Part shown: positions 1-64,000 of the stretch, in pieces
Position numbering within the stretch: position 1 is the first letter of the stretch
How the letters are laid out: every line of letters begins with the position of its first letter
Assembly: GCF_029227915.1 (NCBI RefSeq)
Contig: NC_079882.1
Coordinates: 29,872,001 to 29,936,000, forward strand
Length of the DNA: 64,000 bases
Reading direction: 5' to 3'
DNA from: Hydractinia symbiolongicarpus
Taxonomy: Eukaryota; Cnidaria; Hydrozoa; Anthoathecata; Hydractiniidae
Position numbers and translations under genes: made by a program
The notes under the pieces: model-generated
What the model was told of the DNA's origin: nothing
What the model saw: the letters and a program-made list of their open reading frames with translations, nothing else
Database searches by the model: none

Positions 1-1027
1 AATTTGTGTTATCAAAATTCGCCATATTAGAATTCTACACAAATAAAATTTTTGTTAGCCCTATATTCTTTAAGATGCTGTTTATGGGAAACATGTACGT
101 GGGTAACAATTAGAATGTGTACAATATGGATTTTTTCATACATATGTTTAGCTGGATCAGATGAAATTAAAACGAAACAATTCGATTTTAACTCGAACGA
201 CGAACAAATGAAATTAAATAGCTATTTTACCATAAATAAATATAGATACAATAAAAAGAATGTCATACGATGATATAATTTTAAGAACTAATTAATGTGG
301 ACAGGAAAACATGCCAGTTTGCTTCTTAAATCCCAAATATCAATACAAAAACATTCAAACTAAAAAGTTAAAATTCATTGCGTACAGAAAGGGATCGTAA
401 AAATTTAAAACAACGCTAAATTTATAATAAATTCTCATGATATGGAATGATTTCGAAAGACATATAATAAACAACAACGCACAAAGAAGTTATTTTTGTC
501 CACGTTAGCTTGTGTTAAGAAATATATTCTAAATCTACTCTAAAATATATATTTCTGCATAAATTTTTAATAAATAGTTTTTGATATATAATTATATATT
601 ACATGTTTGTAAATAGTATATACAACAGGTTACTAAATTTTGGTAATTGGTTTGAAACATTTGTGCTTCTCAGCACAGTTCTCAGCACAGTTGTGAAACA
701 TTCATAGTAATTTCTGCGCAGCACTCTAGCACTGTAATAATTTGCAGGCATATGTTAGATTTTTTTGCGATAAAAATTACTGCATGACAGCTCTGAAATC
801 CTTTAATGTGTCGAAAGTTTTTTTTTTAACAGATGCTTTTTTTGAAACTTTGGTATGAAATGTAAATGTCAATATGTCAACAAATAGCAAAACAGTCTGA
901 AAAACACAGTAAAGAAATTTTAACAAAAAGAATTAGAACAATTGAAATTTAACAGTTATTTTGTGAAGTATAGATCAAATATATTAACTCAAATTTGATA
1001 AAAGATCAATCTTCAAAGCCAACTGTT
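1..1027. other. AT-rich intergenic / GDH 3' flank, no gene seen
   Basis: The stretch is AT-rich with short homopolymer runs and a small duplicated motif (ctcagcacagtt) near 670-690. Open frames are short and have no recognisable protein content. The part just before 1028 should hold the 3' UTR of the minus-strand glutamate dehydrogenase. Confidence 0.5.
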
Positions 1028-2377
<1,350 letters not shown>

Positions 2378-4611
2378 CTAAAATACAAAAGGAAACTGGT
2401 GGTGTAAAAAACTTTAAAACCTAAGGAACACTTAATATGGAGTCCATACTTTCCTTACATTTTGTATTAGCTAGAGTTCCTGAAATTTCTTGTATTTTTT
2501 CTCGGCTATTTTTGCCAAAAAATTCATACTTTTAGCATCATAATAATTTAAATTAAGTTGCAAGGATATTGATATAACAGACTTCTCTCTCAATAAGAAC
2601 AAATTAACCACTTTTAAAATGTTATCCGTGCTAATATTTTAAAAATAAAACTTAGATCTAAACCCATATTTTTAGACATTTTCCAGCCATGTTAATATTT
2701 CTGAATTTTTCTTGGCATTTTGACAAAATTCCTGACATTGCTGACTAGATACAATTATATAAAACTTAAATATCTTTGGTTTTTGGGTGTCTTAACGTTG
2801 ATAAATTTAAGCACTTCTGATAAAAAAAATTTAATTCATATGAGCCTTCATTTTGATATTTCAAAGTTTAGAATTCTTCATAGAACTATTGTGATATATA
2901 ACAGAAAACTAAATAATTCTAGCGTCCCATCAAACTGCATGGAGTAAGATTGATCATATACATCTTCAATAGCTTCTAGGTTAAAGTCAGCGTATTTTTT
3001 TTGTTTATTTTTCTTTATTGTAATATTTTTATCTTTTGCAATCAGACCGTTTAAAAGTTAAATTTTTATCTGTTTCCTTCCCGTTCTTGGATTGTTATAT
3101 TTTTTAATATAAAAACACAAAAAAGAATATAAACAAAAGAATAAAAATTTCACTGTGTTGTGTTTTGTTTGAAAACGCTTGACGTTTTTGGTTTGACTGG
3201 TAAGACAACATAACCGCATTACAATGGATGCTCTGCCAATAAATTTAGATATCCATATCAAATATCTAACATTATTAATTTGCTGTTTTCTACTTAAGAG
3301 CATACATAGGACAACTGAAGAAAAAAATAGATGTTGCAAAATGACCTCTTCACACTTGAAATTACCTGGATTTTTCACAATTGAGCAGCAACATTTAGCA
3401 ACAGTAGCAAAATATACAGAAAATTCTGTATGGTTCATATTATTTGGACAGAATTTGGAATGAAACTCTTGGGCGTTTGAGGGAAATTGTAAAATTAAGC
3501 CAAAATAAATATTTTTGTCCTAATTAGAACAATAATTGAGTTGATAAAGAAACAGGTAGCTCCTGGTAACTCGAACCACCAAAATAATAGTTTGACATAA
3601 GGAATGTTCAAGTTAAACAAAGCTCTCATTAAGTAGAACTTAGTCTAAAATGAGAATAAAACGGTTTTTCAAGAGGTAGGGGAACAGTTACCTAAAAAAG
3701 GTGCAATCTTAGCAATGAAACCCTGTAATTCAAATTTTCCTTGACAGACAACTATCCATATTACATCAGGTGTTTATTAAAACAAAAAAAAATCAAAATA
3801 AAACATTTATCCAGTCTTTAATTTCCTTTTCTCAACAAAAGTTTCAGTTATCCAGTCTTTCAGTTACTGGGAGCCAGGGTGTCCAGCAAAAAATTGAAGA
3901 AAAATGGAGGATTTTAGAGAATCAACTTTATTTTATTTCTGAGGTTTTGTTGATGGAATTTAATTTAATGGAAAACCGACGTTAAGCCGAGAATGATGAT
4001 GATGATGATGTTAAGTCTATCAATTTCTGATGTCAAGTACAAATTTGTTTGGGAAAGTATTACTTAATTATTAATGATTATCACTGCAACAATATATTTT
4101 AAATATATTACTGGGCCATTTCACAAAACCAAAAAAATTGATTTTTTTGCCCTGGTTATGTCGTGGTAACCGGGTTATGAATGCTGATATAAATGGCTGT
4201 CCAGGCAGGTTGTGATTGGCATTTTCTTTGAATTTTTGCGAATGAAACATTCTCTACAAGATAAAGCACCCATACGAACTAGGCATGGAGAAAGAAAAAA
4301 GTCTCGACTTAATTTTAATATAAATATATTACAACATAATATACTTTGAAGTAACTAAGGTTCATGGAACCTAAATTAAACGCCCATGTCGATTAAACGT
4401 CAATTTCTGAATAAACACCCTGGCGTTTATTCAATCATTTACGGTAATCTTTTTGCGGGAATTAAGTTTGGTGAAAAGTTATTAAACTTAAAAAACCCAA
4501 AATTTAGTATTCAAGAAATTTCGTTTTATATGAGAACAACAACAACTTAGATAGATCGATAGATGTGCATATTTAACATGGCTAGCCTCACAAATATCGA
4601 GGGATATACCC
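2378..4611. other. Upstream intron/intergenic of GDH, no exon recognised
   Basis: AT-rich sequence that probably contains the first intron and perhaps the 5' exon of the minus-strand dehydrogenase. I could not identify that exon. A (gat)n microsatellite lies at about 3994-4012. Around 4378-4440 are short repeats of a 'gcgtttattc' motif, also seen near 5170. The open frames on both strands at 3058-3463 overlap each other and show no domain. Confidence 0.4.
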
Positions 4612-4897
4612 TGTCTATTATTTCCAGGAGGGGCCATGGCGTAGATGAAGAGTCCTAGAGTATTTAATGCTCATTTTGAGCTACGCAGACCCAATTAAAG
4701 CCCGTGCTCTACTAGACAACTCCCGGCAACATCCAACGGCCCACACAGTGTGCCATCTTCCCAATTTCCCTCACATGGCTTGGGTTAACCCGGGGCTATG
4801 GTAACATTCACTCGCCCATGTTGAATCGCCGTCAAGAGGAATCGAACCCCGGTCTCCCGCACAGAGTACGAGAGCTATAACCACTAATCTACGGCGC
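4612..4897 (-). repeat. tRNA-derived SINE
   Basis: On the minus strand the element starts at about 4897 with a tRNA-like head. A box-A-like segment (tagattagtggttatagc) is followed by a box-B-like segment (ggggttcgattcc). Between them is the pattern of an anticodon arm (ctctcgtactctgtgcgggag). A tRNA-unrelated body of about 200 bases follows, down to about 4612. This split RNA polymerase III promoter plus body is the standard SINE layout. It is not a functional tRNA, because no closed acceptor stem is evident and the sequence continues past the T arm. Confidence 0.75.
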
Positions 4898-4967
4898 CAT
4901 AAGCAGCTTGCCACCAGAGCTACTTGCTTGTCTAGCGCTCGACCCCGATTATGTTTGTTCTAAAGTA

Positions 4968-5190
4968 CATAAACCGGCCTGCCCCGAATATGTATATTTT
5001 ATAAGTGGCAAATAATATTTTTAAAATTTCTAATAAACCAGCCTGCCCTGATTAGTGCTAAATAATATTTTTAAACTGCCGTACATAATAAACCAGCTTG
5101 TCCTGATTATGTTGACCTGATTATGTATTTTCTGCCCTGTTCTTAACCGGGGCAAGCTGCTGTACATAATCAGGGTGGCGTTTATTTTCT
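4968..5190. repeat. Degenerate tandem repeat, 'aaaccagcctgccctgatta' type
   Basis: Several imperfect copies of a unit containing 'accagcctgccctgatta' recur at about 4975, 5037, 5092 and 5110, with an inverted version (ggggcaagctgctgtacataatcaggg) near 5150-5175. This looks like a decayed minisatellite or a foldback made of its own units. Confidence 0.5.
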
Positions 5191-5275
5191 GGCAGAACAA
5201 TGATACGGCTTAAACAGAAAATATTTCTAAAAATACAATAATATAATGAAAACAGTTTTTATAATTTCAGTTATA

Positions 5276-5455
5276 TATAGCTAGCTAGTGTGCATAAAAT
5301 TGTTGTTTCTTTCCAGATCATAATTCTAAATCGCTATTAGCTAGACAATTAGCTAGCTAGCTAGCTAAGCTATTGAACTATAGCAAGCCAGCTGTATTTA
5401 AAAAATTGAAATAAAGCTATCCAGTTATAGTTAGCTTGCTAGCTAGCTAGCTAGA
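5276..5455. repeat. (CTAG)n / (AGCT)n low-complexity tract
   Basis: Runs of tagctagctag recur at about 5277-5288, 5336-5370 and 5434-5454. The motif is self-complementary. Shorter runs of it appear elsewhere in the window, for example near 22800 and 26940. Confidence 0.7.
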
Positions 5456-7999
5456 GCTATCACCACTCTCAGCTGATCTAATTAGCTGAGAGCGATGATG
5501 ACACAAAAAACAAAGACACGAACTTCCTTACCATGCTTAAATATGATTATTTCAAACAAATGCTGTCAATTAATGCAAATCTTTTTATAACATTCTTTTT
5601 AGCAAACGATAAAGTGCAATATATATATTTGCTTGGTGAAAAGTGGCTTCCGCCTGACGAAATTGATGCCGACAAACTTTTCTGGGCATGCGCATTTTTG
5701 TTTGTATGTATATGTTTTTCTTCAAAACATTCTCAGAAATATACGGCGAAAACCCCAGGGCATCTTGTAATTTTTTTTCTGACATTGCGTCATCAATGAA
5801 ACGAATCAAGAACGGACAATTGTTAATTCTGAAATTGGTTGATAAAATTTTCCGTTTTGATTTAAACTGAAAGTTAAAATCATTTTTTCTTTTCTCATGT
5901 TGGATAAGGACGAAAAATCTATAAGGGCAAACTGTGGACGTACATCCATATAGGTGTGAAGAAAGAAGAAATTCACGCCAAATCGAATATTCACGTCACA
6001 AATCGAACGTTTTTTACGTAACAGATCGATTGTTTTAGAATAAAAATATTATAAACAGCATCCCTGCGTAATACTACTAGAAATCTAAGGTTTTCAAGGA
6101 CAAAAACATAAAGAATAATTGTCAATCAAGCGCATTCCTAACAAAGTTTGTAAAAATCATCATTCTTTCATCTATTTTCCTCTTCAAATAATTTCCTATT
6201 CCACCTTCTCTTTATTTCACAACGTCGTCTTCGTGTCACAAGGCCAGAAGAAGTAATAAGTTAATGCTGCTTTTTGTATCGTATCCTCCATTTTTATCAA
6301 CTAAGACACGATGGAACCTGAAGCTAATTGCGTTAACGGTGTCATGTCCTTGACGCAGAGTGATTGAAGTTTGTCAATACCACAAATCTTTTCTAACACC
6401 TTGACACCTTAACGCCAAAAACACTTTTAACGCGATTAACGTCTTTGTGAAGAAGATTTTAATGCGTTCTTACATTGTGCATTTGCATCAATCACTTACT
6501 TTAAGTGTACTTCGTTACTTCTTCTTTCTCAACATACAGCAATGTAAAACGTACCACTAATGAGATACTAAATGCAACACTTTTTATGAATAAATTTTTT
6601 GTCAGAAATGGCTTAAATTTCAGAAACCTCTGAACATGATAACAAAGTAAGAAAGGCTAGTAAAACACATTATATTTCAAAAGTACCTTTAAATTTCTTG
6701 TATTATAAAGCTTTTTAGCCAAGAGGTTGCATAAACGCTAATTTTGCACCTTTTAAGCATGTGATATTTTGTAAGCTATAGACGCTGTTTAAAATTATTA
6801 TTTGCGCTATACTACTTGCACTTTTCACTGTGGACAAGAAAAAAAGACATTATGCTGGTATAATACCTAAATCTTTCTAAATCTAATCACATTCTGACAC
6901 TTTTTTAAATTGGATATTAAATTCTACTATTTAAACTCGACTTGACACTTTTTTTAAATCGTATATTAAATCTTACTATTTAAACTCGATTACTATTCTA
7001 CAGCATTCTCTCATACTAACATACCCCATAAAAGGCGGACAATTGGCCGATGTAATAGGTATTCTTTGTTATGTTTTTTTCTCTCGCAAAGTTGGTGTGT
7101 AAATAGCCCATTTTCGTCCCCATATGTCGTTACTGAATTTAAAGTATATAAAGGGCTGTATCTATCTACCAAGAATAAATTCAGCTCTCTCATTTAAAAA
7201 TATCACTGTTAGCATTTAACTATTTTTTACATAACTAGCTTTGAGTACCATACTTGACCCACCAGCCAGGCTAAAGAGTGCTGGTTGGCTAGTTAGTTAG
7301 CTAATGTAACTCTGCTACTAGCTTTTTTTGAGCATTCGGTCATGTCATCTTCGTTGCCTTCGTCGTAGGGCATGCGACAACTGCAGTACAATTCAATAAT
7401 ATCCAAACTTTTGGTTACGCATCTTAAAGATCGTAATTTTTTTTATTTAGGAAAAGGAAGCATTTTTCATTGATGCAGGCACATGAGTAGATGCGTACTT
7501 TTACGGTCTTAAACAATTTTTTTGTCGCTGGACGGATATCTCCGCCTTTATTTTCGGATTTGATGTATGGCAGAATAATACCATTTAGCACGCAACGGTG
7601 GATGTGATGTTACCCGTTGTTAATTTTTAGTGTTCCCTACACAATTCAGTGCACTAGTTTTTTGTTTGTGCACTGTTTTTTTGTTGGCGCGAAAAGTCGG
7701 TCGGTCAAAACCGCAATTTTTTTTTAGGAGAGGAGTAATATGAAGACGTGGAAACCATCAACTGGGCTGAAACCTTATGCCCAGAGGAAGAAATGTCAAC
7801 TGAAATTATCAGACAAAAAAATTTTATTAAACTTTCCAAAATTTACTGAGCGAGAGCATTTAGCATCCAATTCTATTGTAAACAATCTTGCAGGCGATGT
7901 GTTTACCAGCCTCATGAACAATGTTTACAATGAAACGATATTTTTGATGAAAAATTTATTTTTTTTACCATCAGGGAAAGCATCTAAATTATTTATAAA
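5456..7999. other. Intergenic, no supported gene
   Basis: No frame has a recognisable domain. A tandem duplication of roughly 50 bases lies at 6892-6990: two copies of a segment containing tgacactttttt and ctatttaaactcga. The overlapping open frames at 5533-5994 lie on opposite strands over the same bases and at most one could be real. I have no evidence for either. Confidence 0.4.
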
Positions 8000-8747
8000 C
8001 TAGTCGATAAGGCCCGTGGAGAAATCCACTTAGGCAGGAGGGACAATGTAAAAATTGGTTATTTTAGACCTTTTGCTGATGTCAGCAGTGCATATGCGAA
8101 AACAAATTGACGAAATTCAGTTTATCTGTTGTCTCTATTGTGTAGAGTTCGACACACTCATGAAGAGAATGTGTGATCATGTGATCTTGATGAACGGTTA
8201 ATAATATATGAGGGTATAAAATTATGCTGACGTCAGCAAAGATCCGCGAAAACACACAAAAATATTTTTTTGGAATTTGTATACCTGTTGCCTTTAACGT
8301 ATAGGTCTTTAAACTCTGATCAAAAAAATGTATAGGATCATGTACTTTTGACAAACGGTTACGGAGATATGGTGGTTTAAATGATTTTTGATGACATCAT
8401 CAACCCGTCCATTCTGAAACGGACTCGGGGGCCCAGGTTTGTGCAAATTACTGAAATTGGTCCTAGATGGTCCCTAGTTACCCGCCAAGCCGTGAATAAT
8501 CATTGACGTCACCACCTCGTTTCCAAGTTATTTGGCCTCAAAGTTTTAAGTCCACTGTAATGGTTTCATTAATTTAATATAGGATATTGACGTTAAATTA
8601 GTGTTATTGACGTCGCGCTGTAACGTCATAAAATTTAACATTTGAGACATACTTTTTTCGGTGACTTCAAGAAAATTTCGGCGACATCAAAGGAAAATGA
8701 CGATATCCACTATGACCGTCACATACACTCCGTATCATTATATAAGA
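8000..8747 (-). mobile_element. Non-autonomous Helitron, copy 1 of tandem pair
   Basis: Read on the minus strand, the element starts TCTTATATAATGATAC at 8747 and ends with a GTGGA/TCCAC-type hairpin, a short spacer ending in TCGA, and CTAG at 8000-8003. TC at the 5' end and hairpin plus CTAG at the 3' end are the hallmarks of Helitrons. There is no coding sequence for Rep/helicase, so it is non-autonomous. The interior, including the gacgtcag motifs and the 'ggtcctagatggtccctagttaccc' region (split here: ggtcctagatgg, tccctagttaccc), is shared with the copies at 8748 and 30971. The 5' end abuts the next copy directly. Confidence 0.75.
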
Positions 8748-9322
8748 CTAGTCGATAAAGCCCGTGGAAAAATCCACTTAGGCAGGATAACAGACAAAAA
8801 CAACCGTCATTTAAATTTTGCTGACGTCAGCAGAGACCGGTCAGAGCACAAAAATTTTTTTTTCAGAAATGTGTATGCCTGTTGCCTTCATCGTATAGAT
8901 CTTGAAACGCTGATTAAGAAAATGTATAGGATCGTGTACTGGTGACAAACGGATGCAGAGATATTAGGGTTTAAAGGTTTTTTTGTGACGTCATTTACCC
9001 GTCCATTTCGACACGGATTTGGTGACCCAGGTTTGGAAAACTTACCCAAATTGGTCCCAGGTAGTCCCTAGTTACCCACGTAGGAGATGACGTCAATTAT
9101 TTCCACCCGTTTCCAAGTTATTTATCCTTAAATTTAAAAGTGCAATGCAATGGATTCACTAATCTTAATATACTTTCCTTTGACGTCAATATTGCTTTAA
9201 CGTCAAAGTTTGCTAATTTACAGAACAAATTTATAGGCAATGTTTTATAGACTTTATCGAAGAAATTTTATCCACTTTGCAAAAGTGACAGACAGACACA
9301 CTTAGCGTATTATTATAAGAGA
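8748..9322 (-). mobile_element. Non-autonomous Helitron, copy 2 of tandem pair
   Basis: On the minus strand this copy starts TCTCTTATAATAATACGC at 9322 and ends with GTGGATTTTTCCAC, a short spacer and CTAG at 8748-8751. The base on the far side of CTAG is T, as expected for Helitron insertion between A and T. The 575-base length is close to the 557-base copy at 30971-31527, with strong identity along its whole length. No protein is encoded. The small open frame at 8661-8945 is chance. Confidence 0.82.
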
Positions 9323-9392
9323 TAAACTATCTTTCTGGATCGACCAATTTAATCGTGACACGAAATTCCATCGAATCGCGTTAAAAGTATTT

Positions 9393-11583
9393 ATGATTTT
9401 ACCAAATCTTCTTCTTCAAAAACCATCGAGGGAGAGCAAAGCAAAAGAACACAGTTCAAAGTTAGCTGAAAGGTTTCAACTTTGGAAAGACGGTAAGATT
9501 GAATTATTACTAAAAGAAGGACGCACAATTCAAAAACGAATGCGTGCTAGCAAAAATCGACACAAACAAGACACGAAGCAAAGCTAATCACTGCTGCATT
9601 GAAAATATTATCTGATGATGATAATCAGGGAGTTTTATCTCCAACAGATGAAACGTTTCACGAATTGAAGAATAAACATCCAGAGCCAGCATCTGTTTAA
9701 GAAGAAACATTGCTTCAAGGTACAGTACCAGAAATTCACAATTTCCATTTTGATAACATAAATGCTGACATGATTAAGAAAGACCAAGGGAGCTCCAGGT
9801 CCATCAAAATTCGACGCAGAACAATTTAGAAATATTCTATGTAGCATTAAATACAAGCATGAAGGGCATCAATTATGCGAACATATTGCTTCTATGGCAA
9901 AAAAATTAGCCACTGAAATCATCGATCCGAAATCTTTAGAAGCGTACGTCGCTTGCACTTATTACGTTGGACAAAAATTCCGGTATTCGACCGATAGGGA
10001 TAGGAGAAATATTACGTAGAATTATTGGTAAAGTGTTAAGCTGGGTAATAAAAGTGATATCCAAACAACTGCTGGTCCGTTACAAGTAGCAACTGGACTA
10101 GAAAGTGGTGCCGAAGCAGCCATACACTCTATGCATGAAATCTTTGAACATCAACACTGCTATGCCGTTATTTTAGTTGACACAAGAATGCCTTTAACAC
10201 TTTGAATAGACATGTTGCACTACATAACATACAATATATTTGTCCGCAATTCGCAACTGTGCTTATCAATACATACCGCAGTAATTTGCGTCTTATTATC
10301 GGCGATGGGAGAGAGATTTTGTCGCAAGAAGGGACAACTCAAGGTGATAACCTTGCGATGTCCTTCTATGTTTTAAGTACTGTGTTATTGCAAGAACGTC
10401 TAAAATCTACTGCAGATGTGAAACAGGTATGGCTGGCAGATGATGCAACTGGCGCCAGTAAAATTATTTGGCCTGAAAAAGTGGTGGGACGGTGTGATCA
10501 AAGACCGAAAAAACTACGATTTTTACGTCAACGAGAGTAAATCATGGATGATTTGTAAAAGTGAAGCGATTGAACTTGAAGCCAGAAAAATTTTTAGCGA
10601 CTCGTCAATACAACTTACGACAACAGAAAAATGACATCTTGGAGCTTCAATTGGAAGCAAAGAGTTTCGTGATGAATGTGCAAATAACAAAACTAGTCAA
10701 TGGTGTGAAGAAATGAAAAATCTTTCAACAATAGCGTTGACAGAACCCCAAGCAGCTTTTTGCAGCTTTTACACATGGCGAGTTAAACAAATTTACATAT
10801 TTCATGCGTATAATACCTGGCATGGAAGAATATTTGGTACGTCTAGATACGATCATATCCGATATGTTTTTACCATCTCTTTTGGGAAACACCATTTCAG
10901 AAAGTGAAAGAGCTCTTTACAAAAGATCGATAAAAACCGGCGGCCTTGGAATACCAATACAAACAGAAAGTGCCGCCGTCGATTACGATTTATCAAAAAT
11001 CATCACTGCTCCACTAGTTACTGCCATCATTGCTCAGACTGATTCTCTTCCGAATAAAGATAAAACAAAACAAGCTTGTCGTGTGAACGCTGTCAGGGAA
11101 GGTCGAAAACAAGACGAAATGTTAATTAAAAATCAGCTGAACAGGAGTGAGATACGGGCAATGAAACAGAATAGTAAAAAAGGTGCCTAGAGCTGCTTTA
11201 CCATTAAATGAACAAGGTTTCGTTCTTACAAAGGAAGAGTTTCAAGATGCACTTGCGCTGAGATACAATGATTCAGTGAAAATTTTTCCATCAAAATGTG
11301 CGTGCGGAGATAATTTCAATGCCACCCATGCCATGTGCTGTAAAAAAGGTGGTTTTGTGACCATGCATCATAACAACGTACGTGATTTCTGAGCGAATAT
11401 GCTGCAAAAAGTTTGTAATGATGTGGAAAATCGAGCCAAAGCTTTCACCAGTCAACAACGACGAAGCAAGGCTTGATGTAAGAGCCAAGGGTTTTTAGCG
11501 TCCAGGACAGTCTGCTTACTTCGATGTACGTTTGACCAATGTAAATGCCCCATCGCAAATTGAAACGTCAATTAGTAAGATAT
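9393..11583 (+). pseudogene. Broken retroelement: reverse transcriptase plus restriction-like endonuclease tail
   Basis: Fragments in successive frames read in order as one retroelement polyprotein. They start with a Lys-rich segment (LLQKPSRESKAKEHS, 9417-9460), followed by the RT upstream region with GPLQVATGLESGAEAAIHSM near 10075-10135. RT core motifs follow: EGTTQGDNLAMSFY at about 10328, and a catalytic LADDATGA at about 10434. The thumb ends GGLGIP near 10940. The C-terminal part carries a Cys/His cluster (CACGDNFNATHAMCCKKGG, 11300-11360) and a relic of a PD-(D/E)xK-like stretch near 11480-11570. At least four frameshifts and several stops show it is dead. I recognise this RT family as widespread in cnidarian and other marine invertebrate genomes, but I am not certain of its clade. 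Confidence 0.8.
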
Positions 11584-12166
11584 ATAAGACTCTGGTCTTG
11601 AAAAATTCTCACAAACCCCAAAACCCCCCAAAAAACCCAAAAATACATAAAATATACTCAATTTAATAAAAATAAACCTGAATATATCACCTTTCGAAAA
11701 AGCGAACAATTTTAATTAGCGAAGAGGTTTTTTGCTTCAAAAGTGCGATAATTGAAAGTAGTAACAACTGTATAATATGTATGTGAAAATATAAGATAAA
11801 TAATAACTAAGATTTAGTTAAAAATTCAAAAAACAATAAGATAAGATAAGTTTATGTCGATGAAAACATATATATAAAAATGGTGAGTAAAAACTGTTGG
11901 TCGTAAAAAGTTAAACACTATCGAACGATTAAGTTTAGTGATAAAGAAAAAATAAACAGTGTGAACGCAGGATTTGCATGTGGGGAGCAAGCTATTGGGT
12001 TGTATTAAGTATGTACTTCGAAATTGAAATTTTTTTAAATTTATTACACTAAAACAACTTTCTTGTGATATTGCAATAATAACCGTTTCATAAAAAGGCT
12101 TAGCCAGTCGTAAAGTGTACTACTTAAACAATTGGAAGTAGAATGTAACACAAACAAACAAATGTC
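11584..12166. other. 3' flank of retroelement and of CD225 gene
   Basis: AT-rich sequence with no gene seen. A run of repeated 'aacccc' and 'aaaacccaaaaa' near 11610-11645 may be the tail region of the preceding retroelement. Part of this interval should be the 3' UTR of the minus-strand CD225 gene that ends at 12167. Confidence 0.4.
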
Positions 12167-15100
12167 TTAATTCTGGAACATTGTTCGCGCCAGAACTACA
12201 AAAATTATGCCCAACAGGTGAAATGCTACACCAACGTACACGGCCATGTTTCCATAACGTCGTGCTTCTTCGGAGGCTTTTTGTGCTCTTTGCATATCCC
12301 CAGCTGAGATAGCAGCATCAACCTAAAACGAAAATTAAATAAAACAAGATGCAGACGCTGCATACACCTATGAAAATCGACAAAAGTAAAACATCCATTC
12401 TACAATTTCATACAAAGTAGAAAGTAACGCTAAAAACGCTAGTGCTTTCTGCGTTCATTGGGCATAAAAATAATTTTTCGAGAGAAATAAAAGTTGAAAT
12501 AGCTTAAGACACTCAAAAGGGTCCTGAGACCAATTTTTTTTAAATAATGATTATTTGAGGAAAATATTTTTGTTAACGGGAAATACATCCTGTCGTCCAT
12601 TGTGAAGAGCCACACAATTGCAAAGTATATATTGATTTGTTATCTTTTATAATCTACGTTTACTTGACATTAAATATTATTATAATAACCTTTCTAAAGA
12701 CACGTTCAATTTAACAGGCAACTTGGCAAAATCAATCAGAAATGTAAAACACAAGAGAACGATTTCTGCAGCAGAGAGAAGTGGTACCCATAGTTTTATA
12801 CGCACAAATTCCAACATCCGAAATTACTTGCAATTTTTAACAACAACTTTTTGCTTGAAATTAAAGAAGACGGCGCCCTGCAATTTTAGGGTTTTTTGTT
12901 TGCAAACAAAATAATAAGGTTTTTTTTGGGGAAGAAGCTAGCATGTGAATTAATTTACAAGATATTATATAAACTTGTGATGGTGTTAATGTTTCTATAC
13001 AGACAGGAACTGATGTTATGGTAGATAGCTTGCCAACCAAGCAAAGTGATTTAAAAGACTCTGCAAAGGTTGATAAACTAAAAATGTTATTTATATAATG
13101 TTGGTCTACTCAAAGATAAAAAAACTGTTAACTTTGTGTTCAAGGTGATTGGAAAAGTTGTATAGCTAGCTACATTAAAAGTTTGTTGGTAAGTGACTCA
13201 CAGATATTTTTAAGAGTTGTTTAACACGAACAAGCCTAGAAGAGTTTTTTACTAACATTTTATTTCTCTGGTCCATGAAGTACCTATTAAACATTGATGC
13301 AAACAAACTCTTCAGAAAATTTTCAGAAACTAGCTCGTTGTGACAAATATAGAGGAATCCCAGCCTAACACACAAATACCTTTGTACATAACGTATGCAT
13401 TATATATACAATATATGTAGCGGAATTAATTATTTCTCTTGCACCGCAGCGTAATTTTTAGCTCATTTTTTACACATCGTGTGACAGGATTGACATAACG
13501 GGTTGACATAACGGGTTGACATAACGGGTTGACTCTATATCCGCGCCTGGTTCTTTGGCATAGCACTTCTCCCTTCTCACATAATGTACATTGTGAATTT
13601 TAGAGAAAAAATCATTTTTGCATGTTTCGCATGAGATCTTTTTTCTTTTTGAAATTAAATTTTCACTGCAAGATAACAAACTGGAGTGTTTGTATTTTCT
13701 TAAGATTTACTTCACAAAGTCAAGCCACTGATACATTTTGAATGTGTGAGATATAAGCTTGTCAACTTTGATTCTGAAAGGGGAAAGATTGTTTTTGTTT
13801 TTTCTCTTAACACGCGCTTTTGTTTCTTGAATTAAGTCAAGTTTTATAGCTTGTCTCTTTACTTACAAATGTATAAACAAGGAATTTCCACTAAAAAATG
13901 GTTTATCAAATATTTTCCTGGTAGCTTAATTTTGTTGACAAAAAGAGAGTAGCAGAAGATGGCATTTTCCATTGGTATCATCCAAATTGCACAACTCCAA
14001 TTTAACAATTTTGAAATTACTAAATGCATTAAATTAGTTCAACTAGAATACAACTTTCTAAATCTATTTTAATGTCAAAACAATTGCTAGGGCTTAAATT
14101 TTGATCTTAACCATAAAGTTACATGATTTCATCTTTAAGCTCTTCTTCTTTATTTCTGTCCTACTAAATGGAAGATACCCAAACATTCACATATCCAAAG
14201 TTAAATGTATTAACTTAAGTGTATCTGATACACGCTGCATTAAGGTTCGTTTCCATTTGACTGCATTTGTGCGCACGAATTTTGCGTTATAGGGGACGTT
14301 GGGAACATGCCTTTAACCCTATTCGGTCCGGGGTTTTTCGAACATACTATGACCGGGGGGGGCGGATTCCGCCCCCCCCCTCAATAACTTTTCATAGGGT
14401 TGTTCAAATTGAATCAAACTTGGCACACTTATAGTACGTCATAAAAGGAACAAAATGGCGCCAAAAAAAATTTGCTTGCGTCAGCACATTTTCTGTGACG
14501 TCATCAAAAGCTTAAAAATTGTTAACAATGCCACTATCTGCTTAAAATATAATTACTTTTGTTCTAGAGCGAATTTTTACATTCTGTTTGAAGTTTCTGA
14601 AAGCTAAATAAAAGTTATTTAACATATCTTCCGGTTTTTACATGGATCTGATAAAAAATTGCCAAAAATTGCCCGAAAATCCGTTTTTTCCGATTTTCGG
14701 GTAAAATCCGACAAAATCGGAAAATCGGATTAGTCACGTGTTCAAATTAATCAAAATGATTCTTCTTAATGAAACAAAGTTGTGTTGCAAGTTTCAAGTT
14801 CTAAGGATAATCCTAACAGGAGTTATTATATTTTCTCCATTATAAGGATTTCATAGAGATTTTTAGGGGTAGTTTCGAGTAATGGCCAATATCAAAGCCT
14901 CTGAAAGGTATGGGACCTAAAAAATTTGCATGCAGGTGTCTAATAGATAAATGTTGAAACTCAGTAAGTATCATACCCATATAACAAAGCAATCAGGAGT
15001 TATTAAAAAAAAACCGTCAGGGTGGGCGGAATCCGCCCCCCCCCGGACCGAATAGGGTTAAGCAAAGCACACTTAAAGAAAGGAAGTACACCACATTTTA

Positions 15101-16735
15101 TCAGGTACTTGAGTCGGCGACCGCCAGTTAAAATGTACATTCATGATAAAACGTACATACCTCGTTAGATTTGATAATTGCCACAATACCTAGCGGACAA
15201 CAACAAAACAAACAAGACCGCCACGCCAATGAACTGTAGTTATAAGGCAAGGTTGTGATGACTGGAGCTTCAGGTTGTGACAATACCACTGTTGTGTGCT
15301 GAAACAAACGAATTGGAAAACTAGTTTAGATAACAAATTCTTAAAACCACATAAATTTATGACTATTTTTGCTATTAAATATTTCTATCAGAAGTAAATC
15401 TTCCTGCCGGAGTAACTAAAACATTATAAGAGTAATTTGAAATGAAACACATGGAAAATATCTTGCTATAACATGGGAGAGTAAATAAAGGAAAAAATAA
15501 TTTAACAATTGGGGACAGTTCGTTTTCGCGTTTTCGTATTTTGTTTCTTCTTCGTGACAAATTTTTTTTTAATTTCAACACGTAACTGCCATGTGACAAG
15601 AAGGCGGATTTTTAGAATTATTTTAATAATTTTTTTTGGCCTGGTAATATTTATTTTAATTTGTTTAATTTTAATAAAATTAAGAACGAAACTCCCAAAA
15701 ACTCTCAGTAAGCATGTCTGAATTCCACATCTGTTACGACACAAACTATTACAATGCTGCAAATCTTCATCATGCTATGGGCAAAAATGCAAAAGTGTTT
15801 TTGTTCAGCATAAAAAAAGTAGAGAAGATTTAAAAAGCTACCAAATTTTCAAAGGGGAAGACCGTTGCTAAGATAAGACAAAAAAAAGTACTTACTGAAC
15901 TCATTTGATGCATAGGTTGTTGTTGTATAAGTTGCTGTGGCATATACTGTCTTTGCGGCTGCATAAATTGACCAGAGGGTTGACCATAGGGATTTCCATA
16001 TTCATTCTGTTGTAAATATGGGTTGCATTCATATGGTGGTGGCAAATCTAAATTAAAAGTGTAGAAAAAACATTTTTTGTGTCTATTAAGATTTAATGAA
16101 TATTATTATCCCCAAATACATTATCAGGTTAAAATCTACTTTTTGTTTAACCCTATTATACCTGAGCTGTTTTGGCCCTTGTAACCCTGTAAGCCCACGA
16201 CTCATAAATACTAAACCACTCATGCTTGAGTGAAAAAACTAGGAATCAAAAGGTCATAGGAATCAAAAATTGATGTCATATATATGACTAATTTTCTTGT
16301 CCTCATAATACACAAATTTTTGGTCTACCTTGATTACACAAAAAAATTAGCATATATAAAACTATTTTAGGAACAAAACAACGCAACAAAATTGCTTTGT
16401 ATTGACTCGCTGAAAAAAGAATTCCTAAAGAACAGACTCTTGTTTAAGAATGGCAGGAAATTCCGGGAAATTTTTTTAACCCAATTTTTTTTCTTTGCTT
16501 GTATCTGTAATAAAAGTTAAGAAAACTCACCAAATTTCAATTTTCAATGTCATCCACAAAAAAAGGTATGCCCAATTGAATATGCCTTGGGTACTTTGTC
16601 TACCCCCTCCCCTTCCAGATATAATAGGTTAAGATAATGATGCAAAAACACTTCAACGTTTCACATAAAATTCTTAAAAATTAAAGTTTCAGTTTTATCA
16701 GGTTTAATACGTTACTTACCCTTTGTGTCTTCCAT
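12167..16735 (-). CDS. CD225/dispanin-family membrane protein, complete four-exon gene
   Basis: The proposed exons are 16735-16720, 16047-15896, 15298-15161 and 12322-12167, all with GT-AG borders. They splice in phase to 153 residues, from MEDTK to MFQN-stop. Residues 1-75 are rich in Pro, Gln and Tyr, typical of the cytosolic tail of this family. Exon 3 holds the first hydrophobic segment with the signature CLFCCCPLGIVAIIKS, whose Cys residues are likely palmitoylated as in relatives. Exon 4 starts with the conserved loop (GDMQRAQKASEEARR) and ends in the second membrane segment (VAFHLLGIIFVVLA). The family includes IFITM, PRRT and SynDIG proteins, which act at membranes in trafficking, fusion control or synapse formation. 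The function of this member cannot be read from sequence. Two introns carry TTAA-type MITEs. No frame damage is seen. Confidence 0.9.
13490..13533. repeat. 13-bp tandem repeat (ttgacataacggg), 3.4 copies
   Basis: Three perfect copies of ttgacataacggg plus five bases of a fourth lie in the last intron of the CD225 gene. The copies show no divergence, which suggests a recent expansion. Confidence 0.9.
14313..15061. mobile_element. piggyBac-like MITE with TTAA target duplication
   Basis: The ends are TTAA-CCCTATTCGGTCCGGGG and CCCCGGACCGAATAGGG-TTAA, perfect inverted repeats bounded by TTAA. TTAA duplication with ends starting CCC is diagnostic of the piggyBac superfamily. There is no transposase inside. 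The ends carry long C or G runs next to the motif gcggattccgc. It sits in the third intron of the CD225 gene. A shortened relative is at 50651-50868. Confidence 0.88.
16147..16632. mobile_element. piggyBac-like MITE, second family
   Basis: TTAA at 16147-16150 is followed by CCCTATTATACCTGAGC. The right end reads CCAGATATAATAGG then TTAA at 16629-16632, giving imperfect inverted repeats. It lies in the first intron of the CD225 gene. The left 90 bases match, inverted, the right end of the element at 56578-57341, so they are one family. It encodes nothing. Confidence 0.8.
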
Positions 16736-18395
16736 CGCAACAACTTCAAATTTTACAACATCAAAAGAACTACAACAAATTGTATTCTAAATGGTATTTC
16801 GAAGAAACCAAACTCAAAATAATATTCTAGAGACAAATCTTTTTACACGTCCTTGTTTCTAACTGTATTTATAACTGAGAAGCTGTTAGCTATGTCAGTA
16901 ATCTATCTACAGAAACTTATTATGTAACTATGGAATGTAATTATATGAACTAGCAACGGCCAAGTTTCAAACGCGTCATAAAATAAAAAGGAATGAGGAG
17001 AATTTTATTCTTACCATTTAGATAATATCCTATGTTATTAACTGCTTTGTAAAAACATTAATGATTGTAGGAATAGTAAACTTGCAAAGAAATGTTGTAT
17101 GTTAAGTTTTGAAAGCATTGCATACAATCTTAAAAGGCAAGGGTACAGTTTAATCTCGTTTTAACCTTTCAGAATTGGTTTTTAAACAAACAATGCAGAA
17201 ATTAATGGCTTAACTAGCAGTATGAAGATATCAATTTTGTTGAGGTAGGAAATAATGCTTATACAATAAATGGAAGATTTTGCGTGAAAACCTAATTTAC
17301 AGATTTCAGCACAATAGAAAATTTGATTACTCCTGTAATCCTATTTTGCTACACAACTTTTTACAGACTTAGCAACCAAGACTGATAAATTTGCATGTTA
17401 AAACCAGGTAAAACAGCACGGTTCTCATGTATAATATTGTAAATAAAAATTATTTTAATGATTCGGCTTCCGTTTAAATAAATAACATGCTGTGTGATTA
17501 AACTGTATAAGCGGAGCAAAGTTGACATAGACTTTAAACTTACGCGGAACGATGTTGGTTGCGTTATATTTCCTTGCAATCTCAGCCAAGTAAACTTAGC
17601 GTAAGTGAAATAAAGCTGGGTAACCTGGCTATTATTTAGTAATTAATTTGTCTAATTACCGACTAATCAACCGATTACTGTTACATGTCATAACCATTGT
17701 AGCCAAAATTAAAATAGGGAGTTACTACAGTTGAAGAGCTTAAGAATTATACAAACAAAAAAAATTTTCCCTTCTAAATTTTCTGGTAGCTAGCTTTAGC
17801 TGCACAGCTAAATAAGCATCAGGTTGCAACTGTTGTGTTTATTTTGTTCATATTATGTTATTTACATAATTAACGTTCAAATTTGCAGTTGGTATCCATT
17901 GGTATTCATTAGGGATTTATAGTAAGATGCATCCTGTGTTAATTACCATATAAAAGCTTTGTCAAGTTCACAAGCAACTCTTTTGCATGTCGAGCTTGGT
18001 AGAGGTCAGTTGTTCCAAATTTAATTGTAAAAGTCATTTCTCAAACGTTAAGTCATTCCTCAAATCAGAAAGCTTAAATCAAATTTAAGTGAAAGATTGT
18101 TTTAATCTATGTCAAAATTTAATCAACAGCAATATAATTAACAGCAACAGCAATATATTTATTTCACTTTTGTATATGTTTAGCTTTTCTCGTATAATTG
18201 ACAGCTTTATGTTCAATTATAAATTTTGTTTAGTTTGAACTTTCCCTCATGTACTTTGTACTTGTTGAATGTTACAAATACAACTGAATCTGTTTAAAAA
18301 GTGATGTTACAGCAACATCATATCCAGGGCATGGGCACGATGTTATGTTACGATTACTGTTATCATGAATACACCTGACTACATCAACAAGTGCA
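16736..18395. other. Upstream region of CD225 gene; no gene seen
   Basis: This is AT-rich sequence between the start codon of the minus-strand CD225 gene (16735) and the LINE. It must contain the CD225 promoter, but I cannot point to a reliable core element. The last few hundred bases before 18396 may be the 5' UTR of the LINE. Confidence 0.4.
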
Positions 18396-20770
18396 ATGAA
18401 CACATCAACAACGGGCCTTACAATCTTTTCAAGAAAGATTAACATCTTGACTTCAAAGATGGCAGCACGGGCAGACGTGCGTTCGATAATGCTACTTGCT
18501 GTTTTGTTTATGGTTTCTAATTATGGTATTTCTTGTTATGGTTGTGGTGAAAGTATTAGAAGAAATCAAACCTCTGAGAAATGCTGCTCCTGTGGAAATA
18601 TTTTCCATCTTAAATGCCTTACAGACAGAATAGATGAAAACATAGAGAAATTTTACTGCAGCGAATGTATCCCACCAGATGAACCGAAAATTCCGTATAC
18701 CTTTGATCCTGTTATGTCAGACTTCATTGCAAAGAGAGGCATGAAATTTCTACATCAAAATATAAATGGGATCTGCGGAAAGTTGGATATTATAAAATCT
18801 TTCTTATCCGACGCGAAAAACTGTTTTCATATCGTTAGTTTCTCTGAGACACACACAAACGACACTGTATTGAATTCGGAGCTATTTGTCCCGGGGTATA
18901 TACTTGAGAGAAAGGATCGCGAGAATGGTCGTGATGGTGGTGTTTCTTTTTATATTCGGGAAGATTTACAATATCGCAGAAGGTGTGATTTAGAGATAGA
19001 TGGAATTGAGTTTTTGTGGATAGAATTATTTATTCCGAAATCAAAATCTTTGTTACTCGCTCAAACATAGATAACTACCGACCCATTTCCGTACTAAATG
19101 TGTTGTCTAAAGTCATCGAACGAATCGTCTACGACCAGCTAGCTGATTATTTAAAAAATCAAGATCTATTGAGTGAGCACCAATATGGTTTTCGACGAAA
19201 AAGATCTACACGTGAAGCGGTTAAATCACTTGTTGACGATATAAGATACAATATGGATAAAAGTAAGACAACCGGAGCTCTATTCATGGATTTGAGAAAG
19301 GCCTTTGATACCGTAAACCATGGCTGCCTTCTCCAGAAACTGCCTTATTATGGTATTACTAGCACTGAAATTGATTGGTTAAGCAGTTATCTTTTTAATC
19401 GAAGTCAAACTGTTTTCATTGATGGAGCATACTCAGATCCTGAAAATATGACGCATGGTGTACCCCAAGGTTCCATTCTGGGTCCATTGCTATTTATTCT
19501 TCTTATCAATGACTTACCGTGCCAATTGAAACACTGTCGAGTTTTGATGTATGCTGATGACACAGTCATATATTCATCAAGCAAGTCGTTGGATGAAATT
19601 GAACATTGTATAAATTTGGATGCAAATATCATTCACGATTGGATGAAGGAAAATTGCCTAATTCTTAATCCAAAAAAGGGCAAAACAGAATTTGTCGTCT
19701 TTGCGTCCCGAAAACCACAAGCCTCTGTCAATATTGTGATCGATCAAAATGATATAAACCAACCAGATTATTACGAATACCTTGGAATTCAACTGGATAC
19801 TCACCTTAACATGAACCATCACCTTAAAAAAACATACAAGCGTATAACCTCACGCATCAAACTTTTATATAAAATACGTTACAAAATTTCTCCAAATGTT
19901 GCTGAAACCATCTTTAACTCAATGATCCATCCACTGTTCTGTTACTGCTACGACATATTTGGTGGAATGAATAAAACATGGATTGGAAAATTTGAGTCCT
20001 TGCTGAGAAGAGCTAAGCACATCATCAAAACCCGCAAGAAGTGGTCAACATTCGTCACTCAAAGAAAACGGAAAGTAGCAATTGATGTGTTCAAAGCCGT
20101 TAACGATATTACTGTTGACAGCAATTACAAATTGGTTAGCCATTCGATTAACACCAGAGGAAATTGATCTAAATTAGTCTTACCTATCATCAAGACGGAA
20201 GCTGGTCGGAAGCTTACGTATTATCAAGGAACTTTAGTTTTTAATAGTCTCCCCTCTAATATCAGGGAAGAAAAGAGTATGATAAATTTCAAAAAGTTTT
20301 TGAAACAAAGTGAGTTCTAGGTCTATTACCTTAGCTTGATTAATTTTTTGCTGAGATACCCTGTAGCTACAAAGCTTTGTGAATTTTAAAATCCTATTTT
20401 TCAAATTCGATTTTGGCAACTTACCTTAGCTTGATCCTATACGTTACAGGGTGTCTCGGAGATACGCTATTGTTTCTCTGATTTCTAATGTTGTGAAGTT
20501 TGAATCCTAAACTCAAATTTTTTCTAATTCCCATTTTTGCTAATTTTTCTGTTCATAGTCTGCTATTTGATTCTTATTTTCTTTTCTTTCTTTTTTTCTA
20601 ACATTCTCATAATTTTATATATATTATTTAAAAACAAAAAACAATTTTTTGCTCTTTGTTTTTTGTTTATTTTTGTTTTAACAGGTCACTCGTTGATAAC
20701 AGTGCAGATATATTATATCATACTGAAGATGTAAACCTGTATAAATATGATTAATAATAATAATAATAAT
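18396..20770 (+). pseudogene. Internally deleted LINE (zinc finger, endonuclease stub, reverse transcriptase)
   Basis: The first frame (18396-19070) has a PHD-like Cys/His cluster (CYGCGESIRRNQ through FYCSECIPP, 18535-18675). It continues into the start of an APE-type endonuclease (MKFLHQNINGICGK, then SETHTND). It breaks off at about 19055, where the sequence jumps, in another frame, into the RT domain (NIDNYRPISVLNVLSKVIER). RT motifs are intact: FMDLRKAFDTVNH, GVPQGSILGPLLF, and the catalytic YADD at 19549. A TGA at 20165 interrupts the C-terminal part, which continues in frame to TAG at 20318-20320. The tail ends in (AAT)n at 20750-20770, typical of CR1/L2-like LINEs. The endonuclease-to-RT deletion and the stop make it inactive. 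Confidence 0.88.
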
Positions 20771-21835
20771 TCTACAAAAGTCATCAAACGAGAAGCAAGA
20801 AACATCATAATGGAGTTGAAGAGAAAAGAATACATCGACGATAAGCAGTATTACCGACTGAAACCTTGTGATGGACCACCACCGCGTTTATACGGACTAC
20901 CAAAAATTATTAAACTGGGAAATCCAATTCGACCAATAGTCTCCTGCGCGGGAACACTGTTATAAAACCTATCAAATTTTTTTACTTTCATCCTCAGCAA
21001 ATTTACAGCAAGTGACCACAGCAAAAACTCAAAAGAATTTTTGGACTACATCAGAGAAATAAAGAAAGCAGACGACAAATGCATTGTACCATTTGATTTC
21101 ACATCCCTCTACAAAAATGTTTCCATAAAAGACACCTTGAACATTATTAAACTCCTTATCGAAAACCATGCTGCATTTGGTGAAAGGACAAAGATTCCAG
21201 TACCGGATTTTCTGCGTTTGGTTGATTTTGTTCTAACTAAAACATGGTATCTGTTTAATAAGAACTTCTACACTCAAGCAGACGGAGTTGCTATGGAAGG
21301 CCCTAAATCATCAGTAAGTGTTTTATCATCATTACTGAATCGTGTCAAAAGCGTACTCAGTGACAAAAAGGAGAGGAAAGAAAAAATTTGACATGCAAAG
21401 AATGCATTAATCGCAAATGGTTACAGTCAGAAAGTCATCAGTTTAATTGGGACGAGAAGAAAATCATTGACAGAGAATCTAGAACAACAGCTAGGAAGAT
21501 AAAAGAAACCAACAGTGTAGAACGCAACAAACACATAAACAGCATCTCGTATCAACTTCCTGATATTTGGTTACCAGTCCTGCAGATGAAGTAGTTATCT
21601 CCATCTAGGTACAAAAATGTTGATTACCGTAATTAACAAAAATTATCAGCTTGTATCTGATTGGCTAATATTTTTACGAATTTTGATCCTCTGCAATTAT
21701 ATAAATCCATGCTTAACATCATTTTACTTTGCTTGATGATGGGAAAAGGATCTCCCGAAATGTCGCTTACTAAACTAATGACAAACTTTCTGCAGTAATG
21801 TGAATACTCAACAGACAAACTGACATAATATCTTC
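20771..21835 (+). pseudogene. Penelope-like retroelement relic
   Basis: The first frame has the Penelope RT motif (RLYGLPKIIKLGNPIRPIVS, 20887-20945). After a break, a second frame carries FDFTSLYKNVSIKDTLNII and the downstream RT region (GVAMEGPKSSVSV, 21288-21320). A third frame has the end of the GIY-YIG endonuclease region (SHQFNWDEKKIIDRE, 21433-21478). The 3' tail near 21738-21770 has the family's typical ending around 'gatctcccgaaatgtcg'. The catalytic-core part of RT and most of GIY-YIG are deleted. It begins exactly where the LINE's (AAT)n tail stops. Confidence 0.82.
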
Positions 21836-22138
21836 AATACTCTCTTTACTATTGTTATCTAGTAAAAAACAGCAAATTTAGTTCAAAGTATGGGTTGTAA
21901 AGGGGGAAAAAGAATCTCTTTTTTTCTTTCTTTTAAATATAATGTTTTTAAAAATTATTGTAGGACATCGCCCCCGCCCGACTTGAATTCGTTGCTTAGT
22001 TGAAAACAAACTAAAAGAGTGGGGTAAGAATTTTTAACACAGGAATTTAAAAATTATAGTAATTCGGTAAAGTATAATATCGCTGATAGCTAAGTTGCGT
22101 TACATTCGTGCGCTTGGTAAAGTACAAGCGTAAGTTAA

Positions 22139-23840
22139 TCTCTTTAATAATAGCCGCATTTTGTCTGTCTGTTCAAAAGGGTTACTGATATTTCTTTGAT
22201 CTTTGCGCGAGTTTTCAAAAACCAGGGGGTTGTTTAATCGGAAATCTTATTATTAATTATATAAATTCCAAAAATTAATTTATTTTCTTAAATAATTTAA
22301 TTACTTTAATTTATTAACCTGTAATTAAAAAAATAAATCAAGTGATTAAAATGAATCCATTACTTAAATACGCCATTTTTAATAAGAATTACCCTCGTGA
22401 TCTTAATAATGGATTCTGCTCAGGTGTCACAGAAAACAAATAGGACAGTGTTACTGACACTTTAACTGACCGCTTTTTGACCGCTTGCACATACTATACC
22501 AATCAAAACACCTGATTCTTTAAAGAACCAATCCAAGACTTTCGCGGTCTGGACATGCCAACGAAAAAACATGAAGACAAACAAAATGGTCATGTTACTT
22601 TTTAAGTGGTGTTGGTCAGTGTTGTTTGTAAATCTTTTTCACCTTTTTGTCTTCCATAGGCTTTTTATTTTTGTAATAGTTGTTTTTTGTATGTTCTAAA
22701 AAATATAGATAAATATATTGAGACGTTTTTTAGTCACGTGCAGATCTTAAACGCACCAGTTTTAGGATGTTTGACTAGGAACGAAGATTTTGAAGGCTAG
22801 CCTAGCTAGCTAGAGCCTTACTTATTACTATTCTGTATGGTATAAGAGCTTTTTATCATACCCTACATTTATTTTCATGTTGAGGTTGTGGCCATTTAGC
22901 TAGCTCCTATCTTTGGCTAAAAAGTGAGAGTATAAAAGTGCAGTTTGGCTACAACAATATTCTTAAGCACTAATTCTTATGCTGAAAATGCAGTTAGCTA
23001 GGTAGCTACATGATTTATTATTTTTCTGAAAACTTTTTCTGCAAATAAAATGGCTGATCGATTGTTTTAGCTGGACATGTAACGACAGGCTTTTCCTGTG
23101 TTTTTTATTTACTTAAATCGCAGTTGTAATAAAGTTTTTTTGAAAAAGGGTGGTACGCCTATAGGCCGCATCAACTTTGTTTAAGTGTGCTAAGCGCTTA
23201 ACCCAGTGTTAAAAACAGACTGTTTTGTTGGAAAAGGCTGTTACGCCTTTGCAACGTGGTTTAGCTGTACTAAGAGGTCAAACCAATGTGACAATTAATT
23301 TTTAAACTAATTTTTTAAATTAATTTTTTCTCGTTAATCACACCTGTACGGATGTGCAACACTGTTTTCCTGGTCTTACCGCTCAGTCCTGTTTTTTTTT
23401 AACAGAGTCTGCGAGAAAGTTTTTTCCAAGGGGTATTATTCCTATACGCCTGTGCAACACGGTTTAACTGTAGTAAGTGCTCCACCATGTGTCACGATAA
23501 ATTTTTTAACTTACACAAAAACTTATTCCGCAAAATAAAATAATATTGAATGATTGTTTTGCTATGATGGAGTAACAACGGTTAGCAAACTGTGTTTTTA
23601 TTTCAGCTATTGTTGCAGGAAATATTTTTGGGAAAATATGTTACAGTCACAAGACTGTAATGGTGTATGCGCTTTACTTAATTTGCAACATACTTGTACT
23701 GTATACCCGTACTAAAGCGCTCGACCTGATCGTGTGGCACAGTTTACGGCTCTTATTAAGCGCTCCACAGAGTGTTCAACGTCGGGTCACACCTTGACTT
23801 GTGTCTTACTCAGGATTTTGACGCCGGGTTTCCCGGCTAG
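22139..23840 (+). mobile_element. Candidate Helitron-like element, second family
   Basis: A possible 5' end (TCTCTTTAATAATAGCCGC followed by tgtctgtctg) lies at 22139. A possible 3' end at 23823-23840 reads GCCGGG-ttt-CCCGGC running into CTAG, followed by T. The interior contains repeated 'gtgctaagcgcttaaccc' and 'acgcctgtgcaacacggtttaactg' type segments (the second is a consensus of several diverged copies) but no coding frame. The boundaries are inferred from termini alone. Confidence 0.5.
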
Positions 23841-25079
23841 TTTATTATATTGATACAACTTTTATTTTACCTTTTTTTGCGATAACATAACAAAAAACTG
23901 CTATTTAAAAAAGGTTAAAGCAATCCAAACAGATTCCAAAAAAACTTATTTAAACCATGTAAATAAAGAATTTCAAAATAGAAAATCCACTCTAAAATTA
24001 GGTTGAGTTATTGAAATCCTATCATAATTTCTAATGGACGTTGCACAAGCTGAAACGAATAACAATTCCTGCTAACGAAGAGTCACGCCGAAAGTGAATT
24101 TCAGATTTTTCGTAATGCTACCCATTAACTCCACATCTCAAAGTTATTATCCGAGATGTTTTTAATACAAAAAATAACAAATTTTATAATAAAATCGCAT
24201 ACACGTAATACTTATATTTTTCAAGTGATAAACTCATGATGAACAAACCTGACAGTAAAACATTATTTATTCTGCGAAAGATATTTATTTCAAAACAGAT
24301 GAATAAAATTACTTTCTGGCAATCACAGGAGACGCATTTTCCCCGTTTATCATTACCTTGTTTCATTCATTGAAAATGCGTTTGTTTACATCCCCGCGGA
24401 ATTACGTTACAGAAGTTAGTAATTTACCGAATAAAAAAGCGTTATCGACACTTTCATGGCGGAAACCGTAGTACTACTCTGACTTATAGTATCTCGAGAA
24501 CAAAAGTTCACAAATATAAAAAAATTACATATACTATGTATATATTCACACTATAACGAACATTTTTAGCACAACTTGTTATCAATTGTTAGTTCTCTTT
24601 TAATGTTTTTTACACCAATTATCAAAGTATTTTTCTGAGTGCTCTTTAAAAATTAGACATTATTGAGCCTCGCAAGGCTATTGATTTCCGCCGGTCAGGC
24701 GGAATCTTTAAAATGGCAGAGGAGGCCAGAAATAACCATCGGAAGCCTAAATTCACTTATAAATGGTGTATCCAGGCTAGCGCAACAAAGGCTGATTTAC
24801 ATTGGAGTTGATCGGAAATTCTTCCGACGTCTGAATCAAAGAGGATAAATGAACCCTTAATTGATAAAGCTTAACACTTTATCCAGCTCTTTGATGTAAA
24901 AAAAGTATATTATTAAAATGTATTATTCTGGGTTGTGAATATCTCGCTAGCTCTTTAAAGAAGCTAAAGCTATAGCTCTGGCAAGAAAGTAACAAACAGT
25001 AGACAAATTTGGCCACAACATAATTCTTAATTAATAATTCTTATGCTAAATGCAGTTAGGTAGCTACACCTTTTATTAC
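23841..25079. other. Intergenic repeats, no gene
   Basis: AT-rich sequence between two related repeat copies. Short frames near 24184-24366 and 24663-24848 have no recognisable content. Confidence 0.4.
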
Positions 25080-25566
25080 TGTCATGCAAACTTATTCTGC
25101 AAAGTGAGCTGACAAAGATGGCTGACTAATATTTTTAATTGAACGGGATAAGGATTAGTTGTTTCCCGTCTTTTTATTTAACCCGAAACTGTGATAATTT
25201 TGTGTTACGCCTGTAAGGATGTGGAACTCAGTCCGGTGTCAAGATTATTTTTTTCACTTTCACAGACCCTTATTCCTCAAAATAAAATATTGACTGATTG
25301 TTTTTGCTATGGCGGAGTAACAACGGTTTGTAAACTCTGTTTTAAATTTAGCTATTGTTGCGGGAAAGTTATTTTTTGAAAAATATGTTACAGTCACAAC
25401 ATTATATGATGTATGCGCTTCACTTGATTTACGACATCCTGTATACCTGTACTTAAAGCGCTCAACCTGATCGTGTCGCACAGTTCAAAGCTCTTATTAG
25501 GCGCTACACGAGTGTTTAAAGCCGGGTCACACATTTACTTGTGGCTTAACCCGGTTCTCTGGCTAG
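25080..25566 (+). repeat. Diverged duplicate of the 23.3-23.84 kb repeat
   Basis: The segment repeats landmarks of 23340-23840 in the same order: acgcctgta, gagtaacaacggtt, atgttacagtcacaa, gatgtatgcgctt, caacctgatcgtgt, then a degraded hairpin and ggctag at about 25559. Another 5'-type terminus (ataataatagccgtattttg with tgtctgtctg) starts immediately after at about 25571. Confidence 0.65.
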
Positions 25567-26352
25567 CCTCCATAATAATAGCCGTATTTTGTCTGTCTGT
25601 CCTGCGTTTGGATTCCTTTTTCACAACATACTACTAGCTTCGAACGATAAAGTTTGTTATTATTAAATGGCGCCAAATTTTATAATTTTACAGACCGGAA
25701 ATAAAAAGAAATAAAAGTTCAATAAAAACCAAACCGCTCTTTTCCGAGCTATGTTGTCCGAAAATCGGCAAGAATCCATATTTTCCGAATCCCATACTAT
25801 ATTTTTGGAAAGTTAAATACACTTTTATTGCATAATAATAATTTAGAAACTAGATCCTGTGGTAATGTGGACTATTCACACCCTTGTGAGAGCTTTAAAT
25901 AAAACTTACAAAGTAACCCAAGTCACATCCTCATCTAAACCTTTTTGGACTACATATGAACAGACATATAACATTAAGCCTATAATAACTGTTTATGAGG
26001 GCAATAGCAGAGAATATTGACCAACGTCAAAGTATTGTCCGAGCTTGCGAGGGCAATTCGTGACAGAGGTCAATATTCGAAGGTATTTCCCAAAATAAAC
26101 AGTTATTATATGGATTATTATCCGGTTACTGCATTTTACGACAAAAATATAACAATATAAGCAGGATGTAGAAACCAGGTCTTGATAGAAACTATTCCCA
26201 TATGGAACGTTCATTCGAACTAAAAATATATTGATTAATTATATAATTATATTAAAATTTGATAAAAACGACTTTACCTGCGCAGAAAAGCTGGACGTTT
26301 TAGCATAGGATGTACACAATCCGTATGTTTTTATTCAGGTGCAGCTGCTAAA

Positions 26353-26926
26353 ATGGCTTTCACAAGCTTCCGCACTAAGTATGTCAGACAGAAAAAAGGG
26401 TTGAAAAAAGCAAAAAAATCAGGTACAGCTGCCAAAAAAGTGATAAAAGCAGAATTAGATGTACAAGAGTACGCTTTTCTTGGGTTGTTAGACAATTTTG
26501 TATATGAACGAAACAGCAAATGAAACTTTCAAGCCGAAGAAGATATTGAAGTGCTGGAATCAGCTGCTTAAATGACTCCTGAAATACCTTCTCACGCTAA
26601 TAAAATCCTTATGGAACATCCGTTTATTGAAGATACAGAAAACGTGCTTGATAACGAGGCCAGTTCATCTTTTGAACAACAAAGTACTAATATAAATTCC
26701 TCTACAATATTAACATATACACATATATCTAAAACCCCTTCCCTTATTTCGCAAGTAACACAAACAAGCGCTTTTGAAAGTAAACACCACATATTTGAAA
26801 AATTAGCTGAAACTTTAAAAAGAAAAGAAAAAGAGGATTCTAAAGATGTACGTATTTCATGGATGGCCCCGGCCCTCTATGCGAAGCAGTTCCTTCTCAC
26901 AAAACAAAGATTATCAACAAAGATAT
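26353..26926 (+). pseudogene. MADF-like domain relic with two in-frame stops
   Basis: From the ATG at 26353 one frame encodes a basic segment (FTSFRTKYVRQKKGLKKAKK) and then SGTAAKK and QEYAFLGLLDNFVYERNS. This resembles the C-terminal half of MADF DNA-binding domains (R-T/K-Y-x-R, KSG, then F-L-x-F/D). The same frame meets TGA at 26521 and TAA at 26569. It then stays open from 26572 to the TAG at 26926, with an acidic, Ser/Thr-rich stretch such as often follows MADF. Two stops in an otherwise continuous frame suggest a decayed gene or transposon-linked copy, but an intron removing them cannot be excluded. Confidence 0.5.
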
Positions 26927-27983
26927 AGCTACATATTAGCTGCTAGCTAGCTAATAATATATATATATATAGCTTGCTAGATTTATATAATCGCGAGAAA
27001 AATCTCAATGTTAGTCATTTAATTTTTCCTTAATCATCAACTACAATAACATATGGTGTTTTCATTCTTCTTTCGTGCTATAAAATTCCGCTTCCTTGAA
27101 TGCAGACTTTGATTACTAACAATAAGAGAAAAGAAAAAGAATTGTTGCCATTTGAAAAAGGTTTTCCCTTGCCAATAAAGTAAAACTTGATATTTGCGAA
27201 AGTTTTATACGCGAAGTTCGTCCCAAAATTACAATTCGTGAAAGTTTTTGTCGCAAGATTTCGCGAATTTTTTTACCCTTACACAATTCGAATAAAGTAA
27301 AGATATCATTAGAAATCTAAACAGAGCAGAACTTCATGAATTTTACCTGATTATAGAATCTCTGTTTACTTTTATATTTCAATTCAATCTTCAATTTCAA
27401 AATTTTCTTCTGCTTTAACCACAATTAAACAGAAATGTTACACATTTTTTGTGATTCACAAGCTTTAACTACTGCGAGACACATTAAATTTTGCTTCTAC
27501 TCTGCCAAGGAGTATGTCTTTTGGCAGCCTCCAAAGATCTTGTGAAGGGACTTCTAAATGCACTTCAATTTAACCTTCTTTTACCCATCCAGTCTCGGTT
27601 GATGCATTCTCCCAAAGTTGAAGAAATTTTCACAATCTAAGGATAGAAATAAATTTCCTTCCCATATAAGGTAACAAATCCTCTCAGAAAATGCTGCAAA
27701 AAGCAATTGACACTAGTGCTGGGACGGTACAACCTCGATATCCCTTAGCCTTTTCCTGATATGATATCATATCGAAAAACGCTGCAGAAAGCGAAGTTGG
27801 GCATGCATGGTATATATCCATGGAAATTAAACCACTTCTAATGCATAGCATGTGGACCCTTTTTGCCAGAAATTTCGTTAGTATATTTGTTTTCAGAATC
27901 TCTTTTAGCGCATGTGTTGAGCAGAAAGCCGTAAAGGCGAAATCCCCTGACACCGGAGTTGTCGTGTGGCGGTTTTGCGACGC

Positions 27984-28058
27984 ATTCTCGACCCCAGAGC
28001 TCTTTGAGATAAACGCACTTTTGAGGTTTTAATCTCAAAGAGCTCTGGGGACGAGAAT
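27984..28058. repeat. Foldback: 27-bp arms, 21-base loop
   Basis: The left arm (27984-28010) contains ccccagagctctttgagat. The right arm (28032-28058) is its reverse complement, with one mismatch in 27. The remaining bases are AT-rich loop. Confidence 0.9.
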
Positions 28059-29109
28059 ATTTGCAACCCGCTGTGCACTCCTCCGCCATTTTTACGGAGG
28101 AGGGTTTGTCTGTTATCAGTCTCCTCGGAACTCAGGAAGTGTAAAAAGGCCGTGTAAAAACGAAAGTTCTGTTCTCTGACTCTGTTGAGTTGCACCATGG
28201 TTCAACTCATCCTGAGTTAAGCACTGGTAAGATTTTAAATTTATTATTTTTCACGTTATGTTTATAAGAAATATAACCTTTTTTTTATTTTATTTTAGAG
28301 AAATCAGTTGATTGCAAGCTATAACCTATCTATCTAGCAAGCCAGTCTGAGCTAGGAACATTTATATAAAATGAGACTTTCTCCTGTCAAAGGTGCATCC
28401 TAGTAGCGTTGATTATTTTACGTGAAGAAGATTTTCTGTTGAATGAAGCACATAAAAAATTGAGAAACAGTAAGAGATTTTTTATTGCCAGTAGATAGCA
28501 CTGAGCTTGCTGCCACAAAATATAATGAAACTGCCACAAATGATTGCATTGGTTGTTTCTATGTAAGAGTGGTGCATTTCGAACTTGCCAATGTTTACAG
28601 CAAGCTTAGGAATCCTAATCTTACATTATTTGGTTAAATCCATCATTCTCACAGACTTGTTTAGTAGTAGTAATATTTATTTATCAATCAGTCATGTGAT
28701 ACTGTTTAAGCTAATTATGGGGTAGTATACAGATTATTCTAAATTACAACCCTCATTATGAATTGGGGTAAGCATGCCGTAAGCATGCTGTTTATATGGT
28801 AAAACCTTCATAAATTCAAGATTGGATCATTGAAGGATCTCAAATTTTTAATACGTTTTGATACTGGGTAATCTATGTCAATTTGTCTATATTTTAAAGT
28901 GTATTTGCCTATAAGTTTCTTTTTAAATTAGGTTTCTACTGTAAAGGCTTAAGTGTGAAAAGTCCATGTTTCAGTGACCATTGTAGTCACGCTTTTATTT
29001 GTGTTTGAAAAATGATGAAAAAACTGTGTTTGTTTCATTAATTTTGTCCATGATAGTAGCTAGCCAGTTATATTTATTTTTTGCAAATACACTTACACCA
29101 TTTTACAAT

Positions 29110-29780
29110 GTTTATTCTTATTTTTTAAAAATACGCAATTCTATTTTTAAAGAATACGAAATATGAATTTTGTATTTTTTAAAAATAGAAAATACGAAAT
29201 TCTATTTTTAAAGTTAGAACATACGAAATTCTATTTTAAAAATAGAATTTCGTATTTTTGTATTCTATTAGTGTACCAAGTGAGTGGTTGAATAAATTTT
29301 ACAAGTTTGTTTTCAATAGGTTTCAAATTGGCTCAATGATTGCACAGGGACGTTTTTTTTGTCACTTTAAGGCTTCACAGGAAAGTTTTCTCGACATTTT
29401 AGAATGAAATACGGAACTTTGAGCTTTGCAGGCACATTTTCTCGTCATTTCAGAACAAAATACTGCAACTTTCAACTCGTATCTCGGAGACGATCCCTAG
29501 CCAGACATTACTTTTTTGTGTTTTGTATTTTAAATCTACAGAGTATTTTTAGAAATGTGTATTTTTAGAAATACGTATTTTTAAAAATGCACACATTTTT
29601 TAATACAAAATTTGTATTTTAAAATGCGCGTATTTTTAAAAAAAATTCCATATTTTTTGAAAATACAAAATATATATGGTTTTTAAAAAAATGTGCGTAT
29701 TTTTTAATACGCAATTGGTATTTTTAAAATACGAAATACGGAATTCTATTGTTTTAAAAATACGAATTAAAAATAGAAGT
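29110..29780. repeat. Palindromic satellite-like zone (atacgaaattctattttt)
   Basis: Inverted and direct copies of an about 18-base unit alternate in this zone. The cleanest case is a perfect 17-bp-arm palindrome at 29221-29255 with a single central base. A second block of similar 'aaatacgtatttttaaaaatg' units (split: aaatacgtattttt, aaaaatg) fills 29540-29780, with about 280 unrelated bases between. Confidence 0.8.
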
Positions 29781-30970
29781 GGTGCATTTTCCTAGAAAGC
29801 ATCACAATTTATGAAAATGTGGTAACTGACTGTGGAGAAAAAACAAAGAAAGTAGATGCTGTAATATAAAGAAGTTATAATTATAGACAAGGAGAAAGTT
29901 TATTTTTGTTGCACATTTTAATATCTAATATTAACAATATATTTGCCTAACTTGTTGATGCATGCTTGACACTGCGAAAAAGAGTATTGGCAAAACTATT
30001 ATAACATTATAACATTTTAGTTGAAATTCAATTCGCTATAAACTTTTAACCTATCAGACACAATTATGTGTCTGTTTTGAAAAAAGTTGTCACTGGAGAA
30101 AAATTAACAGAACCGTTTAAGTTTTGATTGGTGAACACCTCTGTCATCCAAAATACTGCACCACATGTGTCACTGTTTTTAAAAGGTCATTTTGGGATTG
30201 TCTTGCTTGCGATTAGAAACAACAGAGAAAATAACAAAGAAATTAATCAAAAGTTTGAAAAACATATAAAAAAGAATTATAATATCAAATAGTTAAATGG
30301 ATAAAAACAGTTTATAATTTGACCAAGTAGACTAAAAGTTTCGCAAATTATATTATACACAAAAAAATGCAGCTATCAAATTCAACTATCAGAATTATAA
30401 AGATAGATATGAAAAAAATTGACTTAAAATAAATCTTCTTTTTCTAACAATGTTTATTTTATTTGTATGGTACTTGATAATATTTCTACTCTATTTCTAC
30501 TCTTCCAATATTGGTTAATCTACAAATAAACACTTCGTTCGCTGCCAAGGCCACCATTCGCTGCTTCTGGTTACCATTTTATTTCTCCTTTTATTGAAGT
30601 TGAATACTTTACAGAACGGTTATTGATCATCAAGCATCAAGCATCAAGCCCTTGTGCACAGATCATCAGGAACCTAATTATCAGGACGAGTCTGGTTCTT
30701 AAATTTTTTTTTGTATGTGATTTTTTTTATTATCATTTTTTTAAAAGTTTGTTAAATGATTGACTTCTCGTCTCATTTACTATGTACCCATATTTAAAGG
30801 CTATTTCCGGTATAGTTTAAGGTATAGTTCCCCCATGGGGATTCGGTACTTTCCCTTTAATCTCAAATCACAAAATATCAATATGGCGCATTTCTTGAGG
30901 GTAAGTTTCGGCCAGCCAGTCGGCTGTGATGATGCTTTTCCACTCATATTAAAGAAAATAAAGTTTTTCA

Positions 30971-31527
30971 TCTATATAATAATACGCCAGTTCTGTCTGT
31001 CTGTCACTTTTGCAAAGTGGATAAAATTTCTTTGAAAAAGTCTATAAAATATCGCCTAAAAATTTGTTCTGTAAATTAGCAAACTTTGACGTTAAAGCAA
31101 TATTGACATTATTGACATTAGTGAAGCCGTTGCATGCACTTTTAAATTTAAGGCTAAATAACTTGGAAACGGGTGGAAATAACTGACGTCATCTCCTGCG
31201 TAGGTAACTAGGACTACCTGGGACTAATTTGGGTAAGTTTTCCAAACCTGGGTCACCAAATCCGTTTCGCAATGGACGGGTTAATGATGTCATAAAAAAC
31301 CTTTAAACCCTAATATCTCTGCATCTGTTTGTCACAAGTACACAATCCTATACATTTTCTTGATCAGCGTTTCAATATCTATATGATGAAGGCAACAAGC
31401 ATACACATTTCTGAAAAGAAAAATTGTGTTCTGACATGTGTCTGCTGACGTCATCAAAATATAAATGACGGTTGTTTTTCTCTGTTATCCTGCCTGAGTG
31501 GATTTTTCCACGGGCCTTATCGACTAG
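30971..31527 (+). mobile_element. Non-autonomous Helitron, best-preserved copy
   Basis: The left terminus A|TCTATATAATAATACGCC is followed by tgtctgtctgtcac. The right terminus is GTGGATTTTTCCAC (a 5-bp stem with TTTT loop region), then GGGCCTTATCGA and CTAG|T at 31524-31527. The element is 557 bases, inserted between A and T as Helitrons do, with no target duplication. It has no coding capacity. It is the opposite orientation to the tandem copies at 8000-9322. Confidence 0.87.
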
Positions 31528-32790
31528 TATCATAATAATACTAGAGAAAGAAACTATAAAAATTTATTTCCCGTATTGAATTTATGAGAATCTAAATTGG
31601 ATTCCCGAGAGGTAAGAATCACAAGAATCCAACTAGATTCAGTGGATTCACAAAGTGATCGTTGCGAGAATCCAAATGGATTCGCGATAGCTAAGGTCGA
31701 ATTTGACAGCCTCCTCTAGATATTCATGTTAAAACGTTTTACCTGAAATGAAACTATTGCGCATGTTTAAAAGTTATTATGCATGTGTACAATGTACAAA
31801 GCAGTTCTCACAACCCTGATATAAAACTCAACGTAAACACAACAAAACTTCATTGCAGTTTGATATCTTTTTTCGCTAAATCTAAGTAAAGACGCCCTAA
31901 AGTCAAGATCAAGATGGAGGAAGTTTCTAATTAAATACCCACAATTTGAGGTTTAATACAAAAATTTTAATTTGAAGCGTTAGGTGTTAATTAGAAGTTT
32001 TCTTAGCCGTCTTATTATGTTATCATGGGTGGATTTAAACTTTTAGTACTTGTCTAAAATTTATTTTTAATTGAAAATTAACATCGAAAGTTGATTTTAT
32101 AGATATGAGGAGAATTGGAAAGTTGTCTATCAATATAATTAAAATTAGTGATTGTTTTGTCAAGTTTATATTTCTTTTGAAGTGTTGCTAATAGTTACAA
32201 TTAAAATATGAATAGCCAAGCCAAGAATTGTGATATTTTTAGGTTTTACAAAAGTAATACCAGATATTAGATTTTGTTTTCACTTAAACTTGAAACCTTA
32301 TTAACACATTCGACTTTCAAGTCGAATATGTTAATAAGGTTTCAAGTTTAAGTCCCCACTTCGGCGCACTTTAAATGCAGTGTTGTCAGCCCATTTGGTG
32401 CCATCTACTGACCGCTAAACGGCACATTCGACTTGAAAGTCGAATGTGGTACCACTACACCATATTCGCTTATTTGTTAGGCTAGGAGATAATTAAAAGA
32501 CCGAACTCAACCAATCAGCTATTAAAGCTGTTTAATCTTTCCCTTTTCTAGAAATTCGCTTTCTGTTACTATTGTTGTCTGTTGTCTAAAAAAATATTAT
32601 GAAAAAGAAAAACAAAGTGACCTATTTGTGAAGTTTGGTATCTTGACACGTTGTCAACAACATTAAGTAAATGCAAACATCTATTAGATATTACTGAAAA
32701 AACATTTTGAACATTTTAAAATTTGATTAGTAATGTTTACAGCTGACTTTCTTAGAATCTTTGTTTAATTTTAACAGAAGCATGACTTCT
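31528..32790. other. Intergenic with perfect foldbacks, no gene
   Basis: AT-rich. The repeated motif 'gaatccaaatggattc' and variants occurs at about 31590-31690 as short palindromic units. The long hairpin is listed separately. Confidence 0.4.
32282..32353. repeat. Near-perfect hairpin, 35-bp arms, 2-base loop
   Basis: The arms pair at 34 of 35 positions. The left arm begins acttaaacttgaaacctt and ends attcgactt. The loop is tc. A shorter relative, cattcgacttgaaagtcg running on to aatg, sits at 32422-32446. Confidence 0.95.
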
Positions 32791-33300
32791 TATTTTCTTC
32801 TTGTCAAACAACCACAGGCATTAAAAAAATTAAAAAAAATTCTGATAACCCAAATTTTTGTCAATATTATCCCATACAAATGCGGCAAAAAATATGTCGG
32901 GAAGATGAAGTTGAAAATCGCTACCCGCTTCGACAACACAAAGACACCATCATTAAAAAAAAGTGGAGCGCATCAGGAGTTTCATTTCACTCTAGTTCTT
33001 GTAATGCTGGTTATGATTGGGACACTGCGAAAATGCTAAAACAAGAATTTAATAAATTTGATCGTAAGGTACGGGAAGCATTGGAAATACAGTTCCAGGA
33101 CACGTCACCGCGTAGTGAACATGGTCTTAATCTAGACTATGGTCAGTATGTGACGAGGAAATTATGGACTCCAATGTTCGCGTTCTTAAACGGAAGTCGC
33201 TGCAGTGACGTCGATTTGATGTCAATGTAATGACAACCGTTAAAATTTTTTGGATAGTCTGATGAAGACCTCCAATACGGAGGTCGAAATGTTACCATAA
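32791..33300 (+). pseudogene. Penelope-like element 3' fragment (GIY-YIG endonuclease)
   Basis: One frame gives the GIY-YIG core (IPYKCGKKYVGKMKLKIATR, 32870-32930). After a one-frame shift, the downstream part follows: GYDWDTAKMLKQEFNKFDRK, then REALEIQF, ending at TAA 33228-33230. The 3' tail (gaagacctccaatacggagg, then tcgaaatgtta) has the short inverted repeat typical of Penelope 3' ends. The frameshift and the absence of RT show a 5'-truncated copy. It lies just upstream of the HEPN gene's first coding exon. Confidence 0.82.
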
Positions 33301-33407
33301 AAAAATATATATGCTGAACGACCATGTATATGTTTCTTTAAAGTATTAACATACGTTCACATGAACATGTTATTTAAAGAGTTAATATCTTATTTGTTTA
33401 GGTGGTT

Positions 33408-36400
33408 ATGGAAACCAAAACTAGGCTTCTTGCTGCAACTACAATTTTTGAAAAAGCGCTACACAAGTTACTAAAAATGATGTCCGAAAACCACTCTGAT
33501 GCAACATCAAAGGATCCTAATGTGGCTCTTTCTGAAATTTTATTACTTCATAAAAAATATTTGGATGATCTATTGTGCAAACAGAAAAATGGTGAATGTA
33601 AAAAAAAAATTTATGACAATAATAATGTATTAAAGTCGACTATTTTAATTGATGACTTTGATATGACTCTAACTCATGGCATTATAACATCGATACCTGG
33701 CTTTTTAACATACACAAAGAACAAATCAAAGAACCAATGTTCTTCCGGTCACAATAAGAAGTGCTGTGGTAAATGTGAACACAAGTGTATCATATGTAAG
33801 AAAATTAAATGTAAGGAGAAATGCTGTAATATGCAAAACTGTAACCATGAATGCAGAAGTTGTAAAAAAACAAGATGGTCATGTCGAGACAGAGCCAACA
33901 TTTGCTGTAACAAATGTAAACTTTGTTATGAATGCTCAGAATCTAAAAGTAACCCTTGTCCACGTTTTAAGCTGAACAATGCCGTGACAAAATCAATCTT
34001 ACTTCGAAACGTTGTATGTCACTCATCAGAAAAAAAGTTTGAAGACTTCGAATCAGGCCAGTGCTTGTTCTCCAACTTTCAATCATTCACCAATTGGGAA
34101 TCACTGTCACATCATCTTAAAGCATTGCTGGAAGATATAATTAATATAATGACTGATGCAAAATATTTTTGTCCTCCTTTGCCTGATACTGTAGAAAAAT
34201 GGTCATTTTTGGTGGATCTTAATCATGCATGTGACGACCCTCTTGTTAAAGTAAATGAATTGTTTAGCACCTTACCTTCTAAATCAGTGTTACCCGAAAA
34301 TGAAGGTACGGTTTATCTTGGTTTTAAATCATTTATTATCATTAGTGTTTTTTTACCCAGATAAACATTCGTGAAAGAAAGTGTCTTTTGCCAAACTTTG
34401 TCTTGCAAAACTTTTGACAATAACCAAAAAATTTATCTAGTGCAAGCATTGTAAATTTTCATTCGCAAATGTATAGTCACTAAGTCCCATTTAAAAACTG
34501 AAAAATGTATTTACACAGAATTAGAAAAAAATAAGACAATAAGATTAAAGGGGACCAAAGGTATAAAATGATGTTGACCTTATATTATAGCTTAAAAAGT
34601 TAGTTTACAAGTTTTTTGAATTTTTTAAAAAGCTCTTTTCGTTCTCAAGATATTTACATTTAAAGAAATTCAGATTTAATTATGCTGCATAAATTATGAT
34701 TTCGTCTATATTATAATACCCGTATGCGTCTGTCTGTCACGCAAAATGGTAACCGCAGTAGCGAGACATACGAATTGCGGTGAATAAAGGACGGGTGTAC
34801 CGTGCACTTTTCCACGGGCCACCGACTAGTATTTAAGTAATAGCAAATTTTGACATTTTCTGTCTTCAGTAATTTTAGACCTGTTGAGGGATGTGCATTC
34901 AAAGTAAAGCAATGCTTAGATCTTATAAAGGTGAATTGGTTAACATAATTTTTTTTCCAAAATGACACTTGTTTGCTCGTCCCAGTCTCTTAATTTTTTG
35001 CTGACGACCCCATAATTTTGCTAGAGCAAAGGCAGACAGTTAAGCTCCCAGAAATGAGTGATATTAGTTATGTTATCATTCATTTTAATTGGAAGAAAAC
35101 CTCAACGTGAAAAAAGGGCAGGGTATTCTAACTCCTTTAAAAGCATTTGAAATATATTAGGCACAAATCCCAATTAAATTCAGCACTACTCCCAATCTAG
35201 AAATTTGGTGACACCAGCAATGTCCTGTATTTTCAAAAGTGATTATTAATTTGTTGCCACTATTGTGTAGGGCTTTAAACACTGTTTAAATTGATGTATA
35301 GGATCATGTGCTTGCAACGAACGGTCTAAAAAATACTACGGTTTATGATTTTGCATTTGTTGTTGTTAAGGGTGGGTTGGACAATCTCCGGGCCATAGTA
35401 GCCTTACTAACTCCTTTGACGTCAGTCAATATTTTTGACCTACCTTTAAAGGATGAAATACTCTATATTGAATTAATTTATACGTTTTGTTTAATATTTT
35501 TTTTTATTTCGCTGTAAAAGCAATTGAAATTGTTCTCTTAAAGAAATTTGCCATGTAATTTATCACTCAATAAAAAAAGAAAAAGATTGTAATTGGTTTA
35601 AATTGTGTGAAACTAGACAACGTTTCTTATCGAAATAATCTTTAAAAGGGAAAAACACTGAAAGAACTAGCGAAAATAATTGAGATAAAATTTCTCCTTA
35701 TTCGGTGTTTTTGATTTCATAAGAGCTGCTATTAGAAAGAGCATTTTTTTTAGTTTTATAACAGTTCTAATAAAAAATTGTGAAAATTATATCCACGGAA
35801 AAGCCATTCCATTGCAATGCTGATCAGGATAATATGTAATTTTAACTCATACTTGTAGGCAAAATAAAGCTTTGTCTAACTTTTGTCCTTGCATAATTTT
35901 TCTCGGTATCTTAAGGGTACAAATTATTTGAAATTTTCGCTAAGTAAATCTGTGATCTTTAATGTCACTTTCCTTTTAAAAGAATCTTCTATCCAGCCTT
36001 AAGATTAAAGATCACAAGTTTAAGCGTATAAACACACCAATACACGTTAGATAAATTAATATTCTTTTTGAAAAGAAATTGTATATGAACAGGTCAGTGT
36101 TTTCCAAAGTACGTTTTTAAAATCTATCAAGGAAATGCAACGTTTTTGTTTTTACCAAAATACATGAGCTTACACACCTTTTGCCATGTCTGGCGAAGTG
36201 AATTTATTCACGGGACTTACAGTTACAAATAATGCAAAAAATGTTGTCATATAACCGCTAGTTTTAAAGTTGGTTGCTCAAGTAGTAATTGTGCCTGTTC
36301 CTATATCAGATTTTCACAGTGTCAATGCTCACAGCGGACTTGCACATCAATAGAGAAGTAACCAGCATGGTTAGAATGTTGGTATTCTTATAAAAAGAAA

Positions 36401-39400
36401 GCGTGCAAAGCATGAATTTTTTTCTCATTATTTCGAGCACAGAAGTTGCACTTTCGCAACATCTTAGCTGAAAACTATTGTTGAGTTGATGGTTTTTCAA
36501 CTTTGAAAATCCCCTAAAAATACTGTTGTGTCATTTTTTTCCTACCGATTTTAGTCTCTATAATAATAGTTGTATTCTGTCTGTCTATGTGCGATTTCAA
36601 AGTCGTGTTATTGACAAACGAAATTACAAATGTGATATATTTTTTGTGACCTCCGGAAAAAATCACTAATACAGGAGTAACACTTAAAAGCGAAAACATG
36701 ATTCCCATAATACTTTAATTGAAGAAACTTTTAGGATCCTGAAAAATCGCTGTATTTAAATAAACATTCGCAAATTCGCAAACTGATTTTGTGGTTGATA
36801 AATTTTCGAATTTCGCGCTGAGAAAAAAATTATGTTTGAGACGGATGTTTTACACAAGCAATATAGATACTTTTTGTTCCGTTTTACCTAATGATTATCT
36901 CAATCCTTTGTTTTTAAGCTAGTTGATGACGTCATTTGCATAGTTAGCGTAACGTTTAAGACGTATCTCGAGAACCAATAAAGATTTTCAATATAATAAC
37001 GTTTCCTAGAAAGATTTTTAAGGTCTTTCATGTGAACCCAGGTTTCATATAAGTTAACTTTAAAATCGATTGTCTTTTATACGGGCTTAAAGCTAATTCC
37101 GATTATTATATACTCTTATCTTTGTGACGTTTCTCATTAATTTTTCTCAATAATTTATTATTTTTACTTTCGTGCACGGAGAACATTGCTAATGTGAGAA
37201 CTTAACGGAATGAAGGTTTATAGTTACTGAGATCTTATTGTTTACCTTTTAGATGGGCCACCACCGAAACCATTGTAAGTAATATATACATTACTTTTTA
37301 TATTATTTGGTGAGTTTCAACCTATGTATATTCTTCTTGGATTTTACAACTCTGAGAAAAGAAATTTTCTGGCTAAACTTAACAACCATTATTGCTCAGT
37401 CATTACTCAAAGCATTTTACTTGAAATTTTATTGATGTTGTTTATTTATAACTATACCTGTCATTTTTTTTATACGTAATGGATTTCTAACAGTGCATTC
37501 GGAACGTGTACTGGGTCATTGTAAGTTGCGGCGAAAACGCTGCAAAGGTTCTTTAAGATTAAAAAAAGTGTATATGTATGTGTTTCCTACCATGACAGAT
37601 TAGGACCACTCTATCTTTAGAACCACTCTATCTTATTTCATCCGTCGCGACTGAATATAAATTACTGCCTGTTTTGAGCAAGCGGCTGCGTGTGAGCCAC
37701 ATGTTGAAGACTAGTGACTGTGTGAGTTAAACAATCTGGTGCTGCTTATACATAACAAAGTCTGTGTTTTATTCCATACGACATAAGGGCTCCTCAATTT
37801 TTAATCCGGTGGCCGCTAAGAAAACGTGGTCGCTTGCTTAAATAAGCGGCTGCTTGTTTCTGTTTTTGGCAGCCGCACGTTCGAAGTGGGTGGCTGCTTG
37901 TTTCAATAGTCAATTGGATAATGGTAAAAACATGCATGTTTATTTACTCCTCAACCTTCAAGATGGCAACCAGCGAAGAGTCGTAAATGAAGGTAATAAT
38001 ATTTGTAAATATATTCGGGTATATGCTGGTATAATACAATTTTATGGCATAAATTTTTATCCGATGTTGTATTTTTTTCTAGATTCGATCATTTTTACAT
38101 GCACATTTATGGATTAACTTTTACCAACTTTTATTGCAAATAAAGATGATGATAAGATTGCACATATGTGCATTTAAAATAAACTTTGGGAAATGGTTTT
38201 ATTGTATGGTGATCTGTTGTCGCTTGAAAGATATTTCTAAATTTACCTGTTAACGAAATACACGTAACTGGAGAAGGTAGAAAAATCAAGAAAGAGCTGA
38301 AGTATTGAAGCAGAATTTGAAACTAACACACATGTTGACTAAACCCATGAAAAAAAAAACAGTAATTATCAAAACCAGTTATCACATTAACTTTAGTATA
38401 AAATATTTTGAAAAAAAGTATACTCTCTAACTTCAAGTGATTGTTATTTTTCACTAGAACAGAAACCATTTCACCAATTAAATTCGACAAAAAATTTGAG
38501 ATTCACTTCAAAGAGAGAAATCTTCCCAAAGTCTCTACTTGCGGTTTAAATGTTTTGTTATCCATGCAGAACATGACAGGTAAATTGAGAATAGCTACTA
38601 TTTTTATGGCTGGCTTTGGAAGTATTAAATGTATTTACTGCTGACTTTATGAACGAAAGTTTTATATTTTGTTCACTTTTTATATAATTTGTTAGCGTTT
38701 TTTACATTTTGTTAGCTTTTTTTAAAAGTCTCTTTTTAACTTGATTTTGATGGTATCTTTTGTTAGATTTTAAATACACAGGCTCACAGTATACTGCCGG
38801 CACATATCAAAATAATTACATAATCCATATGCGGGCGCAGAAAAGGCAGTAACGAATGTAAACAAACAACATAGAAATAGAGCGCCTAGCTTGTTTTCAC
38901 CTTGGAAATCACGAAAACCGCCCAACTAAGGTTAGTGGGAGCTGTTAGCACATGTATACTTCAGTTTTGGATAAAATCATGAAACTTTTCACAAATACTC
39001 TCACAAGGAAAAGAATCTTTTAGGAAGACACGCTCAAAGGTCACGTAATTGCTGACATCAGCATTTTGTATCTTTGTAGGGAAAATGTTTTAAACTTGGA
39101 CATGTGATATAGCAATCGATAGGAAATTTAGTGGTGATTAAGTTTGAAATAAGAACCATCGGTTGAAAATGGCCTGGAAACGAATTTTATACAAGATAAG
39201 TCATGTAGTCGTCCAGATTTTTTTACAAAAATATAACAAGGAAAATTTATGTTAGCAACAATAAATCAACATATCGAAACCAACTCATACTCATCAATAT
39301 CTCAACTACACATCTAATAATCAAATGTCCTGCGAAGAAAGTTCAGTGTCCTCATTACTGGACAGAGCAGTCGATGTAGTCAGGGGGAGAATGACCGAAA

Positions 39401-41286
39401 GAGTTATCTCATAAAAACAATGCCTTACTTACAAATGGGTACTCGAGACAAACCATTAAAAAGGTCGAAGGCAAAATCAGGAACAGAACTGATAAGAACG
39501 GTGTAGGAGAGGATGCAGAAGATGAGCTAGAAATCACGTGTAAGGATTGTAAAGATGTTTATGTCGGTGGGACAAAACTAATGCGCAAACAATGTGTGCA
39601 AGAGCACAAAGGAGCCGTAAGCAACGCAGATACAGACAAAAATGAGATTGCGAACCATAGCTGGAAGAATGACCATATTATTGACTGGGACAGAAATACT
39701 TATAGCAATAGTTTTTCCTATCAAATTCCAAGATATAGTTACCTGCACTTCCGAGAGCGAATATTTAGAAAAAGTGCAAAATGGTTCAAGACAAACGTAA
39801 CAGAAAGCGAACTTTTAGAAAAAAGAAAGATTTTAGAAAAAAGAGTTAATTAGTTTAATTGCTGTTGTCTGATTGGTTCCTCTAATTATCTCCACAACTA
39901 ATAAGTAGCCAAAAATAATTATGATCATTGCCCGTTGATAGTAGTTATAGACATGAGGGTACGAGGCCATTTCTAGCAATACTAGAACTTGCCTCACACC
40001 CTCATGTCTATGACTATGTGTACATCCTTCATATGTAAAACTGTCCTTGTACCACCATGTTGTGTTTTAGGTTGTTACGTTTCACGTGTGGCCATTTATA
40101 TGAAAAGTGCTATTTTTTGCTGTTTGGAAGGGTCTGTAAGGGTATGTTTATGGTGTTGCAGAGGGTCAGGAAGGTTTTATTTTTTCAGCCTGTGTAATAA
40201 TACGTTTGCCATTGGATGGGGTTATTTGGTGGCAAAATGTCCATACGCATAACTGTTTTTACCATCCCCTAGGATATATCTTTTGTCATCAAAACAACTG
40301 AGTATTATTTTGTTTATCTCATAACTTTTTAACATATGATTTTGACTTCTGATGGTTTTCATTTTATGGCATAATTGTTTGTTTTTGAATAATACATTCC
40401 TATAGTCTTCATGTTTGATTATATTTTTTCGATGTTTATCACAAATAGCTCTGGGTACTAGAATGTTTATTCTGCAAACTGTTTAATAAGCGCTTGTTAG
40501 CCAAATAATCGTTTAGTCAATATGGGAACACAAAGTAAATAGTTTAAAAAAAGGGAAACAGAAACATGCAATTATGTAGGGAAAACCTTAGGTTTTTTTT
40601 TGTAATGTTTTCTATAGAAACAAACCATTATCCAAAAGTGAAAAAGCCCTGGGTACATTCAAATTGCTAAACTTCCTAGTACTGTCGAGTATAATATTTC
40701 GCTTGCGGAAATAGGGAAACTGTTGCCGCTCCGCAACCCTCTATATATTGATGTAGCTATAATTTATCTGTGTGTAACAAAAATAAGGCGTATGCAGCGC
40801 ATAAGAACAACCGATGGTCGCTGCTTTGTTTTCCATCTTTGTTTTTAAAATTGAGAAAGCAGTGGAAATACCTGATCAAGAGAAACAAGGTAAAAATCAA
40901 TTTACAAACTTTAAAAGTAGCAAACGTGTTTTTTTTTATTTGCGATTACGCTCTCTTTCGATTTTGTCAGTGGAAAACAGACATACATATTTAATCCCGT
41001 TTGTAAGAAGTGTTTATAATGCAACTATGTCATCGAATTTCGAAGCTAGAACGTTTCTAAGTTCGACAAGATATTTAAATTGTAACGAAAATACGTTGCA
41101 AGATTTTAAAATGTGTAGTGAAAATGCACTAAAAACCTATTTAAATCTTAAGTCAACAGAGGTAGATTTTAAAAATTTGGTGTGCAGGTTTGTTTTACTC
41201 AAGTGTTGAATATCTTGAGGGGTGAAGGGTAAAATACCTTTTTTTGCAGAGCTTTCTCAGCAATCGACAAAAGTAGGGAAGATTAA
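33408..41286 (+). CDS. HEPN-like protein with Cys-rich insert and LPxxSTC module (8-exon model)
   Basis: The proposed exons are 33408-34305, 37253-37274, 37494-37520, 37910-37992, 38463-38579, 40863-40889, 40971-41187 and 41250-41286. All have AG/GT borders and agree in phase, giving 475 residues. An acceptor just before 33402 suggests a 5' non-coding exon. Residues about 80-95 (ILIDDFDMTLTHGIITSIPG) and 185-245 look like the two halves of a HEPN domain of the DZIP3-like kind. The second half has the R-N-V-V-C-H motif at residues 200-205 (34005-34022), which fits the R-x4-6-H signature of HEPN RNases. Between the halves is a segment with 19 Cys (33735-33955), probably zinc-binding. Exon 5 encodes FEIHFKERNLPKVSTCGLNV, resembling the end of HECT-like domains around the catalytic Cys. 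Exon 7 can alternatively join 44401 (see findings). The domain calls are by eye. The small exons 2, 3 and 6 are the least certain. Confidence 0.6.
34306..37252. other. Large first intron of the HEPN gene
   Basis: Contains a 125-base Helitron deletion derivative (34705-34829), Helitron interior relics near 35220-35420, and a possible Helitron 5' end near 36554. No protein-coding exon is recognised, but small ones would be missed. Confidence 0.5.
34705..34829 (+). mobile_element. Helitron deletion derivative, 125 bp
   Basis: Starts TCTATATTATAATACCCG with tgtctgtctgtcac and ends cttttccacgggcc, a short spacer, CTAG, then T. Both termini match the 557-base family, while almost the whole interior is missing. 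Confidence 0.7.
39326..39855 (+). pseudogene. Penelope-like element 3' fragment inside an intron
   Basis: The frame reads SSLLDRAVDVVRGRM, then a shifted frame LLTNGYSRQTIKKVEGK, then the GIY-YIG region (ITCKDCKDVYVGGTK, 39529-39574, followed by EHKGAV). The His-rich part (NEIANHSWKNDHIIDWDRNT) follows, ending at TAG 39851-39853. It is 5'-truncated and frameshifted. It sits in the intron between exons 5 and 6 of the HEPN gene model. Confidence 0.8.
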
Positions 41287-43822
41287 TAGGGACGCTGAAA
41301 GGCGGGAGAAACTACACAGTTGTCGAGGTGGAAACCTACCCAATCTGTTAGATACCACAAACGGATAGCTGGCAGAACAAAAAAAAGCAGTGGTTTACGA
41401 AAATTGTCATCATTTTATTTCGAGATTTATTTTAAAAAATTACAAAAACCAGATAGCTTGATAAGAAGATTTCCGGCCAAGGAAATTCAGCACAGGTAGA
41501 TCGATAAGATGAGATCAAGCCGTGATAGCGTTGCAAGACTTAACGTATGGATGGTACGCAATCTTGCTTATCATATGACAAAAAGAAATGTTGGTGTTTC
41601 AAACGTTTTAAGAGTTTCCTTCGCTTTTTCAAAAAATATGGCAATATGTTCTGTACTAGGCAAATTTTTCGAAGCAATGACAAATACAGAACACCTTGGA
41701 TTTGAAATAACAAACTATTGGCGACCAAAATACTTAAAGATTTGATTTAATTTTGCTTTTTTGCTTACATCTTGCTTCCGCCATTAAAAAAATAATTACA
41801 CGCATTTTTTTTTAACACGATAGCAGTGTAGGTTCTGACCCGGGTTGACTTTTTCCATATGTTATGTATTTTTTTCAAACGGGTTGTCTCGCCAATCGGG
41901 CCAACACTGAGCCAACTCGCCTCATATAATCAGGCTCTTAGACATTGTTAGCAATAAGACAGTGCTAAATTCCCATATTTTTTGCAATGGCTATATCACT
42001 CTCAATAACATCGACGCCTTGGTTTAAGTAAGAAACGCATAGAGTCAATCTGCTTTAGGAGATAAATTTGATTGTCGAACATGGCGTGTGTTCCAAATCC
42101 GTGCAAATATATTGAACTCGCGTTGCAAAATTGGTAAGAAAACGAAGATTAAAATTTGTGCGTGCGTTTCCAAATGTGACTTGAACTAACCATTTCTCTC
42201 GATATCTTCGAAGAAGGTGATCAACCAAGTTAGCCTTAATTTTTTTTTAACCTTACCAGAATGGCTCAATCCTTTGATTGGGAGTGGAATTAGTGTATTG
42301 AAACTTATCATCACGGCCGGAGAGAAACACTTGAAATCTTCAACGTAAATGTTTTTACTGCCCCTGTCCATTCTCACTAATTTAGGAACAATTTTACAAA
42401 TTATGACTATTTTAATATAGAAATATACAATAATCAATAGGTCATTGTAAGTGGTTGCCACCTTCAGCCATAAAGTCTTCCGACTGAATCTATCTATAGC
42501 TCCGTGTATACAAAAGCCCCATTTCTTTAATTGGTCGTTAGGGCCCTAAGTTTGATAGATGCATCGTTTAATTACATTTTGGACCTTCGATAAAACGGTA
42601 TCATACATACGTTTGATAACTTCGGTTGTTATAACCAACTTTTCTGTTCTACGTTAACATCTCGTTCGAAACAAGTTTCGTCAGAAATGAAAGATCCCTT
42701 TTTTAACCCGAGATTTAGACGTTAATACTTGAATCGGCGAGTTGTTGTAGCTCTTTTGTGCACAGAATTCAACATGCTGCACAGCTTGTCAGATATGTTA
42801 TTGCTTTAATACGTGAGCAGTTCTTTATCGCTTTGATTAGAAGCGACACGTTCATGCAGTAAAGAATGCATCGCGATAGTTAAGATACGTTTAAAAAGGG
42901 TGTGTTTATAATCTAATGGATTATTTCACGGACCTGGTTTCATATTACACGACTAGAAGATAGCCAAGGACAATTTCAGACAAGCGACCGCCTCTTCTAA
43001 CATAGCGGCCTCCAGTTAATACGAGCGCCGCTGATTTCGATTTAAACTGGCGGGCGCCAGACTTAAACAAACAACCGCTAGTTTTAATACGCAGCCGCTT
43101 GTTGGAAACAAACGGTTGCTTATTTTTAAAACCGCGGCGTTTGATGTAAGATAGAGTTGACCTAATCACCCAAGTTAGATTCCTATGACCCGACCGATCA
43201 ATCTTTCTTTTTTCTTTAAACAGCCGAACCAAAACTTTCCCTCCCATTTATTTGTTTGAAACAATAGTCCTTTTAGATCATGTACAGATGTTTTCCAAAG
43301 TATTTACTTACTCTCTACTCGATCGTGCAACGTTCGAGACACCAAAATTCCTCGAAACGTTCGATTATTCAATGAAATCAATGCATTGCATTCCTTAGGG
43401 GCTGTTTATATGGAAATATTTCCTCCGTTAGCGGGGAAATATTTCAGCATGATATAATTTTTACTTTTTGTTCATATGGCATGGGCGAGAAAACTTTTCC
43501 TTGGGTGAGAAAATACCATGTGATACGTTTCTATTGTTTATTTTTGAAAATTATGCGGAATTGACATAAATTTATCCCGCCTACCGAGGAAACTTCTTCT
43601 TTTTCTCAAATGAACACAACTAAATTTTGTTAAGAGTTTTTTACCGAGGAAATATTTCCCATATAAACATCCCCTTATACCATAACGATTCGAATATATT
43701 TACTACAGAATTGAAGTTTGCTCACGAATTGATTTGTTGTTAAAGAAAAATCACCGACCGACTGACCGATCCTCCTTTTCTTAACTACTTTATTCGGAAA
43801 AACTGTCGCGAGAGAAACTTAA
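41287..43822. other. Gap between HEPN and NTPase/KH units
   Basis: No conserved exon is recognised and no AATAAA is seen in the first 450 bases after the TAA at 41284. Spaced GC-rich 'gcggc.gctt' motifs lie at 42985-43130. The open frames at 41509-41745 and 42945-43247 have no domain, and the second consists mainly of those motifs. Confidence 0.45.
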
Positions 43823-44302
43823 TTTCTTAACTCTTCCTTACTTGGCTCGCCCTCCCGATATAAAGAAGAGACAACATTAAAGCCTTTGCATGCTGGTTGG
43901 GTGATTGCCTTTTTCAACTACATAACATCATCCGATGGCAAAGATATCATCATTAATGGATGGAAAGCCGCTGGAATATACGACACCATTGTACTTGGAT
44001 TAAGTAAGCTACTGACGATTGATCCTTTCCATGATATTGATCCCTTGGTCGATCAAGAGCCTACCTTATTAGCTTTGAATCTGGACGCCGTTTGCAGAAT
44101 TGATGAAGAGGAGCGGAATGCATATAATCGAGTTACTGGCGAAGAAGACGATGACGAAATGCGTGGAAGCCGAAAGAAGACGAGACTAGAATGCGAAAAT
44201 TTGTTTAAAAAATTTTGCGAGTTTCCCCGAATAAAGTATATAATGAGAATCACGCATATACATTTTTTGTGCGTAAAATATCTTTTCTATCTTTTCTTTT
44301 AG
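43823..44302 (+). pseudogene. DDE (Tigger/pogo-like) transposase C-terminal relic, possibly exonised
   Basis: The frame is open from just after a TAA at 43820. It encodes KPLHAGWVIAFFNYITSSDG, then IIINGWKAAGI, then LLTIDPFHDIDPLV. This order is typical of the end of pogo/Tigger-type DDE transposases (last helix of the catalytic domain, the GWxxAGI block, then the DPF segment). The DDE residues and DNA-binding half are absent. The frame continues with an acidic run (EEDDDEMRGSRKK) past a possible donor at 44236. It may be only an intronic relic, or its 3' part may serve as the first coding exon of the NTPase/KH gene. Confidence 0.6.
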
Positions 44303-47300
44303 CATTAAAAAAAGTATTTCTTACAAATATATACTATATTTAAGATTCACCTGCTACATACTTTAACTCCCACTTTTTAACGCTTGCTATTGTTGTACAG
44401 GGTGTTAATAGAAAGGATTTCAAGCGAATCGTGTTTGCTGAAACTTCCATATGAAGAGGAAGTTACTGGCGTTGAAATGAAGATAGATTCAGGTGATTGG
44501 TGTGAACTTCAAAACTCTGAGTATTCTCAACCTTTTCCTGCCTGGTTAGTTGTTAAAAAAACCTTTCAAGAAAGTAAAGAGTATTGTTTCAAATGCTTGT
44601 TTGGTGATGGTGGAAGATTTTATAAAAGTGCGAACTTATTATTTGGTAAGGATATTTTTTATTTGTTGGAAGTCTTGAAAAGTGTACATTTCAGCTGTTT
44701 GAAACATTTTTTTCATAGCGTAAGGATGCTATGATTCGATTGACACTTAATCATCAGACATTTTTAAATAGAAATACTTGTTAAGTTAAGTAAACTAAAG
44801 TTTAGCCCCACTCGAGAAATACTCTCAAAATTCTGTAAAACATTCCTGAAAGGTCAAGGACAATTATAAAAGTTTAAAGATCATATATTTACTGGGCAAT
44901 GGACACTGTGCTTTTAGAACGTCATTTTGTGTAAAATAAATCATTATTCAGATTTTCCCTTTTGGAAATAATTTAAGCGCACTGAAAATTGTACTTGCTA
45001 GAAAGTGTAACCTTAAACTTCTGTTCTGTGAAATTTCTGGATAGCCTAATTACACCTTTTTATTTGTGTTCTTGTTACAGATGCCGACAATCATTTAAGC
45101 GTTTCACGAAACTGTGGTATCATATCACATGCAGACGGGACACCTGTATTGCGTGCTAGTAAAGCTATGGATGTATGTGGAGAGGTAAAGTATAAAGTAT
45201 CCAGTGGTGGAAGTTCTGTTGCTATGGTAAAAGAAAGGGAGGAATGGTTTAAACTCTGTGATTATTTTGTTTATCGTTACTATGGGTTGATGGAGCTTGT
45301 GCAAATTCCTTTTACCCTGCATCGAACTTCAGCGATAAGTAATGTTGTAAAAGTAATGGTTGAGTTGTGTAAAGCGAAGAAAAATAAACCACCTGGTTAT
45401 GTCATTACGCACTATGATGTTAAAAATCATTGTGAATTTCTGGGTTACGATTTGGAACAGCTTAGTGCTAAACTCGGTATACATTTCACTGAAGACGTGA
45501 AAAACAGAGTCCTTGCTTATGCACCTGCTGAAAATGTCATTTTTAACTTAAGGGTATTACAGGTAAACGACTCTGTTGCTATCCACGAAGGGATGAAGGT
45601 CTGTTGCAATGATGTGAAGTTATTATTATTTGCCAATGAGAAGAAGTTTTACGAAAGTCAGGTTGTTATAATCGGCTTAGTTGTTGTTCCAGAGTTAAGC
45701 CAAGAATCGAAGAATAATCCTATTTTGTGCAAGAAGTGCTACGAAACTAAGCTAATTGTGTCACAGAAGGAATTTACGGATGGAAAAGTGTTTAAAAAAT
45801 GGTGGAAAAAGTTTCTGCCCCAAGTTTTTAAGTTGAAAAATGCGTTTAAAGCTGATAGTGCACAAAATCTTAGCCTTCTTTCTAATATAATTGGATTCAT
45901 GGCAACCAAAAAGGTATACTTACCTATAACGGAATTCCCATCCTTGTCAGAAGATGTTCAAGAGCAGATGAAAACTATTCTGCTTACACCTGAACAACAA
46001 GAGCTACTCAATTTAAAAGATAAAAAAGTCATCCTATTTGGTTCGTTTGGATCAGGAAAGAGTATAATGGCTCATTTAAAGATTCGCCAACTTATAATAG
46101 AAGCAGCAGAGCCGACTTTCATCTTCTATGTTTGTTTTGAAAATGACAGCTTATTTCAATGCAAGGTAAAAGAATTTTTAGAGAAAGACGAGAAGAATGC
46201 TAATTTGACAAACAAGAATGCAAAGATAGAAGTATTGGATTTATCGAAGTTATCAGCTGAGCACAAAGCTAAAATGACCGTTTCTCTAATTTTAACTGAT
46301 ACCTTTTCAAAATATCAAAACGGTTGCCTACACTTCTTTTTTGATGAGTATAATGGTGAAGATTTAGATGAAAATGAAGCTTCTGATATTCAAACTATCC
46401 TGCGTGGGGAAGAGTTGCCGAGAATAAAGGATTCGGTCGTTTGGCTGATATCTCAAAGTATAGAGAAGCATAGAAATTACTGCGAAAAAAGAAGCAACGC
46501 AGTTGTTAATCATGGAAAGAATCAGTTTCGTTTGACAGGGATGAAGAAAGTAACATTGCATAAAACACTGAGAGCAACAAATGCCATCAATGAAGTAGTG
46601 AAGGTCTGTATTGAGCGAATAGAAAAATCGCCAAACGAATTTCCTCATCGTGTTACACCTGCTAGAGTGACGGTAAATCGTAAGCCTACCCTTGACGAAA
46701 AAGAATTAACCATAAGTGACACAACACGATCTTCAAAACAAGAAATAAGTCCTTCGGATGACCGAAGGCTACAGTTGGAGGAGCATAGTATTCGACCAGA
46801 CGAAGAAGAAAGTAGTCTTGGTTCTGTATGCATGGAATTAGATCAAAGCGTTGATTTGGAATTTCAGAGGCAAAATGAAGATCAAGATGTGGACCAATGC
46901 TTCAAATTGATCTATGATGCTAACAGTAAAGAACAGTGCAATGAAGTAACGAGAACTGAATTCCATTTTCATGGTGGCAATGCTATCGGTCATAATATTG
47001 GTGGCAGTAAACCAACTTACATGAACATTTCGAATATTTGGAATTTAGTACCAGAAGCTTGTACAGACTTGGAATCTAAATACTATTCGTGTAGCATATG
47101 TATAGCAATGGTGTTGGAGAAGATGCATGGTGCGTGTAACTCATTTTTAGAAGGCATCACCGTATTATGCAGTGATGCTCATGCTGTCAATATCATGGAA
47201 GGTGTGGCAACTTTGTTAGACGAGGAGTTTATCCGTTATACCCCTTCCTTAGATTCAGATAGTAGCAACAAGATAAAAGAAGATATATTAGATATGCAGC

Positions 47301-50300
47301 AGTCGGAAGGTTGTGTATTACTGACAGACTGCAAAGGTTTCAGAGGAATGGAAACCGAAAAAATGATTGTATTTGTCGACCAGTCGGATACATTTTTAAA
47401 GCAAAATCTTGTAGAGGCTTTAGGTAGGTGTACGAACGACCTTATGATTATCCAGTACAACCCACCAAATCTACCTATTACTACAGACGAGACTGTTGCG
47501 GAAATTGTAAAAGAATGGAAGAGTCAGGACTTGGTTAGAATTATCGAATTAAGGAAATGTGGTTGTTATTTAAAAGAAAAAGAACTGTGCGATTTAGATT
47601 TAGAATGTGATATCTATGGTTTTCACTATGGCGAGTGGTATGAAGAAGAGAAACAACAATTGAGAAACCACGAAAGTTTAAAAGATGAGGAATACGATGT
47701 TGAGGAACTTCGCCAGGCCCTAGAGAGGTTTGTTTTGTTTTTCTTAAAATGTTATTTCATTACTTTTCTTGAACACTTACTTTTATGCAGTACGTACGTA
47801 CTAAATACGTATTACTACAGAACCATTTTATGTCTCTTTATGTGATAATGTGTCTACCTAAAGCAAATTAATTTTCAAAGATTTTAGCCCAGGCTTTATT
47901 TCACACTGATCAGCTAAAATATGTTTTTTTTTACTGTATACAAAATACAAAGACTTGAAAAACGTAAACATAAGTCTCTTTAATAAAATTTCGTTGAGAG
48001 GGATCATGTCGCAAAAAAAAATTCTAAAAAAATTTGTATTTCGCATCAATAATTCATTTTGCGTTATAATTCGCCAGCCGTCAAACCGATTTTACAAATA
48101 ATTAATATAAAACATTTTTACTTAGGCGTTATAGCTTAGTTTGCTAAGGCGTCATAATGTGAACCCAAAGGCCGTGGGTTCGAACGTACCTGAAGGCAGT
48201 TTTTCGAAATAAAAAAATTGCTGACAAAAAGCTCGTTCTTAAGGAGTTGGAAAGCAATACTGTAAATGACGCATTAAGCGCCTGAGACGCTTATTTAAAA
48301 TTTCATCTAGACAGGGGGCGCTTATTTTTCAAAAAACAACAACAATGTTTTTAAACGTAATTTATTCTCATAACTTTTATGAATAAAAAATTATTCTCCT
48401 TTAAATTTTACGTTTGTAGCTAAAATTTTAAAATTAGTTTGTTTAAGATTTATACACAGCTAAAAAAGTTTATTTTATAAAAAGTTTAATATTCGGAAAT
48501 TGCAACTTGAGAATAATTTTAAAATTGAAGCTTATATTTAAGTTTTATAATCTAGAAAACAATATTAAATAAAAACTAAAAGCACAGATAATTACGTACA
48601 ACATACATATTGCAATTACAGAACACAATCCATTTAAAACAATTTTTTCAATCAAATGCAATAAGGATTTCAAAATTCAACATTGAAAAATTCTAAAGAA
48701 ATCATCTAAATATCTCTTTCGATGATAGAGAAGAATATTAAAACTATTGATATATACCAGCAAAATATTGACAGCGCATTTAAATGAACAAAAGACAGAA
48801 GACAGAAATAAATCCAAAGGAATTGATAGATAACTTTCTATCCTCCACAGCATACAAAATTATCATTTTTAACGCAAGAATCCCTTTAAGGATAAACGTA
48901 AAGAATGATTTTGTATTAGCTATATATATGCACGTATATAATAAACCAGCTTTAAGTTAACCCATTATTTATATCGTTAAATGATATTAAATGTTATCTC
49001 TTTTACGAAATAAAATCTTGTAAGATCTTTAAATATTAATCTGGAAAAAAAAGGAATTTTGAAGACGTCATTTGAATTTTGAAGACGTCAGCAACCCATC
49101 CGTACAAAAAATTTAGAACCTTTTCATATTGTGTAGAGCTTAAAACGCTGATCAAGAAAATGTATATGATTATGTGCTCTTGATGAGCGGTTAAATGTTT
49201 TATAAAAATCAAGAATAAACGTATATATAAACACAAGTTCGATTTTTTGGGGAAAAAACATTTTTCTTTTCTTAATATAAAAAAACATATTTTTTTAAGT
49301 TTAGAGATCACATCATCTTTACAGCACCCACGGGATGCAGCATAACCTTTTTAGTTAGCTTTGAGGCTAAAATACACGGTAAGTTTAAACGGACCGTTTA
49401 AATGTAAGATAAAAAAAACTTACCGTGTACACAGGAAAGATGTACTACTTTTTCGGTTTTATAAGTTTTTCGAAAAGTTAGACATGTTCAACTTTTGCTA
49501 AGTTTTTTTCGATTAAAATTAACAGCATGATTAGTGAGCTAATGTTTAAACTACAGTTTTAACCATATTTTTCGGTTTCTAATCACAAACAGTGCTCTTC
49601 GAATGTTTTCCCATCCATGCGCAGAAGATTTTTTTTCTGTTAGATCTTGTCTTCCAGAACTATTCAATAGTGCTTCGAAGTCACCATGTTTTTGTCGCTT
49701 CGCAAGCCATGGTTTAACGCATGCAATTCTCTTCTTCAGTTTTCTATTCCGCTTTTTTTCTTATCTATTATCCCTGTTGCTGCTATTAACCGCAATGGAA
49801 GATATGCGTGTTTTTTCTTTGGTATTCATTGTGAAAAGAAAGTGTTTAAAAAAACTTATACAATTTATCTTTACGTGTAGACAGGTATATTACCTGCAAC
49901 TAAACTTATAAGTTTTTTCTCACAACTACACCGTCCGTTTAAACTTATTTACCGTGTATTTTAGCCTTAAGGGTTTAAAAATTTTACTGACGCCATCAAA
50001 CTCCCGCCAAAACACAAAAAAAGGTGATTAAGAAAATGTATAGAATCATGTACTTTTGACAAACGGTTGCAGAGATATTGGGGTTTGAAGGTTTTTTGAT
50101 GACGTTGTCAACCTGTCTATTCCGAAACAGATTCGGGGACCCAGGTTTAGGAAACTTACCCAAATTGGTCCCAGGTGGTTCCTAGTTTGTAAGTGATTTT
50201 TCACCGCATGTGTATGCGGTGAAAAATCACTTACAAACACTTAATTTGGCCTCAAAATTTTAATTGTAATTCAATGGATTCAGCAATCTTTTTAAACGAA

Positions 50301-53300
50301 TTGACGTCAGTCTAAATGCATTGACGTCGCGCCGTAACGTCAGAAAATTTAACATTTGAGACATCAGTTTTTCGGTTCCATCAAAGGAAAATAAACACAT
50401 CCACCTTGCATGTCACAGACAAACGGACATACTCTGTATTATTGTATACGTTAGCTAGGTACTACCGATATAGTAAACAGTGCAGCTGGCTACAGCTCAT
50501 TAATTTTATGGCCACAAACTTTCAAAACATTTTTTATATTAAAGGCCTTTTGCCATATTGCACAGTCAGTAATATTCTGACAACTTTGCATTCATCGACA
50601 AAAAAGTTTCTTTGATGCTGTGTCGTTTTTTGCCTGCCATCTTTTAATCTTGCTTTTAACCATATTTGGTCCAGGTTTTTTCAAACATATGATGTCCCCC
50701 CCCCACTTTTAGGGGTCGTTTCGAGTAAAATCCAATATCTAAGGCTCTGAAAGGTAAAGGACCTAAAAATTTGGCATGCAGGTTTCTAATAGCTAAATAT
50801 CGAAACTAAGTAAGTAATATAGCCATGCAACATTGCGTTAAGGAGTTATTAAAAAAACGTCAATAGAATCTACGTTAGCGTATTTTATTTCTGTTTTGTT
50901 CATTTGAGCTATTTATAGTCGCAGTATCAACACCCCAATCCATACTTTTTGTTAAACCGAACCAAAGTTCGTTACATAGGTCGTAGAATGTTGCAACGAC
51001 TCTCCCTTTCCTACTCTGACGTCCACCGTCGAATGTTTTTTATACTTGAGCGGATTTGTTTGACTTTTGATGCCACTCTGTCTCGTGAAAAGCAACATTT
51101 GTCATGAGGAATTGTGGAAATGAAGGTAAAATTTGCAGTAGTTTCTTGTACTTTTACGATAAACAATAGAGTCAAAAGGGCTCCGACATGGACGTTTTTG
51201 TTATCTTCGTACGTTATGAATAAAGGTATGTGATAAGTAGACGCACTGCGCAACTATATAGACAACCTGTTGATGAACTTTTGTTATGATAAATTTGCTA
51301 TTTTTTTTATTGGTATTTTCTTAAAAATGGATTGTAAAATACATTAAATATCAGTAAATTGAAAATTGATTTTGATGAGAAAACAAGGGCAACACGAGGA
51401 GCTATATTTGATAAGAAAGTTATGTTACTAACTTTAAGAAAGTAATGAATTACTTCAGAAAGATTTCAAAGTTGTCGCTTTGTTTCAACTGGATTTGTGT
51501 GCAATGATCTTGTGTTTCCATGCGAAATTTAAAAGAATATAGCTAGCTGGCTTGTTTAAAAAATTGGAAGATAAGTTCATCAGAAGGCTTGGTTTAATAG
51601 CATGGTATATGCTTATATCAAATAAATTTTGGATACGGATAGGGAACTTTTCTGTCATTTTTACTTATATTTGGATGTCCAATGTGATATTTAAGATGAC
51701 TTAGAAGTTGTTTTTTGTCCTCAGTAATCAAAAATGTATCCACCGCCACTGCTGACTTTTGTGTAAGTCACTATAGTCAAAAATTAACAGGCTGTTTTTT
51801 GTTGATTATCCTAGGATACTTTGTTTTGCAAGACTCGTATTTTTTTTATTTTTTTTTTTGCAAATTAAATATTTTCGGCAAAATGCGTTACGCAGAAAAT
51901 ATTTTTGACCACTAAGTTTAGCAAAATTCTTTCTAACTTCTGATACCAATTGATGTTGTTTTTCACAACTTTCTCCATTTTGGTTTTCGTCTGGCCGATA
52001 TAATCTGTTTCCATTTTTCTTAGAACATTGATAGATCCATATCAAAAGAGTGCAAGCGCTTCTGTTGGTAAGTTAATACTTTATTGTAGGTACTCAGCAA
52101 CTTGGACCACGTGTATAGTGCTTTTTACTGTATCCATATTATAACGCTCGTTGTCTGCCCCTAAGCCATAGATGGTAGCACATGCACCGACAGAAAAAAT
52201 ACCCATGGATTTTTCACGGGCTTACGACTATTAAAACCTGGTATTAGTTGTGGGCCCAAAAAGTGTCAGCCTATTGATACTATACTATTAAATAACAGCG
52301 TATTTTTAGAAGACGCAACTCCGACTACTCCAAATGAAGCTAAGGAAGAAGGCCTTTCTTCTGTTCGTATTAAGTATGTTTCAGTTGAAAATAATTTGGT
52401 TGGCGCCATTTTGGGACCAGGAGGAGCTCGTATTGCCACTTTAGCAAAGCGCTTCAATGTTCAATTGCGGATTATAGAGAGAACGGAAATAGAAATTCGT
52501 GGTCGTGACAATGATATAGCAAGAATAGAACAATGGTTAAGTGAGCTCAAGCGGAGGAAAAACGATGGTAGTCTGGAAAATGCATCGGAAATTGAGTCGT
52601 TTTTTTACGACGACTACCTGTCTAAGGGTTGGCTTGACGATGGTCTGCAATGGGCTAGTTTAGATTTCCTCCCTGATAAGTATTTTGGTCAGGTGATTGG
52701 GAAAAAGGGATCTAATAAAGCAAGGTTGAATAAAGAGTTCGCTATAAATTTGGTGGTCGATAAAAGAATCAATAAATTGCTCGTTAAAGGAACTCTGGAA
52801 TCCAAGAGACAAGTTAAGGGGTATGTAAAATACTTTTTATATCGACTTGAGAATTACTGGGAAACGCAGCTACAGTCTTTAAAAGAAATGTGTCTGCTAG
52901 GATTGGGTGATTCCGATATTGTAGAAATGGTTCAGAAGCGTAACTGCAAGAAATGTTGTCAACATTGTGAAATTAAGGTATTGGAGAAACCTCGAAACAT
53001 GAAGAAAGTGTTCGACAATATGCCAAAGGTGTATGAGACAATTAAGAATGTTCTAATTGATATCAAATCACGCTTAAGCAAAGCGGAACAAGCTGTATGT
53101 TGCGTCATGATCCATCATGGACGACTTCATCATAGCTCTGAACCTGGTTATTGGCCAGTGAAAGATATATCGAACAATAGCAAAATATCGTTTGAAAGAT
53201 TAAAAAGTTTTACAGAATTCAATGATTATTCATTGATAAGCACTGTTGTTCGATTTGATCTACGTATAGTAACACCGGAGCCAGTAGTTGAAATACGATA

Positions 53301-53868
53301 CAAAGTTTTTTGTAATCCTCAGGAAAAATCATTCATAACTTGCGAGGAAGCAGGAGCAAACAGTAAAAGATTTTACAAGTTTAGAGTTGGCCCAGGGTAT
53401 GTCTGCATTCAGGAACACTTGGTCCTCAAGACTGACATAATTAACCCCGTCACTAACTACAGCACGCGAGTAAATGTTCAAACATTTAAACCGGATAAAG
53501 AAAAGGAGAACATTATTTCAATACATGTCGAAGCCTTGAAAGATTTCTTCAAAAATATTAAACTATCTAGCGAGCCTGCCATGACAATTGTGTATGGCAA
53601 ACTACCCGAAGATTATTTTATTTGTTACAAGCGTCGAAGTGAACGAAAATCATATCACATTCCACCTTCAACTCTTTTACGTACATCGGATGAGTTTACC
53701 AGTGTTAAAGATGGCTTAAGTTGTGGAATCAGAGATAAAGATATGTTCTTGAATTTGCAAGTCTTAGACGCTGAGAATTGGGAAGTTGAGCAAGTATTAG
53801 AAGGTCTTCAGGAAGCGTTTCAATGCAGTGACGTGATTTTGTCGAGCCTTGGTGTTGAAAGCAGTTAA
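44159..53868 (+). CDS. P-loop NTPase (SF1-like) with tandem KH domains, 5-exon model
   Basis: The proposed exons are 44159-44235, 44401-44645, 45081-47727, 52024-52067 and 52310-53868. Phases agree throughout, giving 1,523 residues. Exons 2-5 are well supported by clean borders. The first exon, inside a transposase relic, is the weak point. Residues about 425-910 form an SF1-type NTPase: Walker A GSFGSGKS at 428-435, Walker B FFFDE with D529, a motif-V-like KGFRGMETEKM at 859, and a motif-VI-like EALGRC with R890. The nearest known layout I can name is the Schlafen/DUF2075 type of helicase domain. Exon 5 has two KH domains with GxxG loops GPGG (1040-1043) and GKKG (1135-1138). About 300 further residues of unknown fold follow. 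The likely role is ATP-dependent binding or remodelling of RNA in the cytoplasm. This is inference. Confidence 0.75.
48125..48200 (+). repeat. tRNA-like sequence, probably SINE head
   Basis: A box-A-like stretch (tatagcttagtttgctaagg) and a box-B-like stretch (gggttcgaacgtacc) are spaced as in a tRNA. The ends (ggcgtta and tacctga) do not pair into an acceptor stem, so a working tRNA gene is unlikely. Confidence 0.45.
49361..49970. mobile_element. TTAA-type MITE with 'ggctaaaatacacggtaag' ends
   Basis: The inverted terminal repeats read (TTaa)GGCTAAAATACACGGTAAG at both ends, with the adjoining tttaaacgg also inverted. It is inserted in a Helitron relic and encodes nothing. The 102-codon open frame inside (49603-49911) is chance. 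It is the same family as 55678-56089. Confidence 0.8.
50185..50238. repeat. Perfect hairpin, 25-bp arms, 4-base loop
   Basis: Arms gtttgtaagtgatttttcac continuing cgcat pair perfectly with their inverse across a gtgt loop. It interrupts the Helitron block that elsewhere reads 'cctagttaccc'. Confidence 0.95.
50651..50868 (+). mobile_element. Shortened piggyBac-like MITE of the 14.3-kb family
   Basis: Starts ttaaccatatttggtcc, a mutated version of the 14313 terminus. It then skips to a segment matching the 3' half of that element (taggggtcgtttcgagtaa, gcatgcaggtttctaatag). The right terminal repeat is lost. Confidence 0.7.
52133..52232 (+). mobile_element. Degenerate Helitron derivative
   Basis: The stretch from tccatattataacgctcg with tgtctg to catggatttttcacgggctt and cgactatt mirrors the short Helitron at 34705. 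It has CTAT in place of CTAG, so it is a mutated copy. It lies in the intron between exons 4 and 5 of the NTPase/KH gene. Confidence 0.5.
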
Positions 53869-55677
53869 ACAAATATTGTTTATGGTTTACAATAATAATT
53901 TTTTTTTTTTGGGGGGGGGATATCTAAGATTTAAATGGGTTAGATATAGCGAATTTTTCTTTCAGCAATTAATATTGGTTTACCATTTCATAAAATTTAC
54001 AAAAAGCTTAATATTGCCAAGGTGATCAAGTCTGTATTTTAATTAAACAAAAAAACGGTGATCACTTTTTAATATGTCAAATTAATTTTTAGGGTTTCAG
54101 TGGAGAAATTGCGGGTATTTTACGTTAAGTAAAACTGCTCTAGGCATTTTAATTAGATTCTGCCCCAAAAAAGATGGCAACATCAGAGAAATAAAAACTT
54201 CGAAGAAAATTCTTTAAACGGCATAACCCACGATCATTTATTCTAGCTTCGTTGCTTTTTTTCTTTTCTTTTGTTTTTTCTGTTATTCTACAGTCAACAG
54301 TGTTTTTGTAATGAATCAATGATTGTCATTATCAAAAAATCGAGTATCGCAATTTGTCGTAAAATTATTGTAAATTGAGTGTGATAAATTGTCGTTATTG
54401 GTATTGTAATGTATTAACTGTTATCAATTGTTGTTGTCGTGTATTAATATTATTGTAAGTTAATGTTATCGTCAATTTTAAATTCCTATACTGATTTTAT
54501 CATAATTTGATGTTTATAAATTAATTTTATTGTAATTTCTTTACGTTGGTAGCAGTGTAAGAATATGCACACATGTCTGTATGCTAGAGCTGTTGTTATT
54601 TTATAAGAAACTTTTACCAAAATTCTTTGAGATTTCGCGCTTTTCCTTGTAGCATCAACTGCAAAAAAATTGTGTTTCTGACTCGTCTCTAAAGTCTGGC
54701 TACTGGTTGACATTAAACCATCCTTAAATTATCCCTTTGATATAGTAAAGAATTAGAGTTTTAAAATTCTTAGGATTTTTTAGACTTTCTTCATTCTATC
54801 TTCTCTCGTCTTTAAAAGTTTATATGTAAATTGTAGATATAGAAATATATTAATAGTTCCAGTAGGATGTTTTTTGTGTAGCGTATTTCCACAAACATTA
54901 ACTTTGAGCAACTTTGACAAAGTTGACAAATTGTAGATCCACACCATATTGACATATTCGAACCTTTATTCCAATCCATCGGCCGTCAAATCTTGTTGAA
55001 AAAAAGTTTTTATTTTTGACGTCTAACAAGAAAATAGTTGTTGCCATGTTATGACCAATATGCGATAAAGCGTAGAAGGTCTCAAGATGATAAAACAATA
55101 GACTTTGTCGGGTGATCTAAGAGGTGAACATTAGAAATTTCAGTGGCAGCATGAAGTTAAGCTTTGACGTGTTGACGCATGATCTGTGCTTTTTAATACA
55201 ATTAACCCTCCCACAAAGCTTTTTCAAGAGCGAGAATATATTTCATAGTGACGCTAATATCATCTGCGTTTAAGAGCACATTTCAAAACATTGAAAGCAA
55301 AATAAGCAAACTAAATGATAAATATTATAAGGAGAAGTGTTAAAAACAAAGCGACTTAGAGCTAAATTCCTCTGGAATTGTAAAAAATTAAAATTGGAAG
55401 TTTGCGATGACGGTTATGTGTTTTATGGAGAGTTGCAAGAAATGCGCAACGCGCGCGCTCATACTTTATGAAAAAATAATTTGAGTCGGCAATTTAACTG
55501 TGTTTGGGTCAGAAATCGGTGAAGTACTGGAAAAATAAAAATTTTTTGAAAAATCCCGACCCAAACTTTTTGTGGTCGGCGAGAAATTGCAAAGGTCGGT
55601 CGGAAAACAGCAAACAAAAAATTTGTTAGGGACGGCCTCAAAAGAAATTTTTTGATGTCAAATTACTTCTATTTTGC
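53869..55677. other. 3' flank of NTPase/KH gene and intergenic
   Basis: A T/G-run lies at 53898-53920. A canonical AATAAA at about 54190, some 320 bases after the stop codon, is the best candidate for the polyadenylation signal. No other gene is seen. Confidence 0.45.
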
Positions 55678-56089
55678 TTAAGGCTAAAATACACGGTAAG
55701 TTTAAACGAACCGTTTAGTTGAAAGAAAAATCTTTTAAGTTTCGTTGCAGGTAATATACCTGTCTACACGTTAAGATAAAATGTATAAGTTTTTTTTAAA
55801 AAACTATTTTTTCACAATGGATACCAAAGAAAAAACACGTAAATCTTCCGTTGCGGGTTTGTTATAGCAGCAGCAGGGTAAATGGTGAAAGAAAAAAAGC
55901 GGGAAAAAATCTTTAGTTCAAATAATAGCTCATTAATCATTCTGTTAATGTAGAAAAAAAAAAGCAAAAGTTGAACATGTCCAACTTCTAAAACCGAAAA
56001 ACAGTTGACATCTTTCCTGCTTACACGGTAAGTTTTTTTTTCCTACATTTAAACGGTGCGTTTAAACTTACCGTGTATTTTAGCCTTCA
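55678..56089. mobile_element. TTAA-type MITE, second copy
   Basis: Ends TTAAGGCTAAAATACACGG and ccgtgtattttagccttca are inverted repeats. The interior (for example gcaggtaatatacctgtc, near 55750) matches the copy at 49361-49970 in inverted orientation. Confidence 0.78.
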
Positions 56090-56577
56090 GTTTCATAGTC
56101 ATAGCGTTTTCTTTTTCCTTGAAGTCACCGCAAAAAACGATACCCTAAACCCCCTTCTCTAAAATAGGGTTCATTAAATTTGCTCATATCACAAGAGTTC
56201 TGTTTTTCCAAAAGTTTCGCAAAGTTTTATGAGGAAAATTAATTTTTAGGTAATCCGCGAAGATTTATTTTGAATTCACTTTATCGGGAATTTTTTTTAA
56301 ATATTATTTTCTTCGCGCATAATATTATTTTTTCCCTAATTATTAACACGCATTCAGGGTCTTTAATTTTTATAATTGATTTTCTTTCAATTTTTTACGG
56401 ACGGTCAGTTAAAATAATTATCCTTACCTGCGCGTTAAATTAGAAGCTTTAGTAATTTTTAAGCAAATACTGGTATTTGAATCTCTAACCGCGGCGAAGG
56501 ATTCCAAAACTCTTCTCATTAAATGTTTTTTGGCTTTTTTCCTGTTAACGTGCGAGGTTAACCTTCTATTTGTCTAT

Positions 56578-57341
56578 TTAACCCTATTATACCTGCGGGG
56601 GGGGGGGGGGGGGGGCACAAAGTGCCCGCGGACTCTTTGACTAGGCATAACTTTAGATACACATGTTAATAAGTGCTAAAATTTTGAGACTATTTCTAAC
56701 TTTTATTAGGGCTTCTGATAAAAAAAAAATTTGGAAAAATTTTGTACTTTACTGGGGGGTGTTGCATTTTTTGGACAAGGGTTATTTTTTTGGAATTGTG
56801 AAAACCGTTGACATTCAAGTAAGAATGTCAAAGATGTTGTATTGGGTATATAAATATTTATTACATGTATGTTGGTTACTAAGTGGTAACCAACGTGTTG
56901 CTAAGGTGATATATGGTTACTAGGGACAAAACACGGACCAGATTTGAAGGAAATATTGATCCAGCAAATTGACGTCATTTCGGATACCAATTTTCTTACC
57001 GTCATTTTTATCCCAATGACGTCATTAAAATTATTATTTCATGTGAAACACATATTTTGGTATTTAATCCACAAATCCAGCAAGAATCATTAGTAACACG
57101 CGAGAAATTAAAACGTACTGAAAAATTGGGAAAATGACCATTTCTTACATGTGTGACGTCATTTCTAATCCCTATGACGTCATCAAATTATTATCTTACC
57201 TGGATTGAGTTTGTATTAAGACATTCTCCATCTGAGTCAAGTTTTATCGCTTAAACACAAGTGGTTCAGGATTTATGGCCCGCGGGCACTTTGCCCCCCC
57301 CCCAGGGTTACAATGGCCAAAAAAGCTCAGGTATAATAGGG
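56578..57341. mobile_element. piggyBac-like MITE of the 16.1-kb family
   Basis: TTAA-CCCTATTATACCTGCGGG at the left is followed by a long G run, mirrored at the right by ccccccc and gctcaggtataataggg. The right flank is acac, not TTAA, so the target duplication has decayed. The open frame at 56663-56923 has no recognisable content. Confidence 0.78.
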
Positions 57342-57786
57342 ACACACGTCTACTTGAATTCATTCACATAGTGAGAACAATAAAAAAATAAATAAAAAAT
57401 ACAGAGATATTTCTAGTACAGGTATATACAAAATCATCAAAAAAAACATGAAAAATCTGGTAAGGTTAAAAAATACGCAAATTTACTATGTATATGTCAG
57501 GCTACAATAGATTGCAATTGAACACAAACAGGGAATCGGTTAAGAATGGAGAAAAACTCACCTTTAAGACACACCTTTATTTTTAAGAAACACAGATTTT
57601 GCATAAACCCCAAATGGTTTTTCTATCGTTATTAAAACTATTTTTTATCCTCCAAGTGCTTACTAATTTCACAGGCTACATTATTTATATAAATAAAAAA
57701 GTGGCACGTTGATATAAATATGACAAACATGAACTTCGTGATCTCGTCATAACAAGGTTTTACTTGACAAAAAGGGAAGCCATTTA

Positions 57787-60700
57787 TTATTTCATATTTT
57801 TGTACTTCGTAAATAAAGTGTACAATACGCGTAACGTCGATTTCAAGTCACCATTGACAATATCTAGAAGACAAGTTTAAAAAATACATTGAAACAATTC
57901 AAATCAAGTTGACTTTGTGACTAACCTGTCAATAGCATTGAGAGAAAACTATGAAAAAGTATGACAAATTTCTCACCAGATGGCTTAATGCGCGGCTTTT
58001 GCAAACCAGCATCCTGAACTAACTCCATGGCAAATTGTACATTGTGAACCTAAGAAAAAGTTTACGACAATCTGTCAATTTTTTTTGTATTTAAAAAATA
58101 AGTGATATAAAACAGAAAGAAAATATTAAGATCTTTTGCAAATCTGATTCTTAAAAATTTTGAAATAAAAATTCTCTAATTTTAGAAAAATCCCACAATT
58201 TTTTACAACTTACTGCAGAAGTACACAAACGAAAAAGAGAAAAAATAATAATAATAATAAAAAAAATTTACCTTATGGTCAAAACTTTGGGGAGTCATAT
58301 AAAACAAATGCAACGGAACAAAGTATCCCTCAAGCAGACCAATTAGCAGAATGAAGTTGACTCCATCGCTGAACTGTAAAAATAAAGTAACGCTACTTTA
58401 CACCGTTATTCTAGACAATACATTCTTCATATCCGAAAGAAAATTCTGCAAATACAGTATACACTGCTGTCGTACTTATTATCTACAATACTAATATGTT
58501 ACCTGAGTGTCAAGATTTATTATCTGTAAATCCAATTTGCTTAAATGTTTGTTCACAAAACCTTGGAGGGACTAAAAATAAAAAAAATCATAGAAATAGA
58601 GTGTAAGATGAAAAAAATAAACGTTTAAAAATACCTCAAATGACGTATACATCAATTTAGCACTTAATTTCGGAAAAACATTTTTGTATCTTAAACAATT
58701 TATAGCAAGCTAATACGAATCCATTATTATAGTTTTAGGCAGCAAGTGCTAACTTAGTTTTTTTTTTTTTTAAACATTGGGTCTAAAATCCTAAGGGGCC
58801 ATAACTAAACAGATGAAAATTCGTGAAAGATTAGGTTAACATAGGGGAACAGGTAAAAATTCGTGAAAGATTAGGTTTACTTTTAAGGGTACACAATCTT
58901 TATTCAAAAACAGAAATGTTAAAATCAATTTCCAAAATAACTGAAATCGGTCTTGATAAAAATTGGAACCTTTTTAACGACGACCAGCTTTTCAGGAGCA
59001 TGATCAAACAATGTATCGAAAGCATCGCGTTCTGGAAAGAAAGAGAGAAAAATTGTCACAAAATTAAATTAATGGCTGTTAAGCTCATCTCTACCTTCAA
59101 TGAACGAGTAATTCTATCATGCACAAATCTCAAAATTAATTATCCACGCAAACTTTAACATCTCCGCAAATAAATGGTTCTAAAACTTGTCTTGATTGTT
59201 TCCAAAAGAAAAAAAAATGCAAATAGAACGTTGAAAACTGTACGAAATGTTAAATAAGAAAATTGTGTATATTTTTCTATCTACAGTAGTTATTATTTTG
59301 CTTACAATAATGTCTGAAGTGAATTCTATAATGAATTACAAAAAATGTAAATGTAAAATAAAAGATTGTAAAAGCCGGCCTTGTTCAGAAGATTTTTAGG
59401 TTTGCAAAAACGAGTCTAATTCGCAACCATAAATCCACATTCTTTCTTCCCGCAATCTTTTCTTGGGCATTCATTTCTTTCTTAAGGTATGTATCTCCTA
59501 AAGTTTTTTGCAAAGTTCACGCCCTACCTGTTTTGGGTTCTCTGTCGCTAAAAAATAAAATAATCAAGTTTTATTTTGTATTACTTTACTAAACTCGTTT
59601 CTCTCTACAACACTTTCATTCTTCACTACACATACAAAATAAACCTACTTATAATTTCCTGTGATGTCCTCAGGAACAGTTTTACTTCTTAATATACCAT
59701 CCCGCTTCTAAAAGTGAAAGTCAAATAAATATTTGACGACAATCAATACGCGAAAACGAAAAACGAAAACCCAATACTTACTTGAACAACAACAACATTG
59801 ATGATGACATTATTTGGAAGTCTATATGGACAGTTATATTGTCTTGCTAATTGTACGAGTAGATGCAAGATTGCAGGCAGATATTTTGAATGAATAAGTT
59901 CCACATTCCACGACTGAGAGCCATGTAACGGCAATGCAAGTAATTTATTGATTTCTTCTAACAACTGGCCTAGTTTATATTTTTGTAGATCCACAGATTG
60001 AGTCACTTCTGTTAGTGCTCCCAGATCAATATTAGCAAGCTTTTCTATAAAGGAATCAGAAAGAGTGTAAAATGACTTTAATATTTTTTTTCACTTTTAA
60101 TTTGTACCGTTGCATTCTCCTCTAATCTAAAGGTTTCGTTTTCTGCTATTTTTTACTGAAAGAACCTGTCTACAGGAACCATTAAAGAGAAACATGCAGG
60201 CATAACTAAGTTAACTTAACCCGAGAATTTTTTGGGTGAAGAAAATATGAAAGATTGTCGAAATTCGTAAAATTCGTAAAAACTCGACCAATTCCATTTT
60301 ATACGCATTGCTTCTCACAAACTAGATGATGAATGAACACGATATATAACGCATTTTGACAAAACATAATATGTCATGCACTCTGACAGATTTCGTCTTT
60401 ATTACTATATAATGACAATTTTTTTGTCAATATCAATTTTTTAATCACTTGTTGAATTGCATAAACGTAACTTTACCAAAATCATTGATTCGCCAAATTT
60501 AAGCCAAACAAAATCCTATTTTAATCAACTGCCAAATAGTACATGTCAAAATTCTTTCCAAAAGGGGTTACAAAACGGGATACTCAAGAGTGTTTCAGGA
60601 ATGGAATTCACTTGTGTATTTAAGACCTTACCCACAAGCATAGCTAGCACCTGACCATCATTTAAATCCTCCTCGATATTTTTCACCACAACTCTGCGAG

Positions 60701-61548
60701 TTGCCAAAACATCATTGATCCAATCAATTAAAGCCTGAAAACGGGAAACAATAGATGACATGGGTAAAATAATGAATTATGTGTGCAACAAGACACATAT
60801 TTTAAAAGACCTCCATAGTTAAAAAAAACAGAGCAACGAACACACAACAACTGTTTTGAGGTTAATAAAGCATAAATAACATTTAAAACAATAAATAAAT
60901 GAAGCTCAAAAATTAGATTCCGCAAATCTAAAAAAAAACGAATAATGAAAAACGATCCGTTCAAAAAAACCACATGTAGCAAATCTTAATTTTGAACTCC
61001 AAAGATGCACAATACAATAAAATGTACAACCCGTAAAAAACGAGTGTGTGAAAATTTAATGTGCGCTAAACATGTGTGCACAAAAGCTAAATGCCCGAAA
61101 TTACAATATGCGCAAAAATTTGATCAATTTAAGTATATATGTAAATTTCTGCCTTATGATGATTTTAAACTTCTTTTTGTGCGTCATTTTTGTTAAAAAC
61201 AGCTGTGTGCCTTAAATTGCGTCTATTTTTATAGTAAAACTTACTTCACAAAGTTCTTTAACTTTTGGATCATCATATGATTTATTTTCCACGTGAAACC
61301 TCTCTTGTCCTTCGTCTAAAACATTTAATATATATAAATATTTTAACATACATACGTTTAATGTTATCTTAAAAAAAAATATTTTTTCTAAATGGAAGGT
61401 TATTTTTCTTGAACAAATCTTTGTGCAACATTTCAAAAAATATAAAACAAAGTAGGATTACCAAGAAAAAAGGTGTCTGGTGTTTTCTCTGTTATTGGTG
61501 AAGTTGGACCATCGATTGCATTTCTTCCTTCGTCTTCTAATTCTGATA
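57787..61548 (-). CDS. parvin: Parvin (actopaxin), eleven exons, 5' end missing
   Basis: Parvin binds integrin-linked kinase and actin at cell-matrix adhesions. Exons run 61548-61462, 61315-61245, 60734-60632, 60044-59782, 59707-59649, 59547-59528, 59031-58970, 58571-58503, 58373-58272, 58049-57977 and 57863-57787. All have GT-AG borders and consistent phases, giving 328 residues plus TAA. The human protein is about 372, so only an N-terminal exon of some 40 residues is missing. It starts at the conserved VSELEDEGRNAI. The first calponin-homology domain (LIDWINDVLATRRVVVK through RLPNNVIINVVVVQ) and the linker (ERDAFDTLFDHAPEKL) follow. The second CH domain (FVNKHLSKLDL, then DGVNFILLIGLLEGYFVPLH) ends DLKSTLRVLYTLFTKY. 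Every key region is intact. AATAAA overlaps the stop codon. The family is certain; which vertebrate paralogue it resembles most was not assessed. Confidence 0.96.
58249..58270. repeat. (AAT)n microsatellite
   Basis: A short run of aat units within a parvin intron. Confidence 0.8.
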
Positions 61549-63060
61549 CTAAAAATTTATACATGTATATAGCTATATAAACAGAATAATAATTTTATAT
61601 GTGCAGTATGCAGAAGGTATGTCCTCCACTTCTAGATATGAATATTACAGTATCACCATATTTAAACAAAATAAAAGATTTTATTTTTAATTTTTATCAT
61701 GGTGCAGTAAATTGGACTTTGAACCCTGGTTCTTAGTAGTAAAACCTACATAAAGTGCATGTTAGAATGGAGAGTCTTTTTCGAGAGATTTGCCACTTGT
61801 TTTAATTTTTACTTATGTGTCAACATCATATTTTCAGGTCTTGTTTTGTAGTAAATTTATATGAAGTTTCAAAACATACCAAAGTCAAGACGATACAGAA
61901 ATTTATAACACAATTTCAGTCCAGTGCTTTAAGATATAAACATAAAATATAAATGTATCAAAATAGGTTACAAAATAAATTTCTTTCTAACTGATTTAGG
62001 AAAATTTGCCAACCTGGTTTTTTTTAGGTTGGATGTATAAAACTTACAAAAGTTTTGCTTACTTACATTCATTTTCTTTCTTAATATTTATAAAACTGTT
62101 GTTTGTGTATGGGAGAAAAAAGGACTTTCCAAGGTGAAACACTAAGTTGTTGACATGAAGCAGACAAAAACATGCCACATCAGGAACTTCTTAAATTAAA
62201 GACTTCGAAAGGCATTATTGTCTTTCATCAACACAACACATGTCTTAATCATATCCCTAAGATCAATTGTTACTTTGTTGGTAACATACAGTTCTCAGCC
62301 TGTGTAGAAAGTCATTGATGACACTCTACTTCTACAGCTGACACAATGTCAACATTACGTATTATCATATGAAGAAAGTGGGGTTAAATATTGTTCACAA
62401 ACTCTTTGACTTTTCGCCAAAAAGGTTGAAGAATATACATATTTTTGTGAATGAAAACAGTGACAATGAAAATAGTAAATTTAATTTTCTTTGAAATTTA
62501 TTCCATAAGGTTTTATAATAAAAACTTATTTTTGGCACATTGTGTGTGCTGCATAACTATAATAGACATTAAAAATGGCATCCTACTAATTTAAAAAAGG
62601 TGTTTTGTATAAACAATATAGCTTTAGTTTGAAATTTTACCCTAAAAGTTTAACATTTACTTACTACCTACTACATTTATATTAATACCATGGTTTATAC
62701 ATTAACTGACTCCCTTTTGTTTGTTTGTGAGCAGATATTATTTTAAACTTACTTTATGCCAATAATTGACGAATCATGGGTTTGAAAAAGATGTAGAGTA
62801 GTAGTCCACTACTTTGCTTATCTAAACATTGTATTTTAAGATACAACTGAAAAAGGGGCATACTTTAATGAGAGTGAGCTTAAACACATCAGTTGCACTT
62901 TTGTGGAGCTAAGCCAGGCGAGTGAAGCTTATTTCCCAATTATTATAGTCAAATAAAAGTTAAATATAACTGAAAAGTATGTAGCATTTCTATACGATAA
63001 TTGTGATTGAGTGATTTTGTGTTTTTAAGATGGTGCCAAGCTTAGCCAGAGACGAAATGA
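61549..63060. other. Upstream part of parvin; no exon identified
   Basis: The missing N-terminal exon should end in a phase-1 donor on the minus strand. Possible donors at about 62068, 62655 and 62747 are not preceded by an acceptable coding frame, so I place none. The exon may lie past the right edge. Confidence 0.4.
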
Positions 63061-63765
63061 GGTTTTTCAAGAAAGAAATGGAGGTTATGCTGTAGTACTA
63101 TTTTTTAAAGGTTATGAACCCCTTCTTTATCCTCACTTAAACCTCCTATTTTCTCATCAAGTTAACTTTGATCTAAAACTGTTACTACAATGGCTAAATG
63201 CTAGTAAGATAGCTCTTAACGTGACCAAAACAGAAGTTATCCTCTTCAGAAATATCAGGAAAAAAATTAACTATGACATAAGTTGAACCTCGTAGAGCCA
63301 ATGGTATTCTCTCAAAATTATGTTATTACTTATCCCGGAAAACCCTACGCACTGTATATTTTGCCCTTTTTTACTATCATCTATCATATGCAACTCAAGT
63401 CTGGGGTCAAAATCTTCCACTCAACTGTCCAATTTTTAAACTACAAAAGTCTGCAGTTTGCCTCATAACTTTTTCTGATTACTGCCCACTCTCAACCACT
63501 CTTTGATACTCTAAATATACCTCCCCTTGCTGAATTTTCACATTAAACGTTTTCTTAGTGTATAAAACTCAACTTATCTCCTACGTATATACAAAATTCT
63601 TTCAATCTGACTTATATGCCAAATACTCATGTAACTAGAAGGAAAATGTCCTACCACATAAGTACAATTGTCCAGAAAACATGTTGGCAACTTTAGACCG
63701 AAAATCAAGGACTGAAAAGTTTACCAAAAATCAGCAAAAGAACATAGCTAGCTTATATTCTACAG
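63061..63765 (+). pseudogene. Decayed LINE reverse-transcriptase 3' region
   Basis: Successive frames read as the post-YxDD part of a CR1-like RT. They include LLLQWLNASKIALNVTKTEV with LFRNIRKKINYDIS (63183-63285), then ANGILS, then SYATQVWGQNLPLN (63380-63425), and later NVLPHKYN. Numerous frame changes and a stop at 63283 show it is dead. The catalytic part is absent, so it is 5'-truncated or too decayed to see. Confidence 0.72.
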
Positions 63766-64000
63766 TTAGTATTTACTGCTCCCACTCATGACCAATGTTT
63801 ACATAGAGGTTGGCATTGGTCAAATTGGTTACACAGCTCAGCCCAAAATGACTGACACAGAGGGGAAGTGGGCATAGTTTTGTGGATGATTGTAGCTATA
63901 TTGTAGGCACGTCACAGAGGCCTCAGGTTGCTTATTGACAGGGTTGAAAAAGTAAGTTGCCTTACCCTAAAAATGGCAATGTCTACTACAGACATTGCCA
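63766..64000. other. Right edge, nothing recognised
   Basis: Intergenic sequence. A short inverted pair (tggcaatgtct and agacattgcca) occurs in the last 35 bases, running into the window edge, and could be the start of a foldback element. Confidence 0.35.

What the first reader, a model, noticed from the sequence alone, without database searches (positions are those of the whole stretch)
33408..53868. HEPN + SF1-like NTPase + tandem KH locus: candidate RNA-targeting defence protein
Within 20 kb on one strand lie a HEPN-like domain with an R-N-V-V-C-H motif, a P-loop NTPase with SF1-like motifs, and two KH domains. HEPN domains with R-x4-6-H are usually RNases in defence or RNA turnover. Schlafen-type SF1 domains act in antiviral tRNA or RNA control. 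KH domains bind RNA. I know no described animal protein with this set. The motifs are seen directly; the defence role is inference.
Basis: partly seen in the sequence, partly recalled or inferred. Interest (0 to 1): 0.9.

Follow-up and report, generated by a model that had tools for sequence, protein, structure and literature searches.

The report
HEPN–Schlafen-like NTPase–KH protein, Hydractinia
A colonial relative of jellyfish carries one very large protein that joins a probable RNA-cutting domain, a helicase-like motor related in fold to human Schlafen proteins and two RNA-gripping domains; it belongs to a larger, shuffling gene family that may be a new kind of RNA-sensing immune receptor, although its function is untested.

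Summary
Confirmed, and extended. The window is Hydractinia symbiolongicarpus chromosome C8. NCBI already joins the NTPase and KH exons as an 'uncharacterized protein' (LOC130653583 isoform X2, 1518 aa) that lacks the HEPN exon. The HEPN exon splices in frame onto that gene (1804 aa), and a relative's 1808-aa protein from a 5793-nt, hence intronless, contig has exactly that junction: one gene, one protein. The NTPase exon folds as an SF1 helicase core; its best Foldseek matches are Schlafen 11/14 (3e-12). KH passes Pfam. HEPN was the weakest call: Pfam and fold search do not establish it, but profile comparison with DZIP3-type HEPNs does (E 1e-3, 0 of 100 shuffles; too weak with fewer sequences), helped by topology and position. 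Best reading: an NLR-like RNA-sensing, RNA-cutting family using a Schlafen-like SF1 NTPase instead of NACHT. RNase activity and the defence role are inference.

The parts
33402..34305 (+). Exon: ATG at 33408, HEPN domain (299 aa) with Cys/His-rich insert; donor GAAG|GTACGG, phase 1
   Evidence: paralogous exons L029, L030, L031; protein P0002
33711..33959 (+). Cys/His-rich insert (residues 102-184) between predicted helices 2 and 3; 16 Cys and 3 His invariant in 5 aligned sequences (15 Cys in the 4-sequence alignment); probable zinc-binding
   Evidence: residues 102-180 are under pLDDT 50 in the model
34005..34022 (+). RNVVCH, the predicted HEPN active-site motif (R200, N201, V203, H205 invariant in 5 of 5), at the C-terminal end of predicted helix 185-205
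34870..34930 (+). Alternative exon of NCBI isoform X2 (start MCIQ); if included after the HEPN exon it ends the HEPN frame after 311 aa
37253..37274 (+). 22-nt coding exon (DGPPPKP)
44401..44645 (+). Exon: small domain, beta-rich by eye, no Pfam match at E <= 1; a similar exon (by eye) stands in the C3 copies
45081..47727 (+). NTPase exon (882 aa): about 280 residues of unsettled fold, then an SF1/Schlafen-like helicase core
46040..46063 (+). Walker A GSFGSGKS
46343..46348 (+). Walker B DE
47324..47428 (+). Motifs V and VI (T..KGFRGME ... EALGR)
52024..52067 (+). 44-nt coding exon
52310..53868 (+). Last exon: two KH domains (first at 52378-52533) and a C-terminal domain of about 300 aa with no Pfam match over cut-off

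Best explanation
One gene encodes a 1804-aa protein: HEPN RNase with a zinc-type insert, a small linker domain, a Schlafen-like SF1 NTPase, two KH domains and a new C-terminal domain. Shown: the exon chain, the domain order, its presence in a relative's spliced sequence and in three tandem paralogues, and (by prediction) the SF1 fold. Well supported: HEPN homology with an intact RNxxxH site. Inferred: the KH/C-terminal half binds RNA; RNA binding drives ATP-dependent closing of the SF1 motor; this dimerises or frees the HEPN domain, which then cuts RNA. In outline it works like an NLR or RNase L, with the SF1 NTPase as the switch, and most likely acts against foreign or transposon RNA.
For: Junction seen in P0002; in-frame GT-AG exon chain; same order in three C3 paralogues with matching candidate intron phases; R, N and H of the HEPN site invariant in 5 of 5 aligned sequences and RNxxxH in 12 of 12 HEPNs compared; profile match of 6 insert-type HEPN cores to 6 DZIP3-type HEPNs, E 9.6e-4, score 29.1, 100 column shuffles mean 12.9, max 23.4, 0 of 100 reach it, and still 0 of 60 without L040 (E 0.0012) or without L036 (E 0.00027); SF1 motif residues conserved and Schlafen/UvrD fold; KH over cut-off; HEPN exon upstream of 8 of the 10 family NTPases read; module exchange among tandem copies; purifying selection, dN/dS 0.19-0.44 in the 11 of 18 pairs with finite dS. 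PMC3710099 passages: the CXorf38 family is HEPN with an inserted Zn ribbon, fused to NACHT and DEATH in animals, proposed for defence.
Against: No RNase, ATPase or expression data. Fold search with the HEPN model listed no HEPN chain, and only two of its five models passed pLDDT 60. Pfam matches of the HEPN cores stay below cut-off, and the window core itself gets none. Profile tests with only L032-L034 on the DZIP3 side were not significant (E 0.25 in 106-107; E 0.07, 2 of 60 shuffles reach it, in 145). The Pfam model most often hit by the NTPase family is NPHP3_N (8 of 11 members, best 1.4e-4), not a helicase. dN/dS shows constraint, not positive selection. In the first KH of two C3 copies the GXXG loop is altered.
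Confidence: 0.5

Rival explanations
1. Same protein, but its job is endogenous RNA metabolism (mRNA or tRNA turnover, translation control, as recalled for SLFN13/14), not defence.
For: SF1/Schlafen-like fold; KH domains; purifying selection.
Against: At least 19 NTPase loci in one genome, tandem copies that exchange modules and varying N-terminal exons fit a lineage-specific immune-type family better than a housekeeping gene.
Confidence: 0.27
2. The HEPN domain is catalytically dead or only a dimerisation module; the SF1/KH part is a remodelling or signalling ATPase.
For: Pfam matches below cut-off; inactive HEPN families are listed in PMC3710099 (passages).
Against: R, N and H are kept in 5 of 5 insert-type HEPNs aligned and RNxxxH in all 12 compared.
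Confidence: 0.15
3. Two genes: a HEPN gene and a separate NTPase-KH gene (NCBI isoform X2 starts downstream of the HEPN exon).
For: Isoform X2; the 34870-34930 exon would stop the HEPN frame after 311 aa.
Against: P0002 has the full-length protein with the HEPN exon joined; HEPN exons stand in the same place in the paralogues. X2 may be an additional isoform.
Confidence: 0.05
4. A DNA-directed protein (SLFN11/UvrD-like action at stressed replication forks).
Against: HEPN and KH point to RNA.
Confidence: 0.03

Closest known systems
Schlafen proteins with a helicase-like part (SLFN5, SLFN11, SLFN14)
CXorf38 / DZIP3-type HEPN proteins of animals, including cnidarian HEPN-NACHT proteins
   Same: HEPN with RNxxxH; Cys-rich insert as in CXorf38 ('Zn ribbon inserted into HEPN', PMC3710099, passages); HEPN combined with an NTPase, as the DZIP3-type HEPN with NACHT in cnidarians (PMC8260672, passages)
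   Different: NTPase is SF1, not NACHT; KH domains at the C-terminal side; DUF4559 model only 0.025 for one trimmed core, and the window exon was not hit in the genome scan
Bacterial HEPN-SF1 helicase fusions
   Same: PMC3710099 (passage) tells of HEPN fused to SF-I helicases in restriction-linked giant proteins
   Different: There with transglutaminase, Vsr nuclease and wHTH; no sequence link tested here
TRADD-N/DED-linked effectors of marine invertebrates
   Same: PMC8195603 (passages): expanded families, in cnidarians too, with HEPN, KH, Mov10 or RLR modules
   Different: Pfam found no TRADD-N or Death-type domain in P0002 or the window exons
RNase L
   Same: Recalled: sensor, nucleotide-binding middle part and a HEPN-type RNase in one chain
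   Different: Recalled: ankyrin repeats and kinase-like domain; different order

Membership tests
HEPN superfamily | Rx4-6H with a polar residue after R (as defined in PMC3710099) | tested here: met
   RNVVCH; R, N, V, H invariant in 5 of 5; RNxxxH in 12 of 12 (138)
HEPN superfamily | Four-helix up-down fold, insert between helices 2 and 3, motif at the end of helix 3 (PMC3710099) | tested here: met
   By prediction only: helices 2-27, 37-57 (two pieces), 63-68, 86-95, insert 102-180, 185-205 ending in the motif, 230-253 (mean pLDDT 65.8, core mostly 77-92; the other four models 60.9 to 34.5)
HEPN superfamily | Structural match to a solved HEPN | tested here: inconclusive
HEPN superfamily (DZIP3 type) | Significant profile similarity | tested here: met
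   hhalign 6 x 6 sequences: E 9.6e-4, score 29.1, 0 of 100 shuffles reach it, hhalign probability only 22%. Repeats: without L040 E 0.0012, without L036 E 0.00027, against L036/L037/L041 only E 0.014, each 0 of 60; against L032-L034 only E 0.07, 2 of 60. First, smaller test E 0.25. Pfam: a sub-cut-off HEPN model is the best hit for 4 of 6 cores (one of them a consensus), none for the window core
HEPN superfamily | RNase activity | not testable with these tools
   -
CXorf38 (DUF4559) | Zn ribbon inserted into HEPN | tested here: inconclusive
   A Cys/His cluster does stand between predicted helices 2 and 3; that it is a Zn ribbon, or binds zinc, was not tested
CXorf38 (DUF4559) | Match to the family model | tested here: inconclusive
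   E 0.025 for trimmed P0002 (27); window not among the 4 genome matches
SF1 helicase / Schlafen helicase-like domain | Walker A, Walker B, motif IV Arg, motifs V and VI with Arg, and fold | tested here: met
   in 13 members (59) Walker A, the Walker B Glu, motif IV Arg, motif V G.E and the motif VI Arg stay invariant
Schlafen family | N-terminal Schlafen core (AlbA-like) domain | tested here: inconclusive
   Structural alignments begin at model residue 1-20 (122) but Pfam shows no such hit in 11 members at E <= 1 (45); type I restriction HsdR also matches
KH type I | KH model over cut-off, GXXG | tested here: met
   KH_1 46 bits against 21.5; 6 of 6 family members hit KH_1 at E <= 1
NLR (NACHT/NB-ARC STAND) | NACHT or NB-ARC NTPase | tested here: not met
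   Fold is SF1 helicase; the window NTPase has no NACHT or NB-ARC hit at E <= 1; NACHT was hit in 1 of 11 members (2e-4) and the P-loop model NPHP3_N in 8 of 11 (best 1.4e-4; 0.026 for the window)

The most novel reading that the evidence does not exclude
Hydractinia has a large NLR-like receptor family, not found in the papers searched, in which a Schlafen-like SF1 NTPase replaces NACHT. Its N-terminal effector slot is filled by HEPN RNases (with or without a zinc-type insert) or other modules, its C-terminal sensor slot by KH or Fn3-like domains, and tandem members trade modules by recombination to make new RNA-triggered RNases.
Probability: 0.45. Interest if true: 0.85.

Novelty: new variant of a known kind. 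Interest (0 to 1): 0.7.

Why it matters
Cnidarians lack adaptive immunity, and their intracellular RNA defences are poorly mapped (recalled). A protein that carries RNA-binding, helicase-like motor and RNase-type domains in one chain, in a family that shuffles its parts, would be an animal parallel to bacterial HEPN-based defence and to RNase L, and would link Schlafen-type motors to HEPN nucleases. Hydractinia is a genetic model (recalled), so it is directly testable.

Tried and rejected
Chance juxtaposition of unrelated ORFs: rejected. Two separate genes: disfavoured, although isoform X2 stands. NACHT/STAND NTPase: rejected by predicted fold. Transposon-encoded helicase: not pursued beyond noting that transposon-like ORFs sit in the introns (by eye) while the gene's exons are conserved across paralogues.

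Led nowhere or negative: Pfam on the uncut HEPN exons (only Abi_2 at E 0.12 in one of four); PDB sequence searches with the HEPN exon and its profile (one chance-level chain each) and with the NTPase exon alone (none); profile comparison A10 vs A11 (106, 107, E 0.25); VIA-align of the HEPN model (120, no HEPN chain listed among the rows shown); Pfam on the L040 HEPN, uncut and trimmed (137, no HEPN model). Protein one search found only the gene's own NCBI model; one search found 4 proteins among 8000 scored candidates, two of them (P0003, P0004) distant NTPase relatives of unstated organism. The tRNA scan was empty. An idea that the first 280 residues of the NTPase exon are a dead PD-(D/E)XK-type nuclease (invariant N-x-R in the Hydractinia members, HsdR among the fold hits) is left open: the N and R are not kept in P0003/P0004 (125).

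Left undone: copy number of the 34870-34930 exon (127, 143 unanswered), PF18738 count in the genome (72, 98 unanswered), the Foldseek run for the HEPN model (113, 118, 124, 128, 131, 136, 141 not accepted).
Full report
Where it is. The window lies at G000:C8:29872001-29936000. The NTPase ORF is 99% identical over 95% of its length to NCBI LOC130653583 isoform X2 of Hydractinia symbiolongicarpus, 1518 aa, 'uncharacterized protein', Pfam KH only.

Gene structure. The X2 protein maps to exons 34870-34930, 37253-37274, 44401-44645, 45081-47727, 52024-52067 and 52310-53868; the translation of the joined exons equals the NCBI protein letter for letter (the script's boundaries are moved here by 0-2 bases to the GT-AG sites that give the same protein). 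That exon stands behind an AG at 33400-33401, has its ATG at 33408 and ends at 34305 in phase 1. It joins in frame to the 37253 exon, giving 1804 aa; if the 34870 exon is put between them, the frame stops after 311 aa.

One protein. A search with the 1804-aa protein, scored on residues 1-320, found 1 protein among 1110 candidates: P0002, 1808 aa, from a 5793-nt contig, 80% identical over that part. Its coding length leaves no room for the introns, so it is a spliced sequence (source label 'lgn', species not given; that it is a transcript assembly is inference). It reads ...LPEIE-DGPPPPKPL..., the predicted HEPN-exon/37253 junction, and is 91% identical to X2 over their shared part. The single-protein reading is therefore shown in a relative; in H. 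symbiolongicarpus itself it rests on frame, splice sites and that relative.

KH and C-terminus. Two KH_1 domains, 46 bits against a cut-off of 21.5; the profile's best PDB hits are KH structures of IGF2BP1 (1.4e-4) and, close behind, vigilin (2.9e-4). About 300 residues behind them are shared by six loci in the genome; Pfam shows no model there over its cut-off for the window exon.

HEPN. Pfam finds nothing in the uncut window exon. With the Cys insert cut out, HEPN models appear below cut-off in 5 of 6 queries, one of which was a consensus: HEPN_RiboL-PSP in 4 (E 0.012-0.17), Abi_2 in one of those 4 (0.10), HEPN_DZIP3 in the fifth (0.039); the window core gave none, and unrelated models appear at similar E-values. 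The model (four sequences, best pLDDT 65.8, core mostly 77-92; only two of five models passed 60) has helix 1, helix 2 in pieces, an unmodelled Cys-rich insert at 102-180, a long helix 185-205 that ends with RNVVCH, and a helix 230-253. That is the HEPN layout given in PMC3710099: insert between helices 2 and 3, motif at the end of helix 3 (passages). The same paper's table describes the CXorf38 family as 'Zn ribbon inserted into HEPN', with NACHT, DEATH and dsRBD among its partners (passages). VIA-align of the model listed no HEPN (inconclusive). A profile comparison with three DZIP3-type HEPNs of the same genome was not significant (E 0.25). After adding L040 to one side and L036, L037 and L041 to the other it was: E 9.6e-4, score 29.1 against 100 column shuffles with mean 12.9 and max 23.4. 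In all 12 sequences RNxxxH is present, with a short D-centred motif ([FLC]D..) about 30-45 residues before it. The second test was made after the first had failed, with more sequences. Repeats: without L040 E 0.0012, without L036 E 0.00027, against L036/L037/L041 only E 0.014 (0 of 60 shuffles each); against L032-L034 only E 0.07 (2 of 60). So HEPN homology is supported but depends on enough sequences.

Family. A genome search with P0002 gave 34 matches with only 26 of 197 candidates scored; they fall on 19 NTPase loci and 6 KH/C-terminal loci, both lower bounds. I read the DNA upstream of 10 of the 19 NTPase loci. Eight have a HEPN exon on the same strand: the window, three C3 copies (L029, L030, L031), L040 (insert type, blastp 1.5e-19 to the window exon in a four-sequence database), L037 (HEPN_DZIP3 6.6e-24), L041 (4.1e-20) and L036 (5e-5, below the cut-off). 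Two (L038, L039) have other exons instead, Death-like by eye but with no Pfam support. For L036, L037, L040 and L041 the fusion is inferred from order and strand only; for C3 it is inferred from order, strand and matching candidate intron phases (read by eye).

Evolution. The C3 genes A (L031/L016/L018), B (L030/L014/L013) and C (L029/L012/L015) are mosaics (100-column steps): over the HEPN part A and B are 71-86% alike, C 47-50% to either; over the first NTPase half A and C are 71-92% alike, B 27-64% to either; over the second half, KH and C-terminus B and C are 41-94% alike, A 12-63% to either. This points to exchange of segments between tandem genes. dN/dS is 0.19-0.44 in the 11 of 18 pairs with finite dS, several of them near saturation: the modules are constrained, hence probably functional.

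Mechanism. Shown: order, single chain in a relative. Shown by prediction: SF1 fold. Supported: HEPN with intact site. Inferred: KH/C-terminal RNA sensing, ATP-driven switch, HEPN cleavage, defence. The inference leans on HEPN-NTPase proteins being proposed as immune in animals (PMC3710099, PMC8260672, PMC8195603; passages). The HEPN-less isoform X2 could act as a regulator; this is untested.

Literature. Full-text searches for HEPN+DZIP3+cnidarian (4 papers), HEPN+Hydractinia, CXorf38+HEPN (1, 62), HEPN+KH domain+helicase+cnidaria, Hydractinia+Schlafen, HEPN+Schlafen+invertebrate (0, 139) and HEPN+coral+helicase+innate immun (4, 140) gave no listing whose title or abstract start names this architecture; I saw passages of three of these papers (PMC3710099, PMC8260672, PMC8195603) and listings of the rest. 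The library holds only open-licence papers. So novelty is 'not found here', not proven.

Verdict.

Noticed in passing
L029-L031, L012-L016, L018 (C3:27.66-27.72 Mb): Three tandem HEPN-NTPase-KH genes are mosaics of one another with about two exchange points.
   Followed up: yes
window 34870-34930: Alternative exon that makes a HEPN-less isoform (NCBI X2) or, behind the HEPN exon, a truncated HEPN; possible splice switch. Its copy number in the genome could not be checked.
   Followed up: partly
L017 (C7:6.66 Mb) and L019 (C7:11.15 Mb): Single-ORF proteins with several KH domains and the same new C-terminal domain; no NTPase match at these places.
   Followed up: partly
L039:1994-2572 and L038:3218-3646: Upstream of NTPase paralogues: similar exons by eye; the L039 one matches EcoEI_R_C (E 2.8e-4, below cut-off), a type I restriction R-subunit C-terminal family, and the L038 one NPH-II weakly (0.0089).
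   Followed up: partly
L034 (C2:35.90 Mb): DZIP3-type HEPN (2.6e-14) followed in one frame by an NB-ARC/STAND-type NTPase (NB-ARC 1.3e-4, just under its cut-off): a HEPN-NLR-like gene in the same genome.
   Followed up: no
L026 and L027 (C14:2.75-2.76 Mb): Two nearly identical neighbouring copies of an NTPase paralogue, by eye a recent duplication.
   Followed up: no
L022:126-410 and L026:692-997: Fn3-type exons downstream of NTPase paralogues (fn3 4.4e-5 and 7.2e-5, just under the cut-off), where the window gene has KH.
   Followed up: no
window 1028-2377 (-): Glutamate dehydrogenase ORF without stops (Pfam 4.6e-90).
   Followed up: no
window 18369-20167 (+): Reverse transcriptase ORF (RVT_1 2.2e-38) with an ORF before it that weakly matches PHD-type zinc fingers (0.0017, below cut-off); LINE-like remnant.
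   Followed up: no
window 39395-39853, 43823-44302, 32775-33230 (+): Transposon-like ORFs by eye (Penelope-like GIY-YIG and Tigger/pogo-like DDE) in and before the gene's introns; Pfam gives nothing.
   Followed up: no
L024:4382-5083: Short tandem repeat that translates to CNETATYIDELNLYS-like units, downstream of an NTPase paralogue.
   Followed up: no
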